64,000 bases of DNA, taken from contig NZ_CP045384.1 of assembly GCF_009363615.1 (NCBI RefSeq), positions 33,501 to 97,500 of the forward strand. Reading direction: 5' to 3'. Position 1 is the first letter of the stretch. Every line of letters starts with the position of its first letter. This document shows, in pieces, positions 1 to 64,000 of the stretch. The position numbers and the translations under genes are program-made. Source of the stretch: Ruegeria sp. THAF33. Lineage in GTDB: Bacteria; Pseudomonadota; Alphaproteobacteria; Rhodobacterales; Rhodobacteraceae. The notes beneath the pieces were generated by a model. The model was not told where the DNA came from and ran no database searches. It was given only the letters and a program-made list of their open reading frames with translations.

Positions 1-2
1 GG

Positions 3-1229
3 TTCCTAACCATCCCTGCCGCCATAAGTCTTTCAGGTCTCGTGGTGGCTGGGATTGTCTTCAAGACCGAGCAAGCGCTTGTGACGTGGGGTTGGTCCGC
101 TTCCGATTGGCTCAGCGTTTCGAATCGTACTGCGAGCGATGTACTGAGCGCAATCTCGGCAGCATCCATGTCCGCATTGGTCATGGTCTATTCCATTGTT
201 CTTCTGGTCTACACCTTGGCAGCTGGATCTATTGGCCCCAGGCTCTTGCAGCGCTTTGGCGAAGACAGGGTAAATCAGATTGCAGTTGGTTCACTTGGAG
301 CAACGTTTTTATACAGCTTGATGCTCTTGTGGTTGGTACGCGATGACACATCAGTGAACCTAGCCGTGGTGGTTGGCATAATCTATTCGATCGTCTCAGT
401 TCTATTGCTGCTGCTCTTCGTCCATACAGTATCGACGCGCGTAACCATTGATCAGGAGGCGGCGCGGATTTCTGAAGCCTTGGATCGCCAAGTGAGCACC
501 GCGATCGAAAACAGTGCAGATATTCCATCCTCAGAGGCAATCCCCGAGAAGGGAGACAAGCGCCCGGTCCCGGCTTCGGGAACTGGTTATGTGAACTCGA
601 TCAACACCGAAGAACTGGTGCGTGCGGCCAAACAAGCAGGAGCAGTCGTCGTTTTTGATGTGCAGCCTGGTGACTTTATGGTTCCATCGGACATTTTGGC
701 CAATGTTCATGGTGATATTGATGAGAGCCTCAATGATCTGGTGCAAGCGGCAGCTCCGTTGATCCCCGCGCGAGACCCTAACGGAGATATCCGTTTTTCT
801 GTCCATCTTCTCGTTGAAATCGCACTTCGGGCATTATCGCCGGGTGTCAACGACACGTTCACCGCAATTGTCTGCATCGACCGTCTATCGGCCTCTCTGG
901 CCCGTGCGTGGTCGTCCAAGCTCTGCACGGGTGTGTATCGAGATGACGACGGAGCCGTGCGGGTGGTTTACCCATCCATCACGGCACAGTCGTTGTTTCA
1001 CGACTCGATGCCAGCTCTAAGACGCGCCGCTCGGGGCAATGGCCTCGTGACGGCCGCCCTTATTCGAGCTTTGGTGCGCATTGCTGAAGCGGCTCCAGAA
1101 AAGGAAGCGTGGGCTGTTGTAGATGAACTAACCGCAGTCAGAGATGAGACCCGAGAAAGCGACATGCTGGAGCGCGATATTGATAAGTTTTGTGGTCAAA
1201 TCGAAACTGCAATGCGAGGGCTTAGTTAA
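3..1229 (+). CDS. DUF2254 family membrane protein (5' truncated)
   Basis: The frame is already open at base 3 and ends at a TAA at 1227-1229, so the true start lies upstream of the window; the GTG codons at 42 and 45 sit inside what looks like the first membrane helix and are probably not starts. Four hydrophobic segments fall in roughly the first 145 residues, followed by a soluble part of about 250 residues containing GYVNSINTEELV and SPGVNDTFTA, which match the DUF2254 inner-membrane family as I know it. The biochemical function of that family is not established. The following 278 bases have no convincing gene, so it does not appear to be in an operon with the next CDS. Confidence 0.8.
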   Translation, partial: FLTIPAAISLSGLVVAGIVFKTEQALVTWGWSASDWLSVSNRTASDVLSAISAASMSALVMVYSIVLLVYTLAAGSIGPRLLQRFGEDRVNQIAVGSLGATFLYSLMLLWLVRDDTSVNLAVVVGIIYSIVSVLLLLLFVHTVSTRVTIDQEAARISEALDRQVSTAIENSADIPSSEAIPEKGDKRPVPASGTGYVNSINTEELVRAAKQAGAVVVFDVQPGDFMVPSDILANVHGDIDESLNDLVQAAAPLIPARDPNGDIRFSVHLLVEIALRALSPGVNDTFTAIVCIDRLSASLARAWSSKLCTGVYRDDDGAVRVVYPSITAQSLFHDSMPALRRAARGNGLVTAALIRALVRIAEAAPEKEAWAVVDELTAVRDETRESDMLERDIDKFCGQIETAMRGLS

Positions 1230-1507
1230 ACTTCCCTTACGCGCGTAGTCCCGTTCTGCGGGGGAGAAGTGCGTGGGCCATCCGCAGTGATATCGAGAAG
1301 AACTTGAGTGCCGGGCTTGCCTTCAAGTTAAAAAAGACGGCAAGCAGGTGATGAAAGCAGACAGCAGGGAATGATCGCATAAAGCCCAAAACGGGCGGGC
1401 ACTGAATTCAAGTAGAATTGACTTTCCCAGCTTTCAGATAAAAGGGTTGTGAGTTTCCTTCTTTAACTCGAAGTACCCCAATTCATGCCAAGGTGGGAGG
1501 AGTTGCT

Positions 1508-2236
1508 ATGAAAACAACGGTTGTGACTGGCGCCGCGGGAGGGATGGGGAAGTCCATCTGCCGCCAATTGCGGGCAGATGGGGTCCACGTCGTTGGACTG
1601 GACCTTAATGAAGGGGGTCTGGACGAACTGGCAACAGAATTGGGCCCAGATTTCACGCCGATCTCCGTTGACCTAACGGATTCCATGGCTATCGCTCAGA
1701 CGTTTGATGGCATTAAGTCAGCGCACGGCGGTCTGGATGCTTTGGTAAACAACGCGGGCACCTGCTTCATGTCCGACTTCCCGCACATTCCGCCCGAGGA
1801 ACTCGAAAAACAGATGGCAATCAACTTTAACTCTGCGTTCCATTGTTGCCAGCAGGCGGTTCAGTTGATGTTGGAACGCGAAGGCATCAAAAAGATTGTG
1901 AATATCTCTTCGAACGGAGCTTACAATTTCGATGTGTTCGACCCTCCGCACTACCGGGCGTCAAAGGCAGCAATGGATACCCTAACGAAAGACCTTGCCC
2001 GTCGATACGCAAATGAAAAAATCTGTGTGAATTCGCTGGCACCTGCCATGACCGAGACACCTTTGTTCAATGTCTTGACCGAGGAAGTCTTGGAGAAAGC
2101 CGTTAGTGCCATGCCGCATGGTCGCGCGATGCGGCCCGAGCAAATCGCCTCTTGGGTCAGTTTTCTCATTTCGCCGGCCGGTGATGTTTCCAGCGGGAAC
2201 GTGATTATTCTGAATCAAGGGCGCGACGTCAGATAA
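1508..2236 (+). CDS. SDR family NAD(P)-dependent oxidoreductase
   Basis: This is a classical short-chain dehydrogenase/reductase of 242 residues, the normal family length. The N-terminal Rossmann glycine motif TGAAGGMG is at residues 7-14, NNAG at 81-84, the catalytic serine region NISS at 132-135, and the YxxxK pair is Y149/K153 (YRASK). I chose the ATG at 1508 because GGAGG lies 7 bases upstream; the in-frame GTG at 1493 would place the Shine-Dalgarno inside the gene. The substrate cannot be read from the sequence. It precedes a leftward MBL hydrolase and is therefore convergent with it, so it is probably transcribed alone. Confidence 0.85.
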   Translation: MKTTVVTGAAGGMGKSICRQLRADGVHVVGLDLNEGGLDELATELGPDFTPISVDLTDSMAIAQTFDGIKSAHGGLDALVNNAGTCFMSDFPHIPPEELEKQMAINFNSAFHCCQQAVQLMLEREGIKKIVNISSNGAYNFDVFDPPHYRASKAAMDTLTKDLARRYANEKICVNSLAPAMTETPLFNVLTEEVLEKAVSAMPHGRAMRPEQIASWVSFLISPAGDVSSGNVIILNQGRDVR

Positions 2237-2285
2237 CTGGCAGGCGCGACATCACTTTTCGGGAAAAGTGAGCCACAGGTTGGGA

Positions 2286-3041
2286 TCAACGGTAGACTTC
2301 TGGTGCTTTCTTCAGAACGGGCCACTGCTTGGGACAATGCCCATAGATTACAAAGGCATCTCGTTCGGATGCTAGACGCATCAACCTGTCTGCGCTGGCA
2401 ATCGCGGCATCTTCGTCCCATGAGCCGGCAAACTTATCGTCGATTTCTGCCGGTCGGGAAATTGCATCACTCGTTAACAAAATTGCACCCGAAGGAAGAT
2501 CGACCATTACTGCGATCTGGCCAGGCGCATGACCGGGTGAGGCCAAAACGAAGATGCCCGGTCCAATCTCTGCGTCGCCTTCAACCAAGAGATAATCCTG
2601 ATCGGGCCATTCCAAAGGCCGTATATCGCCCCAATACAATGGGCGAGGCAAGGCTCGCTCCGCGGAAGAGATAAGAATTGGACTGCTTGGAAAGTCGCCC
2701 AATGCGCCGATATGGTCGATATGAGTGTGCGTACAAATCTGCAATGTGATGTCTGACGGAGTCAGTCCGAGTTTTGCCAGTTGTGCGCATGGCAGATTGT
2801 CTGGTTCACACTTCAGGACCTCGCCGAACTCGTCCAATCGATCTTCTTTGACTGCGGCGTCGGTATCGGTCGCGTATTTTTCAGGAAACCCAGTGTCGAT
2901 AAGTATTGCTTCTCCTAAGTCCGTCCGGACCAGAAACCCGCAGATCCCAATAATGCGGCCGGTGGAATGGACCTTGAACAGCCCGTAGTCCAGAACTGCC
3001 AAGTCACTCGGTCGCCCTTTGACAAATCCTTCTGCTTGCAC
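2286..3041 (-). CDS. MBL-fold metallohydrolase, N-acyl homoserine lactonase-like
   Basis: The 251-residue product has the metallo-beta-lactamase zinc signature HTHIDH at residues 105-110, then SPGHAPGQ, LLTSDA and a late YGHCPKQW histidine, the order of metal ligands in dinuclear MBL hydrolases. Overall layout and length resemble AHL lactonases of the AiiA/AttM group, so quorum-signal lactone hydrolysis is a reasonable inference, but other lactones are equally possible. The start is a GTG with GGGAGAG just upstream. It diverges from the aminotransferase at 3083 with only 41 bases between the two starts, which suggests shared regulation. No LuxI/LuxR genes are seen in the window. Confidence 0.75.
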   Translation of the reverse strand: MQAEGFVKGRPSDLAVLDYGLFKVHSTGRIIGICGFLVRTDLGEAILIDTGFPEKYATDTDAAVKEDRLDEFGEVLKCEPDNLPCAQLAKLGLTPSDITLQICTHTHIDHIGALGDFPSSPILISSAERALPRPLYWGDIRPLEWPDQDYLLVEGDAEIGPGIFVLASPGHAPGQIAVMVDLPSGAILLTSDAISRPAEIDDKFAGSWDEDAAIASADRLMRLASERDAFVIYGHCPKQWPVLKKAPEVYR

Positions 3042-3082
3042 AGACTCTCTCCCTGATTGACTACAAGGATTTTGAGTACAGC

Positions 3083-4207
3083 ATGAAAGTCAAGATACAC
3101 ACACTTTTTCAGTACCTGCTGGATACCACCGAAGCGGATCCAGAAGCTTTCGTTGGGTTTTCCTTGTCAGAGTCGCCGCGTTTGGGTGAGTTCATGGATG
3201 CGTTGGACCCAGCACTGCCGCTGGATTGGAACCAAAAAAGCTTTCGGGGCCTGCCTGCTTTACGACGACATGTCTTGGACCGCGCAGGCTTGTCTGATGT
3301 TTGCAAACCAGACGATGTTCTGATCACCGCAGGCGCTGCGGAAGCCAATTATCTTGCATTCATGCAATTGGTCCAACCGGGCGACGAAGTCGTAACAGAA
3401 CGCCCAGGCTGGCCGCAAGTGGGCGTCTTGGCAGAGGCTGATGGCGCGACTCTCAAAGTTGTAGACCGAGAAGAGAGCGCTGGTTGGTTATTGCCGCTGG
3501 ACGAAGTTGAAGCCGCAGTAACAGCGCGCACGCGGCTCATCTTTGTCACCAACCCCAATAACCCAACCGGCCGCCTGATGACCCGGGCAGAGCTGGAAAG
3601 GCTTGTACAAATTGCAGACCGTGTCGGCGCATGGCTGGTTGTTGATGAAGTTTACGCAGGATTGGAATGGGACGGGTCCCGTGCCCCTTCGATTGCCGGT
3701 TTGTATCCGAGGGGTATCACGACGGGCAGCGTTTCCAAAGCATTGGGGCTCCAGGGGCTGCGCACCGGCTGGATGATTTGCCGTGATCCCGATCTGATTT
3801 GGGATGCCATAATTCTGCGAGAAAACTCTAGCGAGATTATGAATATACTCGGCGAAGTCATTGCCGAAATCGCTTTAAGGCCTGACCGATACAATCAGTC
3901 AATGAAAACTGTGCGCGCAGCTGGGATGAAAACACTGGAACGCCTTGATCGGTTTGTTGCCGAACAACCCCGCCTCGATTGGTTCAAACCTCAGGCTGGA
4001 TTGATTGGTTTGGCACGGCTTGACGGGATTGATGGCGATGTTTTCGCCAAACGCTTGCTCGCCGATCCGTACCGAACATTTCTTTTACCGGGCTCGTCTT
4101 ACGGGATGCAGAACCACGTCCGACTAGGCGTCGGAGGAGGTGCTGCTGCCAATCTCAACCTTGGCCTAGAGCGCATGGGCGAACTGTTGGCGAACTGGCA
4201 GACTTAG
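3083..4207 (+). CDS. PLP-dependent class I/II aminotransferase
   Basis: This 374-residue protein is a fold-type I aminotransferase. NPNNPTG lies near residue 157, the cofactor aspartate in VVDEVYAG near 187, the Schiff-base lysine in SVSKALGLQGLRTGW near 218, and the carboxylate-binding arginine region NHVRLGVGGG near the C terminus. It probably transfers an amino group between an amino acid and a 2-oxo acid in the cytoplasm. The exact substrate is unknown. It is divergent from the MBL hydrolase, and a catabolic pairing of lactone or amino-acid derivatives is possible but speculative. A 180-base gap with no visible gene follows. Confidence 0.85.
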   Translation: MKVKIHTLFQYLLDTTEADPEAFVGFSLSESPRLGEFMDALDPALPLDWNQKSFRGLPALRRHVLDRAGLSDVCKPDDVLITAGAAEANYLAFMQLVQPGDEVVTERPGWPQVGVLAEADGATLKVVDREESAGWLLPLDEVEAAVTARTRLIFVTNPNNPTGRLMTRAELERLVQIADRVGAWLVVDEVYAGLEWDGSRAPSIAGLYPRGITTGSVSKALGLQGLRTGWMICRDPDLIWDAIILRENSSEIMNILGEVIAEIALRPDRYNQSMKTVRAAGMKTLERLDRFVAEQPRLDWFKPQAGLIGLARLDGIDGDVFAKRLLADPYRTFLLPGSSYGMQNHVRLGVGGGAAANLNLGLERMGELLANWQT

Positions 4208-4390
4208 GACATTTGTTTTGACGGTTCTGGCTGCAAAGTCGGTCTAACAGTGCAGCCCGATCAAAGCTGATACTAAGCCCAATTGTGGTTCAAGTTCGCC
4301 TACCTTGTGTTGAAAGTTCTTTCGCTAGAATAACGCTGTCGGCGCGCTATCTCGCAGAAGGAACAGCCTAATACACAATCCGGGTCCGCA

Positions 4391-4864
4391 ATGACAGCTT
4401 TGACGATTGAAGACGTGCAAGACTATCCGCGGCCACCTGCGCTGCGGGAGATGCCCCATAACGTGCGGATAGAGTTTGGCGGTCGAACAATCGTAGAAAC
4501 CGATCAGGCGTTTCAGGTTCTCGAAACCCACCACGCCCCAACGTACTACATCCCACCGCATGACATTGATGCCGTTCTGACAAAAACCTCGGTCAGGTCA
4601 TACTGCGAATGGAAGGGCGTTGCGAGTTACTGGGACGTTCAGAGCGGGGCGGCCAAGGCCACAAAAGCCGCATGGAGTTACGGGGAACCAACCACCAGGT
4701 TTGAACAGATAAAGGGCTATGTCGCCTTTTACGCCGGTCTTATGGACGGTTGTTTCGTTGGCAAGCATCGCGTGATCCCGCAACCCGGGGACTTTTATGG
4801 AGGTTGGGTCACCGAAAATTTGAAAGGTCGCATCAAAGGCTCTCCGGGCACGGAATTTTGGTGA
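4391..4864 (+). CDS. DUF427 domain-containing protein
   Basis: The 157-residue soluble protein matches the DUF427 family: a GGRTIVETDQAFQVLET strand pair near residue 40, then THHAPTYYIPPHDI, a CEWKGVASYWDV segment and a C-terminal ENLKGRIKGSPGTEFW tail. The family is a small beta-rich fold with no agreed biochemical role. The stop at 4862-4864 lies 6 bases before the ATG of the AarF-like kinase, so the two genes are almost certainly co-transcribed. The start at 4391 is the first ATG in frame; no strong ribosome binding site is visible, so the start is less certain than the family. Confidence 0.8.
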   Translation: MTALTIEDVQDYPRPPALREMPHNVRIEFGGRTIVETDQAFQVLETHHAPTYYIPPHDIDAVLTKTSVRSYCEWKGVASYWDVQSGAAKATKAAWSYGEPTTRFEQIKGYVAFYAGLMDGCFVGKHRVIPQPGDFYGGWVTENLKGRIKGSPGTEFW

Positions 4865-4870
4865 GGATGT

Positions 4871-6190
4871 ATGACTGACCCTAAACCCTCACCAACCTCT
4901 TTGGCAGTTCCGACAAGCCGTTTGGTCCGTGTTGCCGGTTTAAGCAGCATGACGGCAGGCATTGCAGGAAACGTGGCAGTACGCGCCCTTCGAGAGATCG
5001 GTCGCGGTGCGCGACCCGATATGCGTGGTTTGTTGATGGCCCCAGTTAACGTGACACGGATCGCGGATCAGCTTTCACGCATGCGAGGGGCAGCGATGAA
5101 GGTGGGGCAGCTGATTTCGATGGATGCAGGCGAGGTCTTGCCACCTGAGCTGGCTGACATCATGGCACGTTTGCGGGATCAGGCGCATTTCATGCCACCG
5201 AAGCAATTGCGTGACGTCCTGAACCGAACCTGGGGTACAGATTGGCGCAAATCCTTCAAAACTTTCAATGTAAGGCCCATTGCGGCGGCGAGTATCGGGC
5301 AAGTACATCGTGCAACTTTGAAAGACGGGCGCGATGTGGCGATCAAAGTGCAATATCCCGGTATCGCTCGCAGTATTGACAGCGATATTGCCAATGTGGC
5401 CGCGTTGGTTCGAATGTCCGGTCTACTTCCCAAAAGCTTTGATCTGGGGCCGTATATCCAAGAGGCGCGCAGTCAATTACGTGAAGAAACGGATTATGAA
5501 CGCGAGGGGCGGCACATGCGCCACTTTGCTGACCTCTTGCAGGGTGATGAAGCCTTCGAAATTCCGGAGTTCTTTCCGGATTGGAGCACTCCCGAAGTTC
5601 TTACGATGTCCTTTCTGGAAAGTCGCCCTATCGAGACCGTGAGTGATGCGACCAGAGAGGAACGCAATCGAGTCTCAGAAGCCTTGGTCGATCTCACGCT
5701 GCGCGAGGTTTTCGAGTTCGGTATCATGCAAAGCGATCCAAATTTTGCCAATTACCGATACAACCCGTCAAATGGGAAGATCAGCCTCTTGGATTTTGGC
5801 GCGGCCCGAGCCCTGCAACCATCGGCAATTGATGGGTATATGCATCTGCTGCGTGCAGGCCTGCGGGAAGATGACGAAGAGCTTCGTAACGCTGCCATCC
5901 AATTGAAGCTTGTTGAAGGTGATGGCCCGTTCGACGACCGGATCCTCGGAATGATCCGCAGTGTCTTCGACGCAATCCTATCCGCGAATGAATATGATTT
6001 TTCTGACCGAACGCTCTCCAACCACCTGAACAAGGAAGGCATGGCCTTGGCCCGGGCCGGGTATATCCCGCCCCCAATGCGAATGGATATTCTTTACCTC
6101 CAGCGAAAGATTGGGGGGATATTCTTGTTGGCCACGCGATTGAGTGCCTCGCTGCCTGTAAAGGCGCTTCTTGCAAAGTATGTCATCTGA
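4871..6190 (+). CDS. AarF/ABC1/UbiB (ADCK-like) atypical kinase
   Basis: This 439-residue protein is an ABC1/ADCK-type protein-kinase-like ATPase. The family-specific KxGQ motif is KVGQLISMD near residue 77, the A-rich loop replacing the glycine loop is AAASIGQVHRA near 137, the ATP lysine is in VAIKVQYPG near 157, the catalytic region is QSDPNFANY near 289, and the metal-binding motif is DFGAAR near 309. Family members (Coq8, UbiB) support ubiquinone biosynthesis or lipid extraction at the membrane; this one is not next to other ubi genes, so it may be an accessory paralogue. It follows DUF427 by 6 bases. Downstream, a leftward DCC gene converges on it. Confidence 0.85.
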   Translation: MTDPKPSPTSLAVPTSRLVRVAGLSSMTAGIAGNVAVRALREIGRGARPDMRGLLMAPVNVTRIADQLSRMRGAAMKVGQLISMDAGEVLPPELADIMARLRDQAHFMPPKQLRDVLNRTWGTDWRKSFKTFNVRPIAAASIGQVHRATLKDGRDVAIKVQYPGIARSIDSDIANVAALVRMSGLLPKSFDLGPYIQEARSQLREETDYEREGRHMRHFADLLQGDEAFEIPEFFPDWSTPEVLTMSFLESRPIETVSDATREERNRVSEALVDLTLREVFEFGIMQSDPNFANYRYNPSNGKISLLDFGAARALQPSAIDGYMHLLRAGLREDDEELRNAAIQLKLVEGDGPFDDRILGMIRSVFDAILSANEYDFSDRTLSNHLNKEGMALARAGYIPPPMRMDILYLQRKIGGIFLLATRLSASLPVKALLAKYVI

Positions 6191-6365
6191 ACGACCTCCA
6201 TCCTTCCTAACCCAGCAAACCGAGCAATAGCAGAACCCGCGGCACCGATATGCGTGACCAACCCAAAACAAAGCGCGAGTACAATGCGAGCGTTGCCAAG
6301 TGCGGGTTCGAGCCCCCGTTTGACGAGCCAAACCAGCCCTTGAAAACGACCATCGTCCAGATTGA

Positions 6366-6818
6366 TCATGTCGACGAACCTGTCCCGTTAGCCGACTTCG
6401 CTCCGACCCAAGACGCGATCCTCGAAAGCATCGGTCTTAGGGGCAGGAAGCCCCGATATGCAAGCTCTAGCAAAGGCGTTATCCCCGGCAAGCTTGCCAC
6501 CCGTGCCAGCCAACGCCATTTAGGTAAAGTGCCCCACAGTTCCGTAAACGCGCGTGCACCGGATACTAGTTCTCCATCTGGTCGACGCACAGTGAAACGA
6601 TCCATAGCTTCTTGCCGCGTTAGATCTTCATCAATTCGAACATTGGGTTTTGAAACGTCGACAAACCTCAAGCGTTCAGCGCCCTCGCAGGAGGCATAGT
6701 GCTCGATCTCAACGGAGCAAAGCGGGCAAGATCCGTCGTAATAAACCGTAGCAAACGAATGATCAGTTGCGGCGTCATCAGATATGAGCGCAACCTCAGC
6801 TTTGTCCGTTTTGTCCAT
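6366..6818 (-). CDS. DCC family thiol-disulfide oxidoreductase-like protein (DUF393)
   Basis: The 150-residue product carries the DCC hallmark YYDGSCPLC with cysteines at about residues 31 and 34 close to the N terminus, then a thioredoxin-like alpha/beta fold (VSGARAFTELWGTLPKWRW, typical of DUF393). The family is presumed to act on thiols, but its reaction is not established. I chose the ATG at 6818 because GAGGT lies 9 bases upstream; the longer frame starting at 6905 adds 29 residues with no domain sense. It points away from the photolyase operon. DUF393 proteins often sit near photolyase genes in Rhodobacteraceae, as here. Confidence 0.8.
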   Translation of the reverse strand: MDKTDKAEVALISDDAATDHSFATVYYDGSCPLCSVEIEHYASCEGAERLRFVDVSKPNVRIDEDLTRQEAMDRFTVRRPDGELVSGARAFTELWGTLPKWRWLARVASLPGITPLLELAYRGFLPLRPMLSRIASWVGAKSANGTGSST

Positions 6819-7124
6819 TTTGTTTGACCTCGTCTTGTGGGCTTCATCCGTCCCGTTGCAAGACTTAGCGCAGATACCGAAGAAACGAGGGTTCAGCAGT
6901 GACATACAGATGCGTTATGAGGCCGCAACTTGTGATGATGCTAGCCAAATTTTAGCGATTGCGTCGCCTGAATAGCAGGCGTGCGGGCAATTTTGTTGAA
7001 TAAGGTGAGGGGTTTGTAGGTACCTCGCTGTTTTTCGAAAGGCACTGAAAAGTTGCCCTACCGGAAAATGACTACTGCAATCTCACAAGCTCAGCCTCAC
7101 AAGCTCAGCGGTCGGCGCAGCTCA

Positions 7125-7153
7125 TGATCCACGGGGCTTGATACCGCATAAGT
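7125..7153 (+). promoter_or_regulatory. Candidate RpoE (ChrR-type, singlet oxygen) promoter
   Basis: TGATCC at 7125-7130 and TAAGT at 7149-7153 are separated by 18 bases. This resembles the sigma-E promoter pattern of Rhodobacter sphaeroides (TGATC ... TAAGA/T), whose regulon includes photolyase genes. The downstream gene here is a photolyase. Against it, the distance to the chosen start codon is about 450 bases, so a long leader or an intervening insertion has to be assumed. Confidence 0.4.
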
Positions 7154-7294
7154 CAAGCTTACTGCCTTCGATGCGCAAACAAGATGGTCCCGTTTGAATA
7201 CCTCCCTCTTGCGTTTACAGAGCTTTCGGGGCGGATGCTCTGAGGTCCGTTGCAAACCGTGCCTGGTAGCGTTCAAATCGACGGGCTGGTCTCT

Positions 7295-7344
7295 TTATCC
7301 TTTACTCAGAAATCAGACATTATCCTTTACTCAGAAATCAGACA
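7295..7344 (+). repeat. Perfect 2 x 25 bp tandem repeat
   Basis: Bases 7295-7319 and 7320-7344 are identical and directly adjacent; the unit begins TTATCCTTTACTC and ends ATCAGACA. It lies in non-coding DNA between the promoter candidate and the photolyase gene. Two copies only, with no spacer, so it is not a CRISPR. Confidence 0.9.
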
Positions 7345-7606
7345 TTCAAATAAGACAGAGATGGGCTAACCCGCTCCTTTTTTGGTGGTTTAGGGCCCAG
7401 AGCGATCACTTACCAATGTCACCTTTGTCGGGGTCTTTTTCTCTTGGACACATGCCTTGGTTGGGTTCGCGAACGCTTCCGACATTCATGTACCGAAGGC
7501 CAATGGCTTCTCTGCAAAAAACCACGTCCTAGCGGAATGCGAGGAAGACTGGAACATAGATCCATTTCTAGTGGCCATGCGTACAAACCTTGAAAACGGA
7601 GGTATC

Positions 7607-9118
7607 GTGCAGGTCGTCTGGTTCAAACGGGATTTACGGGTAAATGATCATCAGGCACTGGCGCAAGCGTCTGAGGTCGGGCCAGTTCTGCCACTCTATG
7701 TGGTTGAACCTGAGCTTTGGCAGCAACCTGACGCGTCAACACGGCAGTGGAAGTTTGTTGCTGAGACAATCGCTGAGTTGCGTGATGACCTTGGGAAACT
7801 GGGACAACCACTCATTGTGCGCACGGGACAAATTTTGGCGGTCCTTTCCAAGTTAAAAGATCGTGGTCTGATAGACGTACTTTGGTCACATGAAGAAACA
7901 GGAAACAATTGGACTTATCAGCGGGACCGTCAGGTAGCTGCATGGTGCAGGGACCACGGCGTGCGGTGGCACGAAGTACAAAACCATGGCGTTCTTCGCA
8001 GGCTCAGGTCTCGCGATGGCTGGGCGGAACGTTGGGATCGGTTTATGGCTTTGCCCGTTGCTTCACCAGTTGCGCTTAAGCATATCGACGTAGAACCGGG
8101 CTATATTCCCACGGGGCGCGACCTTAGCTTGCGGGATGATACATGTGTTGGTCGTCAAGCCGGTGGACGAGCTGTGGGTTTGGAACGTCTGAGCAGTTTT
8201 CTGACCCACCGTGGCAAAAGATACCAACGCGAAATGTCCAGCCCCTTGGAGGGGGCCGTTGCGTGTTCGCGGCTGTCGCCCTATCTGGCTTGGGGTGCGC
8301 TTTCGATGCGCGAGGTGTCGCAAGCTACTGAAAATCAGAGACGCCGGTTGCCGCCGCAGGCAAAGGATTGGCGTAAATCGCTTCGCTCGTTTTCGGGGCG
8401 TTTGCATTGGCATTGCCATTTTATTCAGAAACTTGAGGATGAACCCCGGATTGAATTTGAAAATCTGCATCGGCTCTACGATGGTCTTCGACCGAAAGCG
8501 CCAGATGCCCAGCTCTTGACCGCATGGTCCAACGGAGAAACGGGATATCCATTTCTGGACGCATGCATGCGGTCATTGCAGGCAACGGGCTGGCTTAACT
8601 TTCGGATGCGCGCAATGGTGATGGCCACTGCAAGTTATCATCTTTGGCTGGATTGGCGGGCCCCGGGTGAGCATTTGGCGCGCATGTTTACCGACTATGA
8701 GCCGGGCATTCACTGGAGTCAGGTGCAGATGCAATCAGGCACCACTGGCATCAATACCGTGCGCATCTATAATCCGGTTAAGCAGGGCTATGATCAGGAT
8801 CCAGAAGGGTTGTTCATTCGGACATGGTTGCCGGAATTGTCCCAAATTGCGGATCAGCATATCCATGAACCCTGGAAAGCTCACAACGCGAAAGACATCA
8901 TTGGAACGCTTTATCCAGAGCGTGTTTTTGACCATCTAGCGGCAGCCAAGGCCGCGCGCGAGCGGGTTTGGGGCGTGCGCCGAAGTGCGGAGTTTCGTTC
9001 CGAAGCACACGCCATCGTGACAAAACACGCCAGCCGAAAGAATCGGCGGAATCCTCGCAAAGTCGCGCGGGCGTCTCAAAATCAAAAGCAACTCAGCCTG
9101 CCTCTGGAGGATCAGTGA
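7607..9118 (+). CDS. Cryptochrome/deoxyribodipyrimidine photolyase family protein
   Basis: The 503-residue product has the complete photolyase layout: an N-terminal alpha/beta antenna domain opening with [15 protein letters not shown], and a C-terminal helical FAD domain with [32 protein letters not shown] and [16 protein letters not shown]. These are the segments that bind FAD and the lesion in class I-like photolyases, so light-driven repair of pyrimidine dimers is likely. I chose the GTG at 7607 because GGAGG ends 4-5 bases before it and the protein then begins exactly at the antenna domain. The TGA overlaps the ATG of the next gene by one base. A cryptochrome-like signalling role cannot be excluded. 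Confidence 0.87.
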
Positions 9119-9255
9119 TGAAGATGCGCAAGAAAGCCGACTTACCCCAGAAGGTTTGCCCGGTCTGCCAGCGCCCGTTCACGTGGCGCAAGAAATGGGG
9201 AAACGTTTGGGATGAGGTGAAATACTGCTCGAAAAAATGCAGATCGGCTGCATGA
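9118..9255 (+). CDS. DUF2256 small CxxC protein
   Basis: This 45-residue peptide has two CxxC/CxxxC pairs (CPVCQRPF and YCSKKC) around a basic FTWRKKW segment, matching the short DUF2256 family. The pairs suggest a single zinc-binding knuckle. Its ATG overlaps the photolyase stop (ATGA), and its own stop overlaps the start of the following gene by four bases, so the three are translationally coupled. DUF2256 is commonly found beside photolyase genes, which implies a role linked to these flavoproteins, but no mechanism is known to me. Confidence 0.85.
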
Positions 9256-10496
9256 CCGAGATGTTTTCAGAACTTGATGAAGCGAAAGAGACGTTCGATT
9301 TCAAACCCACACGGACCAACGGTCTTATAAGGCTGAAGCAGTTCGCGGGACGCACCGGGCGCCATTACGCAAGTACGCGAAACTACGATATTGGGACTGA
9401 GCGTCGCAGCAATGTATCGGGTTTGTCACCTTGGCTGCGCCACCGTTTGATAACAGAGAAAGAAGTACTGGCAACGGTTTTAGCGTCGCATAATTTCAAC
9501 GCGGCGGAGAAATTCGTGCAAGAAGTTTTTTGGCGCACGTACTTCAAGGGTTGGCTGGAACAAAGGCCCAGCGTCTGGTCACTGTATCAGCGGGATTTGC
9601 TGAGCGCTTGTGAGCGATTAAGGGATGATGAGGGCCTTAAGGCCCGTTTCAATGATGCAGTGAACGGCAATACCGGCATCGACTGTTTCGACCATTGGGC
9701 GCGGGAACTGGTGGCGACAGGCTACCTTCATAACCATGCGCGCATGTGGTTTGCATCAATCTGGATTTTTTCACTTCGCTTACCCTGGCAGCTTGGCGCG
9801 GATTTCTTTTTGCGACATTTGCTGGATGGCGATCCCGCATCGAACACGCTGAGCTGGCGCTGGGTTGGCGGATTGCACACGAAAGGCAAAATTTACCTCG
9901 CGCGCCCTGACAATATTGCCAAATACACTGAAGGACGGTTTCAACCGAAAGGCCTGGCCAAATTTGCAGAACCGCTGACCGAGCCGGTAGAACACCCGCT
10001 CGTTCCCCTTTCAAGTCCGCAAATGCACTCAGACAGCCCTTATCTGTTGCTGTTGACAGAGGATGATCTGTCAGCTCATCAATTGATGCCAACATCGCCT
10101 GTTGCCAAGATCGGACTTTTGGCGACGCATGGTCGATCCCCAAACCCGTTGGGAGACGTTGTACAGGATTTTGCCAAGGGCGCGATGAGCAGCGTCTTGG
10201 AAGCCCACGGAAAACTCGGGCAATCGACCGAGGACTGGTGTGGTACGTTGATCGAGGCAGCACGGAATGCAGGTGTTACGACCATTGCAACAGCCTATGC
10301 GCCTGTCGGTCCCACTCGGTCACGGCTGGATCGTGCAGAACCTGTATTGAGAGACGCAGGCCTTTCCTTGAACAGGATAATGCGGCCGTACGACGCTTTA
10401 ACATGGCCTCATGCGAAGGCCGGGTTCTTCGGCCTTCGAAAGAAGATCCCTTCGCTTCTACGCCAACTGAACTTGGCCACCCAACAAAGACCATAG
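9252..10496 (+). CDS. Photolyase-like protein with N-terminal FAD domain
   Basis: The 414-residue protein begins almost at once with the photolyase FAD-binding fold: [53 protein letters not shown] and [15 protein letters not shown] are seen within about the first 225 residues. The usual N-terminal antenna domain is absent. Residues from about 255 to 410 instead have an alternating strand/helix character ([38 protein letters not shown]) that could be an antenna-like domain moved to the C terminus. It is coupled to DUF2256 upstream by a 4-base overlap and lies 3 bases before the next photolyase gene. Whether it repairs DNA, senses light or is an accessory is unknown. Confidence 0.75.
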
Positions 10497-10499
10497 CCC

Positions 10500-11993
10500 A
10501 TGTCCACTGCCGCCCTTTTACTTCCCAACCAATTGTTTGCCCAACACCCGGGCCTGGCCGCCCGGCCCGATACTGTTGTACTTTTCGAAGACCCGCTGTT
10601 CTTTGGCGACGCGTATTATCCCGCCACGATGCACAAGCAAAAGCTTTGGCTGCACCGCGCCTCAATGGCGCGCTATCGCGATGGCTTGGTCGCCAAGGGC
10701 TTTGATGCTGCGATCTGGCGCTTTGAGCGGCAGCCGGGTGCATGTCTGCGGCTTTTTCAGAACCTGCGTGATCGTGGTGTCAGCCGAGTGATCATGGCTG
10801 ATCCAGTAGACTTCATTGCAGAAAGACGTTTTCGGGCAGCGGCTGGCAATACCGACATCACGCTCGATATCCAGCCATCCCCCGGCTTTATGAATACGCG
10901 GGCCGACAATCTGGATTGGTCTGCCGGTCGAAAACGCTGGTTCATGGCGGAGTTCTACAAGGGCCAACGCCGCCGTTTGAACGTGTTGATGGACAGCGGC
11001 CAACCGGCCGGGGGACAATGGAGTTTTGACGAGGAAAACCGAAAAAAAGTGCCCAAGGCGCTGTTGGGCAGCCTGCCTTGGATCGACTGGCCTGCCCATG
11101 ACGCAGTTGATGAAGCTGCAAAAGCGAGCGTTATCGCTGAATTTCCAGATGCATTGGGTGGCCTGGATACGCTATTTTATCCGACGTCACACAAAGCTGC
11201 ATCCGACTGGCTGGCGCAGTTTCTGGAACGGCGGTTCGAACACTTTGGCGACTATGAAGATGCTATTGTCGAGGGGGAAAACTGGCTGTGGCATGCCGTT
11301 CTTACGCCTGCTTTGAACATTGGCTTGTTGACGCCGAAGCAAGTTTTGGACGCTGCCTTGGCGCATGCTGATCGCAAGGGAATTCCCCTGAACTCGGTAG
11401 AAGGATTCATCCGCCAGATCATTGGCTGGCGCGAGTTTATGCGTGCTACCTATGAGAACCTTGGTGTGCAGATGCGCACTACAAACCATTGGGGCCATCA
11501 TCGCCCTATGCATCGCTCTTTCTACAACGGAACCACTGGTATTGATCCGCTGGACGACACGATCAAAAGGGTGCTCGAAACCGGGTATTGCCACCACATT
11601 GAACGCCTTATGGTACTGGGAGGATTTATGTTTCTGTGTGAGATTGATCCAGACCATGTCTATCGCTGGTTCATGGAAATGTTCGTCGACAGCTATGATT
11701 GGGTGATGGTTCCCAATGCCTACGCGATGAGCCAGCATGCCGATGGCGGGTTGATCACCACCAAACCGTATTTTTCCGGCTCAAACTACATTCGAAAAAT
11801 GAGCCATTGGGGCAAAGGGCCCTGGGCAGATATCTGGGACGGGCTTTATTGGCGCTTTATCCTGAAACACACCGATAGACTTGCTGGCAATCCCCGTTGG
11901 GCGATGATGTGCCGTACGGCTGGGCGCATGTCGCCAGAGGTCAAAAACAAGCATGTCACGACGGCTGAAGCCTTTTTGCGACGTATGACGTGA
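10500..11993 (+). CDS. PhrB/CryB-type photolyase-related protein lacking the 4Fe-4S cysteines
   Basis: The 497-residue protein belongs to the deoxyribodipyrimidine photolyase-related group (Agrobacterium PhrB, Rhodobacter CryB), shown by ALLLPNQLFAQHP at the start, LNSVEGFIRQIIGWREFMR, HHIERLMVLG and SQHADGGLITTKPYFSG. Known members carry a 4Fe-4S cluster on four cysteines (350, 438, 441, 454 in PhrB). Here the matching places read TGIDPL (Pro350) and MSHWGKGP (Gly438, Pro441), and the loop to LYW is about ten residues shorter with Asp where the last cysteine should be. No cluster can form. It is last in the operon, 3 bases after the FAD-domain gene, and may repair (6-4) lesions or act as a light sensor. 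Confidence 0.85.
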   Translation: MSTAALLLPNQLFAQHPGLAARPDTVVLFEDPLFFGDAYYPATMHKQKLWLHRASMARYRDGLVAKGFDAAIWRFERQPGACLRLFQNLRDRGVSRVIMADPVDFIAERRFRAAAGNTDITLDIQPSPGFMNTRADNLDWSAGRKRWFMAEFYKGQRRRLNVLMDSGQPAGGQWSFDEENRKKVPKALLGSLPWIDWPAHDAVDEAAKASVIAEFPDALGGLDTLFYPTSHKAASDWLAQFLERRFEHFGDYEDAIVEGENWLWHAVLTPALNIGLLTPKQVLDAALAHADRKGIPLNSVEGFIRQIIGWREFMRATYENLGVQMRTTNHWGHHRPMHRSFYNGTTGIDPLDDTIKRVLETGYCHHIERLMVLGGFMFLCEIDPDHVYRWFMEMFVDSYDWVMVPNAYAMSQHADGGLITTKPYFSGSNYIRKMSHWGKGPWADIWDGLYWRFILKHTDRLAGNPRWAMMCRTAGRMSPEVKNKHVTTAEAFLRRMT

Positions 11994-12159
11994 ACATGAA
12001 ATTTACCCGCGCAATGTCCTACGCTGGATTAAGGTCGCCTAGTCCCAGCCACACTACAACGGAGGTTCTGATTGAGGCGGACCAAGGTAGATGCTTACAA
12101 AGCAAGCTGCAGCAACTTGCGGAAGCCATTATGGCGGTGTGAGCTTCGTTTTCTAGCTA

Positions 12160-13038
12160 TCAAAATTCGGGAATATCAAAAACATACAGTCGCGATTTCT
12201 CGGCATCATCTGTCAGGATGTAGAGAAGTCCATTGGGCTCATCCAGGGCGATCCCTTCTGGATGCTTTACAACCTTACGGTCGCCGTCTGTCATATAAGT
12301 TAGTTCTATTGTCTCTGCCGTTCTCGTCTCGGGATTGTACAAAAAGATCTGGCGCCCTTTGTCGCTCAGAATCCACAGTACACCTGAGGACGCAGACCAA
12401 GCCAATCCGCTTACATCCAGCTCATCGTCATTTACGCGATCGGACATAAAACCAGATTTGCGATCCAATGGGGTGATTTCCTCGATCTCCGTCAGCTCTG
12501 GGGACAATACCAGCAACAACCGCGGTTTCCCTTCGATGACCACGAATACTCGCCCAGTGTCCGGATCGACTGTGATGCCCTCAGGCCCTTTGTTCAATGG
12601 ATTACCGACGAGCATTTCAGCTGCATCCGAATAACCCTTGAGAGTAGCAAGTGGAACCGTTGTAAGTTGAATGGGGTCGGTTGGGTGAACGACTAGAATT
12701 GACCGGTCAGTTTCCTGAAGCACCAAAACAGATCCATCTTTTCGCCAAGCGACACCCTCGAGGTCTGATCCCTTCAGTGATGGCAACTTGAAAGAGTTTC
12801 CCAATGCCCCGTCGATTCCAAGGAGATGCAGTTTAGGTTCGGCATCGCTGACAGACCACAAGAAGCCTTCAGCGCTGGAAAGCGACAGACCTGAAGGCTC
12901 TGAAAACCCTTCTGATTTGTCTGCGACCTTGAACCTATCGACCAGAACCAGATCAGCACTTTCGGCGCATGCAGGATCAGCCCACAGCGGGAAGGCTGCC
13001 GCCACTAACCCGGGCGCAAAAGCGAGCCGTCTAAGCAT
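12160..13038 (-). CDS. SdiA-regulated-type secreted beta-propeller protein
   Basis: The 292-residue product starts with a Sec signal peptide (MLRRLAF then a hydrophobic stretch ending DPACA) and continues as repeated blades such as EPSGLSLSSAEGFLW, DLEGVAWRKDG, GPEGITVDPDTGRVF, DVSGLAWSASSGVLW and HPEGIALDEPNGLLY. This five-blade spacing resembles the SdiA-regulated (YjiK) family. I chose the ATG at 13038, which has GGAG 7 bases upstream and exposes the signal peptide; an upstream ATG at 13092 adds 18 residues. The family's function is unsettled (phytase-like or esterase-like activities are proposed). It stands apart, leftward, beside the exported-protein cluster. Confidence 0.75.
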   Translation of the reverse strand: MLRRLAFAPGLVAAAFPLWADPACAESADLVLVDRFKVADKSEGFSEPSGLSLSSAEGFLWSVSDAEPKLHLLGIDGALGNSFKLPSLKGSDLEGVAWRKDGSVLVLQETDRSILVVHPTDPIQLTTVPLATLKGYSDAAEMLVGNPLNKGPEGITVDPDTGRVFVVIEGKPRLLLVLSPELTEIEEITPLDRKSGFMSDRVNDDELDVSGLAWSASSGVLWILSDKGRQIFLYNPETRTAETIELTYMTDGDRKVVKHPEGIALDEPNGLLYILTDDAEKSRLYVFDIPEF

Positions 13039-13273
13039 AAAGAAGCTCCGTGAAATTTCAGGTTTTGACGGAAACACTTTGTTTTCTGCCATTCAGTTTT
13101 CTCGCCCGTGGATCACATCCCTTTATCGCGTTCTTATCACAACTCAGATGCGATGTCGGAAGAATGCTCATTGAACTCTTTACCTGATCCCGATTGTTGC
13201 GATTGAATTGAATGGGGCATGATGTGCCTGTGGTGAAGCCTAAGCCCTTGGCCTGAGCAGGAAGGAAGAAAAG

Positions 13274-14032
13274 CTGAATACGACATTCCCGTTTAAAACC
13301 GCGTTGTTGATGCTGCTGTTGCCAGGCGCTGCGGTGTCGCAAATCGATCCTGCAACGATGCTGGCCGGAGCTTCGGAATCAGAAATTCTGATCGAACGCC
13401 AATGGACTCAGTTTCGCGGCAAACAGGAACTGTATTTCTTTACTCTCGATGTGGTGGTCACGATCATTCTGGCTGGCTTGATCGTCTATCATCCGGTGAG
13501 ACGCAAAGCCCGTAGAAGCATCGGCGACTTGGTCATGCCGAGGCTTTTCTTCCTTTATGCGCTTATCGGCATGGCTGTTGGATTCCTGGTTGTTCAACAT
13601 GGGTCAATGATCGGATTCGTTATCTTTGGCATCGGCGCGTTGCTCAGGTTCCGATCCAATCTTGATGATCCGGTAGACACCGTTGAAATGATAGTCGTAA
13701 CTGTTCTTGGTCTTGCGGTCGGTTTGGGCTTGCCACTGATGGCCACACTGGTAGCGATTGTGTGTTGGTGCTTCATTTGGCTCGGAGGGCGAAACAAGGG
13801 CGTGGAAGTTTCGCTCAAGGCTTCAGATGAAGAACACTCATTGAACGTCAGCGGAGACATTGAAGCCATGGCCGCAGACGCTGGCTGGAAGCTTGTCAGA
13901 AAACACCACGTCCCCGGCAAGTCTCGCGTTTCATTGCTTTTCATTACTTCGGGTGGACTTTCAGAAGCCCGGATCGAAGAGATGATAAACGATCTGGTCC
14001 CCGAAAAAGTCGAGTTGAAACTCAACCTCTAG
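13274..14032 (+). CDS. DUF4956-like multi-pass membrane protein
   Basis: The protein has an exported N terminus and about four or five membrane helices, then a soluble C-terminal domain of roughly 80 residues (EHSLNVSGDIEAMAADAGW ... EARIEEMINDLV). GALLRFRSNLDDPVDTVEM in the middle matches DUF4956-type membrane proteins, which elsewhere accompany CotH-like kinases and polyphosphate polymerases. There is no ATG before residue 13 of the frame: a CTG at 13274 follows GGAAGGAAG and gives a sound signal peptide, while TTG at 13304 or 13307 would leave it uncharged. I therefore prefer CTG, with moderate certainty. The stop abuts the convergent phosphoesterase stop with no gap. Confidence 0.65.
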   Translation: MNTTFPFKTALLMLLLPGAAVSQIDPATMLAGASESEILIERQWTQFRGKQELYFFTLDVVVTIILAGLIVYHPVRRKARRSIGDLVMPRLFFLYALIGMAVGFLVVQHGSMIGFVIFGIGALLRFRSNLDDPVDTVEMIVVTVLGLAVGLGLPLMATLVAIVCWCFIWLGGRNKGVEVSLKASDEEHSLNVSGDIEAMAADAGWKLVRKHHVPGKSRVSLLFITSGGLSEARIEEMINDLVPEKVELKLNL

Positions 14033-14974
14033 TTATTTCACAAGGTCCAATCGTTTCAACACCGCATTCGGGGATCTGATCTCTTTCGGTAGTGACTTGA
14101 AGTTTACAGACCTTTCGAAATTGGGCCCTCGATATACTGCTATCCCAAACTCTCCGTTCGGCTGGAACGTAACATGAGTGAAGCTGTGTGGTGATCTGGC
14201 TTTTGAGCCGATAAGCCGTCGTGGACCACCGCCCAAACAAGCTTGGGAAACATAGGCCACACCGTCTTTCCAGCCTGGGTAGAAGGCATGATGGTGGCCG
14301 GACAGATGCAGAACGACCCCGCTTTGCAGGTAGATTTTCTCAAGTGTCGGGTCACCGATGATTTCGCGTTCGCGCTGGATCGCGAAGGGCCAAAGCGGCA
14401 GGTGACTGAAAGTGACAATCGGGTTTCCATTCGCCCCCAGCTCCTCAAGTTGGTCCTTCTGATCGCCGGATAGCGGCCCAAGGGTCGTGGCATCCAAAGA
14501 CGCAAACGTGACGCCTTGCATCTCAAACGCGTAGAAGAACGGATAGTCATCCGAAACCAGGAAATCGACGTCTGGTTTTCTCGGCGCCCATTCCTCGGCG
14601 TAGATTTTTCTTTCACGTTCGAAACCACGGTAGGCAGAGGCATCATGGTTTCCCGGCGTGACCGCAAATGGAATTCCGGCAGCCTCCAGCGGGTCTGACA
14701 CCGCCTTGTGAAACGCCTTCCACATCTCTCTGACCTGTTTGTCTGACAAGTTGGGAATGCGCTGACCCGCAACCATATCTCCGGTCGAAACCACCAGATC
14801 GGGATCAATCTCGATTATCCGTTCAATTGCCTTGTCGACACGGGCATCGTATTTTATCGAGCCGTAGCTTCCGTTCAGATCCGATATGACGATTACATCC
14901 AAAGCCGCCGCTTTGCAGGCAAGCAGAGCGGACCAAATCAACACCGCCGCGGTGACGGAGCGCTTACGGGTCAT
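14033..14974 (-). CDS. Exported calcineurin-like metallophosphoesterase
   Basis: The 313-residue protein has a signal peptide (first 24 residues) and the metallophosphoesterase motifs in order: DLNGSYG at 32-38, GDMV at 65-68, GNHD at 108-111, FSHLPLW near 200 and GHHHAF near 237. The first motif normally reads DxH; here the histidine is asparagine (N34), which may alter the metal site. It should hydrolyse phosphate esters in the periplasm or outside. Its start overlaps the end of the kinase-like gene by 11 bases, so it is translationally coupled to it and is last in the leftward run. Its stop meets the DUF4956-like gene end to end. Confidence 0.8.
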   Translation of the reverse strand: MTRKRSVTAAVLIWSALLACKAAALDVIVISDLNGSYGSIKYDARVDKAIERIIEIDPDLVVSTGDMVAGQRIPNLSDKQVREMWKAFHKAVSDPLEAAGIPFAVTPGNHDASAYRGFERERKIYAEEWAPRKPDVDFLVSDDYPFFYAFEMQGVTFASLDATTLGPLSGDQKDQLEELGANGNPIVTFSHLPLWPFAIQREREIIGDPTLEKIYLQSGVVLHLSGHHHAFYPGWKDGVAYVSQACLGGGPRRLIGSKARSPHSFTHVTFQPNGEFGIAVYRGPNFERSVNFKSLPKEIRSPNAVLKRLDLVK

Positions 14975-16397
14975 TACAGTCCACAGCCTTTACCTCGGTG
15001 TCGTTTTTCAAAAAGAATGCGACGGGGTCCAAGTCGAACATCAAAACACCTTTTGAACAATTGCTCTGGAGAATGGACGTTGCCAGCGCTGTATTTTTAA
15101 CGGCTTGCGCAATCTGCCTATCTGACAGGCCAAAGCTTTGCGACAACCAGTCATAAATCGGGCCTTGCGTTTGAAGGTCATTATTCAAAGCAAACAAGCG
15201 CTGGTAAGTGCTTGGAGAAAAGTGTCGCATTTTCTCCAACATCTGAGTGGATTTCGCGAAGTTGGCATATTCGACACGCCCACCAGCATCGTTGTCGTTT
15301 AGATTGCTGCGACGGATCAATAATGCGTCGGCTGGAACATCTCCATCGTTTGGCTTATGGTGCTTGGCCTTCTTGTGCTTCAGGTCTCCGTCTTCGACCC
15401 AATACCAATAGGGTGTGAAGTCTATGTTTCCTACGCGGTCCTGCTGGCTAAAGATGAAGTCGAGCAGAACAATCTCGGTAAGTTCTTGCATCCAAAATGC
15501 CATCTGTTGGTCGCTGACATCGGGGCCGAGATCCTTGTTGATCTGCCGATCCTTTCGACCTTCCCTGACACCCTCTACAATGGCCTCGGGCAAGGGTTTT
15601 GAAGACCGCAAGGCCAAGAAGGCGGGTGTTTCCTGAAAATCGCGGTTTTGGCCTTTGCCCCAACCGGATTTACGGGTGCCGTTGATTTCCGAGCCGTAGC
15701 GATGACCGGGGCTGTCAAGCAGGACACCGTATATCTGCGTTCGATCCGCGGTGAACAGATCATCGGTTGGCTGGTACGAGTTCGGACCGGCATCCGCAGC
15801 CACGAATACCCGCCAGCCTTCATGGTTCATGCGCCCGCCATGAGAGCCACCAGAAATCGCAAGGCCGGGCTCTGCGACCTCGGTGAGATGCGCCTGAGCG
15901 TCCATGCTACGCCAGACCGCCACCGGAACGTTCACCGTCGCGTCGAAATACCTGGAGAAATGGTAGTAGAGCAGCGAAGAGGTTGAAAACGTTCCGCTTG
16001 TACCCTTCTGGTTCATGGTGGATTTGAATTTAGCCACCCTGTCCTTTGCCAGATCTTTTGCCGCCTTCCCCTCTTTGCAAGCGTTTCTCTCGAATTCGGA
16101 ACGGTTCCCGGCGTAGGGTCCTTCCGAAATATCGTAGACGGCCATTCCTGGGCTGGTGCTCCAGGTTTTTGGGCAAACAGCAATTTCGGAGGCATAGAAA
16201 TCAATCTCGCAATAGGTTGTTTCTTCCTCAAGATCGCTTTTCTTATACTCGCCCGTTGGAACTTTTTCGATCCGAATACAGCGTTCAGTAACGCCGTTGG
16301 GACTATCAAATGTCGTGGCTTCACCGAGAACATCGTCGTTCGCACACAAGATGGTGGGTGCAATGAAAGCAAGAGACCCCAGAAGATGGAACTTCAT
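14964..16397 (-). CDS. Secreted protein with HipA/Fam20-like kinase motifs
   Basis: The 477-residue product has a signal peptide (to about residue 19) and several cysteines (40, 63, 75, 107), as in an exported protein. I do not recognise a named family, but LLYYHFSRYFDATVNVPVAV (residues 142-160) resembles the lobe-linking region of Fam20/HipA-fold kinases, FIFSQQDRVGN at 314-324 resembles their catalytic loop (DRHxxN-like), and LNDNDAGG at 366-373 stands where the metal-binding aspartate is expected. The inferred role is a periplasmic or extracellular kinase, unproven. It lies 19 bases after the PTP-like gene and overlaps the phosphoesterase gene, so kinase and phosphatase functions are genetically coupled. 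Confidence 0.6.
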   Translation of the reverse strand: MKFHLLGSLAFIAPTILCANDDVLGEATTFDSPNGVTERCIRIEKVPTGEYKKSDLEEETTYCEIDFYASEIAVCPKTWSTSPGMAVYDISEGPYAGNRSEFERNACKEGKAAKDLAKDRVAKFKSTMNQKGTSGTFSTSSLLYYHFSRYFDATVNVPVAVWRSMDAQAHLTEVAEPGLAISGGSHGGRMNHEGWRVFVAADAGPNSYQPTDDLFTADRTQIYGVLLDSPGHRYGSEINGTRKSGWGKGQNRDFQETPAFLALRSSKPLPEAIVEGVREGRKDRQINKDLGPDVSDQQMAFWMQELTEIVLLDFIFSQQDRVGNIDFTPYWYWVEDGDLKHKKAKHHKPNDGDVPADALLIRRSNLNDNDAGGRVEYANFAKSTQMLEKMRHFSPSTYQRLFALNNDLQTQGPIYDWLSQSFGLSDRQIAQAVKNTALATSILQSNCSKGVLMFDLDPVAFFLKNDTEVKAVDCNDP

Positions 16398-16416
16398 TTG
16401 AATAGTCCTCCGGATA

Positions 16417-17061
16417 TCATCTAGGGCAAATCGCAGCCCGTTGTTCGGCGGAAATCTTCAGGTTGGGGTCGACACTGAAGTTGGAGAATTTTGCGTCAAT
16501 CCACTTGTCGCATCCGCCTGAACATGGGGCACCGTTTCGGGCATCATTCCAATATTCCTTGGCCCTTTCTTCCGTCCAACCGCAAAACTGAACAAGCGCC
16601 ATTGCCGACAGTGCGCCAGAGGAATGAACGCCCCACATGCAGTGTACCAGGACAGGGCCCTTTCCAGGGTTTTCAATTACTTCGTGTATGGATGCCATGA
16701 CGGCACCGGGACGGGAGGATCTGGCGCTCTGATAGTCAAAGGATCCGTTCCCACAACTGGTGCGGCCGTACTGAGTGTTTTTGCCGAAGTCGGCATAAAA
16801 CCCGGTTGAAAACCCTTTTTCGCACAAGGTTTCGCGTTGAACGTCACTCAGACCCGTTCGATCCTTGTCGCCGCCCTTGAAACCGGATCGATACAACACA
16901 CCGCTTAAGACTGGGCGGAAGAAAGCGACGCCATCGACCCCTCCGTCGCCACTTTTTGAAAGCATTTGGCTGTTGCTAGGGCCACCGTTTCGGCTGGTGA
17001 CGCCAGAAGTCGCAGCGGTTGCCAGAACACCAATGAATATGAGTGACGTCAAAAACCGCAT
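16417..17061 (-). CDS. Exported PTP/dual-specificity phosphatase-like protein with altered P-loop
   Basis: The 214-residue protein has a signal peptide (about 19 residues). LYRSGFKGGD (57-66) and the following LSDVQRETLCEKG resemble the start of PTP-fold proteins, and VLVHCMWGVHSSGALSAM (137-154) is the P-loop helix. The catalytic cysteine is C141, but the CX5R arginine is replaced by serine (S147), so it may be a pseudophosphatase or use a different anion-binding residue. Four further cysteines near the C terminus (PCSGGC and around) could form disulfides. It is directly followed by the kinase-like gene, 19 bases away. Confidence 0.7.
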   Translation of the reverse strand: MRFLTSLIFIGVLATAATSGVTSRNGGPSNSQMLSKSGDGGVDGVAFFRPVLSGVLYRSGFKGGDKDRTGLSDVQRETLCEKGFSTGFYADFGKNTQYGRTSCGNGSFDYQSARSSRPGAVMASIHEVIENPGKGPVLVHCMWGVHSSGALSAMALVQFCGWTEERAKEYWNDARNGAPCSGGCDKWIDAKFSNFSVDPNLKISAEQRAAICPR

Positions 17062-17178
17062 GCGTGTTCCTTTCTGTGTTCAGCCCGTGATGCTCACACT
17101 TTTCCAGCCGGCAATCTCTCGGAGAGACACATTCACCGTAAACATCTTTGGTGGCGGTTAGCGTCCCGCCGCGAAGCT

Positions 17179-17352
17179 TCAAATTGGCCACACCAGATTG
17201 ATGATAACGACGACCACGAAGTAGGCCAGAACAACTTTCCAATTCCACTGGTGTTTGTTTTCTTCGTTGATCACGCCGGCCGATTTCAATGCCAGGTTTG
17301 TGATAATCAAAGCGACAACGATGACCGCCGCATGTGCCAGATCGAAATGCAA
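17179..17352 (-). CDS. Small two-helix membrane peptide
   Basis: A 57-residue ORF starts at a TTG preceded 7 bases upstream by AAGGAGC. It reads MHFDLAHAAVIVVALI... with a first helix at about residues 7-23, a hydrophilic EENKHQWNWK linker and a second helix at about 39-54 ending LVWPI. Nothing is recognised by family. Size, ribosome binding site and topology make it a believable small membrane protein; it lies between the lipoprotein gene and the PTP-like gene, in the same direction. Confidence 0.6.
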   Translation of the reverse strand: MHFDLAHAAVIVVALIITNLALKSAGVINEENKHQWNWKVVLAYFVVVVIINLVWPI

Positions 17353-17393
17353 ACTAGAGCTCCTTTTTTCTGATTTGGGATTGTTGAAAATTG

Positions 17394-17699
17394 TCAGCAG
17401 TCGCCTGATGGCAGCATAGTTACATCTGAATACCTTCCTTCAGATGTCGTGATCCGCGCACATGCGCCGGTATCTTTGTTAAACCAGTAAGAGGTCAGCC
17501 CTTCGCTTCGGATAAGTTCAAACCCGAGACTTTGAATGCCCATTTCAGCCTGACCCGCTCTGGCCCCTTCAAATGACGAAAGATCGCTAGAGCTGCCCAC
17601 AGTTGGTGCACTCGCATCCACTGACCCGCCACTCTCGTCGCATGCTGAGAGTACAGAAATACACACTGTACCGATCACCAAAAAGACTTTGGATTTCAT
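17394..17699 (-). CDS. Small lipoprotein
   Basis: The 101-residue protein has a clear lipobox, LSAC, with the acylated cysteine at residue 20, so it should be anchored to a membrane on the periplasmic side. After a Ser-rich linker comes a compact domain (GFELIRSEGLTSYWFNKDTG ... RYSDVTMLPSGDC) with two cysteines that could pair. The domain style (Y-W-x-N ... T-G-x-C) is familiar from many small exported alphaproteobacterial proteins, but I cannot name a function. It is part of the leftward run of exported proteins and is 41 bases upstream of the two-helix peptide. Confidence 0.8.
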   Translation of the reverse strand: MKSKVFLVIGTVCISVLSACDESGGSVDASAPTVGSSSDLSSFEGARAGQAEMGIQSLGFELIRSEGLTSYWFNKDTGACARITTSEGRYSDVTMLPSGDC

Positions 17700-17752
17700 C
17701 TGTTTTTTCCTAGCTGATTTGAGTTGCCGTTCCAGGGTTTTCCGTCGATCAC

Positions 17753-18367
17753 CTATTCAATTCCGAAAATTACGTTGTAGCCGACGGAAGAGTTGCCGCG
17801 GTTGATGACCTCGACAACATGATCACCGGATTGCCACAGCTGCCCTCGATACTCCTTGTCCGCCGACATCAATCCCAACAGTTCAGAACCATCGGGGTTT
17901 CGAATAACGTAGTCCAAGGTGCCATTTCGCGGAGCAACGCGAACGTAAAGGAACTGTTCGTTTTTGGCGCCAAGGACGTATTGCTGGGACGCTCCGGGCG
18001 CGAGTTGGCCAACGAGTTCGGCGCCAGTTGAACCAGTATCAAATTTGACGCGTTGGCTTTCAGTAGATCCTTCGGCGCCGGCCATAGCTCCACCACCATC
18101 ATCCATCGCCTCGACAACCGACATCTCTCCGATGCTTCCATCCTTGTACGCGATGCATCGCCAGAGTGTCCCACCTGCGTCACGTAGCATGACCAACGTG
18201 CCAGCTTCGGAAAACTCTGAGCTTTCAATCGTACCGGATTGACCGTCTGGCCCACCAACTTGCCGTAAATGATCGATACACGCGTCATCGGCTTCCGACA
18301 TTGCAAGAGCAGCTGTGCCCGAAATTGCAAACATGGGTGTGAGGAGGTTCAGTAAACGGAGTTTCAT
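17753..18367 (-). CDS. Exported two-domain protein with C-terminal PPC-like beta domain
   Basis: The 204-residue protein has a signal peptide of about 22 residues. Residues 30-78 (C30 ... SSEFSEAGT ... WRCIAYKDG) share a domain with the lipoprotein encoded at 19087-19386. Residues 110-204 form a beta-rich module (QYVLGAKNEQFLYVRV, YVIRNPDGSELLGL, YRGQLWQSGDHVVEVINRG) that resembles PPC-type secreted beta-sandwiches. It probably acts as a periplasmic or surface binding protein, but there is no catalytic motif. It lies in the leftward cluster with 53-55 base gaps on both sides. Confidence 0.75.
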   Translation of the reverse strand: MKLRLLNLLTPMFAISGTAALAMSEADDACIDHLRQVGGPDGQSGTIESSEFSEAGTLVMLRDAGGTLWRCIAYKDGSIGEMSVVEAMDDGGGAMAGAEGSTESQRVKFDTGSTGAELVGQLAPGASQQYVLGAKNEQFLYVRVAPRNGTLDYVIRNPDGSELLGLMSADKEYRGQLWQSGDHVVEVINRGNSSVGYNVIFGIE

Positions 18368-18422
18368 CAGATTGTCCCCTGTTGGCTAATCCTTACAGTG
18401 TTCTTCTGTGCAAAGCGGAACA

Positions 18423-18722
18423 TCACTTCGCTTCCCGCAACTTGGACAGAAACTCATCGCATGCCTGTGCGCTTCCGACGATCTCGTCCGTCGTTTCAAT
18501 TCCTTGCAGGGATGCCATCTCGGAATTCACGCGATTGAGGATCTGATCCGCTTGCTCGGCGGTGATCAGATTCTCGGCTTGTGCGCCTTTCAATGTAGAG
18601 CAGACACCGGCGGACAAGCCTGTCGCAACGCCGACACCCATCGCGGCACCTCCACCCAAGGTCATCGCCCCAACCACGCCGAGGACGAGCCCGATCACGA
18701 TACCCAAGATCACTTTTCCCAT
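18423..18722 (-). CDS. Small membrane-anchored protein, glycine-rich helix
   Basis: The 99-residue protein starts at an ATG with GGGAGG 6 bases upstream (the upstream frame to 18842 is not needed). A single glycine-rich hydrophobic stretch fills residues 3-40 (MGKVILGIVIGLVLGVVG ...), followed by a soluble helical tail with two cysteines. The glycine pattern resembles glycine-zipper membrane segments. No function is recognised. It is one of several small envelope proteins in a co-directional run. Confidence 0.7.
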   Translation of the reverse strand: MGKVILGIVIGLVLGVVGAMTLGGGAAMGVGVATGLSAGVCSTLKGAQAENLITAEQADQILNRVNSEMASLQGIETTDEIVGSAQACDEFLSKLREAK

Positions 18723-18760
18723 GTTTTCCTCCCTTTTGGTGGGAATGCGTTCGGCGTTCA

Positions 18761-19033
18761 CTACTGCCGCAAACTGCGTACCCATTTGCAAATCAAGACC
18801 AGCGCTAGAAGATTGAAAACCGGTGCGAGCGCCGCGAACCACGGTTTGGTCGACTCCGAGAGCAAGTCCGCTACGAGTATCCAGGGCAACCCCAACGGCA
18901 AAAGGAACACCCCGGACAAAGGGTCTTTTTCTTGCCCCAACCAGCCAAATGTACCCGTCAAGAACGCAACCAACGCCAACAGGTAAAGGATCGCGAATAT
19001 GATAGTGGCTATTCTACAAACCAAGTCGAGCAT
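18761..19033 (-). CDS. Small multi-pass membrane protein
   Basis: The 90-residue protein has about three hydrophobic segments (residues 8-28, 40-56 and 66-83) and a basic end (CKWVRSLRQ). The ATG at 19033 has only a weak ribosome binding site. It shares no motif that I know. It lies 38 bases before the glycine-rich membrane protein and 53 after the lipoprotein gene, in the same direction. Confidence 0.6.
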   Translation of the reverse strand: MLDLVCRIATIIFAILYLLALVAFLTGTFGWLGQEKDPLSGVFLLPLGLPWILVADLLSESTKPWFAALAPVFNLLALVLICKWVRSLRQ

Positions 19034-19086
19034 TCCGATGAGCGAGCCAGTGCTGCGCGGCCGTGTTCAGCCACGCACCAAACAGG

Positions 19087-19386
19087 TCACAATGCGCCTT
19101 CGTCGCCCAGGAACTCGATACCGGCTGTGGCGCCATCACTGTAAGCAATACAGTTCCATGGGGCACGATCCTCGCCAACGCCGACGGTGACCTGGGTTCC
19201 CGCCTCGCTGAACGCAGACGACAGAACAACGACTTGCGAATTGTTCGTTGTGTTGGCTACGTCTCGCAAACACGCTTGCTGAGCGGGCGTGAGCTCGGCA
19301 GACGCGCTTGACGTACCCGTATCGTCGCAGGCAGCAAGCAGTGCGAAACATGTCGTGCCTGCAACCATCACCATCTTGTTGGTCAT
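19087..19386 (-). CDS. Small lipoprotein sharing a domain with the 17.8 kb protein
   Basis: The 99-residue product has a lipobox LAAC with acylated cysteine at residue 20. Its mature part contains ACLRDV, VVLSSAFSEAGTQV and APWNCIAYSDG, which repeats the pattern C...SSxFSEAGT...WxCIAYxDG of the exported protein at 17753-18367. The two cysteines (39 and 79) are conserved between the copies and probably form a disulfide. The family is unknown to me; the pair suggests duplication within this locus. A good ribosome binding site (GGGAG) precedes the ATG. Confidence 0.8.
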   Translation of the reverse strand: MTNKMVMVAGTTCFALLAACDDTGTSSASAELTPAQQACLRDVANTTNNSQVVVLSSAFSEAGTQVTVGVGEDRAPWNCIAYSDGATAGIEFLGDEGAL

Positions 19387-19452
19387 TTTCTTCTCCCTTT
19401 AGGTTCTTTGATCTCAATTGAATTAGAGGCGACGTTTTGAAGCTCCAGCGCC

Positions 19453-19632
19453 TCAGCGGCCAATAGTACATACTCCGAACTGGTGACTGCCGTTCCCAAA
19501 AGACTCGCCATTCAAGGTTTGGCCGGCAGAACAATATTGCGTTGATCGCATGCACTGCCAACAACGCGTGACCGCACTGGAAAAAGCTGGAGCGAATGTT
19601 GGAAGAAGAGCTAGTATTTTGAGTCTTGGCAT
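19453..19632 (-). CDS. Putative small secreted cysteine-containing peptide
   Basis: A 59-residue ORF starts at an ATG with GGGAG 6 bases upstream. It reads as a signal peptide (MPRLKILALLPTFAPAFSSA) and a short mature region with four cysteines (CWQC, YC and VC). No family is recognised. The believable start site, signal peptide and position at the head of the leftward exported-protein run support it as real; the short length keeps confidence moderate. A longer frame to 19686 adds a segment without sense. Confidence 0.5.
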   Translation of the reverse strand: MPRLKILALLPTFAPAFSSAVTRCWQCMRSTQYCSAGQTLNGESFGNGSHQFGVCTIGR

Positions 19633-19942
19633 CGCGTTCTCCCAACGCTCGGTCATTGAAAACGCCTTCCGACTGCCAGCACTCACTCCGACAGTCGGAA
19701 GGGCCCGGTAAATCGGGCGACAGCGACAACAACGGAGGTAAAATAAAGTTGCGTCGAATTCTCATATTTGAATCTAATTTTTCATAAATCAATATTTTTT
19801 CCGCGCGTAAATTTCTCTAGGCTTTCGTGCGATAGGCTTTTGCTTTCAAACAAAAAGAATGTGGGGATTTTCGCAAAAGCGAGTGTTCCCTACGCGGCCA
19901 AGCGTTGTTGACGCCGCAAAGAAACGACGAAGGGACAAAAAC

Positions 19943-20458
19943 ATGGGATTCGTTGAAGCAGTAAAAACGTGTTTTTCGAAATACTACCAGTTCTCTGGTC
20001 GGGCTTTACGATCAGAATACTGGTGGTTCTTCTTGTTTGTGGTTCTCGTGAGTGCCGTATTAGCTTTGCTGGATACGATCATATTCGGGACCAATCCCGA
20101 AACGGGGCAGGGTTCTCGGGTTCTGTCCTCTGTTTTCCAACTGGCTGTTCTCATACCCATGCTGGCCGCCGGTTGGCGGAGGCTGCATGATACAGGACGA
20201 CCTGGCTGGTATTTGCTGCTGCCGATGGCGCTTAGCATTACAACGCTTTTTGTTATGCTGGGTGGGGTGGCGTTCTTCTCGGTATTGGAGCAAGGAACGG
20301 AAAACCCCGATTCACTACGAGGACCTGCGGCAGTCTTGGGCGCAACCGGCATTGTTGTTTTCTCAATTCTTCAATTGGTTCTGTCCATCCTGATGATCTG
20401 GTGGCTAACGCGCCCTTCTCAAGAAGGCGCAAACGAATACGGCGCACCTGTTTCCTGA
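19943..20458 (+). CDS. DUF805 membrane protein
   Basis: The 171-residue protein matches the DUF805 family: YYQFSGRALRSEYWWFFLF at the N terminus, four hydrophobic helices, WRRLHDTGRPGW between the second and third, and an ANEYG motif near the C terminus. DUF805 proteins sit in the inner membrane and are often found with phage or envelope genes; the role is unknown. I chose the ATG at 19943 because AGGGA lies 7-8 bases upstream; the frame to 19859 adds 28 residues of unlikely character. It is divergent from the leftward exported-protein run, with about 310 bases between. Confidence 0.85.
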   Translation: MGFVEAVKTCFSKYYQFSGRALRSEYWWFFLFVVLVSAVLALLDTIIFGTNPETGQGSRVLSSVFQLAVLIPMLAAGWRRLHDTGRPGWYLLLPMALSITTLFVMLGGVAFFSVLEQGTENPDSLRGPAAVLGATGIVVFSILQLVLSILMIWWLTRPSQEGANEYGAPVS

Positions 20459-20533
20459 TCTGGTTACCCGGGCGGTGGGCCCGACGCTCTGCTGAAAGAA
20501 AGAGCCAAATGCAACGCCGTGGAGAGAGAAAGA

Positions 20534-21304
20534 ATGAATTTCAAGCCGATTTCCGTTGGAGCGCTGATGATGGCAATGGCAACCACAGCATCGGCGGAGT
20601 GGTCGTTCAGTTCCGGGCCTAGTCCCAATGCATTTATTCAGACCGGAAACATGACGCTGGAACTTCAGTGTAACCGTATCCGCTTTGCTCCGGCTGGATA
20701 TGAGGACAGCCAGGACATTGTGCAGAAGCAGGGGCTTTCCATTCGATTTTTGAAGAACGGCACCACCGAAGTTGGGGCATTTCAGGTTGGCGCAGAAAAC
20801 GCTGCCGTGCAGATCGTCGACAACTATCCCGTCGAAGTCAGTTTCAATAGTCAAGAGGACTATGGTTTTGTACTGGACCAGCTTGCGGCCAATGCATCGG
20901 TTAATCTGTCCATGATTGATCAAGATATCAGCTATGGAATCTTTGACTTGAAAGGTTCCAGCGCGGCAATTCAGTCCCTTCGTTCCGCCTGCGATTCAGG
21001 TGCTCGCCAGGGGGCCTCCTACGAAGCGCCCGAAGGCATCGCCTATTGTGGTGGCGGAGCGGTAGAGCGCGTGATCGAACCGGTAATTTTGGACACTCCG
21101 GACGGGGAGTGGGACGCGCGAGTATCGGTCAATGGCGAGTTGATCAGAGCCATGACCGCCTATAGTTATTTTGGAAACTCTAAGCCGCCGGCCGGATTTG
21201 TCGTCGCCCTGCTTGGGGAAGACAGGTCCGAGTTTCTGATTTTTAACGAAGGCGCGGAAAACTGGCTGGAATACGGGGACTTCAGATATGATCAATGCAA
21301 TTGA
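20534..21304 (+). CDS. Exported protein of unknown function
   Basis: The 256-residue product starts at an ATG with GGAGAG upstream and has a signal peptide of 21 residues (MNFKPISVGALM... ASA). The mature part is beta-rich, and IFDLKGSSAAIQSLRSAC (about residues 137-154) is a segment I have seen in many alphaproteobacterial exported proteins of unknown function. Cysteines could pair. The next gene overlaps its stop by 17 bases, so the two are probably translated together. It follows the DUF805 gene by 75 bases in the same direction. Confidence 0.7.
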   Translation: MNFKPISVGALMMAMATTASAEWSFSSGPSPNAFIQTGNMTLELQCNRIRFAPAGYEDSQDIVQKQGLSIRFLKNGTTEVGAFQVGAENAAVQIVDNYPVEVSFNSQEDYGFVLDQLAANASVNLSMIDQDISYGIFDLKGSSAAIQSLRSACDSGARQGASYEAPEGIAYCGGGAVERVIEPVILDTPDGEWDARVSVNGELIRAMTAYSYFGNSKPPAGFVVALLGEDRSEFLIFNEGAENWLEYGDFRYDQCN

Positions 21305-21824
21305 CGCCGCCTTCCAATCAGTTTCCCCAATAGAGCACCAGCTGAAGTATTTGGTTTCCGGGATCGTACTTGTTTCGGGACTAGTTTGGACCTCACCAGC
21401 TGTCGCGGCTGATGTATCGCAACTTCCGCCCGGTTTGCAGGCGAAGGTTGATCTGGCGGCACGAGCCTGCGCGGAGTTCAACGGCGGTCAGTTTGACATA
21501 GCCTGGGGCGCGGTTGAAAGGGTCGATCTCGACGGAGATCTACAACGCGACTGGGTTCTGAATGAGTCTGGTTTTGCGTGTTCAAGCGCTGCATCCCTTT
21601 ACTGCGGTACCGGCGGATGCATGTCGCATTTTTGGGTTAGCGAAGAGGTGCATTCCCTGCTCAACCAAGGCTGGGCGGTCGTTGATTTTGGGAGCCAACG
21701 CATTGTCATCGCGGACGTGCATGGATCCGATTGCGAGGGAATCAATCCGACGCCATGCGTCAGCGCCAGTATTTGGGATGCCGAAGCCAAGACTTGGCGC
21801 TCGTCTGCTGGAAGCTGGGAGTAA
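21288..21824 (+). CDS. Exported protein of unknown function
   Basis: The 178-residue protein has an N-terminal hydrophobic export segment at about residues 20-41 (YLVSGIVLVSGLVW ... AVAA). The mature region has a DxDGDxQRDWVL acidic loop and an unusual cysteine run (FACSSAASLYCGTGGCMSHFW) and a later DCEG/PCVS pair, so disulfides are likely. The ATG overlaps the previous gene and has GGGGA 9 bases upstream. No family is named. About 800 gene-poor bases follow. Confidence 0.7.
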   Translation: MINAIDAAFQSVSPIEHQLKYLVSGIVLVSGLVWTSPAVAADVSQLPPGLQAKVDLAARACAEFNGGQFDIAWGAVERVDLDGDLQRDWVLNESGFACSSAASLYCGTGGCMSHFWVSEEVHSLLNQGWAVVDFGSQRIVIADVHGSDCEGINPTPCVSASIWDAEAKTWRSSAGSWE

Positions 21825-22339
21825 ACTGTTTTTTGTGTTTAGCAACTGTGCCAGAGGACCCTGTTTGTTCTTGGGATTCTCTGTGGCATGCAAATCTGTG
21901 GGATAGCTGTACAAAACTGTGACCGAATACCGCGCAGATTTATGGGTTAGGTTCTGCGGTTTTTCTTAAGTCACAGGGCGGCCTATACCCTTCAACCGCA
22001 GGTAAATCCCCACGACCTCAGACAAAAGAACAGATGACGAGGAGGCAACAGCGGCAGATCAGAGTGGTCGGCTCCTGCTGCATTTTGAAGCCTCGGCATG
22101 TGCTTCACCGCAAGTTCTTCGTCACGACACCTCAGGTGGTACCAGTATTAATCGAGCTGATCGGCAGCTCTTCTGGCTTTCATTTCAGCGATCATGGGCG
22201 ACTTTGTGCGAAGGGAAGGCACGCGAGCAGCAACCAGACCACAGCCATTGGCACATTGCCGATTTTTGGGAAGGACGGGAATGGATGTAGGCTCCACAAT
22301 GTTCAAAAACCAAGTTCCCGTTTTCGCAACACGTCGCGC
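21825..22339. other. Gene-poor stretch with decayed DNA
   Basis: No ORF here is convincing. The rightward frame 22034-22507 (157 codons) has no domain and overlaps the recombinase remnant that follows. On the leftward strand a 79-codon frame (22148-22387) also lacks a recognisable family. Together with the broken recombinase this reads as the scar of an old mobile element. Confidence 0.5.
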
Positions 22340-22500
22340 CCCTGGAACAAGGGACGGCTGTTGGTACAGAAGCGGCCATGCGGCCAAAGCAGGCTTGGGT
22401 CATTCACCCCCGGCTTGAACTCGCAAAAACCTGAGAAAGCTTGCTCTGTTACATCGTGCTATCGACAGCAAGTTGCGTGGATGCCGTCGACAACACAGAT
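22340..22500 (+). pseudogene. Remnant of a tyrosine recombinase/integrase (frameshifted)
   Basis: Read in three frames in turn, this stretch gives PWNKGRLLVQKRP, then RPKQAWVIHPRLELAKT, then RKLALLHRAIDSKLRGC. These match, in order, the start of a common proteobacterial tyrosine recombinase (WNKG-x-LIGQKRPL-KPKxVWxIRxRLxL ... RDLALFNLAIDSKLRGCDLV). At least two frameshifts and loss of the rest of the gene make it a pseudogene. The catalytic C-terminal half is not seen. No intact partner lies near. Confidence 0.7.
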
Positions 22501-22627
22501 CGCGTAGGACAGCAGCGAAACATCCAAGCACGCGAAATACTCTATTCGAAACCCCCTATTTTCACAGATCTGCTGTGATCCAGTTGGGAGCTCGGCACCT
22601 GATCAGTGGCAGGCCAATTGCTCACGC

Positions 22628-23587
22628 TTAGGGCTTGGCCTTTTGCACAGTTTGCCCGCAGGTAGGGCAGTGATCGGCCTGGGACATGGTCTCAGCGTGT
22701 ACGCGGTTTCGGATATGATCGGCAGCGCGACGCGAGAGACCCAATTGCTTGCGAACGGCTTCAATAACGGCCTCGTCCGCGTCGCAGATATCGCCGTCTT
22801 CCAAGGCCTTTCGAAATTCACGTTCCAGGCTGGCTCGTCGGCGGTGCAACTGGTCGTTCAGACCGCTGGCAATGATCCCTGCGGGCAATGCGGCCATCCC
22901 AATGCCAATCACCGTGATCGCAGCGCCGAAGATCTTACCGGCAACTGTCACGGGCGTTACGTCGCCATAACCAACGGTCGTAAGCGTTGCCATCGCCCAC
23001 CACATCGCCGCTGGGATCGATCCAAATGCCTCCGGTTGCGCCTCGTGCTCTGCCAGCCATGCACCGCTGGCAGCAAAGATCAGCATCACCATCAGGATGA
23101 AAAAACCTGCAAAAAAGGCGCCGGCCTCTTCCTCAAACACAGCGAGCAGCATTCCGAGTGCAGGCGAGTACCGAGTGAGTTTGAGGAGCCGCAACATGCG
23201 GAAGGTCCGCAACAGACGCAGATCAACCGGGAAGATCAAATAGAGCAGCGCAGGTAAAATCGCTAATAAATCGATGATGGCGATCGGGGAGACGGCCCAG
23301 GCAGCGCGCGTTTTGTAACTTGGATTTTCGGTGGCGACCCACAGTCTTGCCGCGTATTCGACAACGAATACGAATAGAGAAAAACCCTCAAAGAGGTTCA
23401 GCGCCAGGCCCCAACGAGTATATATGGAGTCGACCGTTTCCAGGATAACGGCGGCCACGTTCAGTGTGATGAGGGCAATTAGAGCTATTTCAAGCAACCA
23501 TGGACCGGTGGCCGCCCTGTCCGGGCGCTCGAGCCACCAATAGACTTTCCTTTTTAGATAGCCCGAATTTGTAACTGCCTCACTCAT
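22628..23587 (-). CDS. Voltage-gated-type potassium/ion channel
   Basis: The 319-residue protein has the six-helix channel plan: helices between residues 24 and 180, an S4-like arginine helix (LRLLRTFRMLRLLKLTRYS) near 120-140, and a pore with the K+ selectivity filter TVGYGD near residue 207. The C-terminal tail ends in CPTCGQTVQ, a possible metal or redox pair. It should conduct K+ across the inner membrane. Its ATG lies 8 bases inside the LtrA-like gene's stop region, so the two are coupled; the LtrA-like gene is upstream on this strand. Confidence 0.88.
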   Translation of the reverse strand: MSEAVTNSGYLKRKVYWWLERPDRAATGPWLLEIALIALITLNVAAVILETVDSIYTRWGLALNLFEGFSLFVFVVEYAARLWVATENPSYKTRAAWAVSPIAIIDLLAILPALLYLIFPVDLRLLRTFRMLRLLKLTRYSPALGMLLAVFEEEAGAFFAGFFILMVMLIFAASGAWLAEHEAQPEAFGSIPAAMWWAMATLTTVGYGDVTPVTVAGKIFGAAITVIGIGMAALPAGIIASGLNDQLHRRRASLEREFRKALEDGDICDADEAVIEAVRKQLGLSRRAADHIRNRVHAETMSQADHCPTCGQTVQKAKP

Positions 23588-24770
23588 GTCGAAACTGCGT
23601 CCAGGCGCGCGTCAGGGGGATCGCGATTTGCGATAGCAAGGCTGTGCCCCAGATCAGATTGCCAACCAACGAGGGAACATGGGGGACGATAAAGAAACAG
23701 GCAATAGCCAGAACGATCCCAAATACCCGCACATCCCAGCGCCCAAAGTCCGATGCAAGACGGTGTTCAATAACGTTCTGGAGCACCCAAAGCATGGCGA
23801 TATATCCTGCAAGGCCGAAACAGCCAATGGCGGCATATTCGGTCGGGTATGGCTCCCAAAAACCGACTTTGACCTCGGCAGCTAAGGCCACGCCTACCAT
23901 GACGCCGCATAACATCAATATCAGATGCGCAAGCCACCAGATGACCAATGTCGACACCTTCTTGTCGTTGGGCTTGGCGTTGCCGACAAAGTCAAAATAA
24001 ATCCAGCACATGACGAACATCGAAACGCCACCGATGACGAAATTAACAAGCACATCAAGTGAGACTTTGTAGATGCCTTTCTCGGACAAAGTAACGACGA
24101 GTTTGAAGAACCCTTCGCCCAGAACGATCAGTGTCAGCAGAGCAAACCGTTCCGCCATATGGCCAAGGCGCGGGACGAAACGTTCGAAGCGCAATACAGT
24201 GAGGCCTGGGATCATATACATCGCCTGTGTGGCCGCCATTGCGGCAGCAAACACCCAATAGGCCAAGGGTGTTGGCAGAAATGCCGTGATGGCAAAGATC
24301 ACCGCAAAAACCGAAAAATTCCGGATCTGGGCCGTCGACATGGACTCGCCAGATGAATTGACCCGCCGGGCGCGATAGTACAGCGCCGCAAGCAGGACCC
24401 TGTTCGCGGCAAATCCTAACGCGAAGAAAACCCAACCCTTTCCGTCAATAGCCGGGATCGCCGCTGCCATGAACATTACCGTGCAGATCATCACGGCCAT
24501 AATCAGCCGGTGCCAGAAATCGGTGCTGACGAAGATCGAGTTGAATATGCTGAGTTCGCCCCACGCGTACCAGAGCGTGATGAAGACCCCAGCGAACACA
24601 AGAAACCCATGCAGATCGAGATGATGCGACAAGTAATTTCCCAGCAGAAAGATCGTCACGACATGGATCAGGTCGTAGAACAGCTCGGCCCAGTGGACAT
24701 GATCATGTGCATGGTCAAGGTCCTGGTGATGTTGGGGCTTTCGCCACATGGGGTGGTCATGCAATGCCAT
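23580..24770 (-). CDS. LtrA-like (low temperature requirement A) membrane protein
   Basis: The 396-residue protein belongs to the LtrA family: a histidine-rich cytoplasmic N terminus (HHQDLDHAHDHVHWAELFYD) followed by about ten or more hydrophobic segments, including FGLAGYIAMLWVLQNV near the end. The biochemical role of LtrA proteins is unknown; Listeria mutants are cold-sensitive. I prefer the ATG at 24770 over TTG at 24788, although no strong ribosome binding site is seen. The stop overlaps the channel gene by 8 bases, so they are likely one transcript. Confidence 0.8.
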   Translation of the reverse strand: MALHDHPMWRKPQHHQDLDHAHDHVHWAELFYDLIHVVTIFLLGNYLSHHLDLHGFLVFAGVFITLWYAWGELSIFNSIFVSTDFWHRLIMAVMICTVMFMAAAIPAIDGKGWVFFALGFAANRVLLAALYYRARRVNSSGESMSTAQIRNFSVFAVIFAITAFLPTPLAYWVFAAAMAATQAMYMIPGLTVLRFERFVPRLGHMAERFALLTLIVLGEGFFKLVVTLSEKGIYKVSLDVLVNFVIGGVSMFVMCWIYFDFVGNAKPNDKKVSTLVIWWLAHLILMLCGVMVGVALAAEVKVGFWEPYPTEYAAIGCFGLAGYIAMLWVLQNVIEHRLASDFGRWDVRVFGIVLAIACFFIVPHVPSLVGNLIWGTALLSQIAIPLTRAWTQFRHE

Positions 24771-24968
24771 AAAATGGGAACTCTTCAAGGTTGAAAGGCT
24801 GTGGTGGCCGACAAGCGGCCACCCAGATTGAGTTTCACTATAAGATGAAGGTTGTCGCGGAGACTTTCGTCATGCAACCCCCACAATGGTTGTTCAGCGA
24901 TGGCATGCCAGGCAATACCCGCCCGATCGTGGGTTTATTGCGCTGGCAGTGCCCGGTATTCACGGATG

Positions 24969-25622
24969 TCACGCGGCCCTGTCGTCTCGTAGATGCAGCA
25001 GGATGCGGGCGTAGTTTTCCTCGCCCTGCGCGCCGGTCACAAGGTGACGTTTGTCGAACACCATTGCGGGCACACCCTGAACTCCTCGGCTGATCCAAAA
25101 TTGCTCTTTCTGGCGCACGTGATTGGCCCGATCTTGGCTTTGCAACATGTCCAACGCATCCGCGCGGTTCAGCCCGATGCCAGCAGCCGCATCGGCCAGA
25201 ACCTGTATGTCCGAGACGTTTTCGCGGCGTGTAAAGAACGCCGAAAAAAGGGCCTGCTTCATTTCATGGCCGTTGCCTGGTTCGGCGGCCCAGTCAATCA
25301 ATTGATGCGCACGGAAGGTGTTATACATCCGCATGTCATCGGCGTAATTGAACGTGAACCCCAGTGCCGCGCCCATCTCTGTCAGGCGGGCTCGTGCCTT
25401 GATCGACCCTTCCAGCGTCGTCCCGTATTTCGATGCCAAGTGGTCGCGCAGGTTCTTACCACCCTCGGCCATCTGTGGATTCAACTCGAATGGATGCCAA
25501 TGGATATCCAGTTCGGTCTGAGTGTCGCGCGCGGCTTTGGCAAGTTGGTGATAGCCGATCACACACCAAGGACAAACAACGTCTGACACGATATCGACGC
25601 GAATAGGCAGAGCAGCTTGCAC
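24969..25622 (-). CDS. DsbA family oxidoreductase (FrnE-like)
   Basis: The 217-residue cytoplasmic-type protein has the DsbA-like redox site CPWC near residues 18-21 (VSDVVCPWCVIGYHQL) and the FrnE-style LNPQMAEGG and RGVQGVPAMVFDKRH cis-proline region. It has no signal peptide, which fits FrnE/HCCA-isomerase members that work in the cytoplasm on small substrates or thiols. It lies 3 bases after the GST gene, in the same direction, so a thiol-redox role fits. The substrate is unknown. Confidence 0.82.
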   Translation of the reverse strand: MQAALPIRVDIVSDVVCPWCVIGYHQLAKAARDTQTELDIHWHPFELNPQMAEGGKNLRDHLASKYGTTLEGSIKARARLTEMGAALGFTFNYADDMRMYNTFRAHQLIDWAAEPGNGHEMKQALFSAFFTRRENVSDIQVLADAAAGIGLNRADALDMLQSQDRANHVRQKEQFWISRGVQGVPAMVFDKRHLVTGAQGEENYARILLHLRDDRAA

Positions 25623-25625
25623 GGC

Positions 25626-26345
25626 TCAGGTTCCTCTCACGTCGCCGGAAAAACGCGCCGCGTTTTCCTTGGCAAAGGCGCTGGCATCTGCGTCAGCATC
25701 CCAGAACTGTGGGTTAGCCTTGGGGATGGTTAGCGCTCGCTGGACGGCAGGTCGCGCATCCATACGGTCGAACCAGGCGTTCAGATGCGGTAGGTCCGAC
25801 ACATCCACCCGTGCCCAGACATAAGCACGCGCCCACGGGTACAGCATCATGTCGGCAATGGTGTATTCGTCCGCTGCGATCCAGTCCCGCCCGTCCAGAC
25901 GCGTATTCATCACCTCCATCAACCGGCGGCTTTCTTCCACGTAGCGACGGATTGAAAAGGGCTCTTCATGGCCATTAGGCGCAGCGATGTGCTGGAAATA
26001 CATCGCTTGTCCCATCATCGGCCCGACGTGACCGACCTGAAAAAGCATCCACTGCATTACCTCGGACCGCTTGGCCGGGTCCGAAGGCAGGAATTTTCCG
26101 TATTTCTCGGCCAGATGCCACAGGATCGCGCCGGATTCGAAGATCGCGCGGCCTTCCGAACGGTCCTCAATCGTTGGGATCTTTCCGTTCGGATTAAGCG
26201 CTAAATAGTCTGGCGCCTTCTGCTCGTGTTTGGAAAAGTTGATATGGGTCAGGTCGTAGGCGATACCTGCCTCTTCCAGAAAAATGACCGGTTTGTAGCC
26301 GTTCATCGTGCCTGCGGTATACAGGTGAATATCAGGCTGGGACAT
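25626..26345 (-). CDS. Glutathione S-transferase family protein
   Basis: The 239-residue protein has the thioredoxin-like N-terminal GST domain (IHLYTAGTMNGYKPVIFLEEAG, NPNGKIPTIED, FESGAILWHLAEKYG) and an alpha-helical C-terminal domain (WIAADEYTIADMMLYPW). The YfcG/YghU group of GST-like disulfide reductases is the closest match I recall. I chose the ATG at 26345, which overlaps the stop of the upstream quinone-reductase gene and has GAGGT upstream. It sits between that gene and the DsbA-like gene, forming a three-gene redox operon. Confidence 0.85.
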   Translation of the reverse strand: MSQPDIHLYTAGTMNGYKPVIFLEEAGIAYDLTHINFSKHEQKAPDYLALNPNGKIPTIEDRSEGRAIFESGAILWHLAEKYGKFLPSDPAKRSEVMQWMLFQVGHVGPMMGQAMYFQHIAAPNGHEEPFSIRRYVEESRRLMEVMNTRLDGRDWIAADEYTIADMMLYPWARAYVWARVDVSDLPHLNAWFDRMDARPAVQRALTIPKANPQFWDADADASAFAKENAARFSGDVRGT

Positions 26346-26952
26346 GTTCAACCTCGGCAAATGTGGTTTTCAGATGTGCGTCAAATCGAGCAAAATCGGC
26401 CTCGATTTCCGGGTTCTTCATAACATCGAATGCAGCAAAAGTCGTAAGGGGCTGCATGGCAAAGAACTTTGCGTTCAGGTGCATTGGCGCTAGCAGGTCG
26501 TCGACGCTGGCACCCGCAAAGAAAGGCTCGGACTCGTCATCGAATGCTTCTTTCGGGGCGTTGAAGGTAACTGACAGCATGTATTTCTTACCGTTTAGCG
26601 TGCCGCCGGTACCGTAATTGACTTTGGGCGCGTCGGTCGTTCGGCCGTCACCTGCACACAAGCGGCCGTCCATACCGGTCGTGTACACCTCATCGATGTA
26701 TTTCTTGAAAACCCAAGGAACGCCCATCCAGTTCACCGGGAACTGCATGATGACTGTATCGGCCCACAGGTGCGCGTCGACCTCTGCATTCGCGTCATAT
26801 CCATCAGCGACAGTGGTCACGCGCACGTCGTGCCCCATTGCTGCCAGCGTATTCCGCGCACGTTCAACGAGGCTTGCATTCAACTGTCCGGGGGCGAATT
26901 CGTAGGGCTGGGTGCCGTTCACGATCAGGATTTTGCTCATGTCCATATCCAT
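26332..26952 (-). CDS. MdaB-like NAD(P)H:quinone oxidoreductase
   Basis: The 206-residue protein has the flavodoxin-like fold of MdaB/NQO1 enzymes: SKILIVNGTQPYEFAPGQLN at the start, VIMQFPVNWMGVPWVFKKYID near residue 75, and GTGGTLNGKKYMLSVTFNAP. It should reduce quinones with NAD(P)H and FAD in the cytoplasm. Start candidates are the three close ATGs at 26952, 26946 and 26940; no ribosome binding site decides between them. Its stop overlaps the GST start. It is divergent from the HxlR regulator, the classical arrangement for redox-sensed control. Confidence 0.85.
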   Translation of the reverse strand: MDMDMSKILIVNGTQPYEFAPGQLNASLVERARNTLAAMGHDVRVTTVADGYDANAEVDAHLWADTVIMQFPVNWMGVPWVFKKYIDEVYTTGMDGRLCAGDGRTTDAPKVNYGTGGTLNGKKYMLSVTFNAPKEAFDDESEPFFAGASVDDLLAPMHLNAKFFAMQPLTTFAAFDVMKNPEIEADFARFDAHLKTTFAEVEHVPA

Positions 26953-27024
26953 ATGTGCAGTTTCTGAACCCTTGACTTTCGCCGGGTTCAGAAAGCATTT
27001 GAGAGTGTAGGTATGAGAAATCAA

Positions 27025-27047
27025 CCAGTATACTTTTGGTAACCTGG
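27025..27047. promoter_or_regulatory. Candidate HxlR operator (imperfect palindrome)
   Basis: CCAGTATAC and GTAACCTGG flank a 5-base centre; 7 of 9 arm positions pair. The site lies 17 bases upstream of the HxlR gene and 73 bases upstream of the quinone reductase gene, in the only divergent promoter region here. HxlR regulators bind inverted repeats of this size, so it is a sensible operator candidate. Confidence 0.5.
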
Positions 27048-27063
27048 CTATCTGAGCGGAAGG

Positions 27064-27432
27064 ATGACAATGCGAGCGCGGATTGAAGAGGACGCCAAAG
27101 GCCGTCGACAGGTCTCGGAGGCCTGTCTGGAGCCATGCGCAATCGAAAGAGGTATGCGGATCATTGGCGGAAAATGGACCGGATCGATTTTGTGGCACCT
27201 CAAAGATGGCCCCGTGCGTTTTAACGATCTATCGCGTATGATCGGTGGGGCTAGTAAGAAGATGATCGCTGAGAGATTACGCCAACTTGAGGAGCAGGGT
27301 TTGGTTGCAAGACAAGTGATGGATACTTCCCCTGTTTCGGTTCAATATTCCATCACCGAGTTTGGCAGCACAGCCCTTGGATTCCTCGATAAGCTAAGAA
27401 AGTGGAGTGAAGAGCTGCCTAACGATTTATAG
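27064..27432 (+). CDS. HxlR family transcriptional regulator
   Basis: The 122-residue protein is a winged-helix HxlR regulator: ERGMRIIGGKWTGSILWHL is the family signature, then FNDLSRMIGGASKKMIAERLRQLEEQGLV is the recognition helix and wing. Cysteines lie in EACLEPCAIERG ahead of the domain, the position used for thiol sensing in redox-responsive members such as YodB and QorR. It is divergent from the quinone reductase/GST/DsbA operon, so it probably represses these genes and is inactivated by oxidants or quinones. That is inferred from family and position. Confidence 0.85.
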   Translation: MTMRARIEEDAKGRRQVSEACLEPCAIERGMRIIGGKWTGSILWHLKDGPVRFNDLSRMIGGASKKMIAERLRQLEEQGLVARQVMDTSPVSVQYSITEFGSTALGFLDKLRKWSEELPNDL

Positions 27433-27938
27433 CGATGACTTTTATATGCTTGCTCTTACCTTAAAGCTTAAGTTTTTAATGACCCCGCAACAAACTTGTA
27501 ATTTCTTCAACACTGCAAATGAAGGGGCTTGGCGACGCAGAACAGAATTCCGCGAGACTGTTGTTTATGAAAGCTATTTGCGCGAGTTTTGACAAGAAAT
27601 GATCGAAATATACCAAAGCGAAGCTTTGGTGCAGCAGTGTGTTTTGGAACGACTTTCTACGGGGCCGTTCAATGACATTTGAACTGACACGTGCCGTAAC
27701 AGCCGGCCCGCAGACTGCTAGTTCTGCCAAATCGAGTTCTCGCATCCGCAGCGAACGGCTGCTTTGTTCGCAAAGCTGTCATTCGAGGTATTGTGTCAAA
27801 CGTCCAAATCGAGCCCAAAGAGGCCACTCGCTCAAACTTGGCTGGGTGCCGATAATTGTCCCATAACCGTCTATTTGACTGATTGGTTGCCAGAATCGCA
27901 GTCTTAGGTGATCCTTCAAGAAATCGAAGGATCGCAAT
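27433..27938. other. Gene-poor stretch
   Basis: About 500 bases without a convincing gene. Small frames (for example 27476-27745 leftward and 27639-27866 rightward) have no recognisable domain. The stretch at about 27750-27790 (GCGAACGGCTGCTTTG...TGTCATTCG) resembles short intergenic repeats I have seen in Rhodobacteraceae, but I cannot verify a second copy here. Confidence 0.4.
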
Positions 27939-29234
27939 ATGTTCAGGTTTCTATTAATTGCATTCGGTATTTGCGTATCTACTTCCGCGTTAGCGCAAGA
28001 GTCGTCCGAAGATGTAGCGGCAAAAGATGATATCTCGGCGACCTCATCCAGCCTGCTAACTGGCGCTGAGTTGCAGACATTGGTCGCCCCGGTTGCTCTT
28101 TATCCCGACACGCTTCTCATACAGATATTTGTCGCGGCCACCCAGCCGTTGGAAATTGTTAAGGCTGAACGGTATCTGCTGGACAACGCCGATCGCGACC
28201 CTGCTGAGCTTGAGCTGGAAATCGAAGCAATGGGATGGGATCCTTCCGTCAGTGTGTTGGCGACGGCGTTCCCCGAAATTGTTGGTCAGATGGCCACCCA
28301 TATTGACTGGACCGAGACAGTCGGCACAGCCATGTTGGCCCAGTCCGATGATGTGATGGATGCGGTGCAGGTCATGCGGGATCAGGCAATTGACAGCGGC
28401 GCTCTTGTTTCAGGGCCCGAGCAAACTGTCGAAGTATCTGACGACGACACAGTGATAATTACACCGACGGAGCCCGAAACGGTATACGTCCCACAATACA
28501 ATCCCGAGACTGTTTATACTGGCCGGTCAACCGGGGATGTTGTGGGCGCCGCATTACTGACTTTTGGCACTGTTGCCCTGATCGACGAGATTTTTGACGA
28601 CGACGATGATTGGTACGACTATTGGGGGTGCCGAAATTGTGGTGGTTGGGGCGGCGGTCCAATTTACAGAAATCCAGACATCGATATTGACGTCGATGGC
28701 AACGTCAATATTGGCAATGATATAGATTTAGGTGACCGAACGAATATCGGATGGAATCCCGATCCTGACCGGCAACAGGAGGCCCGGAACAAAATAGCTG
28801 ACCACAAAAGACCTGAAGGTGGCCGTGGCGACTTGCCGGTTAACCGTCCTGACGGTCGCACCGATGAACTGCGTGCAAAGTTGAGCCGAGAATCTGGTGC
28901 TGCGGATATTAGCCTAGACCGCGGGGCGGCCGCGGCTGCGGTCGGTGCAGGGGCTGTAGCAGGCGGGGCTTTGGTGAACCGTGGCAACGCTAATCGGGAC
29001 AAGGTCGCCGCAAAGCAACAGGCTATTGATCGCACCAAACGTCCAGATGCTACGAAAAAGCCAGTCGCGCAAGGACCGCAGACTGCGAAGAAGCCGTTGG
29101 CGAAGAAGGCCGTATCGGCGCAGGGCAAGCCCAAGGCATCCAAAGGGCAAGCGATGAAGAAAAAAGCGTCCGGTAGCAGAACGCAAAGCGCGTCCAAGCG
29201 TGGACATGCAGCTAAAGGCAAGCGGAGACGGTAA
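27939..29234 (+). CDS. DUF3300 domain-containing exported protein
   Basis: The 431-residue protein has a signal peptide of about 19 residues and a DUF3300 domain at residues 30-190 (LVAPVALYPDTLLIQIFVAATQPLEI ... WDPSVSVLATAFPEIVGQM ... YVPQYNPETVY). A Gly/Trp-rich acidic segment (DDDDDWYDYWG) and a repetitive Lys/Ala-rich tail follow (KKPLAKKAVSAQGKPKASKG), which is highly basic and probably disordered or surface-binding. DUF3300 function is unknown. The next gene (DUF2950) follows one base after the stop, the usual partner for this family. Confidence 0.85.
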   Translation: MFRFLLIAFGICVSTSALAQESSEDVAAKDDISATSSSLLTGAELQTLVAPVALYPDTLLIQIFVAATQPLEIVKAERYLLDNADRDPAELELEIEAMGWDPSVSVLATAFPEIVGQMATHIDWTETVGTAMLAQSDDVMDAVQVMRDQAIDSGALVSGPEQTVEVSDDDTVIITPTEPETVYVPQYNPETVYTGRSTGDVVGAALLTFGTVALIDEIFDDDDDWYDYWGCRNCGGWGGGPIYRNPDIDIDVDGNVNIGNDIDLGDRTNIGWNPDPDRQQEARNKIADHKRPEGGRGDLPVNRPDGRTDELRAKLSRESGAADISLDRGAAAAAVGAGAVAGGALVNRGNANRDKVAAKQQAIDRTKRPDATKKPVAQGPQTAKKPLAKKAVSAQGKPKASKGQAMKKKASGSRTQSASKRGHAAKGKRRR

Positions 29235-29235
29235 G

Positions 29236-30126
29236 GTGCGTAGATCAGTATTTACAATTTTGTTGCTCGCCGGGAGTGCAAGCCCGGCCCTCTCTGGCGG
29301 GGCCAACTTCGATACCCCGCAATCCGCACTGGATGCTTTTGTTGGTGCGTTGAAGGCCAATGATCAGAGCAAGATGCTCGAAGTTTTTGGTCCTGAAGCC
29401 GAAGACTTGGTGGGAACGGGCGATCCGGCGGAAGACCAAGAAAGAAGGCAGGAAGTGCTAAGCATGTACGCTGAGGGGTATCGCTTTCAGCCTGAGGATG
29501 AAGGGGTTGTACTTCTCCTGGGTGAAGACAGTTGGCCTTTTCCAATTCCAATTCTGCGTACAGATGACGGTTGGCGCTTTGACCTGGAAGCAGGGATCGA
29601 AGAGCTTTCAGCCCGCGAAATAGGTTTGAATGAGTTGGAAGTGATCGAATTGCTTGAGGCCTATGTCGATCTGCAGGCAGCTTTCCGGCTTGTGGATCAT
29701 AACGGGAATGGCGTTATGGAATTCGCTCAGACGATCATTTCAGATCCGGAAGAGCAAAACGGACTCTTCTGGCCTGGAAAAGACAGCCTTGTCGGTGCAG
29801 CGCTTGCCCGCGCCGCAGCTTCGGGGTGGAGTGACGGTCAGGTTGACTATGAAGCCGAACCGTTTCTTGGCTATTATTACACAATCCTGCAAGAGCAGGG
29901 CCCTAACGCTCCGGGGGGTGCCTACTCTTATTTTGTCGGTGATCACTTTGTTGCAGGACATGCCTTGCTGGCAATACCGGCAGACTATGGAGAAACTGGC
30001 ATCCATTCCTTTCTGGTTGGCGAAAACGGCATAGTCTACGAGGCAGATTTTGGCCCGGAGACACTCAGTATTGCAGCTGAAATTTCTGCCTATGATCCAG
30101 GCACGAATTGGTCGCCGGTCGAATAG
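29236..30126 (+). CDS. DUF2950 family exported protein
   Basis: The 296-residue protein has a signal peptide and the DUF2950 layout: FDTPQSALDAFVGALKAND, WRFDLEAGIEELSAREIG, ELEVIELLEAYVDLQ, and a late GHALLAIPADYGETGIHSFLVGENG. DUF2950 proteins are periplasmic or outer-membrane associated with unknown roles. I chose the GTG at 29236, one base after the DUF3300 stop, with GGAG 8 bases upstream; the ATG at 29200 would lie in the other gene's end. It is co-transcribed with DUF3300. Confidence 0.85.
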   Translation: MRRSVFTILLLAGSASPALSGGANFDTPQSALDAFVGALKANDQSKMLEVFGPEAEDLVGTGDPAEDQERRQEVLSMYAEGYRFQPEDEGVVLLLGEDSWPFPIPILRTDDGWRFDLEAGIEELSAREIGLNELEVIELLEAYVDLQAAFRLVDHNGNGVMEFAQTIISDPEEQNGLFWPGKDSLVGAALARAAASGWSDGQVDYEAEPFLGYYYTILQEQGPNAPGGAYSYFVGDHFVAGHALLAIPADYGETGIHSFLVGENGIVYEADFGPETLSIAAEISAYDPGTNWSPVE

Positions 30127-30362
30127 TATTTGGATTGATAGTGGCGCTTAAGCTCTGCGCTTTGCTGCGACAGCCAGTTTTTGATTTCAAACTCCTTCAA
30201 GCGCATTTGGTTTTTTGCGCACCCACTAAATATGTCGGGATACTTGAACCGAAGAACTCGAACTTTCGAGTGCTTCTCACTGTGATCGGTTTCTCGGTGG
30301 CAAAAAGATTGCTATCAAATGAGAACGAATTATCGATTCCGATCATCTGAATGTGAGAATAA

Positions 30363-31661
30363 ATGCGCTTAGCTCTTTTCATTCTCTTTCCGATTATATT
30401 TGTCGGTTTGCTTGTTTTTCTGATCTTTGGCTTGAAGCCGCCCAACAGTATTAAGCTAGCTGCTGGCATAAACGGCGGGGGATATTGGCAAGTTGGACAA
30501 CTCTACAAAGCAGAACTTGCACGTGACGGCATTCAGGTAGTTTTAGTAGAAACCGAAGGGTCCGTTGAGAATATTCAGAGACTTGTTTCTGGCGAAGTGG
30601 ATGCCGCATTTGTTCAAGGCGGCCTCGAACTCCCTCAGGACGAAAGCTTACAGTCTCTGGGTGCCATTTTTCTTGAACCCATGGTGGTGTTTCGCGGAAA
30701 GTCTAGTCCAGTCGGAGCTAATGCAGGAGAATGGGGAGACATACGCTTAGCTGCAGGATCTCAGGCGTCTGGTACTCGCGCCGCCGCTTTAGCGCTAATT
30801 GAGGCCGCTGGGTTGCAAAATGTCGGCATAGACCTCGTCGATGTCGGGGGCCATGATGCGATAGGGGCGTTGTATGCCAACGAAGCGGATGCCGCGTTGT
30901 TTGTCGCTCCACTCGATGCACCTTACCTTATGGATGCAATTTTTGATCCAGAAATCATTTTCGTCCCTATGGCTTTGGTCGACGCCCTTGCATTGAAACT
31001 TTCCGGAGCGAATTCGGTAACTGTGCCGGCAGGATCAATCACACTCGACCCTCCGAGACCACCAGAGGATGTTAAGATCTTAGCATTGCGAGCTTCACTT
31101 ATCGCCGCATCCGATCTGCACCCTGCAGTAACCGATAGGTTGGTAAATGCAGCAAAGAACATTCATAGCGAACCTAATATTTTGCAAAGTGCGCGCGAGT
31201 ATCCAAACACGGCTTCGCCACCTGTACCATTAAACAAGATTGCCACAGAACTTATAAACTCTGGGCCAAACTTTTTGCATGGCGTCCTGCCATATTGGAT
31301 CGCGGCGCAGTTTGGCAGCGTATTGTTATTGCTGTTGCCTTTGTTGTTCTTAGTACCGTTTCTGCGGATCGTTCCGTCTAGTTACGTGTGGTTTCAAAAG
31401 CGCCGGGTCTGGCGTTTTTATCAGCGCATCGCTGCGCTTGAGGAGGAACTCGGCAAGGCACAGACCTCAACTGAAGTAGAAGAGGTCGCCAAAAACATCG
31501 AAGAAGTGGACACCGCCCTTGCAAATCTGAATCTGCCTCTCGCATACCGCCAGGGAGCATATGATGCACGTTTGCACATAGATCTAATTCGACAGGAGAT
31601 TGCGCGTCGTCGAACTGCCAAAAATGATGGAACCCCGGCCTTCTCAAGCAAACCAACTTAA
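30363..31661 (+). CDS. Membrane-anchored TAXI-type TRAP substrate-binding protein
   Basis: The 432-residue protein has an N-terminal membrane helix (residues 4-24), then a TAXI-family binding fold (KLAAGINGGGYWQVGQLYKAEL, ETEGSVENIQRLVSGEVDAAFVQGG, RLAAGSQASGTRAAALALI), a second membrane helix near 305-335 (SVLLLLLPLLFLVPF), and a cytoplasmic coiled-coil-like tail (RIAALEEELGKAQTSTEVEE). TAXI proteins normally are free periplasmic ligand binders; here the second helix and the tail suggest a sensor or scaffold instead. No TRAP permease gene lies near. About 235 bases before it hold no gene. Confidence 0.8.
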   Translation: MRLALFILFPIIFVGLLVFLIFGLKPPNSIKLAAGINGGGYWQVGQLYKAELARDGIQVVLVETEGSVENIQRLVSGEVDAAFVQGGLELPQDESLQSLGAIFLEPMVVFRGKSSPVGANAGEWGDIRLAAGSQASGTRAAALALIEAAGLQNVGIDLVDVGGHDAIGALYANEADAALFVAPLDAPYLMDAIFDPEIIFVPMALVDALALKLSGANSVTVPAGSITLDPPRPPEDVKILALRASLIAASDLHPAVTDRLVNAAKNIHSEPNILQSAREYPNTASPPVPLNKIATELINSGPNFLHGVLPYWIAAQFGSVLLLLLPLLFLVPFLRIVPSSYVWFQKRRVWRFYQRIAALEEELGKAQTSTEVEEVAKNIEEVDTALANLNLPLAYRQGAYDARLHIDLIRQEIARRRTAKNDGTPAFSSKPT

Positions 31662-31853
31662 AATACCATTTCTATTTGAGACTTAGGTACGGTCGTATGC
31701 TTTAATCATTGCGGGACAGTACTTTGGGCTCGCAGCCATCATTAGCAGAGTTTTCTTTTGCGGCAGCTATGCTAGGCGAAAATAGTTTAGATTTTGCGTC
31801 ATGGTTACTTGTATTGAGCGTTGTAAGCTCTGAACAAAATAAGAGGTTAGGAA

Positions 31854-33728
31854 ATGTTCCGTTTAGCATCTATTTTGACTGTTGCTTTTACTGCTGCCGC
31901 GCATGCCGAGGACATCCCGAACACTCAACCCGGTGACAGAGAGTATTCCCCCTACCCACAACAAAACTTCCTTAATCAGGTCTTTTTCGGCGACACCCAT
32001 TTGCATACATCATACTCTGCCGATGCTGGGATGATCGGAAATGTACTTGGCCCTGATGAAGCGTACAGGTTTGCCAAAGGCGAAGTCGTTACATCCAGCA
32101 CCGGCGTCGAAGCGAGGTTGCGCCGACCATTGGATTTTCTGGTTATTGCCGATCACGCCGAGAACCTTGGTCTTGCGCCGCTGCTCTCAGCCAAAGATGC
32201 CACGTTGCTCTCTACAGAGTTTGGCCAGCAATTGAACGCGGCTGTCGAGGCCGGTGATCCCGTCGGCGCATGGTCGATTTGGAGCCAAGCCAAGTCCACT
32301 GGCACAGACCCCTTGGCGGATTATCAGGAGATTTACCAAACAGCGTGGAGCAACATTATCTCTGCCGCAGAGGCACACAATCAACCGGGTTTGTTTACTG
32401 CGCTTATTGGGTTCGAGTGGACCTCAAACCCACAGCGGAACAACCTGCACAGGAATGTCATATTCAATGGTGGCAAAGAGGGCGCTGACAAGATCATCCC
32501 GTTCTCGAACTTTGACAGCTTCGACCCCGAAGACCTTTGGGCATGGATGGAACAAGCCGAAGAGACAACAGGCCAAAAGCTGCTCGCGTTCCCGCACAAT
32601 GGCAATTTGTCCAACGGGTTGATGCTCGACGAAGTGCGCTTGTCCGGCGAACCGTTCGATGTTGAGTATTTCAAACAGCGTGCCAAGTGGGAACCGATCT
32701 ACGAAATCACACAAATGAAAGGTGACGGCGAAGCACATCCCATGCTGTCACCTGACGATGAATTTGCCGACTTTGAAACGTGGGACAAAGGACAACTTGG
32801 ACCAGAGCCCAAGACACCGGAGATGCTTCCACGCGAGTATGCACGCGCGGCATTGCGTCGTGGACTAGGATACGAGGCGGAAACTGGGACAAACCCGTTC
32901 AAGTTTGGCGTGATCGGCTCAACTGACGCTCATACATCGCTGTCCACGGTTGGCGAGGACAATTTCTTCGGGAAAGTCGCGGCTGTTGAACCTACTGCTG
33001 ACCCGATCCGATTTGAAGAAGTCGTCGGCGGTATTGGTGGTGACGAGAGTGTTGCACAATATGCATGGCAGACTTCGGTGTCGGGTTTGGCGGCCGTTTG
33101 GGCAAGGGAAAACACCCGCGAGGCGATTTGGGATGCTTTTGCTCGGAAAGAAGTCTATGCAACCACGGGGCCGCGCATGCGTGTTCGCGTTTTTGCCGGA
33201 TTTGAATTCGACGAAACCGACCTGCCACGTGCGGATTTTGCCGCGTATGGATATGAAAATGGCGTCCCTATGGGGGCGGATTTGCCAGTTGATAGTGATG
33301 GTCGATCTCCGCGATTTCTCATCCGTGCTCTCCGCGACCCCGATGGGGCCAACCTCGACCGTATTCAGATTGTCAAAGGCTGGCTGAACAGTGACGGCAC
33401 AACGTCGGAACGTATTTATGATGTTGCTTGCGGCGAGCGTGAACTTGTAAACGCGGCGTGTGACGGCCCGGTTGGCAATATGGTGGATGTAGAAAACGCG
33501 TCTTGGACAAATGACATCGGCGAGGCAATTCTCGCCGGATATTGGGAAGACCCGGACTACGACCCGACGCAAAGCGCGTTCTACTACGTCAGAGTGCTGG
33601 CCATACTAACGCCGCGCTGGACGACATACGATGCCAAGGTGTTCGGGACAGAAATCCCTGACGAAGCCCCTTGGTCGATACAAGAAAGGGCTTATACGTC
33701 GCCTATCTGGTACACAACTCAGGGATGA
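31854..33728 (+). CDS. DUF3604 exported metal-dependent hydrolase-like protein
   Basis: The 624-residue protein has a signal peptide (MFRLASILTVAF ... AHA) and the DUF3604 fold: FFGDTHLHTSYSADAG near residue 45, LDFLVIADHAENLGLAP near 95, AFPHNGNLSNG, and FGVIGSTDAHTSLS near 355. The histidines and aspartates resemble the PHP-type metal centre, so a phosphoester or other hydrolase activity is plausible, but the family has no agreed substrate. It is transcribed rightward after the TAXI-type gene, with 192 bases between. Confidence 0.85.
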   Translation: MFRLASILTVAFTAAAHAEDIPNTQPGDREYSPYPQQNFLNQVFFGDTHLHTSYSADAGMIGNVLGPDEAYRFAKGEVVTSSTGVEARLRRPLDFLVIADHAENLGLAPLLSAKDATLLSTEFGQQLNAAVEAGDPVGAWSIWSQAKSTGTDPLADYQEIYQTAWSNIISAAEAHNQPGLFTALIGFEWTSNPQRNNLHRNVIFNGGKEGADKIIPFSNFDSFDPEDLWAWMEQAEETTGQKLLAFPHNGNLSNGLMLDEVRLSGEPFDVEYFKQRAKWEPIYEITQMKGDGEAHPMLSPDDEFADFETWDKGQLGPEPKTPEMLPREYARAALRRGLGYEAETGTNPFKFGVIGSTDAHTSLSTVGEDNFFGKVAAVEPTADPIRFEEVVGGIGGDESVAQYAWQTSVSGLAAVWARENTREAIWDAFARKEVYATTGPRMRVRVFAGFEFDETDLPRADFAAYGYENGVPMGADLPVDSDGRSPRFLIRALRDPDGANLDRIQIVKGWLNSDGTTSERIYDVACGERELVNAACDGPVGNMVDVENASWTNDIGEAILAGYWEDPDYDPTQSAFYYVRVLAILTPRWTTYDAKVFGTEIPDEAPWSIQERAYTSPIWYTTQG

Positions 33729-33736
33729 TTGGTATT

Positions 33737-33763
33737 AGACTAAGATTGAAATTCACTTAGTCT
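33737..33763 (+). terminator. Hairpin after the DUF3604 gene
   Basis: AGACTAAG (33737-33744) and CTTAGTCT (33756-33763) form an 8-base-pair perfect stem with an 11-base loop, 8 bases after the DUF3604 stop. No run of T follows, so it may be a weak terminator or only a transcript-end structure. Confidence 0.4.
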
Positions 33764-34284
33764 GCCCTGGGTTCGAAGCCCTCTTCCAAGTGTTTTATTT
33801 AACGTCAGCTTTCGGACCATTTGCAGACGCCGATTCCCGTGCGTTCAAGGTAGCGAGGTCAGACATTTTGCGGATGTGTCACATCTTTATTGGCGGTGGC
33901 CACAGATTTCTGAACTCAGAACCCTCACTTTGTTTAATAGAAGCGGATCGAACTTCCTCGTGCCGCAGTGAGCAAATGAGGTTGATATACCAAACATGAC
34001 GCAAGATCAGCTGGCGGAGCGGTGGCACATGGTGACTGCGATGGGCTGTGATCTGACGGTTGCAGCACGCTGCGCCATCACCAAGGGTCTCTACGTAACG
34101 CGGTCCTACAGGCACTTGGGCATGGCCCTTCAGTCGAAGATAGTTGGCCCAGCCTTCGATAGCTTGACCGTCTCCCGCATAGTGGAAAACGCAACGAACG
34201 TCACCGGAGCGGTATTGGCGTATTGCGCCGTCGAAGCATGTGTTTGCCCGGTAAGTCGCTGTCCTTGACCCGAAGGTGATACCA
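33764..34284. other. Gene-poor island remnant
   Basis: About 520 bases between the DUF3604 hairpin and the integrase fragment. Two overlapping frames (33879-34295 leftward, 33996-34268 rightward) have no domain that I recognise. GGGTTCGAAGCCC near 33770 looks like a T-arm of a tRNA, possibly the remains of an attachment site. I see nothing else. Confidence 0.4.
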
Positions 34285-34488
34285 TTATTCGTCAAGATAT
34301 TGTGCAGCTCTTGTAGCCCTTAGTGCTGTCACTGAAGCTGATCTGGTTCTCAGTATGTGTGAGATTTTCGACCACGTGTAGAGTTGCTTCAGATCCTTCG
34401 GGACTATCCGCACAAAGTAGAAAACGCCATCTTTGACAAATGAGTGGGGTGCAGTTTTGTTCTCCGCCACGTTCTGCGGTGGCTCCAT
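34285..34488 (-). pseudogene. N-terminal fragment of a phage-type integrase beside tRNA-Thr
   Basis: The 67-codon frame reads VFYFVRIVPKDLKQLYTWSK and RTRSASVTALRATRAAQYLDE, which is the DUF6538-type N-terminal region of site-specific integrases common in Rhodobacteraceae (usually about 400 or more residues). It then stops, so the catalytic domain is missing. It lies about 45 bases past the 3' end of tRNA-Thr, in the same direction, which is the usual place for an island integrase. Confidence 0.75.
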
Positions 34489-34531
34489 CCTGAGATAAAG
34501 TTGATGATTTACAATGTTTTAGCGGATGCTG

Positions 34532-34607
34532 TGGTGCCCCCACACGGACTCGAACCGCGGACCTACTGATTACAAATCAGTTGCTCTACCAGCTGAGCTA
34601 TAGGGGC
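34532..34607 (-). tRNA. tRNA-Thr (anticodon TGT)
   Basis: The reverse complement folds as a cloverleaf of 76 bases: acceptor GCCCCTA pairs with TGGGGGC, D-arm AGCTCAGCTGGTAGAGC, anticodon loop GATTTGTAATC with TGT, T-arm GGTTCGAGTCC, and an encoded 3' CCA. The anticodon TGT reads ACA/ACG-type threonine codons. An integrase fragment lies directly downstream of its 3' end. Confidence 0.95.
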
Positions 34608-34782
34608 ACTGGCTGTCGATTACTTCCTCTGGCAGTAGACTGCAAGCCTGAATTTTAGCCCAAACTTAGACATTGCCCGATTTCCTGAGAACGTGCAAAA
34701 AAACGCTGAATTCATCCGTTGCAAATATCTCGCGAGTGTAACGGACGCGGCTATGCAGAAAAGCCAAGGGGTAAAGGAAAAA

Positions 34783-35658
34783 ATGCAGGTTGCCATACAC
34801 GCCGGTGTTGCCTTTTCGGATGAAGGGCTGGTGATGTCCTCGCTTGGCGCGAACAGGAGCGTACTGGCCAAATACCGAACTGCGGTTCTGGGGCCGCGTC
34901 GGTCCCGGCTATTCGTCAAAGTGATGTCTGACTCGATTCTGCAGGGTGTATCTGATGCAGACGCACGGAACAGATTGTCCGAGCTTGTTGCCGGAAACCA
35001 GAATCTGGACCGTGTGGTTGTGTCGAGCGACAAGTTCTTTGGCCCCAGGCGCACCGCGCTGCAAGACGGCCAGATCTATCCGTTTGCAGGGAATAGAACA
35101 GCCCATACGGGCACTCTGCTGGACGGCGTGCAGGTTCAAGTGTTTGCAGGGCTGGTGAACCCCGGGGTTTTTATCCCAAAGATTCTGGCCTCGATCCATG
35201 AAGACCATCGGCGGGACATTCTGGCCAGCACTGATTTAAGCTGCCTCAGCTGGCTTGGCATGATCGAAGACCTGCGGGATCTTGCGCCTCAGGTTCAGCT
35301 CACCTTGTGGGAACACGAGAACTCCCCGCTTATCTGGGGCGATATCATCCGCGCCATAGCGGGACTGCCTGATGAGGCTGTGCTTCATGAAGAGTTTGCA
35401 TTCCTGTCCTCCCTTTTGACAGAAGCCGGACAACGTCATGTATTGGACATCGTGAGAAAAGGGAACGCCATCGATCACGGCCGCCGACGTGAAGAGATGG
35501 CGAATACTCTGGACGAATACGCCCGGCCGGAGCAAATCGAAGAAGAGCTCGATTTACCGGGCTGGAATTCCGACATAGTTGAAGCGTTCACAGAGCTTTA
35601 CGAACAGGATCTGGCCACGATCCGGTCCATGCCTGACGTTCGTTTTTTGCAAATCTGA
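34783..35658 (+). CDS. Conserved Rhodobacteraceae-type protein of unknown function
   Basis: I do not recognise a characterised family. The 291-residue protein, starting at ATG 34783 after AAAGGA, begins QVAIHAGVAFSDEGLVMSSL and contains NPGVFIPKILASI, SSTDLSCLSWLGM-like ASTDLSCLSWLGMIEDLRDL and LPGWNSDIVEAFTELYEQDL. I have seen similar proteins in roseobacters, always without function. No signal peptide is evident. The opening (HAG, SDEG) and overall order faintly resemble sulfotransferase-like folds, which is a guess. It begins about 175 bases from tRNA-Thr, on the other strand. Confidence 0.65.
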   Translation: MQVAIHAGVAFSDEGLVMSSLGANRSVLAKYRTAVLGPRRSRLFVKVMSDSILQGVSDADARNRLSELVAGNQNLDRVVVSSDKFFGPRRTALQDGQIYPFAGNRTAHTGTLLDGVQVQVFAGLVNPGVFIPKILASIHEDHRRDILASTDLSCLSWLGMIEDLRDLAPQVQLTLWEHENSPLIWGDIIRAIAGLPDEAVLHEEFAFLSSLLTEAGQRHVLDIVRKGNAIDHGRRREEMANTLDEYARPEQIEEELDLPGWNSDIVEAFTELYEQDLATIRSMPDVRFLQI

Positions 35659-35769
35659 TCGGTTTGCGCAGTGCCGTTGGATTGGGTGCACAAATGGCGC
35701 GAAGGGAGCTTTTTTCACGAATCCAGCGTGATAGCAGGAACGCATGGGTATTTGGGGCCCTGCCGAATA

Positions 35770-36489
35770 TCAGGCAACTAAGTAATCTCGCAATATCCCG
35801 TTGAACAGTTCAGCTTTTTCCAGATGCGTCGCATGTGCAGAGTTTGGTATCACCGCTAGGTTTGCATTCGGGATGGATTGCCACAGCTGTTCCGTCTGAC
35901 TCCATGGGTAGGTGCGATCACGATCCCCCCAGATAATCAGCGTCTTGGTCCTGATTGCCGGCAGGTTTTCAGCACCGCTCCACGAATGCATCGCATCCAA
36001 ACCTGACAGCATGGCCTTCAGGTTGCTTTTCTGGGCTATCGTGGCGCAAAGCTCGTATTCCAAGGCATTTTCGCGTTCGAGAAACCAGGTTGCCGCAATC
36101 CGCCGCGCCGTCACTTTCGGCCCGTCTGCACAGGCACGGGTTTTCGAGGTGTCGATGGTCTCAAACCGCCCGGGCAGCACACCTTCGGACCCGGTGCCAT
36201 AAAGAACCAAACGGTCAACACGCTCGGGCGCACGGGCAACCATTTCCTGCACGACCATTCCACCCATCGAGTGACCAACCAGGTGGAATGTCTCGATGTC
36301 GCGCGCCTTCAGCTCATTCAGCGCCCAGTCCGCGAATCCCGAGATGCTGCAAAACGCGTCACGTTGCGCATTTTCGCCAAAACCCGGCAGATCCAGCGTG
36401 ATGACATCGTAACCTTGCAAAGCCTCGACCTGCCGCTGCCATTGCCGACTGCCGCCCAGGAACCCGTGAACAAACACGATGGGTGTCAT
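35770..36489 (-). CDS. Alpha/beta hydrolase
   Basis: The 239-residue protein is an alpha/beta hydrolase: HG oxyanion region VFVHGFLGGSRQW near residue 8, nucleophile elbow GHSMGG near 73, acid D in LIIWGDRDRTYPW near 191, and the histidine in IPNSAHATHLEK near 222. It probably cleaves an ester or thioester in the cytoplasm. It overlaps the end of the transporter permease gene by 4 bases and is last in that operon, so its substrate may be related to the imported compound. Confidence 0.85.
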   Translation of the reverse strand: MTPIVFVHGFLGGSRQWQRQVEALQGYDVITLDLPGFGENAQRDAFCSISGFADWALNELKARDIETFHLVGHSMGGMVVQEMVARAPERVDRLVLYGTGSEGVLPGRFETIDTSKTRACADGPKVTARRIAATWFLERENALEYELCATIAQKSNLKAMLSGLDAMHSWSGAENLPAIRTKTLIIWGDRDRTYPWSQTEQLWQSIPNANLAVIPNSAHATHLEKAELFNGILRDYLVA

Positions 36490-38027
36490 TTCCGGCCGCC
36501 CTGCACAATCCGATCGAGGATCATGGCACAGAACAGGATTGAGAACCCCGCAAGAATACCCTGGCCCACATTCGCGTATTGCAACGCTTCAAGAACATCC
36601 TCGCCCAGCCCTTTGGCACCGATCAGAGACGCAACAACAACCATTGCCAGTGACAACATGATTGTCTGATTGATCCCCGCCCGGATCGACGGGCTTGCCA
36701 GCGGCAAGTCGACTTTGGTGAGCAGGTACCATTTGTTGGCGCCGAAACTGATCGCCGCCTCGCGTACGCTTTCGGGCACGCCACGCAAGCCCAGGACGGT
36801 CAGGCGCACCACTGGCGTACCACCGAAAATCATCGTGACCACAACCGCCGCCGGCTTGCCGACACCAAAAAACGCGATCACGGGGACCATGAAAACAAAG
36901 GCGGGCATGGTTTGCATGAAATCCATGATCGGCTGGATGAAAGCGTAGAACCGAGGGCGACGCGCCGCGAACATGCCCAGTGGAATTCCGATGACAATCG
37001 ACAGGCATGCCGCTGTCCCCAACAAGGCCAGCGTGGTCATTGCGCCCTCCCAAAAGCCCAACAGCCCCATATAGGCCAGAAACGCGCCCGAATAGATTGC
37101 CGTGCTGACGCCCGCAGTCAGCCATGTCAGCAGAATGATGAGACTGGCGATCACGATCCATGGCGTCTGCACCAAGATGACCTCAAGCGCGTCCAGCAGG
37201 GTGCGGATACCGAATGTCAGCCCGTCAAAGAACGCTTCGCTGTTGCGCACGCACCAGGCGATGAAGTCTTCCACCCAGGTGATGCTGGTCAGGCGGATAT
37301 TGGGGTCTGTCGGGAAATGGCTGAGCAACGAGAAACGCCCCGGAAAGCTGTAATGCATCATCGCCGCAGCAACGATCAGCGCCATGAAGATCGCGCTGAA
37401 CACGATCTGCGATACCGGCATTGCTGATCGGATTGAACGATCTGACAGCCATTCCGAGAAACGCGCCTCGAGCGCCCAGTTTGCCACCTGAGACTGAACA
37501 AGCTTGACAATGATCAGAATGATCAGGCCGGTCAGAACGATGTAAGGCCCTTCAGCAGCCATTGCTTCGGCTTCGGCGCGGATGCCGCCTATGTTTTCCT
37601 CGAGCGAGTCCACCGTTCGCTGATAGACGTCGATCTTGTCCGAGTTGTTTTCGATGGCAGCGGCCAACTGCTGACGGCGCAGCTCAAGCGTCCCTTCAAT
37701 TGACGCGATGCGTTCCATTGCCTCGGCCGCCAGGTCGCCGAACATCCCGCGCGCGATCTGCACATAGGCTATTGTTTCGAGGATCAGAAATGGCAACGCC
37801 CATGACCACAAGCCCCGTGCACCGAACCAGACCGGGCCAAACAACCCGGCCATCAGATTGAAAGTCGGCGTAAATCGGGACGACGCGCCGATCTTGTCGA
37901 AGTTGCGGATGTAATAGTCGGGGCTGGTGCGAACGAAGGCACGGATGTTTTCGCGCCGTTCTTCGGCATATGCCTGGGCTGCTTCGCTCTCGGTATCTTC
38001 CAGCGGGTTCACATCTGAAGAACTCAT
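36486..38027 (-). CDS. ABC transporter permease, glycine betaine/proline (ProW) type
   Basis: The 513-residue permease has a long N-terminal region with its own hydrophobic segments and a coiled coil (ELRRQQLAAAIENNSDK), then the QAT-type permease domain with GIPLGMFAARRPR, MQTMPAFVFMVPVIAFFGVG and REAAISFGANKWYLLTKVDLP (the EAA loop). It would form the membrane channel of a betaine-, proline- or other quaternary-amine importer. Overlaps of 4 bases with the ATPase gene upstream (ATGA) and with the hydrolase downstream show a single operon. Confidence 0.88.
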   Translation of the reverse strand: MSSSDVNPLEDTESEAAQAYAEERRENIRAFVRTSPDYYIRNFDKIGASSRFTPTFNLMAGLFGPVWFGARGLWSWALPFLILETIAYVQIARGMFGDLAAEAMERIASIEGTLELRRQQLAAAIENNSDKIDVYQRTVDSLEENIGGIRAEAEAMAAEGPYIVLTGLIILIIVKLVQSQVANWALEARFSEWLSDRSIRSAMPVSQIVFSAIFMALIVAAAMMHYSFPGRFSLLSHFPTDPNIRLTSITWVEDFIAWCVRNSEAFFDGLTFGIRTLLDALEVILVQTPWIVIASLIILLTWLTAGVSTAIYSGAFLAYMGLLGFWEGAMTTLALLGTAACLSIVIGIPLGMFAARRPRFYAFIQPIMDFMQTMPAFVFMVPVIAFFGVGKPAAVVVTMIFGGTPVVRLTVLGLRGVPESVREAAISFGANKWYLLTKVDLPLASPSIRAGINQTIMLSLAMVVVASLIGAKGLGEDVLEALQYANVGQGILAGFSILFCAMILDRIVQGGRK

Positions 38028-39079
38028 GACACTTCGGTTCCTTCGATCACGGTGCGCAACAGATCGGCACGGGTTATGACGCCAACATCCACGCCGCCGT
38101 CCTCCACAAGGATCGCGCTGTCGGTGTCGATTGCCAGATTGATCAGCGTGCTCAGGTTTTCGCCTTCATTCACACGCGGGGCGTCCGAGGGCAGAGGGCC
38201 ATGGGTCGCGACATGTTCCGGTATGGGCCGCATGACGGCGTGGGCACGCACCACCTTGAGCCTTGAGATACCCGCCACGAAATCGGCGACATAGTCATCG
38301 GCGGGGTTCATTACGATGTCTTCGGCCGTTCCGATCTGCACCACCTTGCCGTCGCGCATGATCGCGATCCGGTTCCCGATGCGGACGGCTTCATCCAAAT
38401 CATGGGTGATGAAGATCGTCGTCTTTTTCAGGATTTTGCTCAGTCGAATGAACTCATCCTGCAATTGCCGCCGGATCAACGGGTCCAACGCCGAGAACGG
38501 TTCGTCCATCAACAACACATCCGGGTTCGCTGCCAGTGCCCGGGCAAGGCCCACACGTTGCTGCATACCCCCGGACAGCTCGTGTGCGAATTTCGATCCC
38601 CAGGCTCCGAGTTCGACGATATCCAGAATAGCAGCGGCCTGACGCATGCGTTCATTCTTGCTGACCTGCCGGATCTCCAGCGGCATTGCGACATTGTCCA
38701 GCACAGACCGATGCGGCATCAGCGCAAAGTTCTGAAAGACCATGCCAATCTTGTTGTTGCGAAACTGCTGAAGCTCTTTCGGGCCCAGGGCCATCACGTC
38801 AGTGCCTTCGATTTCGATCTTGCCTGCGGTGGGTTCCAACAGCCGGTTGAAATGGCGAACCAGAGTGGACTTCCCGCTGCCTGACAGGCCCATGATGCAG
38901 AATATCTCGCCCCGATTGACCGAAAGACTGACATCCGCGACGCCCACAACGCAGTTGTATTCCGCCAGCACCTGGGCTTTGTCCAATCCACGGTCGCGGA
39001 TTGCCTGCAGCGCCACCTCGGGCCTGCCCCCGAAAATCTTCCAGACATTCGAGATTTCAATAACGGTATCGTCGCTCAT
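38024..39079 (-). CDS. ABC transporter ATPase, ProV type
   Basis: The 351-residue ATPase has Walker A GLSGSGKST near residue 60, Q-loop MVFQNFALMPHRSV, signature LSGGMQQRVGLARAL near 165, Walker B LLMDEPFSALDP near 185 and the switch histidine in FITHDLDEAVRIG. The C-terminal 90 residues look like the regulatory CBS-type domain of ProV. I chose the ATG at 39079, with GGGGGAC just upstream; the ORF extension to 39262 covers the end of the binding-protein gene and is not real. It overlaps the permease gene. Confidence 0.9.
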   Translation of the reverse strand: MSDDTVIEISNVWKIFGGRPEVALQAIRDRGLDKAQVLAEYNCVVGVADVSLSVNRGEIFCIMGLSGSGKSTLVRHFNRLLEPTAGKIEIEGTDVMALGPKELQQFRNNKIGMVFQNFALMPHRSVLDNVAMPLEIRQVSKNERMRQAAAILDIVELGAWGSKFAHELSGGMQQRVGLARALAANPDVLLMDEPFSALDPLIRRQLQDEFIRLSKILKKTTIFITHDLDEAVRIGNRIAIMRDGKVVQIGTAEDIVMNPADDYVADFVAGISRLKVVRAHAVMRPIPEHVATHGPLPSDAPRVNEGENLSTLINLAIDTDSAILVEDGGVDVGVITRADLLRTVIEGTEVS

Positions 39080-39146
39080 AAGTCCCCCAGAGGTCTGCTT
39101 TTGGGTGGCGCCAACAGATGCCGCCACCCTGTTTCTGGAAGCTCGA

Positions 39147-40112
39147 TCAGAGGCCCAGCCAAGCGTCGACACGATCCGGGTTCGCCTCGACCCACTCGCG
39201 TGCAACCTCTGCCGGATCACGGCCCTTGCCGCTGATCTCATAGGCGAACCCGCTGACATCATCCGCCGTCAATGCGAAATTCGCCAAGAAATCGGCAATC
39301 GCCGGAGAACGCTCTGGCAGCGTGTTGGACCACGCAATCTGCACGTTCTTGAGGGCGTCCTTGGTCGCGACATTGGATTTGTTGTACCAGTCCGGGTCAT
39401 CAGACGGTTGGACCATCACGTATTTTGCCGGGTCGAATTGTGGCTCGGTCAACATCTGGACGTCGAACATGTACCAGACGGCATGCGGCTTGTAGCAATA
39501 AAAGGCGTAGCCTTCGCCCTTGGCGATGCTGTCCTTGATCCGCGCGGTTTTAACGCTTTCCTCGGCGCGTATCGGCTCAATGAAATCAAGCAGGCCATAG
39601 TCGCGGGTTTTGACTTCGTTCACGTTGGCCGAAGCCCAACCCGGCGCGCCAATCCACATTTCACCTTTGCCATTGCCGTCACTGTCCATCAATGCGGCCA
39701 CATCCGGGCGGCCCAGATCGGCGATGTCGGTGATGTTGTTGGCCTCACCAAAGTCTTTGCTGACGCAGAAACCCTGATTGCCCTCGTAGGGGTTCGATGA
39801 CAGGGTGACGGTGCCCGCTTCGTCCACATATTTCTTGGTGAAGCTTTCCTGGTTTGGCAGCCAAACGTCGGGATGAACGTCGATATCGCCCTTGCCCTGA
39901 TCCATCGCCTGAAAGATCGTGGCGTTGTTGCCGGGCACATATTCCACTTTGCCCCCGATGCGCATTTCCACGACCGCGCCCAGCACATGGGCAATCGCTT
40001 GGGCGCCGGTCCAGGATGGCACGCCGATTTTCACCTCTTCGGCTGCGAATGCCGGCACAGCGCAGACGCTGAGCGCAGCAGCCATCCCCAGCTTTTTCAG
40101 ATTTGTTCTCAT
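39147..40112 (-). CDS. ABC transporter substrate-binding protein, ProX/OpuAC type
   Basis: The 321-residue protein has a signal peptide (MRTNLKKLGMAAALSVCAV ... FAA), then the OpuAC-type binding fold: VGVPSWTGAQAIA-like KIGVPSWTGAQAIAHVLG, GDIDVHPDVWLPNQESF, and GYAFYCYKPHAVWYMF, with several tryptophans that may form the aromatic cage for a quaternary or methylated amine. Glycine betaine, proline betaine, choline, TMAO or DMSP-like ligands are all possible. It is first in the leftward ABC operon, 67 bases before the ATPase, and is divergent from a LysR gene. Confidence 0.88.
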   Translation of the reverse strand: MRTNLKKLGMAAALSVCAVPAFAAEEVKIGVPSWTGAQAIAHVLGAVVEMRIGGKVEYVPGNNATIFQAMDQGKGDIDVHPDVWLPNQESFTKKYVDEAGTVTLSSNPYEGNQGFCVSKDFGEANNITDIADLGRPDVAALMDSDGNGKGEMWIGAPGWASANVNEVKTRDYGLLDFIEPIRAEESVKTARIKDSIAKGEGYAFYCYKPHAVWYMFDVQMLTEPQFDPAKYVMVQPSDDPDWYNKSNVATKDALKNVQIAWSNTLPERSPAIADFLANFALTADDVSGFAYEISGKGRDPAEVAREWVEANPDRVDAWLGL

Positions 40113-40381
40113 GGTCTTCTCCTCTGTTGAAATGCGCCGTGGTTCGGCGTCGTTTTTTTCCGTCGTTCGATTTTCCTATCGCGCAATAGGGGGGCGCCAA
40201 CTTGCCTTTGGCGACACATTCGGACGGAAGGCTGAAACAAGACCAACCGCCAGACCCTGCCCGGAAGTCTAGAACAGGAGCTTTTCTGAGAGCCAATTCG
40301 AACATTTCATCAAACTATTCTGTTTCTGCATAGTTTTCTGTATCGTTGCTGAAGATGCTCTTTCACAAGCGGGGATACGCA

Positions 40382-41266
40382 TTGGATCTGAATTGGCTAC
40401 GCGATTTCGAATGCCTCGCCCGGACCTTGAACTTCACCCGTGCGTCTGATGAATGTAACATCACGCAATCCGCTTTCAGCCGCAGAATCAAAGCCTTGGA
40501 AAGCTGGGTGGGGCTGCCTTTGGTCAATCGGGCAACCTATCCGGTTCAATTGACCGAGGCCGGCAAACAATTCCTGCCTGTTGCCCAGGCGGCAATTTCA
40601 CAGCTGTCTGAATCCCGCCAATCCCTGCGGGACGCCGACCGGGGCGACAGTCGGTTCATCCGGTTTTCGGTTCTGCACACCATTGCGGTTAATTTTTTGG
40701 CAACCCGCATAGAAGAGTTGCAGAAACAGATCCCCGATTTGCGCACGCGCGTCCTGTCCGATTCTCTGAGCACCTGTTGTGATCTTTTGGTCGAAGGCGC
40801 GGTGGATATCCTGCTGTGCTACTATCACCATACTGTCTCGCCCATGATCGACGAAACCGCGTTCGAGCGTAAGGATCTGTTGAAGGATCGGCTGATACCG
40901 GTGGCTGCCGCACAGCCGGTGCGGACACTGGGTTGGGATTTGTCCCGGCAGGATGGTCCACCGATCCCCTATCTGTCCTATGACCGATCGTCCTTCTTGG
41001 GCATGGTCGTTGAAAACACCGTTGACCGGAAACCCCAGAATACCGAAACGATATATGTCGATAGCCTCGTCGAAACGATCAAGCGAAGATTGATGACCGG
41101 CAGCGGATTTGCCTGGATGCCCGAAACGTCGATCTCCGCGGAGCTGGATCAGGGGTTGCTGGTGCCGATCGGTGACGATGCATGGTGTGCAACATTGACG
41201 ATTTCAGCCTTTTCCAATCCGGCCAGTTTGGATCAGATCGCGCACCAGCTTTGGCAGCGTTTGTGA
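40382..41266 (+). CDS. LysR family transcriptional regulator
   Basis: The 294-residue protein has the LysR winged helix-turn-helix at the N terminus (LNWLRDFECLARTLNFTRA, QSAFSRRIKALESWVGLPLV) and a periplasmic-binding-like effector domain. I chose the TTG at 40382 because GGGGA lies 6 bases upstream and it starts the domain; ATG at 40355 and TTG at 40346 are alternatives. It is divergent from the ABC transporter, so it most likely controls that operon in response to the imported compound. Confidence 0.8.
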   Translation: MDLNWLRDFECLARTLNFTRASDECNITQSAFSRRIKALESWVGLPLVNRATYPVQLTEAGKQFLPVAQAAISQLSESRQSLRDADRGDSRFIRFSVLHTIAVNFLATRIEELQKQIPDLRTRVLSDSLSTCCDLLVEGAVDILLCYYHHTVSPMIDETAFERKDLLKDRLIPVAAAQPVRTLGWDLSRQDGPPIPYLSYDRSSFLGMVVENTVDRKPQNTETIYVDSLVETIKRRLMTGSGFAWMPETSISAELDQGLLVPIGDDAWCATLTISAFSNPASLDQIAHQLWQRL

Positions 41267-41319
41267 CCGGACGGATTCGTTTTGACGCACCACCCGGCCG
41301 TTGAACGGAAAATGCGCCT

Positions 41320-42027
41320 TTACCTTGTATGCCGGCCCGTCTGAGAAAAATTGACGATCGCGCGGACCAGCAGATCGATCGTATCCACTGCATTGGCGTC
41401 ATCCGCGACGCTGTCGGCAATGAGGGAGAATTCAGAGCAAGCGACAAACTGCAAGTCCGCCCCCGCCTTGACCAAGGCCCTTGAGGATGCTCGCAGCGTT
41501 TCGCGTGCCTTCTCGCTTTGACCGTTGACCTTGATCGCGCGGATCGCCGCCAGCATCGCGTCGTCATCCGTTGGCCAAACGGTTGACAGCCCGTGCGCGT
41601 GCAGGGCTGTTTCGAAAAGACAAATACGGCGCACCGCCGGAGAAGCGAGCACACCAACGCACCCACCCTTCCCGAGCGTCCCGACGGCGTGATCCGCGGC
41701 CAGTTCAACCATGTTCAACAGCGGAACGGTCACGGCATCGGTGATCGCCTTGGCATAGTGATGCGCCGTGTTGCAGGGAATTGCCAGCGCCACGGCGCCG
41801 GCATCCTGAAGACGTCGCGCCATCGCCGCCAGTGTCGGCCCCGGATCTTCGCCCGCCCCGTCGATCAGATGCGCGATCCGTGACGGGACCTGAGTGTTCA
41901 TGTCGATCAAAAGCGGAATGTGGTCCCGGTCGTCGCTCACCGGCATAGCCTCGACCAGCTTGCGCTGGAGGAGGATCGTTGCCTCAGGGCCCATGCCGCC
42001 AAGAATGCCGATGGGGTGCTGCGTCAT
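41320..42027 (-). CDS. Aspartate/glutamate racemase family protein
   Basis: The 235-residue protein has the racemase motifs GILGGMGPEAT near residue 8, the first catalytic cysteine in IPCNTAHH near 84 and the second in VACSEFSLI near 196, where CTE is more common. It would invert an amino or other acid without PLP. Its ATG is 3 bases after the stop of the CuyA-like gene on the same strand, so the two form an operon. A D/L-cysteate or aspartate substrate is conceivable given this pairing, but this is inference. Confidence 0.82.
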   Translation of the reverse strand: MTQHPIGILGGMGPEATILLQRKLVEAMPVSDDRDHIPLLIDMNTQVPSRIAHLIDGAGEDPGPTLAAMARRLQDAGAVALAIPCNTAHHYAKAITDAVTVPLLNMVELAADHAVGTLGKGGCVGVLASPAVRRICLFETALHAHGLSTVWPTDDDAMLAAIRAIKVNGQSEKARETLRASSRALVKAGADLQFVACSEFSLIADSVADDANAVDTIDLLVRAIVNFSQTGRHTR

Positions 42028-42030
42028 TGC

Positions 42031-43044
42031 TCAGATATTCACCCAGCGGTTTTTGTGATCGAAGGCAAAGTCATACCCCGCCAAAGCCGCCGCGCCGCCC
42101 GTGTGAAGGAAAACGACCCGCTGGTCTTTGAATTCGCCTTTGCGCGCCAGATCGATCAGGCCCGCTGCACCCTTGGCCGAGTAGCAGGGATCCAGAAGGA
42201 TACCTTCCAATTCGGCAAACATCTGGATCGCTTCGATGCCGCTTTCAGTGGGCAGGCCATAGCCTTCGCCGACATAGTCGGTATTGGCCATGACATCTTC
42301 ACGTTTTACCATGCCCGCGCACCCCAGCTTTTCGGCCGTCTCGCAGGCGAGGTCGTACACCATCTGTTCCTGCTTTGGCCGAGGTGCCCTTGTCCCGATG
42401 CCAAGCACCGGCACCTGCGCATTCATGGCGCACATTCCCGTCACCAAACCTGCCTGTGTACCGGACGACCCGGTCGCATGTACCAGCCGGTCAATCCGCA
42501 ATCCGCTGTCATTGGCCTGACCCAACAGTTCAAAGGCCGCGTTTACATAGCCCAGCGCCCCGGTCGGGTTCGAGCCGCCGCCGGGAATGACATAGACATT
42601 GCGGCCTTCTGCCCGTTTCTTCGCGGCAGCCTTTTCCATTTCGCCCGGCATATCGTGACCCCCGGGAAACTTCTGGGTGGTCGCGCCGTGCAAGTGATCC
42701 AGCAGAACATTGCCGTTTGTATTGTAGTTGCCATCTTGATAGCCGGTGCGATCTTCCAGAAGAATATGGCAATCAAGGCCCAGCTTGGCGGCAAACGCTG
42801 CGGTTTGTCGACCGTGGTTGGTTTGAGTGGCACCTTGCGTCATCACCATGTCGGCGCCCTGCGCTTCTGCTTCGGCCATCAGAAATTCCAGCTTGCGGGT
42901 CTTGTTGCCGCCGGTTGACATGCCGGTGCAATCGTCGCGCTTGATCCAGATTTCCACCCCCAGCTCTTTGGAAAGCCGCTTCATCGGTTCAAGCGGTGTC
43001 GGAAGATGGGCGAGGTGAAGGCGGGGAAAGCGCGCAAGATGCAT
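42031..43044 (-). CDS. cuyA: L-cysteate sulfo-lyase / D-cysteine desulfhydrase family PLP enzyme
   Basis: The 337-residue protein is a tryptophan-synthase-beta-fold PLP enzyme of the D-cysteine desulfhydrase group: [20 protein letters not shown] holds the PLP lysine near residue 50, then [34 protein letters not shown] and a late [12 protein letters not shown]. As I remember the marine CuyA (cysteate sulfo-lyase) sequences, the similarity runs from the first residues (MHLARFPR) to the last (NRWV), so release of sulfite and ammonia from L-cysteate is the best call, with D-cysteine desulfhydration as the alternative. I chose the ATG at 43044 after AGGAA. It is divergent from a LysR gene and upstream of the racemase. 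Confidence 0.7.
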
Positions 43045-43123
43045 GTCACAATTCCTAATATTGATTTTCGTCAATTTACGATGTGTTCTGCTGCTCTGCT
43101 AATTCGAAATTCAGTGATTATGT

Positions 43124-43136
43124 TGCAAAAATTGCA
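43124..43136. promoter_or_regulatory. Candidate LysR binding site
   Basis: TGCAA-AAA-TTGCA is a perfect short palindrome in the 122-base region between the divergent CuyA-like gene and the LysR gene at 43167. LysR sites often have a T-N11-A core with dyad symmetry, so it is a plausible binding site, although there are other AT-rich dyads (AATTCGAAATT) nearby. Confidence 0.4.
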
Positions 43137-43166
43137 TATTAGTAAGGCCTGCGCTATCTGGTTCAC

Positions 43167-44090
43167 ATGCGTTTGGAATGGATCGACGACATATTGGCCG
43201 TGCTGGACAGCGGATCGCTGACACGGGCTGCGGAAAAACGGCTGCTGACCCAATCTGCCTTTACCCGTCGGGTGCGGCTCATCGAAGGCAGTATCGGTGC
43301 GACCCTGTTTGATCGTCGCCGCAAACCCGTATCCCTGATGCCGGGCGTTCAGGCGTTGGAACCTGAAATGCGCGAGCTGAGCGCGCGTCTGCACAAACTG
43401 CGTCACAGTTTGAAAACAGAAAGCGATCAGGCCAGCCAGTCTTTGTCGCTCGTGTGCCAGCATGCGTTGACGACAACCGTCTCGCCGAAAGTGGTCCGGA
43501 TGTTGACCGAAAACAGCGATATCTCGGTTCAGGTGCGATCGGGGAACCAGGACGAATGCCTGTTGCAGCTGATCTCGAAAGAAGTCGATTTCGCGATCAT
43601 GTACGCGGCATCGGACGGTGGGGTGCAGAACCTCGAAAGTGCGTTTCAGGCGAAGACGCTTGGTGCCGACACATTGATCCCGGTATGCGCACCTGCAATG
43701 CGCGGGGAATTGGATGGCAAGACCATTCCTGCGATTGTCTACCCGCCTGATGTCTTTCTTGGCCAGGTATTTTCCCGATTGATTGCACCGCGGTTGCCCG
43801 ACGAAACCAGCCTCGTGGCCAAGGCCGAGACGGCCCTGACGCTGGCGATGCTGCATTATGCCGTGAATGAAATCGGCGTTGCCTGGTTGCCCTATTCTTT
43901 GGTTGCCACGCCGCTTGCTCAGGGACAGCTTGTAAGCGTTGAAGACGCCCTGCCTGCGCAGGCGCTGACAATAAGAATGGTCCGTTTGGCCGAAGCGAAG
44001 CCAGAGTTCAGTGAACAGATTTGGCAACGTCTTGCCGGGCAATCGCAAAGCTTTTGGTTGTCGCAGGATCAAAACGACGAGGCGACCTGA
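43167..44090 (+). CDS. LysR family transcriptional regulator
   Basis: The 307-residue protein has a LysR DNA-binding domain (LEWIDDILAVLDSGSLTRAAE, LLTQSAFTRRVRLIEGSIGA) followed by a substrate-sensing domain. It is divergent from the CuyA-like/racemase pair, so it probably regulates sulfonate or amino-acid catabolism there. The ATG at 43167 follows a weak ribosome binding site. Downstream, a serine hydrolase gene starts 127 bases later in the same direction. Confidence 0.83.
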   Translation: MRLEWIDDILAVLDSGSLTRAAEKRLLTQSAFTRRVRLIEGSIGATLFDRRRKPVSLMPGVQALEPEMRELSARLHKLRHSLKTESDQASQSLSLVCQHALTTTVSPKVVRMLTENSDISVQVRSGNQDECLLQLISKEVDFAIMYAASDGGVQNLESAFQAKTLGADTLIPVCAPAMRGELDGKTIPAIVYPPDVFLGQVFSRLIAPRLPDETSLVAKAETALTLAMLHYAVNEIGVAWLPYSLVATPLAQGQLVSVEDALPAQALTIRMVRLAEAKPEFSEQIWQRLAGQSQSFWLSQDQNDEAT

Positions 44091-44217
44091 GCCGTTCACC
44101 GAGAAAGGTGCCGGGCCTGCCGATCAGCATCGGAAGAATACGCAACGGAATAGTGGCAAAACCGAGCTGGATGTATCTAACCTGTGCTGAAATGACAGCA
44201 ACAGGGCAGGTCAGCGG

Positions 44218-45555
44218 ATGTTCGGGAAGGTATTGAAAACGGGTATAGGTGTCGCGGTTCTGGGCGTCGTGGGGCTGCTTGGTTATCTTCTGATCGCCCC
44301 GCCCGATTTGTTGAAAGTAGGCACGAATTACTCGGCCAAGATTGTCTGTTCGAATGTTTTCATTGCCGGACGTGATCCGGAAGAGGTCCTTTCGGTGGAT
44401 GTGCAGGCCCCGGGGCATCCGCTGCTCAAACATGTTTCGATTGAGGTCGATCGAGAGGCGCAGACTGTTCATGCGCGACTCTTTCGGTTCTTCGCGCCCG
44501 CCACATCGCAGTTCCGGCAGGGGCTTGGCTGCACCAACGTGCATGCTACATCCCTGAGTGCGCAGCGACTTGAGGCCGCCAAGCCCGCGCCGACAGGTCT
44601 TTGGCCAGGCGGAAACGACGTTGCACAGTCTCAGGATCCCAAAATTCAGGCCGTCTTGTCGGATGATACGCTGCTTGGCGAAGGGTACCGCGCCATAGTG
44701 GTGGTTCAAGGCGGGCGCATCGTGGCCGAACGCTATGCGGAAGGGTTCGACGCCGACACACCGTTGCTGGGCTGGTCCATGACCAAGACGGTCACGGCCG
44801 GGCTGATCGGAACGTTGATCAACGCGGGTCAGATGAATGTATCGGACACCCTTGTCGACAGCTTTCCCGAATGGGCAGAAGACGCAAGGCGAGACATTAC
44901 TGTTGCGGACATGCTGGCGATGACAAGCGGTCTGCAATGGAATGAAGAATACGGAGACGTGTCAGACGTGACCAGGATGCTGTATCTCAGCAATGACATG
45001 GCCGTTTTCGCTGCCGACCGTGCACTGGAAGCCGGCATTGGAACCGACTTCAACTATTCCTCCGGCACGTCCACCGTGTTGTCCCGGGTGTGGCAGGACA
45101 AGCTGGCCGATGGCGGTTTGAGCTATCCTCGGGATGCGCTTTTTGAACCGCTTGGCATGGCTTCGGCGATCATCGAGACAGATGTCGCCGATACATTCAT
45201 CGGATCCAGCTATATGTACGCCACGGCCCGAGACTGGGCGAAGTATGGCCAGTTTCTGCTGCAAAAAGGGGTTTGGGACGGCGCACAGATTTTGCCCACA
45301 GGTTTTGTGGACTGGATGTTCGAACCCGTTGCGGCGTCTGGTGGGGAATATGCCAAAGGTCATCTTTGGTTGAAATCGCCGGGCGACCTGCCACCGTTTG
45401 AAGACGCGGTTTGGTTGCAAGGGCATGACGGTCAGTCCATCGGAATTTTCCCGTCGCGTGACATGGTCGTCGTGCGGATGGGGCTTACACCTTCACGGGT
45501 GGGCTATTCTTCTTTGCCCTTGGCGAAAGCGCTTATTGCGGCTTTCGGGGGGTAG
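44218..45555 (+). CDS. Serine hydrolase, class C beta-lactamase family
   Basis: The 445-residue protein has one N-terminal membrane helix (residues 8-25) and a beta-lactamase-like hydrolase domain. The SxxK nucleophile is SMTK in LLGWSMTKTVTAGLIG near residue 185, the YxS/N-type motif is YSSGTS near 280, and a late HDGQSIG stands where the third motif (HTG/KTG) is expected. This pattern fits 6-aminohexanoate-dimer hydrolase or esterase-like members rather than a drug-resistance beta-lactamase. It should act at the outer face of the inner membrane. The substrate is unknown. Confidence 0.8.
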   Translation: MFGKVLKTGIGVAVLGVVGLLGYLLIAPPDLLKVGTNYSAKIVCSNVFIAGRDPEEVLSVDVQAPGHPLLKHVSIEVDREAQTVHARLFRFFAPATSQFRQGLGCTNVHATSLSAQRLEAAKPAPTGLWPGGNDVAQSQDPKIQAVLSDDTLLGEGYRAIVVVQGGRIVAERYAEGFDADTPLLGWSMTKTVTAGLIGTLINAGQMNVSDTLVDSFPEWAEDARRDITVADMLAMTSGLQWNEEYGDVSDVTRMLYLSNDMAVFAADRALEAGIGTDFNYSSGTSTVLSRVWQDKLADGGLSYPRDALFEPLGMASAIIETDVADTFIGSSYMYATARDWAKYGQFLLQKGVWDGAQILPTGFVDWMFEPVAASGGEYAKGHLWLKSPGDLPPFEDAVWLQGHDGQSIGIFPSRDMVVVRMGLTPSRVGYSSLPLAKALIAAFGG

Positions 45556-45737
45556 GGGATCGAACATTCCCATCGACGCACCGCCCGACATTGCGGCGGG
45601 CATCGCCGGTAGGGCAGGACACTGGGTCGCAGATCGGTATCTTGCACGCCGGTACAGTTTGGTATACCGCCGCATACAAATTCAAGGTGCCGGGCTTTCA
45701 CATGGCCCGGTGCATCAGCTAAATGGTCGGAACCGTC

Positions 45738-48530
45738 ATGAGCCTTTACACAGAATACCTGAACGAAATCGAGACGCGCAAAGAACAGGGTCTGCACCCC
45801 AAACCCATCGAAGACGGTGCTCTTTTGCAGGAAATCATCGGGCAGATCAAAGATACGGGTCACGCTCATCGTGCCGATTCACTGAACTACTTCATATACA
45901 ACACGCTTCCGGGCACAACCAGCGCCGCAGGTGAAAAGGCGCGCTTTCTGAAAGAGATCATCCTGGGTGAAGCGACGGTCGAAGAAATCTCGCAGGATTT
46001 CGCGTTTGAATTGCTGTCGCATATGAAGGGCGGCCCATCGGTAGAGGTTCTGCTTGATCTGGCGCTGGGCGATGACGCAGAGATTGCGCAGAAAGCGGCG
46101 GCAGTTCTGAAAACCCAGGTGTTCCTGTACGACGCAGATACCAACCGTCTGAAAAAAGCCTTTGAGGCCGGGAACGCCGTTGCCGGGGACATTCTGGAAA
46201 GCTATGCCAAGGCCGAGTTCTTTACCCGGCTTCCCGACATCGAAGAAGAAATCAAGGTTGTGACCTATGTGGCGGCCGAAGGGGATATTTCGACCGATCT
46301 TCTGTCGCCCGGCAATCAGGCGCATTCGCGGTCGGACCGCGAATTGCACGGCAAGTGCATGATCTCACCCGAAGCACAGGCCGAGATTCAGGACTTGCAA
46401 AAACAGCACCCGGACAAGCGCGTCATGCTGGTTGCTGAAAAAGGGACGATGGGCGTTGGATCGTCGCGCATGTCCGGTGTCAACAACGTTGCATTGTGGA
46501 CCGGAAAGCAAGCTAGCCCCTATGTTCCATTCGTGAACATCGCGCCGGTTGTTGCCGGTACAAACGGGATTTCACCGATCTTTCTGACCACCGTCGGCGT
46601 CACCGGCGGGATCGGCATCGATCTCAAGAACTGGGTCAAGAAAGTGGATGCCGACGGCAATCCGATCCTGAACAATGACGGCAATCCTATCCTCGAGCAG
46701 AAATATTCCGTCGAGACCGGAACGGTACTGACCATCAACACCAAGGACAAAAAGCTGTACAATGACGCAGGTGACAAAGAGCTGGTCGATCTGTCATCAT
46801 CCTTCACGCCGCAAAAGACCGAGTTCATAAAGGCCGGAGGATCTTATGCCATTGTCTTTGGTAAAAAGCTCCAGACATTCGCAGCCGAGACGCTCGGCAT
46901 CGAGCTGAAATCCGCTTTTGCACCGTCCAAAGAGATCTCGCATGAAGGGCAGGGCCTGACGGCGGTTGAAAAGATATTCAACAAGAACGCGGTCGGCGTA
47001 GCCGAAGGCAAAGTTCTGCATGCGGGCTCGGATGTTCGGGTGAAGGTCAACATCGTCGGTTCGCAGGACACCACCGGCCTGATGACGGCGCAGGAACTGG
47101 AAGCCATGGCGGCTACGGTGATCTCGCCCACCGTTGACGGCGCCTATCAGTCTGGCTGTCACACTGCTTCGGTTTGGGATTCCAAAGCGCAGGCGAATAT
47201 CCCAAAACTGATGAAATTCATGAACAACTTTGGTCTGATCACCGCGCGTGACCCCAAAGGTGTTTATCACTCGATGACAGACGTCATCCACAAGGTTCTG
47301 AACGACATCACCGTGGATGACTGGGCGATCATCATCGGTGGCGACTCGCATACACGTATGTCCAAAGGCGTCGCGTTTGGCGCTGACTCGGGTACTGTCG
47401 CACTGGCGCTGGCCACTGGCGAAGCCACCATGCCGATCCCGGAATCGGTCAAGGTGACATTCAAGGGCCAGATGGCGGATCACATGGATTTCCGCGATGT
47501 GGTTCACGCCACCCAGGCGCAGATGCTGAAGAAATTCGGCGACAACGTGTTCCAGGGGCGGATCATCGAAGTTCACATCGGCACATTGCTGGCGGATCAG
47601 GCATTCACCTTTACTGACTGGACGGCCGAGATGAAGGCCAAGGCCTCGATCTGCATCTCAGCGGATGACACTTTGATCGAATCTCTGGAAATCGCGAAAA
47701 GCCGTATCCAGATCATGATCGACAAGGGAATGGACAACGAGGCCCGGACACTTCAAGGTCTGATCGACAAGGCCAACGCTCGGATCTCGGAAATCAAGTC
47801 GGGTGAAAAGCCTGCCTTGAAACCGGATGAAAATGCCAAGTATTTTGCCGAGTTGGTGGTTGATCTGGATGAGATCAGCGAACCCATGATCGCCGACCCG
47901 GATGTCAATAACGCCGATGTCTCAAAGCGGTATACCCATGATACGATCCGGCCGGTTTCCCACTACAAGGGGGAAAAGAAGGTCGATCTGGGATTTGTTG
48001 GATCGTGCATGGTGCACAAAGGCGATCTGGTCATCGTCTCGCAAATGCTGAAAAACATCGAGCAGGAGAAGGGCACAGTAGAATTCAAGGCCCCGCTGGT
48101 TGTTGCTGCGCCCACCTACAACATCATCGATGAGCTGAAAGAAGAAGGCGAGTGGAGCATTCTTCAGAAGTATTCAGGCTTTGAATTCGACGATCTGTTC
48201 CCAAAGAGCAAAGCACGGACGGAATACGAGAATATCCTGTATCTGGAGCGTCCGGGATGCAACCTCTGTATGGGCAACCAGGAGAAAGCCGCAAAGGGTG
48301 ACACTGTGCTGGCCACGTCCACACGACTGTTCCAAGGGCGTGTTGTTGAGGACGCGGCGGAAAAGAAAGGCGAATCCCTGCTGGCATCGACCCCGGTGGT
48401 GGTGCTGTCGGCTGTTTTGGGCCGAATGCCGACCGCCGAGGAATACAAATCGGCCGTGAAAGGTATCGACCTCACCAAATTTGCGCCTCCGATGGAAAAG
48501 CCCGCACGCACGAAGTCAGCGCATTTCTAA
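45738..48530 (+). CDS. acnB: Bifunctional aconitate hydratase 2 / 2-methylisocitrate dehydratase
   Basis: The 930-residue protein is AcnB: a helical HEAT-like N-terminal domain (SLYTEYLNEIETRKEQG, then LLDLALGDDAEIAQKAAAVL), followed by the aconitase swivel and catalytic domains. The three iron-sulfur cysteines lie in FVGSCMVHKG near residue 757 and GCNLCMGN near 842. It interconverts citrate and isocitrate in the TCA cycle and 2-methylisocitrate in propionate use. I chose the ATG at 45738, which gives the usual family start; ATG at 45723 adds five residues. A hairpin (48619-48636) lies downstream. Confidence 0.95.
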   Translation: MSLYTEYLNEIETRKEQGLHPKPIEDGALLQEIIGQIKDTGHAHRADSLNYFIYNTLPGTTSAAGEKARFLKEIILGEATVEEISQDFAFELLSHMKGGPSVEVLLDLALGDDAEIAQKAAAVLKTQVFLYDADTNRLKKAFEAGNAVAGDILESYAKAEFFTRLPDIEEEIKVVTYVAAEGDISTDLLSPGNQAHSRSDRELHGKCMISPEAQAEIQDLQKQHPDKRVMLVAEKGTMGVGSSRMSGVNNVALWTGKQASPYVPFVNIAPVVAGTNGISPIFLTTVGVTGGIGIDLKNWVKKVDADGNPILNNDGNPILEQKYSVETGTVLTINTKDKKLYNDAGDKELVDLSSSFTPQKTEFIKAGGSYAIVFGKKLQTFAAETLGIELKSAFAPSKEISHEGQGLTAVEKIFNKNAVGVAEGKVLHAGSDVRVKVNIVGSQDTTGLMTAQELEAMAATVISPTVDGAYQSGCHTASVWDSKAQANIPKLMKFMNNFGLITARDPKGVYHSMTDVIHKVLNDITVDDWAIIIGGDSHTRMSKGVAFGADSGTVALALATGEATMPIPESVKVTFKGQMADHMDFRDVVHATQAQMLKKFGDNVFQGRIIEVHIGTLLADQAFTFTDWTAEMKAKASICISADDTLIESLEIAKSRIQIMIDKGMDNEARTLQGLIDKANARISEIKSGEKPALKPDENAKYFAELVVDLDEISEPMIADPDVNNADVSKRYTHDTIRPVSHYKGEKKVDLGFVGSCMVHKGDLVIVSQMLKNIEQEKGTVEFKAPLVVAAPTYNIIDELKEEGEWSILQKYSGFEFDDLFPKSKARTEYENILYLERPGCNLCMGNQEKAAKGDTVLATSTRLFQGRVVEDAAEKKGESLLASTPVVVLSAVLGRMPTAEEYKSAVKGIDLTKFAPPMEKPARTKSAHF

Positions 48531-48618
48531 ACGCAAGGCACTAAGTTGATTGCTCGGTCATCCCTTCAGGTGGCCGGGCGATTGAGTTCCGCTGTGTTCA
48601 GGCCTGGTTGCAGCGCGC

Positions 48619-48636
48619 GCCGCGCAAAAGCGCGGC
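48619..48636. terminator. Hairpin between acnB and the GNAT gene
   Basis: GCCGCGC-AAAA-GCGCGGC forms a perfect 7-base-pair stem with a four-A loop, about 90 bases after the acnB stop and before the convergent GNAT stop. There is no strong T tract on either strand, so it is only a weak terminator candidate. Confidence 0.35.
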
Positions 48637-48724
48637 ATGGGAATGCCCCGGACCTTTCGCACAACTTCGCGTGGACCATTGGGGAAAAATCCATGATCCA
48701 CGGCCATACGGTCGCTGTTTGGCG

Positions 48725-49246
48725 TCAGGCTGACAGCTCTTTATACATGTAAGTTGTGGGTTCCAGTCTGGTTTCGAACGGGTTCCGGCAATAGTTCGGA
48801 ATTTCCCCAGCAATCTGAAATCCAAGGTCCAGATAAAGCAATCGAGAAGGGTCGGTGCTGCGGGTATCCAGAACCAGCATCGTGCGCTCCAACTCTGTCG
48901 TTCGTTGAAAGAGGGCTTCCATCAACGCGCGGCCAAAACCGCGCCGTCTGGCGTTCGGGTGCACCAGAAGTTTTGCGACATCCGCGCGGTGCGGCTGATT
49001 GGGCATGGTCGCGGGGATCAGTTGCACCGTGCCCTGAATGCGCCCTTTGTGGTGGAGGACAAACAGCTCCAATGCACCGGATTTCAGCCCAGGTCGAACG
49101 TTTTGCAGCCAGTATTTTCGTGCGTCACCCTCGGTAAACGGAAGGACAAAGCCGATGCTGGCCCCTTCATGCACACAGGCGTGGAGGATTCCCGCCAGAT
49201 CATCCACTGCCGCGCTGAAATCGAGATCGGTCAGACGCGAGATCAT
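48725..49246 (-). CDS. GNAT family N-acetyltransferase
   Basis: The 173-residue protein has the GNAT acetyl-CoA loop LLVHPNARRRGFGRALMEALF near residue 90-110 and a preceding beta-strand pair (VQLIPATMPNQPHRADVAKL). It should transfer an acetyl group from acetyl-CoA to an amine; the target is unknown. It overlaps the XRE-cupin regulator by 4 bases (ATGA), an arrangement common for stress- or toxin-modifying acetyltransferases controlled by such a regulator. Confidence 0.85.
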   Translation of the reverse strand: MISRLTDLDFSAAVDDLAGILHACVHEGASIGFVLPFTEGDARKYWLQNVRPGLKSGALELFVLHHKGRIQGTVQLIPATMPNQPHRADVAKLLVHPNARRRGFGRALMEALFQRTTELERTMLVLDTRSTDPSRLLYLDLGFQIAGEIPNYCRNPFETRLEPTTYMYKELSA

Positions 49247-49797
49247 ATCAGCACCAAGAGATAACGCGCACCGCGAGATGCCCCGGTTTCAAACCGGGTT
49301 GGGCCCGACAGGTGATAGCGCAGGCAATCTCCGGCGCTCAGCGCATGGGGTGTTCCGTCAACTGTCAGTGTCAGTGCGCCGTCGATCAGGATCAGATGGT
49401 GTTCCTGCCCGGATTTGGGCGGCGCATCGTAAGTGATGACCGTATCGCGCGGCAGGTGACATTCCACGACCTCGGCGTTCAAGCCGTTTGCAGGCGGTGA
49501 AACTGCACGGCGGGTAAAGCCGGTTTCGGGATCCCGCCATTCGGTCTGGCGTTCAAACGCCACTTTGGGGTCAAAGCTGTCTTCGACCATCATCAAAAGC
49601 CGTGACACCGGCAGATCATAAGCGGCACAGAGGCGGCCGAGATTCTCAGCGGTGGGGCTGACCTCTCCTTTCTCCATGCGGGACAGCGTGGCGCGGCTGA
49701 TTCCGCTGTGGGCGGCCAGTTGATCCAGGGACCACCCGCGCCCGTGGCGGAGTTCGTTCAAACGGACGGCAAGGCGGTTTGAGAGGTTGTCGAGCAT
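49243..49797 (-). CDS. XRE family regulator with cupin domain
   Basis: The 184-residue protein has an XRE helix-turn-helix at residues 7-65 (LNELRHGRGWSLDQLAAHSG, SRATLSRMEKGEVSPTAENL) and a C-terminal cupin (HHLILIDGALTLTVDGTPHAL) that probably binds a small ligand or metal. It is coupled to the GNAT gene and should control it. AT-rich DNA with partial dyads (TTTTTCATTTAAGGGAAAA) lies just upstream of its start and could be an autoregulatory site. Unrelated to the Fe-binding gene that follows on the same strand. Confidence 0.85.
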   Translation of the reverse strand: MLDNLSNRLAVRLNELRHGRGWSLDQLAAHSGISRATLSRMEKGEVSPTAENLGRLCAAYDLPVSRLLMMVEDSFDPKVAFERQTEWRDPETGFTRRAVSPPANGLNAEVVECHLPRDTVITYDAPPKSGQEHHLILIDGALTLTVDGTPHALSAGDCLRYHLSGPTRFETGASRGARYLLVLI

Positions 49798-49861
49798 GGA
49801 TCACAAACGAGAAGATTTTTCATTTAAGGGAAAATTGCATAAAATTATGTATGTGTAAATG

Positions 49862-49888
49862 AAAAAGGGCGCAGAAACTCCGCGCCCT
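49862..49888 (-). terminator. Rho-independent terminator of the Fe(III)-binding protein gene
   Basis: On the minus strand GGGCGC and GCGCCC pair around a 9-base loop and are followed by CTTTTTC (the A run at 49862-49866). It lies 27 bases past the stop of the Fe(III)-binding protein gene. Confidence 0.8.
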
Positions 49889-49914
49889 CTGCCAGCTTTT
49901 GACGAGGCAGTGGA

Positions 49915-50931
49915 TTACTTCCAGCCGACTTCGTTAAAGATTTTCTGTGCTTCCGGGATGTTCTTTGCGACTTCCGACAGGTTCACGTCGTCAGCTTTGA
50001 ACTCACCCAGTGCCTTTACCGATTCCGCCAGTTCAACACTCTGCACTGCCGGGAATTCGTCATTGCCCGCCGAGAAGTACTTCTGCGCCTGATCGCTTGC
50101 CAGATACTCGAGGAAAAGGATTGCGTTTTCCTTGTTCGGCGCGTGTGCCGCGACGCCACCGCCCGACAGGTTCATATGCGCACCATAGCTGTCCTGATTG
50201 GGGAAGACCCAGCCGATCTTGTCGAGATCAGAGGACAGGCCTTTGACGTCTTTGCGGATAGCCCGCGCATAGTAGTAGGTGTTCGATACAGCGATGTCGC
50301 ATTCACCCGAAACGATGCCACGCAGCTGGTCGGTGTCACCCCCCTGCGGGTCTCGGGCCATGTTGGCGACAACGCCTTCGGCCCAGGATTTTGCAGCTTC
50401 TGCGCCTTCATGTGTGATGATCGATGCGAGCAGGGTCTGGTTGTAGGTGTTGGTCGAGGACCGGATGCAGATCAGGCCCTTGTATTCCGGCTTGGCCAAG
50501 TCCGCGTAAGTGGCCGGCGGATTGGCAACATTTTCTTTGTTGTAAAAGATGATCCGACCGCGCTGCGAGAAGCCGAACCACTGGTTGTCTTCGTCCTGAA
50601 GGTTGGCGGGGATGCGCTCCTCCAGGGTTTCGCTGTCGATGGCTTGCAGAATGCCCGCATCTTTGGCGCGCGCCAGGCGAGACGTGTCGACCGTCAGCAT
50701 GACATCTGCCGGAGAGTTCGCGCCTTCGGCTTCCATGCGCGCAATCAATTCATCCGCCTTGCCTTCGATCCGGTTGATCTTGATGCCGGTCGCTTCTTCG
50801 AAGTCCGTGTAAAGACGTTCGTCAGTGTCATAGTGGCGCGAGGAATAAAGGTTCAGCTCGCCTTCAGCCGCGGCTGATGTTGCGATCAATGCCGACAGAG
50901 CGGCAGCCAGGCAGGTTGTGGATTTCAGCAT
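49915..50931 (-). CDS. Fe(III) ABC transporter substrate-binding protein (FbpA/AfuA-like)
   Basis: The 338-residue protein has a signal peptide (MLKSTTCLAAALSALIATSAAA) and the ferric-binding fold: LNLYSSRHYDTDERLYTDF, NRIEGKADELIARMEAEG, ICIRSSTNTYNQTL and VSNTYYYARAI, the last with tyrosines that bind ferric iron in this family. It delivers Fe(III) to an inner-membrane importer. No permease or ATPase gene is adjacent, so it works with components encoded elsewhere. I chose the ATG at 50931; the ORF extension to 51012 has no signal peptide. A terminator follows at 49862-49888. Confidence 0.88.
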   Translation of the reverse strand: MLKSTTCLAAALSALIATSAAAEGELNLYSSRHYDTDERLYTDFEEATGIKINRIEGKADELIARMEAEGANSPADVMLTVDTSRLARAKDAGILQAIDSETLEERIPANLQDEDNQWFGFSQRGRIIFYNKENVANPPATYADLAKPEYKGLICIRSSTNTYNQTLLASIITHEGAEAAKSWAEGVVANMARDPQGGDTDQLRGIVSGECDIAVSNTYYYARAIRKDVKGLSSDLDKIGWVFPNQDSYGAHMNLSGGGVAAHAPNKENAILFLEYLASDQAQKYFSAGNDEFPAVQSVELAESVKALGEFKADDVNLSEVAKNIPEAQKIFNEVGWK

Positions 50932-51126
50932 AGTTTGCCCCAACAATTGAATTTCGCGTCGGTCGATATCCCGACTGATTTGCTCAATTATACGATTCTC
51001 AGCGAGATGCAAGAAAATCCGACAGATTTACTTGGTCAAATGAGCGCAGGCGCACTTGCGAGGCTTTTCCGGGCGGGCGCGATTTGTGTTGAACGGAAAG
51101 ATCCGCGTCACACGGCAGTGTCTGGA

Positions 51127-52287
51127 TCACTCACGATCAAGTACCTCAACTGAAAGGATCGTGGGCAAATGGCGCGCGACTTCCGTCCATGTGTCCCCTT
51201 CATCAACACTGGCAAAAACCGAGCCGCTGTTGGTCCCGAAATAGACACCGGCGGGGTCTCGGTGGTCTCCGGCCATGGCCTGTCGCAGAACAGTGAAAAA
51301 ACAGCTTTCTTGCGGCAACCCACGCCGCTGGTCTTGCCATGTTGCGCCTCCATTTGTGGATTTCCAAACTGCCGCAGCGGCATCCGGTGGATAGCGCCCG
51401 ATGCTGTCTCCGTTCAAAGGTAATGTCCAGATCGTGTCAGGATCACGTGGGTGCACATGAATCGGAAATCCAAAGGTGGATGGCAGGCCTTTGGTGATGT
51501 CATCCCAACTGCGCCCTCCGTCGGCCGAGCGCCAGACACCGTGATGGTTTTGCTGGTAGAGCAAATCCGCGGTTCCCGGAGCTTGAACCATGTTGTGGAC
51601 GCAATGACCCGTTTCACCATCCCTGGGGGCAGCGGGATGATCATGATGCGTGCAAGATTCGGCGTTGGACAATCTGTTGCGCCGCTCCCAGCTTGCGCCG
51701 CCATCCTCGGTTGCAAACACACCCGCAGCGGAAATGCCGACCCAGAGCTTTTTCGAATCACTTGGGTCAGTCACGATTGTATGCAGGACCAGTCCCGCAC
51801 CGCCGGGATTCCAATCGGGTGCTGAGGGGTGGTTTGTCAGGCCCTCAAGCGTGTCCCATGTCCGACCATTGTCGTGGCTGGCAAGCAGGCGGGCCGGTTT
51901 TGTGCCAGCGTACAACGTTCCATGTTGATAACGCAAAGACCAGACCTGAGAAAACTCATCGGCGAATGGTGCGGGTTCTCCGGTCCAGCCAATCATCTGG
52001 GCAAAATCCTGATCGTTGGCGGCCCACTCGTCCATTTGGCCCTTGGTGAGTTTTGCGACCTGCCAAGTCACACCGCCGTCTTCGGAACACCAGACACCGG
52101 CGCCATGCCAGTCACCACCGCCCCCGGCCCAAAGCGTGCCCGTTTCCTTGTCGCCGATGACGTGGTTGATCGGCCATCCTTCGCAATGCGGGCCCGTCAC
52201 TTTCCAGTCTGACCTGTTCTGATCACCAGAGATAATGAACGTTCCCTTGGTCGTCCCCACCAGTACGTCGATGCCGTGTTCGCGCAT
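51127..52287 (-). CDS. BNR/sialidase-like beta-propeller protein
   Basis: The 386-residue protein has repeated BNR-type blades: WCSEDGGVTWQVAK, SHDNGRTWDTLEG, FATEDGGASWERR, RSADGGRSWDDITK, KSTNGGATWQDQR and SVDEGDTWTE. Six or seven blades form a beta-propeller as in sialidases and VPS10-type proteins; there is no signal peptide, so it may be cytoplasmic. The catalytic residues of true sialidases are not visible, so the role is unknown. The ATG at 52287 is preferred. It follows the rpmJ terminator on the same strand. Confidence 0.75.
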   Translation of the reverse strand: MREHGIDVLVGTTKGTFIISGDQNRSDWKVTGPHCEGWPINHVIGDKETGTLWAGGGGDWHGAGVWCSEDGGVTWQVAKLTKGQMDEWAANDQDFAQMIGWTGEPAPFADEFSQVWSLRYQHGTLYAGTKPARLLASHDNGRTWDTLEGLTNHPSAPDWNPGGAGLVLHTIVTDPSDSKKLWVGISAAGVFATEDGGASWERRNRLSNAESCTHHDHPAAPRDGETGHCVHNMVQAPGTADLLYQQNHHGVWRSADGGRSWDDITKGLPSTFGFPIHVHPRDPDTIWTLPLNGDSIGRYPPDAAAAVWKSTNGGATWQDQRRGLPQESCFFTVLRQAMAGDHRDPAGVYFGTNSGSVFASVDEGDTWTEVARHLPTILSVEVLDRE

Positions 52288-52353
52288 GGGTTTTACACTC
52301 CGCAATATCGAAGCAAGGGTAGCACGTCGGGCGCACAGGTGCAGAAAACAAAA

Positions 52354-52379
52354 AAAACCGCGCTCAAGAGCGCGGTTTT
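52354..52379 (-). terminator. Rho-independent terminator of rpmJ
   Basis: AAAACCGCGCT and AGCGCGGTTTT form an 11-base-pair stem around CAAG. On the minus strand it is followed by a run of T (the A run at 52350-52356). It lies 23 bases past the rpmJ stop. Confidence 0.88.
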
Positions 52380-52401
52380 CTAAAACGGTGTTTCGCTGTT
52401 C

Positions 52402-52527
52402 TCAGCCCTGACGAGCTTTGAACTTGCGCTGCGTCTTGTTGATAACGTAGACGCGGCCTTTGCGACGCACAATACGGCAGTCGCGGTGCCGATTCTTGAG
52501 CGAGCGGAGCGAGTTCTTGACCTTCAT
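52402..52527 (-). CDS. rpmJ: 50S ribosomal protein L36
   Basis: The 41-residue protein reads [20 protein letters not shown] then [21 protein letters not shown], the longer L36 type without the zinc-binding cysteine set. It is a small subunit-interface protein of the 50S ribosome. The ATG has GGAGA 5-8 bases upstream. It is a single gene followed by a strong terminator. Confidence 0.95.
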
Positions 52528-52617
52528 GGTCTGTCTCCAATCTGCGGCGCCTTCATCAAGGACGTGGCCAGCGCCTGGGTTACTCGGGTGTCCCGGATTT
52601 CCGGAACAGTGAAATCA

Positions 52618-52692
52618 TGGTGGGCGGTACAAGGATCGAACTTGTGACCCCTTCGATGTCAACGAAGTGCTCTACCGCTGAGCTAACCGCCC
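52618..52692 (-). tRNA. tRNA-Val (anticodon GAC)
   Basis: The reverse complement folds as a 75-base cloverleaf: acceptor GGGCGGT with ACCGCCC, D-arm TAGCTCAGCGGTAGAGC, anticodon stem-loop CTTCGTTGACATCGAAG with GAC, T-arm ACAAGTTCGATCCTTGT and encoded 3' CCA. It reads GTC (and GTT) valine codons. Confidence 0.95.
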
Positions 52693-52840
52693 ACTTTCCC
52701 TTTGCGCGCCCAGCCCCATAACGAAATGGGGCGCGGAACCCCGCGCCGGTAGCGGGGTCTATAAAAGGAGTCGCAAAGGGGTTCAAGGGGTTTGGTAGAA
52801 CTATTTTCCGGTCTATGTTGATTGCGAACATGGAGGGATC

Positions 52841-53701
52841 ATGCAGAACGCAGCCTTTGTATTGGATATGCCTGAAAACCGTAGTTCATGCGTGGTTTTT
52901 TCATCTCCGCATAGCGGGCGGAATTATCCAGAAGCGTTTTTGAAGCGGTCCGTTCTGAATCAAAGCGTGATTCGATCCTCGGAAGACGCCTTCGTGGATC
53001 AATTGTTTGCTGCTGCGGCCGAGAATGGCGCGCCTTTGATCAAAGCGACCATGCCACGCGCCTATCTGGACCTGAATCGCAGTCTGGACGAACTGGACCC
53101 GGCGCTGATCAGCGGTGCCCGCAGGCATGGGCACAACCCGAGGGTCGCATCAGGGTTGGGTGTGATACCCCGCGTTGTGGCCAATGGACGGGCAATCTAC
53201 AGCGGCAAGCTGACCATGGACGAGGCGCGGCTGCGTATCGACACCTATTGGCGCCCCTATCATGCACGTTTGAAATCCCTGCTGGCCGAATCACACGAGA
53301 AATTCGGCCAGGCCATACTGGTGGATTGCCACTCCATGCCGCATGAGGCGGTGGCCATGGCTGGTACGACCCGAAACAAACGGCCCGAGATCGTGCTGGG
53401 TGATCGGTTCGGTGCTTCGGCCTCGTCTGAAATCGTGGACCTCGTCGAATCGGCGTTTGCTGCGGCAGGTCTGAATGTGGTGCGCAATGCCCCGTTTGCC
53501 GGGGCCTATGTGACTCAGACTTATGGCCGCCCCACCCGCCAGCAACACGCGATCCAGATTGAAATCGACCGGGCCTTGTATATGGACGAAGAAAAGATTG
53601 CGCCGAACGCCAATTTCATGACGTTTTCGAAACTCCTCCGGCAGGTGGTGCGCGACATATCCAGGATCGGTTCAAAACCTCTTCGTCTGGCGGCGGAATA
53701 A
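52841..53701 (+). CDS. N-formylglutamate amidohydrolase family protein
   Basis: The 286-residue protein matches the N-formylglutamate deformylase family: VVFSSPHSGRNYPE near residue 20, SSEDAFVDQLF, MPRAYLDLNRS near 70, DCHSMPH near 165 and a C-terminal QIEIDRALYMDE. It probably hydrolyses N-formylglutamate or a similar N-acyl amino acid with a metal. The histidine pathway genes that usually accompany hutG are not here, so the in vivo substrate is uncertain. It starts about 150 bases after tRNA-Val on the other strand. Confidence 0.83.
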   Translation: MQNAAFVLDMPENRSSCVVFSSPHSGRNYPEAFLKRSVLNQSVIRSSEDAFVDQLFAAAAENGAPLIKATMPRAYLDLNRSLDELDPALISGARRHGHNPRVASGLGVIPRVVANGRAIYSGKLTMDEARLRIDTYWRPYHARLKSLLAESHEKFGQAILVDCHSMPHEAVAMAGTTRNKRPEIVLGDRFGASASSEIVDLVESAFAAAGLNVVRNAPFAGAYVTQTYGRPTRQQHAIQIEIDRALYMDEEKIAPNANFMTFSKLLRQVVRDISRIGSKPLRLAAE

Positions 53702-53703
53702 AA

Positions 53704-54957
53704 CTAGCGCAAAGCACGTCCCTTCACGATGGCTTCCGGGCCGAACCTCTGGCGGATTTGGTCGGTGGCCCGCTCGGCTTGTGATCTGCGGACGGCGCCG
53801 GGATCAAGCAGGTCGCCGGAGATGTCAGCCTGATCCGCCGGGCACAGGTCAGACAGGCCACACCCCAACAGGCGGTACGGCCCCTGATCTCCCACCTGAT
53901 CGAAAAGCCCTTTTGCGGTGCGATAAATCCTGTCCGCGATCTGCGTTGCGTCCCGCAATGATACGCGCCGTGTCAGAACCTTGTGATTGGCTTTCTTCAG
54001 CTTCAGCGTAACGACCCGGCCAGCCAGATCCTTGGCCTTGGCCCGGTCCGAGACCTTCAGGGCCATGCGCCACAAATGTCCGTCCAGAACATCAATATTG
54101 GCGGTGTCCTCGAAAAACGTGGTCTCATTGCTGATGGATTTCATCGGTTCATGGGCTGAAACGCGCCGTTTGTCCTGACCCCGTGCCAGATGCCAAAGGC
54201 GATACCCCATCGAGCCGAAACGCGCAGTCAAAGCCTCCTGATCCCAACGCAGTAGGTCGTTGAAGGTTCGAATCCCTGCCCGGTCCAGTGATTCCTGCGC
54301 GGCAGGGCCAATGCCCCAGATCAACCTTACGGGTTTGTCATTCAGAAACTCTGCCGTCTCTGCCTTGCCGATCACCGAAAACCCGCGGGGCTTGTCGAGG
54401 TCCGAGGCAACCTTGGCCAGAAACTTGTTGTGACTCAGCCCGATGGATCCTGTCACGCCCAGTTCATCCTTCATGCGTTTGACCAGGCGCGCGAGCATGA
54501 CGGCTGGGGGGGCTCCGTGCAGGCGCTCGGTGCCGGACAGGTCCATGAAAGCTTCGTCCAGGGACAGGGGTTCGACCACTGGTGTCAGTTCGTCCATCAT
54601 GGCGCGGATGTCCCGTGACACCTGGGCATATACGGACATGCGTGGTTTGATCACGACGGCATCGGGGCACAGTTGCAGCGCTTTGAACATGGGCATGGCG
54701 GATCGCACACCGCGAATTCGGGCCACGTAGCATGCCGTGGACACAACACCGCGTTTGCCGCCGCCGATGATGACGGGCTTGTCTGCCAGTTCCGGATTGT
54801 CCCGCTTTTCCACCGAAGCATAGAAGGCATCGCAATCCATATGCGCGATGGACAGATCAAACAGTTCGCGATGAGACTTTACCCTGGGGCTGCCGCAGGC
54901 CGTGCAGCGCCGTTCGTTGGTCAAAGGGGTCAGGCAATCTCGGCAAAGACCGGGCAT
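53704..54957 (-). CDS. dinB: DNA polymerase IV with N-terminal zinc ribbon
   Basis: The 417-residue protein is a Y-family polymerase: the catalytic aspartates are in IAHMDCDAFYASVEKRD near residue 42, and SLDEAFMDLSG near 122, then IGLSHNKFLAKVASDLDKPRG and a helix-hairpin-helix (IWGIGPAAQESLDRAGI). The little-finger domain follows. Ahead of it a short ribbon CRDC ... CTAC adds four cysteines in the first 21 residues, probably binding zinc. It copies past damaged bases. It is downstream of the candidate sRNA and pyrF, all leftward. Confidence 0.9.
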   Translation of the reverse strand: MPGLCRDCLTPLTNERRCTACGSPRVKSHRELFDLSIAHMDCDAFYASVEKRDNPELADKPVIIGGGKRGVVSTACYVARIRGVRSAMPMFKALQLCPDAVVIKPRMSVYAQVSRDIRAMMDELTPVVEPLSLDEAFMDLSGTERLHGAPPAVMLARLVKRMKDELGVTGSIGLSHNKFLAKVASDLDKPRGFSVIGKAETAEFLNDKPVRLIWGIGPAAQESLDRAGIRTFNDLLRWDQEALTARFGSMGYRLWHLARGQDKRRVSAHEPMKSISNETTFFEDTANIDVLDGHLWRMALKVSDRAKAKDLAGRVVTLKLKKANHKVLTRRVSLRDATQIADRIYRTAKGLFDQVGDQGPYRLLGCGLSDLCPADQADISGDLLDPGAVRRSQAERATDQIRQRFGPEAIVKGRALR

Positions 54958-55039
54958 CTGCGTCCTCGTGTGTTCCGCAGTTGTCTTGGGGGTTCCTTAT
55001 ATCATCCAGTGATATCGATCAAAGATCATTCCGAGAAAA

Positions 55040-55200
55040 GAAACCCCCCGCGCTTCGCGGGGGGAAGTAACGAACCTCAGGAAGAATAGGTTCGTTGGGG
55101 AGTAAATCCCCCTAAGAATCGCCAAGAATTTCGGGCTGAGATAGGGTTAAGCGCGCTTTTCAAAAACTCGCTTTTTGAATGTGTGTTTTCTGGCACAGGG
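55040..55200 (-). ncRNA. Candidate small RNA with terminator
   Basis: Between pyrF and dinB the minus strand has three hairpins in a row: GGGGGATTTACTCCCC, AACGAACCT paired with AGGTTCGTT around a loop containing TTCCT, and a strong final stem (CCCCCCGCG with CGCGGGGGG, 55044-55064) followed by TTTCTTTT, which is a rho-independent terminator. No ORF fits. It could be a free sRNA or the 3' end of the pyrF transcript. Boundaries are approximate. Confidence 0.5.
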
Positions 55201-55293
55201 ACGATTTGGCGCGGATTCGCGAAAAATTGACGTAAGGTCAACCTGTTGCGGCGGTTTTTTCAGCGTGAATCCCTGTTGAAACGATGATCCTGC

Positions 55294-56007
55294 TCATCTC
55301 GTTTTCAGAGAATTTAACTCGGTCAAAACGGCCGCGGCCGCGGATTTCGGATCTTCGGCCTGATAAATGGGGCGGCCAACTACGATATGATCCGCCCCGT
55401 CCTGGATGGCGCTGGCGGGTGTGGCCACACGTTTTTGATCGCCCAGTGCCGCGCCTGCCGGACGCACGCCGGGGGTTACGATCAGCCGGCCCGTCGCCTG
55501 GGGCAGGGCGCGGATCAGGGCGGCCTCCTGCGGGCTGGCGATCACGCCGTCGGCCCCGGCCTCGAAGGCGTGGGCGGCGCGTTCCACCACCATGTCCTGA
55601 ACGTCACCGGCCTTCATCATGCCGGCATCCAGGTCGTCGCGGTTCAGCGAGGTCAGGATGGTCACCGCCAGGATTTTCAGATCCTTGCCTGCTGCGCCTT
55701 CCTTGGCGGCGCGCACCACATGCGGGTCGCCATGCACGGTCAGGAAATCCAGATCGAACTGCGCCAGCCCCCGCACCGCGTTTTCCACCGTGTTGCCGAT
55801 GTCGAACAGCTTCATGTCCAGGAAGATGCGCTTGCCATGTTCCTGCTTGAGCTCATTGGCCAGTGCCAGCCCGCCCCCGGTCAGCATGCCCAGACCGATC
55901 TTGTAGAATGAAACGACGTCGCCCAGCGTCTCGGCCAGCTTCAGCCCTTCCAGCGCGTTGGGGACGTCGAGGGCGACGATCAGGCGGTCATCGGCGGTTT
56001 GGGGCAT
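55294..56007 (-). CDS. pyrF: Orotidine 5'-phosphate decarboxylase
   Basis: The 237-residue protein is a class I OMP decarboxylase: LIVALDVPNALEGLKL near residue 9, the catalytic FLDMKLFDIGNT near 60, TVHGDPHVVRAAKEG, VTPGVRPAG near 185 and VVGRPIYQAEDP near 215. It converts OMP to UMP, the last step of de novo pyrimidine synthesis. It is transcribed leftward, and a terminator-like hairpin lies about 230 bases beyond its stop. Confidence 0.93.
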   Translation of the reverse strand: MPQTADDRLIVALDVPNALEGLKLAETLGDVVSFYKIGLGMLTGGGLALANELKQEHGKRIFLDMKLFDIGNTVENAVRGLAQFDLDFLTVHGDPHVVRAAKEGAAGKDLKILAVTILTSLNRDDLDAGMMKAGDVQDMVVERAAHAFEAGADGVIASPQEAALIRALPQATGRLIVTPGVRPAGAALGDQKRVATPASAIQDGADHIVVGRPIYQAEDPKSAAAAVLTELNSLKTR

Positions 56008-56107
56008 TGTATCGGCCTTTCAAGCTTGACGGGATCGGCGCTTCTGTAGAGCGTGTGACGCATTGAGACAAGAAAAGACGCAGGAAAATACGGGATGATA
56101 CGGTTGG

Positions 56108-57088
56108 GTGTGGTGGCCTCGGCCGGAACCCGACCCCGACGATCCACCGCAGGACCCCGACTATTCGGATGGAGAGTGTGACTGCCTGATGGCCGCTGCC
56201 GCTCCGGGGCAGTCGCCCTATTTCGACGGGGTGAAATGGGCCGACATGGACGCCGAGAATGCGATGGCGATCTGTGCCGATCTGCTGCTTAAAGACCAGG
56301 ATGTCGATGCCGAGGTCGTGGCCGCCTTTGGCCGGGCGCTCATCAAAGGTGGCAAGCTGGAAATGGCGCTCGAGTTTTCGGAACTGGCCGCAATGGAGGG
56401 CAGCGGGCTGGCGATGAACACGCTCGCTTCGCTCTATAATGATGGCGAGATCGTTCCCACGGAACACGAGACCGCGTTTGCCTGGTACATGACCGCTGCC
56501 GAAACCGGTCTGCCGATGGGGATGCACAACGTCGCTTATGGCTACGAGAACGGGAAAGGTATTGCGCCCAACATCGACAAGGCGCTGTACTATTATGAAA
56601 GGGCCGCATTCTTCGGATATGAGCCGTCTCTGCTGCACCTCGGCGTAATCTATCGCGAAGACACGCATGTCGCACGCGATATGCAGCGCACGGTCGACTA
56701 TCTGAAGATGGCGGCCCCAAACGGCAGCGCCGATGCCGCGGCGCGTCTGGGATACATCTACGAGATCGGCGAGAACGGCTACTTCAAGGACATCGAACAG
56801 GCGCTGGATTATCATTTCCAGGCCGCCAGGCAGAACAATGTCGTGGCGCTGCACAATCTCGGGTCTTTGACCTATCACGGGCGGGATGGTGTGCCACAGG
56901 ACACGGAAGCGGTCTTGTTGTTCTGGGGCAGGGCCGCAAAGCTCGGCGATGTGAAATCTCAGCGCAAATTCGGCCGGTTGCTCTATGAAACCGGCGATGT
57001 CGAAGAGGCGCTGAGGTTTCTTCGCCTCGCGGCCGAGCAGGGCGATGACGAGGCGCAAAAGCTGATCCGGCAGATCGAAGGCGGTTGA
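56108..57088 (+). CDS. Sel1-repeat (TPR-like) protein
   Basis: The frame encodes a solenoid of Sel1-type helices: AMNTLASLYNDGEIV, GMHNVAYGYENGKGI, SLLHLGVIYREDTHV, AAARLGYIYEIGENG, ALHNLGSLTYHGRDG and SQRKFGRLLYETGDV. These bind other proteins. The start is uncertain: a stop lies at 56096-56098, GTG at 56108 gives a proline-rich opening, and ATG at 56189 gives MAAAAPGQSPYFDG with no close ribosome binding site. Another frame at 56095 (MIRLGVVASAG) could mean a frameshift that has cut off a signal peptide. A lipoprotein gene follows on the same strand. Confidence 0.75.
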   Translation: MWWPRPEPDPDDPPQDPDYSDGECDCLMAAAAPGQSPYFDGVKWADMDAENAMAICADLLLKDQDVDAEVVAAFGRALIKGGKLEMALEFSELAAMEGSGLAMNTLASLYNDGEIVPTEHETAFAWYMTAAETGLPMGMHNVAYGYENGKGIAPNIDKALYYYERAAFFGYEPSLLHLGVIYREDTHVARDMQRTVDYLKMAAPNGSADAAARLGYIYEIGENGYFKDIEQALDYHFQAARQNNVVALHNLGSLTYHGRDGVPQDTEAVLLFWGRAAKLGDVKSQRKFGRLLYETGDVEEALRFLRLAAEQGDDEAQKLIRQIEGG

Positions 57089-57188
57089 CCCCCACGGCTG
57101 ACAAAGGAGCCAGCGGTGTCCCCGCTTTGTCCCAACTGTGCTATGGTGCTGCCATTCTGAAACGAAAATTGCATCAAAGGGACAGACC

Positions 57189-57503
57189 ATGAAGCACCTT
57201 GTTCCGCTGGCCGTCGTCGCCACGCTGGCCGCCTGCGACGACACGCCGCCACAGACCGAAACAGGCGCCGCGCCGCCCCCGACCAATGATGATTTGTATC
57301 TTGTTCGGGGCTATCGGTCCGAAGATGACTGGTGCCAGTTGACCGGAGAAACCGCCTTTACCGGCAATTTCCTTGACCACACCGCCGACCTTGTATCCTG
57401 CCCCACGGGCAGCGCCGCCGCGCAGTCTCTGGTCGAGACGAACGATGCCCAGCAGGTGGCCGAAACCGGGGGCTACACCGTCTATACGATTCCGCGTGGT
57501 TGA
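57189..57503 (+). CDS. Small lipoprotein
   Basis: The 104-residue protein has a lipobox LAAC with cysteine at about residue 16 (MKHLVPLAVVATLAAC), so it should be lipid-anchored. After a Pro/Thr-rich linker a short domain (YLVRGYRSEDDWCQLTGE, SCPTGSAAAQSL) contains two cysteines. I recognise no family. The ATG has AAAGGGA upstream. It lies between the Sel1 gene and the clpB promoter and might contribute to envelope function. Confidence 0.75.
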   Translation: MKHLVPLAVVATLAACDDTPPQTETGAAPPPTNDDLYLVRGYRSEDDWCQLTGETAFTGNFLDHTADLVSCPTGSAAAQSLVETNDAQQVAETGGYTVYTIPRG

Positions 57504-57525
57504 GGCGTTTTTCACTCTCTAGCCT

Positions 57526-57554
57526 CTTGAAGCGGCGGAGAAGTTTCCCAGATT
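57526..57554 (+). promoter_or_regulatory. Heat-shock (RpoH-type) promoter of clpB
   Basis: CTTGAAG at 57526-57532 and CCCAGATT at 57547-57554 are separated by 14 bases, close to the sigma-32 consensus (CTTGAAA, 11-15 bases, CCCCATnT). It lies 75 bases upstream of the clpB ATG, which fits a heat-shock gene. Confidence 0.7.
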
Positions 57555-57628
57555 GAGGTCAAGGCCCGGACCACTGCGTGCTGCCAAGCGGGCGCAAATT
57601 CACCGGGCGCTTGGAAAAGGAGAATACC

Positions 57629-60247
57629 ATGGACTTGAACAAGTTCACCGAACGTGCACGGGGGTTCGTGCAGGCGGCGCAGACCATTGCGCTGCGCGAG
57701 GGGCACCAGAGGCTGGAGCCAACACATATACTCAAAGCATTGATGGATGACGATCAGGGGCTGGCAAGCAATCTGATCACACGCGCGGGCGGCGCGCCGA
57801 ACCGCGTGGTCGAGGCGCTTGACGCAGCTATGGGCAAGATCCCGAAAGTCAGCGGTGATGCCGGCCAGATTTACATGGACGGCCAGACGGCCAAGGTTCT
57901 GGACGAGGCTGAAAAGATCGCCACCAAGGCGGGCGACAGCTTTGTTCCGGTCGAGCGCGTGTTGATGGCGCTGTGCATGGTCAAATCCAAGGCCAAAGAG
58001 GCGCTGGAGGCGGGTGCCGTATCTGCGCAAAAGCTCAACGAAGCCATCAACGACATCCGCAAGGGGCGTACTGCTGACACCGCAACGGCGGAAGAGGGCT
58101 ATGACGCGCTCAAGAAATATGCCCGCGACCTGACCGAGGCCGCGCGCGAAGGCAAGATCGACCCGATCATCGGCCGCGACGAGGAAATTCGCCGCGCGAT
58201 GCAGGTTCTGTCGCGCCGCACCAAGAACAACCCGGTTCTGATCGGTGAACCCGGCGTCGGTAAAACCGCGATCGCCGAGGGCATGGCCCTGCGCATCGTC
58301 AACGGCGACGTGCCGGAATCGCTGAAGGACAAGAAGCTGCTTGCGCTTGACATGGGGGCGCTGATCGCTGGTGCGAAATACCGTGGTGAATTCGAAGAAC
58401 GCCTCAAGGCTGTTCTGACCGAGGTGACCGAGGCCGCCGGTGAGATCATCCTGTTCATCGACGAGATGCACACGCTGGTTGGCGCGGGCAAATCGGATGG
58501 TGCGATGGATGCCGCCAACCTGATCAAGCCTGCGCTTGCACGGGGTGAGCTGCACTGCATCGGTGCGACCACACTGGACGAGTATCGCAAATATGTCGAA
58601 AAAGACGCGGCCCTTGCGCGCCGCTTCCAGCCGGTGATGGTTCAGGAACCGACGGTCGAGGACACGATCAGCATTCTGCGTGGTATCAAAGAGAAGTACG
58701 AGCTGCACCACGGTGTGCGCATCTCGGATTCGGCGCTGGTGTCGGCGGCGACCCTGTCGCATCGCTATATCACCGATCGGTTCCTGCCCGACAAGGCCAT
58801 CGATCTTGTCGACGAGGCAGCGTCGCGTCTGCGGATGGAGGTGGACTCCAAGCCCGAAGAGCTTGATCAGCTGGATCGTCAGATCCTTCAGATGCAGATC
58901 GAAGAAGAGGCGCTGAAGCTGGAAGACGATGCGGCATCGAAGGATCGCCTGGAAACCTTGCAGAAGGATCTTGCAGAACTTCAGGAAAAATCCGCCGAGA
59001 TGACCGCGCAGTGGCAGGCCGAACGCGACAAGCTGGCTGGCGCGCGGGATTTGAAGGAACAGCTCGACAAGGCGCGGGCCGATCTGGAAATCGCCAAGCG
59101 CGAAGGCAACCTCGCCAAGGCGGGTGAGCTGTCCTATGGCATCATCCCCGAGCTTGAGAAAAAGCTGTCCGAGGCCGAGAATGCCGAAAGCAACGCCATG
59201 ATGGCCGAGGAAACGGTGCGTCCGGAACAGATCGCAAGCGTTGTCGAACGCTGGACGGGCATCCCGACCGCCAAAATGCTGGAAGGCGAACGCGAGAAAC
59301 TGCTGCGGATGGAAGAAGAACTGCATTCGCGCGTGATCGGTCAGGATGCGGCTGTCACCGCTGTTGCCAACGCAGTACGCCGTGCTCGTGCGGGTCTGAA
59401 TGACGAGAACCGCCCGCTGGGCTCGTTCCTGTTCCTTGGACCGACCGGCGTGGGTAAGACCGAGCTGACCAAGGCCGTGGCGAATTTCCTGTTCGACGAC
59501 GACAACGCGATGGTGCGCATCGACATGTCCGAGTTCATGGAGAAACACGCGGTTGCCCGCCTGATCGGTGCCCCTCCGGGCTATGTCGGTTATGACGAAG
59601 GTGGTGTGCTGACCGAAGCCGTGCGGCGCAGGCCCTATCAGGTCGTGCTGTTCGACGAGGTCGAAAAGGCGCACCCGGATGTCTTCAACGTGCTGTTGCA
59701 GGTTCTGGACGATGGCGTTCTGACCGATGGTCAGGGCCGCACCGTGGACTTCAAACAGACGCTGATCATCCTGACGTCGAACCTTGGGTCTCAGGCGCTC
59801 AGCCAGTTGCCCGAAGGTGCGGACAGTTCACAGGCCAAGCGCGACGTGATGGATGCGGTCCGGGCACATTTCCGGCCCGAATTCCTGAACCGTCTGGACG
59901 AAACGATCATCTTTGACCGCCTCAAGCGGGCCGATATGGATGGCATCGTCGATATTCAGATGGCACGTCTGCAAAAACGTCTGGCCGCCCGCAAGATCGA
60001 GCTGGCCCTGGATGACAGAGCCAAGGAATGGCTGGCCAATGAAGGCTATGACCCGGTCTTCGGTGCCCGCCCGCTGAAACGCGTCATACAGCGCGCCTTG
60101 CAGAACCCGTTGGCCGAAGCTCTGCTGGCCGGGGAAATCAAGGATGGTGACGTCGTTCCGGTCACTGCCGGGCCCGATGGTTTGATCATCGGCGATCGTT
60201 TGGGAACTTCCGAGCGACCCCGCCCGGACGATGCCGTGGTGCATTGA
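57629..60247 (+). CDS. clpB: ATP-dependent chaperone ClpB
   Basis: The 872-residue protein is a full-length ClpB disaggregase. The N-terminal Clp domain ([20 protein letters not shown]) is followed by the first AAA domain with Walker A GEPGVGKT near residue 206, a coiled-coil middle domain at about 410-525 ([19 protein letters not shown]), the second AAA domain with GPTGVGKT near 606, and the C-terminal [13 protein letters not shown] region. It works with DnaK to rescue aggregated proteins. The ATG follows AAAGGAG. The RpoH-type promoter and downstream terminator make it an independent unit. Confidence 0.96.
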
Positions 60248-60268
60248 CGGACCCCTGATAAAACTATG

Positions 60269-60297
60269 AAACCCGCCCTTTCAATCGGCGGGTTTTT
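60269..60297 (+). terminator. Rho-independent terminator of clpB
   Basis: AAACCCGCC and GGCGGGTTT form a 9-base-pair stem around a 9-base loop, followed by TT, about 20 bases after the clpB stop. Confidence 0.85.
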
Positions 60298-60339
60298 CTG
60301 ACACCTAAGTATTGAATTTACCTAAAGGATTTCTTCTCT

Positions 60340-61686
60340 ATGGCGAGTATGGATTGGGCGCGACTGCTGAACACGGACACGTATGATAAAAAACCGGAAC
60401 AGGCCGAGCGCCCTTCATATGTGATTGGAGCAGACAGAATTACCTTTTCCGCGCCCTTCCGCCGCTTGGCGAATAAGACGCAGGTTCATCCGCTCTATGA
60501 CAACGACCATCTGCGTCATCGTTTGATCCACTCGGAAGAAGTGGCGAGCGTTGGACGCTCGATTGGGATGCAGGTCGGGGTTTGGCTTGCGAATGAGACT
60601 CTCATTCCGTGTGAAGACGCCCATAAAGTGGCTGGTGTCGTGCAAGCCGCCTGTCTGGCGCATGATGTTGGTAATCCGCCGTTTGGGCACTCTGGTGAAG
60701 AAGCGATTGGAAAATGGTGCTCGGAAAAGCTCCGTGGGTGTTCGCCTGCCTTCCGGGGCATCGCGGGTGATCGCTGGCAAGAGTTTGAGGAGTTCGAAGG
60801 TAATGCGCAGGGCTTTCGGATTCTGACCCGGTTAGAGATGTACCGGAATGAAGGTGGTATGTGTTTACCGAACGCGGTTCTGGGCGCGTTCATGAAATAT
60901 CCTATGGGGGCCGAGACCTCAAAACGCTTCAATGACAAACACGACGACCCCTATGTTGGCGCCAAGAAATTCGGCTTCTTTGAAGCCGAGCGCGGGTATT
61001 TCATCCAAGCGGCACAGGCGATGGGGTTGATTGAGGCGCAGGGTCTTGATGGTCAAAGCTGGTGGCGGCGGCATCCGTTGGTCTATCTTGTCGAGGCGGC
61101 GGATGATATTTGTTACAATATCGTAGATCTTGAAGATGGGTATTCTGCCGGTGACCTGTCTTTCAAAGCTGTCGAGGAACTGCTGTCGGCCATCGCGTTA
61201 CCGCCAAGCCGAAATCAGTCTGATTATACTGAATACGAAAAGATCGGCTATTTGCGTGCTCGTGCCATTGGCGGTGCGATCAAAGCTTGCGTTGAAGCGT
61301 TCATTGCTAACCATGACAGCATTTTGGATGGCAGCTTTTCGGATTCTCTGATTGGCGTTTCCGGCAAGGCCAAAGCCTTCAAAGAGATCAAAGATCTGGC
61401 CAATAGCCAACTCTTCACTGCACCGCGCAAAACCCGGCTTGAGGTAAAGGGGCGCAATGTGATCCGAAAGGTTCTGGACGGTTTGTGCCCAGTTTACGAG
61501 GAACTTGCCCGGCGTAACTGGCAGCAGGATGAGTTGCCTGATTACGAGAGGCAACTCATCAATGCGGTTCAGCTTGATTTGCGAGGAGTCGATGACGCCT
61601 ATTCTGCCTTGCATTCGCTGACCGATTTCGTCTCCGGCATGACTGACCGATATGCAGTGCAGGTCTCAGACATGCTTTCCGGCTAG
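60340..61686 (+). CDS. dgt: dGTP triphosphohydrolase (dGTPase)
   Basis: The 448-residue protein has the HD-domain order of dGTPases: FSAPFRRLANKTQVHPLYDN near residue 35, RLIHSEEVASVGRSIG near 62, and AACLAHDVGNPPFGHSGEEA near 105, with ADDICYNIVDLEDG near 250. It cleaves dGTP to deoxyguanosine and triphosphate. The length and order resemble the longer enteric-type dGTPase rather than the shorter common alphaproteobacterial one. By eye it is less GC-rich than clpB, which hints at acquisition. It is the only gene between the clpB terminator and the convergent cyclase gene. Confidence 0.85.
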   Translation: MASMDWARLLNTDTYDKKPEQAERPSYVIGADRITFSAPFRRLANKTQVHPLYDNDHLRHRLIHSEEVASVGRSIGMQVGVWLANETLIPCEDAHKVAGVVQAACLAHDVGNPPFGHSGEEAIGKWCSEKLRGCSPAFRGIAGDRWQEFEEFEGNAQGFRILTRLEMYRNEGGMCLPNAVLGAFMKYPMGAETSKRFNDKHDDPYVGAKKFGFFEAERGYFIQAAQAMGLIEAQGLDGQSWWRRHPLVYLVEAADDICYNIVDLEDGYSAGDLSFKAVEELLSAIALPPSRNQSDYTEYEKIGYLRARAIGGAIKACVEAFIANHDSILDGSFSDSLIGVSGKAKAFKEIKDLANSQLFTAPRKTRLEVKGRNVIRKVLDGLCPVYEELARRNWQQDELPDYERQLINAVQLDLRGVDDAYSALHSLTDFVSGMTDRYAVQVSDMLSG

Positions 61687-61694
61687 CCCTCCAT

Positions 61695-62510
61695 CTACAC
61701 CAACGCAAAGATCCGGGCCGGCCCGCCGGTGCCGCCTTGGTGCTTGGGTGCGCCGATCACCAGCGTTGCACCCGACGCAGGCACGCGATCCAGCCCAGCC
61801 AGACATTCGATCCCGAACCGGCCTGACGGCAACCACGCGTAATGCGTCGCGAAATCTGCGGACATGCCGTGATCAAGAGACAGGGTATCAACGGCAATTG
61901 ATCGTGCTCCGGTCTCCTCCATCAGCATCTGCGCGGCTTCAACGTGGAAGCCCGGGTAATGCTGCGCTTCGCCGTCGAAATTGCGGAACTCATCCGTGGC
62001 GGTTTTGCCTGCCCATCCGGAATGCATCGCCACGCAGGCACCATCTGGGATATCACCATTGGCCGCAACCCAGGCTTTCAGATCGTCCGGGGTGACGCGC
62101 GTGTCAGCGTCCTCGGCCGCTCGGGCGGCGATGTCCACGACGCATAAGGGGGCGACTAGATCCGTGACGGGGATTTCATCAACCGACGTCCCATCCGCCG
62201 AAAAGTGAAGCGGCGCATCGATATGCGTGCCCGTATGTTCGTTGATTGAAAGGTTGAACAGATTGAAGCCGTGATCAGCAAAGTTGAATGCTTGCTCGGC
62301 GGAAATGCCGGGTTCGCCGCCCCATGTCGGGAAATCCGGGCTCAGCGTATGGGTCATATCTTCGACACCGCCATGCCCGGCTGCCAGTGCTGCCGGCGCG
62401 ACGGCCCCGGTTGCGGCTGCTGCAACACCCGAAGCGGCGGCAGCTTTGAAGAACCCGCGACGAGACAGCATCTTGTCTTTGACGGCATTCATTACGCAGA
62501 TATCACACAT
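61695..62510 (-). CDS. Tat-exported cyclase/kynurenine-formamidase-like hydrolase
   Basis: The 271-residue protein has a twin-arginine signal (SRRGFFKAAAASGVAAAATG) and the cyclase-family metal motif HTGTHIDAPLHF near residue 95-106, then a HSGWAGK segment. Such enzymes hydrolyse formamide or lactone bonds with a divalent metal, here outside the cytoplasm. I chose the ATG at 62510, with GGGAGGAAG just upstream; the ORF extension to 62735 is not real. N-terminal MCDICVMNAVKDKM carries a CxxC pair. It is convergent with dgt and divergent from msrP. Confidence 0.82.
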   Translation of the reverse strand: MCDICVMNAVKDKMLSRRGFFKAAAASGVAAAATGAVAPAALAAGHGGVEDMTHTLSPDFPTWGGEPGISAEQAFNFADHGFNLFNLSINEHTGTHIDAPLHFSADGTSVDEIPVTDLVAPLCVVDIAARAAEDADTRVTPDDLKAWVAANGDIPDGACVAMHSGWAGKTATDEFRNFDGEAQHYPGFHVEAAQMLMEETGARSIAVDTLSLDHGMSADFATHYAWLPSGRFGIECLAGLDRVPASGATLVIGAPKHQGGTGGPARIFALV

Positions 62511-62841
62511 TTTTCTTCCTCCCATTGCGGCCAAAAGGCTGCAGTCGCAGCCTTGCCTCGCGTTCGGCTTGGCATGGCGCCCGTCTGACAGAGTGCAGCC
62601 TTGCGCCCGCAGTTGTAAAGTTTTGTACCCGTGTTCTGACTGTAATCCACGAAAACCGCGGTTTTCCGCCGGGCTCCAAAAGCTCTCTAGTCTATGGTTT
62701 TCGGTGCTGAAAACGATACCCGAATGCCCGGTCATATTGGAACGTTACAATCACTTCGCTCAATCGTTACGCCTGTTTCCGTGGCTCTGTGCTATCAGCA
62801 CACTACGTCAATAGCGACCACTGAAGATGACGGAGACCCAT

Positions 62842-63744
62842 ATGGCGCATCGCTGGACCAATACTTTGACACATGCCGACGTCACCCCCCGGGCGGCGTT
62901 CCTCAACCGGCGGCAGGTTATGGCCGGGCTGGCAGGTGTCGGCCTGACTGCGATGGCCAAACCGGCGGCAGCACAGGATGGGTTGGAGCCGAACACGTGG
63001 GAAGAGATCACCACCTACAACAACTACTATGAGTTCGGGACCGGAAAAAATGACCCGGCGAAATATGCTCATACGCTGGTGACCGAACCCTGGAGCGTCA
63101 CGATTGACGGTCTGGTCGACCGTCCCGGCGACTATGATTTTCAGGCCATCCTGTCCGAGATGACGATAGAGGAGCGGATCTACCGCTTCCGCTGTGTGGA
63201 AGCCTGGTCGATGGTAATTCCGTGGAACGGGTTTGAACTGGCCGACCTTCTCAATATGGCGGGCGTGCAAGACGGCGCGAAATATGTGGCTTTTGAGACG
63301 GCCTATCGCCCGGACGAGATGCCGGGAACGCGGTTTCCCGTTCTCGATTGGCCGTACCGAGAGGGCTTGCGCCTGGACGAGGCGATGCACCCCCTGACAA
63401 TCATGGCAACCGGAATTTACGACCGCCCAATTCCCAACCAGAACGGTGCCCCCTTGCGTCTGGTCGTCCCTTGGAAATACGGCTTCAAATCGATCAAGTC
63501 GATTGTTCGGATCACGCTTACAAAGGATGAACCGCCCACCAGCTGGAACATGTCCAATCCACGCGAATACGGGTTCTACAGCAATGTGAACCCCAATGTG
63601 GACCATCCACGCTGGTCTCAGGCTTCAGAGCGCGAGATCGGGGGCGGGCTTTTCGCGTCACGCAAGCCGACCCTGATGTTCAACGGCTATGAACAAGAGG
63701 TCGCCAGCCTTTATGAAGGCATGGATCTGGCCAAGAACTATTAG
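62842..63744 (+). CDS. msrP: Protein-methionine-sulfoxide reductase catalytic subunit
   Basis: The 300-residue protein has a Tat signal ([13 protein letters not shown]) and the molybdopterin sulfite-oxidase-like fold of MsrP/Yed[32 protein letters not shown] near residue 120 with the Mo-binding cysteine, and [14 protein letters not shown] near 215. It reduces methionine sulfoxide in periplasmic proteins, with electrons from MsrQ. The ATG at 62842 has GGAG 7 bases upstream; the ATG at 62827 is an alternative. It is followed after 4 bases by msrQ. Confidence 0.93.
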
Positions 63745-63748
63745 GACC

Positions 63749-64000
63749 ATGTTGGCGATTAACCAGACACTCCGCCGTATTCCGGTATGGGTCATATATC
63801 TGCTGGGGGCGTTGCCCGCGCCCTGGCTGTTTTATCTTGGCCTGACCGGTGGTCTGGGGGTCGAACCGATCGAGGCGTTGGAGCACAGATATGGGGAACT
63901 GGCCCTTCAGTTGTTGATTGCCGGTTTGGCGGTCACACCCCTGCGCCGGTATGTCGGCCTCAACCTGATGAAGTTTCGCCGCGCGATCGGGGTGCTCACG
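63749..64000 (+). CDS. msrQ: MsrQ heme-binding membrane subunit (3' truncated)
   Basis: The first 84 codons are in the window: MLAINQTLRRIPVWVIYLLG, then a hydrophobic helix, GVEPIEALEHRYGELALQLL and LAVTPLRRYVGLNLMKFRR. This is the usual MsrQ/YedZ start, the inner-membrane cytochrome b that passes electrons from quinol to MsrP. The gene continues beyond base 64000. It starts 4 bases after the msrP stop with AGGA upstream, so the pair is one operon. Confidence 0.93.
   Translation, partial: MLAINQTLRRIPVWVIYLLGALPAPWLFYLGLTGGLGVEPIEALEHRYGELALQLLIAGLAVTPLRRYVGLNLMKFRRAIGVLT

Follow-up and report, generated by a model that had tools for sequence, protein, structure and literature searches.

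What might a kinase-like protein, a PTP-like protein and a metallophosphoesterase do together when their genes lie side by side in Ruegeria sp. THAF33, and could they write and erase phosphate outside the cytoplasm? We addressed this question in a 64,000-nucleotide stretch of contig NZ_CP045384.1 (hereafter the window), and we consider it reasonably probable that the locus encodes a Roseobacter-group module for extracytoplasmic phosphorylation. Few bacterial kinases are known to work outside the cytoplasm. A search of open-licence PMC papers, with preprints outside its scope, gave no published description of the module, in agreement with the first-pass annotation of this DNA, which knew of no described system with such a composition.

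Layout and conservation of the gene set

The three genes are coupled on the minus strand as originally described, with a gap of 19 bases between the PTP-like and kinase-like ORFs and an overlap of 11 bases between the kinase-like and metallophosphoesterase ORFs (Table 1). The end of the metallophosphoesterase ORF directly abuts that of a DUF4956-like ORF, at adjacent bases on opposite strands, and every motif quoted for the three proteins (DRVGN, NDNDAGG, HCMWGVHSSG, GNHD and GHHH) is found in the ORF translations. The signal peptides attributed to them are putative, having been recognised by eye; together with conserved cysteines, they suggest that the module proteins may be exported. Promoter and terminator scans were uninformative (2 sites versus a shuffle mean of 3.8, and 9 versus 6.4, respectively).

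Table 1. Features of the locus and its surroundings (positions in the window)
Feature	Position	Strand	Basis or remark
PTP-like gene, 214 aa	16417..17061	-	Dual-specificity-phosphatase fold (predicted), P-loop HCMWGVHSSG
Fam20-like kinase-fold protein, 477 aa	14964..16397	-	Predicted fold and invariant motif residues
Metallophosphoesterase (PF00149), purple-acid-phosphatase-like by profile	14033..14974	-	Pfam and profile match
DUF4956-like predicted membrane protein	13304..14032	+	Convergent with operon in the window
SdiA-regulated/phytase-like beta-propeller protein	12160..13092	-	PF06977 E 3e-22, PF13449 E 1.5e-12
Small ORF, 57 aa, TTG start	17179..17352	-	Two hydrophobic segments (by eye); membership doubtful
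Small putative lipoprotein, 101 aa	17394..17699	-	By eye; membership doubtful
Exported-looking protein, 204 aa	17753..18367		Rejected as core member
Deoxyribodipyrimidine photolyase-related	10500..11993
Photolyase/cryptochrome-like ORF	9237..10496		By eye
DNA photolyase	7457..9118

The closest named homologues come from Ruegeria species (90-93% identity). Conservation of the gene association in relatives had been set as a test of the proposal, and such conservation was found. We sampled 198 genomes from the family and found the kinase-like gene in 13: 11 carry it intact with the module, G197 has a divergent copy without partners and G013 a decayed one. The PTP-like and metallophosphoesterase genes each occur in 12 genomes, namely the identical 11 plus a weak partial match in G077 for the former and a fragment in G013 for the latter, which also has a second, weak match in G073. 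Of the 45 loci fetched, 42 have the genes in the order PTP-kinase-phosphoesterase on a single strand (the window's own counted; L023 is truncated at the end of its contig); four of these are duplicates, leaving 38 distinct. The exceptions are L012, a lone gene at 39% identity, and L013/L014, which are the same decayed locus retrieved twice, and the order holds even where identity of the kinase-like protein has fallen to about 60%. All three genes are under purifying selection, with dN/dS between 0.072 and 0.105 in nine comparisons (three genes by three relatives).

Low dN/dS together with conserved order and strand makes the locus pattern more than chance. That the genes are chance neighbours, ordinary exported proteins sharing no joint function, is extremely improbable. 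Small exported proteins (204, 101 and 139 aa) do crowd the region, and the 204-aa family occurs in 26 of the 198 genomes, but the fixed order and strand, the restriction of all three genes to the same 11 genomes and the rarity of lone members (in the 198 genomes only G197, G013 and the weak partial matches in G077, G073 and G101) argue against such a reading, as does a DUF4956-like gene that remains close while its position and orientation vary.

The first-pass proposal of a single three-gene cassette holds in that the three genes form a conserved unit, but the unit is larger: the module extends to the DUF4956-like gene and, in most loci, to the SdiA-regulated/phytase-like propeller. Of the 31 named loci L015-L045, 30 carry the DUF4956-like gene (L023 is cut by a contig end) and 27 the propeller, which is missing from L023 and L036, where flanks are short, and from L039 and L041, where they are not. 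The DUF4956-like gene lies downstream on the same strand as the operon in Rhodovulum, Celeribacter and Tateyamaria (L035, L038 and L037), and upstream of the operon, beside the propeller, in Aliiruegeria and Tropicimonas (L042, L043 and L034), so that linkage outlives rearrangement. It was detected in 11 of the 198 family genomes, comprising 10 of the 11 module genomes (G040 has no match) and G101, where a weak match contains stops.

In a class-wide sample, one of 385 genomes matched, the window's own. Homologues are also attributed by name to a Gammaproteobacteria metagenome bin (P0036) and to Pseudomaricurvus (P0160), a gammaproteobacterium. Distance correlations between module proteins ranged from 0.59 to 0.93 and, being calculated without a species-tree control, are not counted as evidence. 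In G013 the decayed kinase-like gene adjoins the metallophosphoesterase fragment, and the module seems to be under loss in this one relative. A divergent branch, delimited by score, comprises 19 of the matches listed (P0121-P0139), of which those aligned share 39-44% identity with the window's protein; one of the 19, the Actibacterium pelagium protein P0121 (39% identity), is encoded at L046:8500-10110 with an MFS gene nearby and the two phosphatase-like partners absent.

The predicted kinase-fold protein and its possible substrate

The 477-residue protein had been called kinase-like, with Fam20 among the types named, and fold comparison with the PDB bears this out: it is predicted to fold as a Fam20/PI4KII-type kinase. 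Two aligners, of which the second re-ranks the list produced by the first, both place Fam20 highest among its PDB fold matches, and Foldseek TM-scores against Fam20 entries are moderate (0.32-0.41, by query length). Hydra Fam20 tops the VIA fold matches and PI4KII is the next family; CotH is not among the fold matches listed, which does not exclude a CotH fold. By sequence, the protein retrieves nothing from PDB phmmer, Pfam or NCBIfam searches, and a PDB profile search gave only insignificant matches to phosphorylase kinase (E 1 to 1.5), outside the catalytic motifs. The Fam20C (PF06702) and CotH (PF08757) profiles match none of 35 family members at E up to 1, and PF06702 found nothing in the window's own genome and, across 299 sampled genomes of the phylum, nothing over the cut-off and one weak fragment. 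A Ruegeria atlantica homologue (P0002) is labelled 'CotH protein' in UniRef despite the 0/35 CotH profile matches.

The likeness to Fam20 extends to an apparently exported, cysteine-rich protein with a D-R catalytic segment in a similar LLD-F/Y-I/L-x4-DR context and a D-N-x metal motif. K125, D320-R321-x-x-N324 and D368-N369-D370 are invariant in 42 of 42 aligned homologues; by motif comparison, D320 would be the catalytic base and D368 would bind metal. However, of the Fam20 catalytic D-R-H-H-Y/F-E and metal D-N/H-G motifs only D-R and D-N are kept. The position +2 from the catalytic Asp, His in Fam20, is Val in 120, Ile in 28, Pro in 19 and Ala in 1 of 168 sequences, and in place of the Fam20 Glu at +5 this family has Asn at +4, replacements which imply that substrate and catalytic details differ from those of Fam20. 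The bacterial operon partners are a further difference. According to PMC9758233, FAM20 is confined to eukaryotes or to Metazoa, although some Legionella families cluster with FAM20/CotH; CotH is described in PMC12189002 as similar to Fam20C with the DFG motif missing.

From the modelled fold and these residues we infer kinase activity. A kinase fold may nevertheless serve another chemistry, since other families with this fold AMPylate or glutamylate, going by titles cited in PMC7948968, and the loop residues depart from Fam20. The invariance of the candidate Lys, catalytic Asp, Asn and metal Asp in 42 of 42 homologues, with dN/dS of about 0.1, stands against an atypical transferase (AMPylation or other) or a nucleotide-sensing pseudokinase, and we judge either to be improbable. 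Full invariance of catalytic residues is unusual for pseudokinases.

Kinase activity also leaves room for a different target. The protein may phosphorylate a glycan or lipid, in the manner of Fam20B or PI4KII, and not a protein, its phosphatase-like partners sharing that target and the module tuning a surface polymer, a reading which we find possible and, on balance, rather doubtful. The top VIA match, hydra Fam20, phosphorylates a glycan (xylose), and PI4KII, which follows it, is a lipid kinase; the review PMC7948968 describes hydra Fam20 as a xylosylkinase without protein kinase activity. Against this, His301, which contacts xylose in hydra Fam20 (PMC5865150), is replaced in the present family by Val, Ile, Pro or Ala.

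The phosphatase-like proteins

For the PTP-like protein, annotated as cysteine-phosphatase-like, one part of the claim stands and another does not. It is predicted to fold like a dual-specificity phosphatase, TpbA being among the fold matches and also the second-best PDB sequence match, while DSPc and Y_phosphatase Pfam matches are weak and below the cut-off. It shares with TpbA and dual-specificity phosphatases the PTP/DSP fold and an HC-x-x-G loop, within HCMWGVHSSG, but the CX5R arginine is missing from all homologues examined (0/120 among those listed, 0/38 distinct locus copies); that position holds Ser or Ala, and once Cys, and the Cys at the catalytic position is retained. Because the phosphate-binding arginine is lost, this protein probably does not erase phosphate in the way of a classical PTP. 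With fold and P-loop Cys kept and Arg missing, product binding or kinase regulation is likelier than canonical phosphatase activity, and a role as reader of the phosphorylated product can be proposed as speculation. The earlier picture of phosphate being both written and erased outside the cytoplasm thus loses the PTP-like protein as a classical eraser, the rest of it being inferred. TpbA influences exopolysaccharide in Pseudomonas, and its place among the closest sequence matches favours a glycan or lipid target.

The metallophosphoesterase is what its motifs had suggested, with a PF00149 match at E 6e-16 (59.9 bits versus a cut-off of 21.5) and a profile match to purple acid phosphatases at E 7e-7 that covers part of the protein. 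Its ligand motifs D32-x-N34, D66, N109-H110, H191, H227 and H229 are invariant in 22 of 22 sequences. The PF00149 domain and the GD, GNHD, SH and GHxH motifs are shared with purple acid and tartrate-resistant acid phosphatases, whereas motif 1 is D-x-N, with Asn in place of the canonical His, and the GDxxY tyrosine is absent. Canonical PF00149 motif 1 ends in His, and the GDxxY tyrosine is canonical for purple acid phosphatases.

These proteins could be imagined as a phosphate-scavenging set, in which the exported phosphoesterase and the phytase-like propeller use organic phosphate and the remaining genes are accessory. A PF00149 enzyme and a phytase-like/SdiA-regulated propeller do both lie within the module, but the kinase-like and PTP-like genes stand beside the intact phosphoesterase gene in 11 of 11 genomes, and the PTP-like protein is without the arginine expected for phosphatase catalysis; we regard scavenging as quite improbable.

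The DUF4956-like partner, proposed mechanism and neighbours

The DUF4956-like protein of the window matches DUF4956 (PF16316) below the cut-off (17.5 bits versus a gathering score of 30.6). Of 15 homologues, 14 give a DUF4956 match within an E limit of 1 (the best 6e-5) and 8 a weak match to MgtC (best E 0.043); by sequence the protein appears related to DUF4956, formal family membership not being claimed. The statement that this family accompanies CotH-like kinases elsewhere is in print for Gram-positive bacteria: PMC7112168 places genes for CotH, a polyphosphate polymerase, DUF4956 and DUF4832 next to Pel clusters in streptococci and clostridia. CotH and DUF4956 genes beside Pel polysaccharide genes would favour a glycan or lipid substrate here, but no glycan-synthesis gene is shared with the other loci when window ORFs at 7000-26000 are compared. 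As in CotH systems, a gene of the DUF4956 family lies near that of a bacterial Fam20/CotH-group kinase which apparently works outside the cytoplasm. It differs in its phosphatase-like partners and in having no PF08757 match, and neither CotH nor VTC polyphosphate polymerase was found elsewhere in 12 module or relative genomes (0/12 each).

In the extracytoplasmic phosphorylation module that we favour, the 477-residue protein would leave the cytoplasm via its N-terminal signal and move phosphate, from ATP or another donor, onto an envelope or secretome component, either a protein or a glycan. The co-exported metallophosphoesterase would take phosphate off the identical substrate or off released nucleotides, and the PTP-like protein would bind the phosphorylated product or regulate the kinase. 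Several points count against this model: ATP is scarce outside the cytoplasm, Fam20C and CotH profile matches are lacking, TM-scores are moderate, the catalytic-loop residues differ from Fam20, one divergent member at 39% identity (L012/L046) has neither phosphatase-like neighbour, and one module genome (G040) gave no DUF4956-like match. More speculatively, the DUF4956-like protein could be a conserved membrane partner that anchors the kinase or supplies the phosphate donor. A broader proposal, which we think unlikely, is that DUF4956-family proteins are general partners of extracytoplasmic Fam20/CotH-type kinases across phyla, maybe as donor suppliers, and that the present locus represents a second version which dispenses with polyphosphate polymerase and forms a complete set of write, read and erase functions outside the cytoplasm, in which the arginine-less PTP would be the reader and the metallophosphoesterase the eraser. 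If confirmed, the occurrence of a Fam20-like fold in a conserved bacterial module would provide a genetically tractable system for the phosphate-donor source of extracytoplasmic kinases, and would open the role of DUF4956 proteins and of an arginine-less, cysteine-keeping PTP.

Other roles and members were considered and rejected. A plasmid-borne module was set aside as a plasmid collection, which may omit entries from the genome that the window belongs to, gave no match, and a defence system as five proteins had no PADLOC match. The 204-aa protein was rejected as a core member because most of its genomes carry no module (16 of its 26 lie outside the 11 module genomes). Ser-x-Glu is a Fam20C-type phosphorylation site; the 101-aa putative lipoprotein was set aside as a candidate kinase substrate bearing this site, its Glu being Gln in several relatives. 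Both small proteins recur near the module in several genera and in varied order, the putative lipoprotein within about 7 kb in many loci. Conservation of the 57-aa ORF directly upstream of the PTP-like gene is largely limited to loci of Ruegeria and of Shimia type. On the far side of the propeller gene, and close to it, the window encodes a DNA photolyase and a deoxyribodipyrimidine photolyase-related protein, and the ORF between them looks photolyase/cryptochrome-like by eye.
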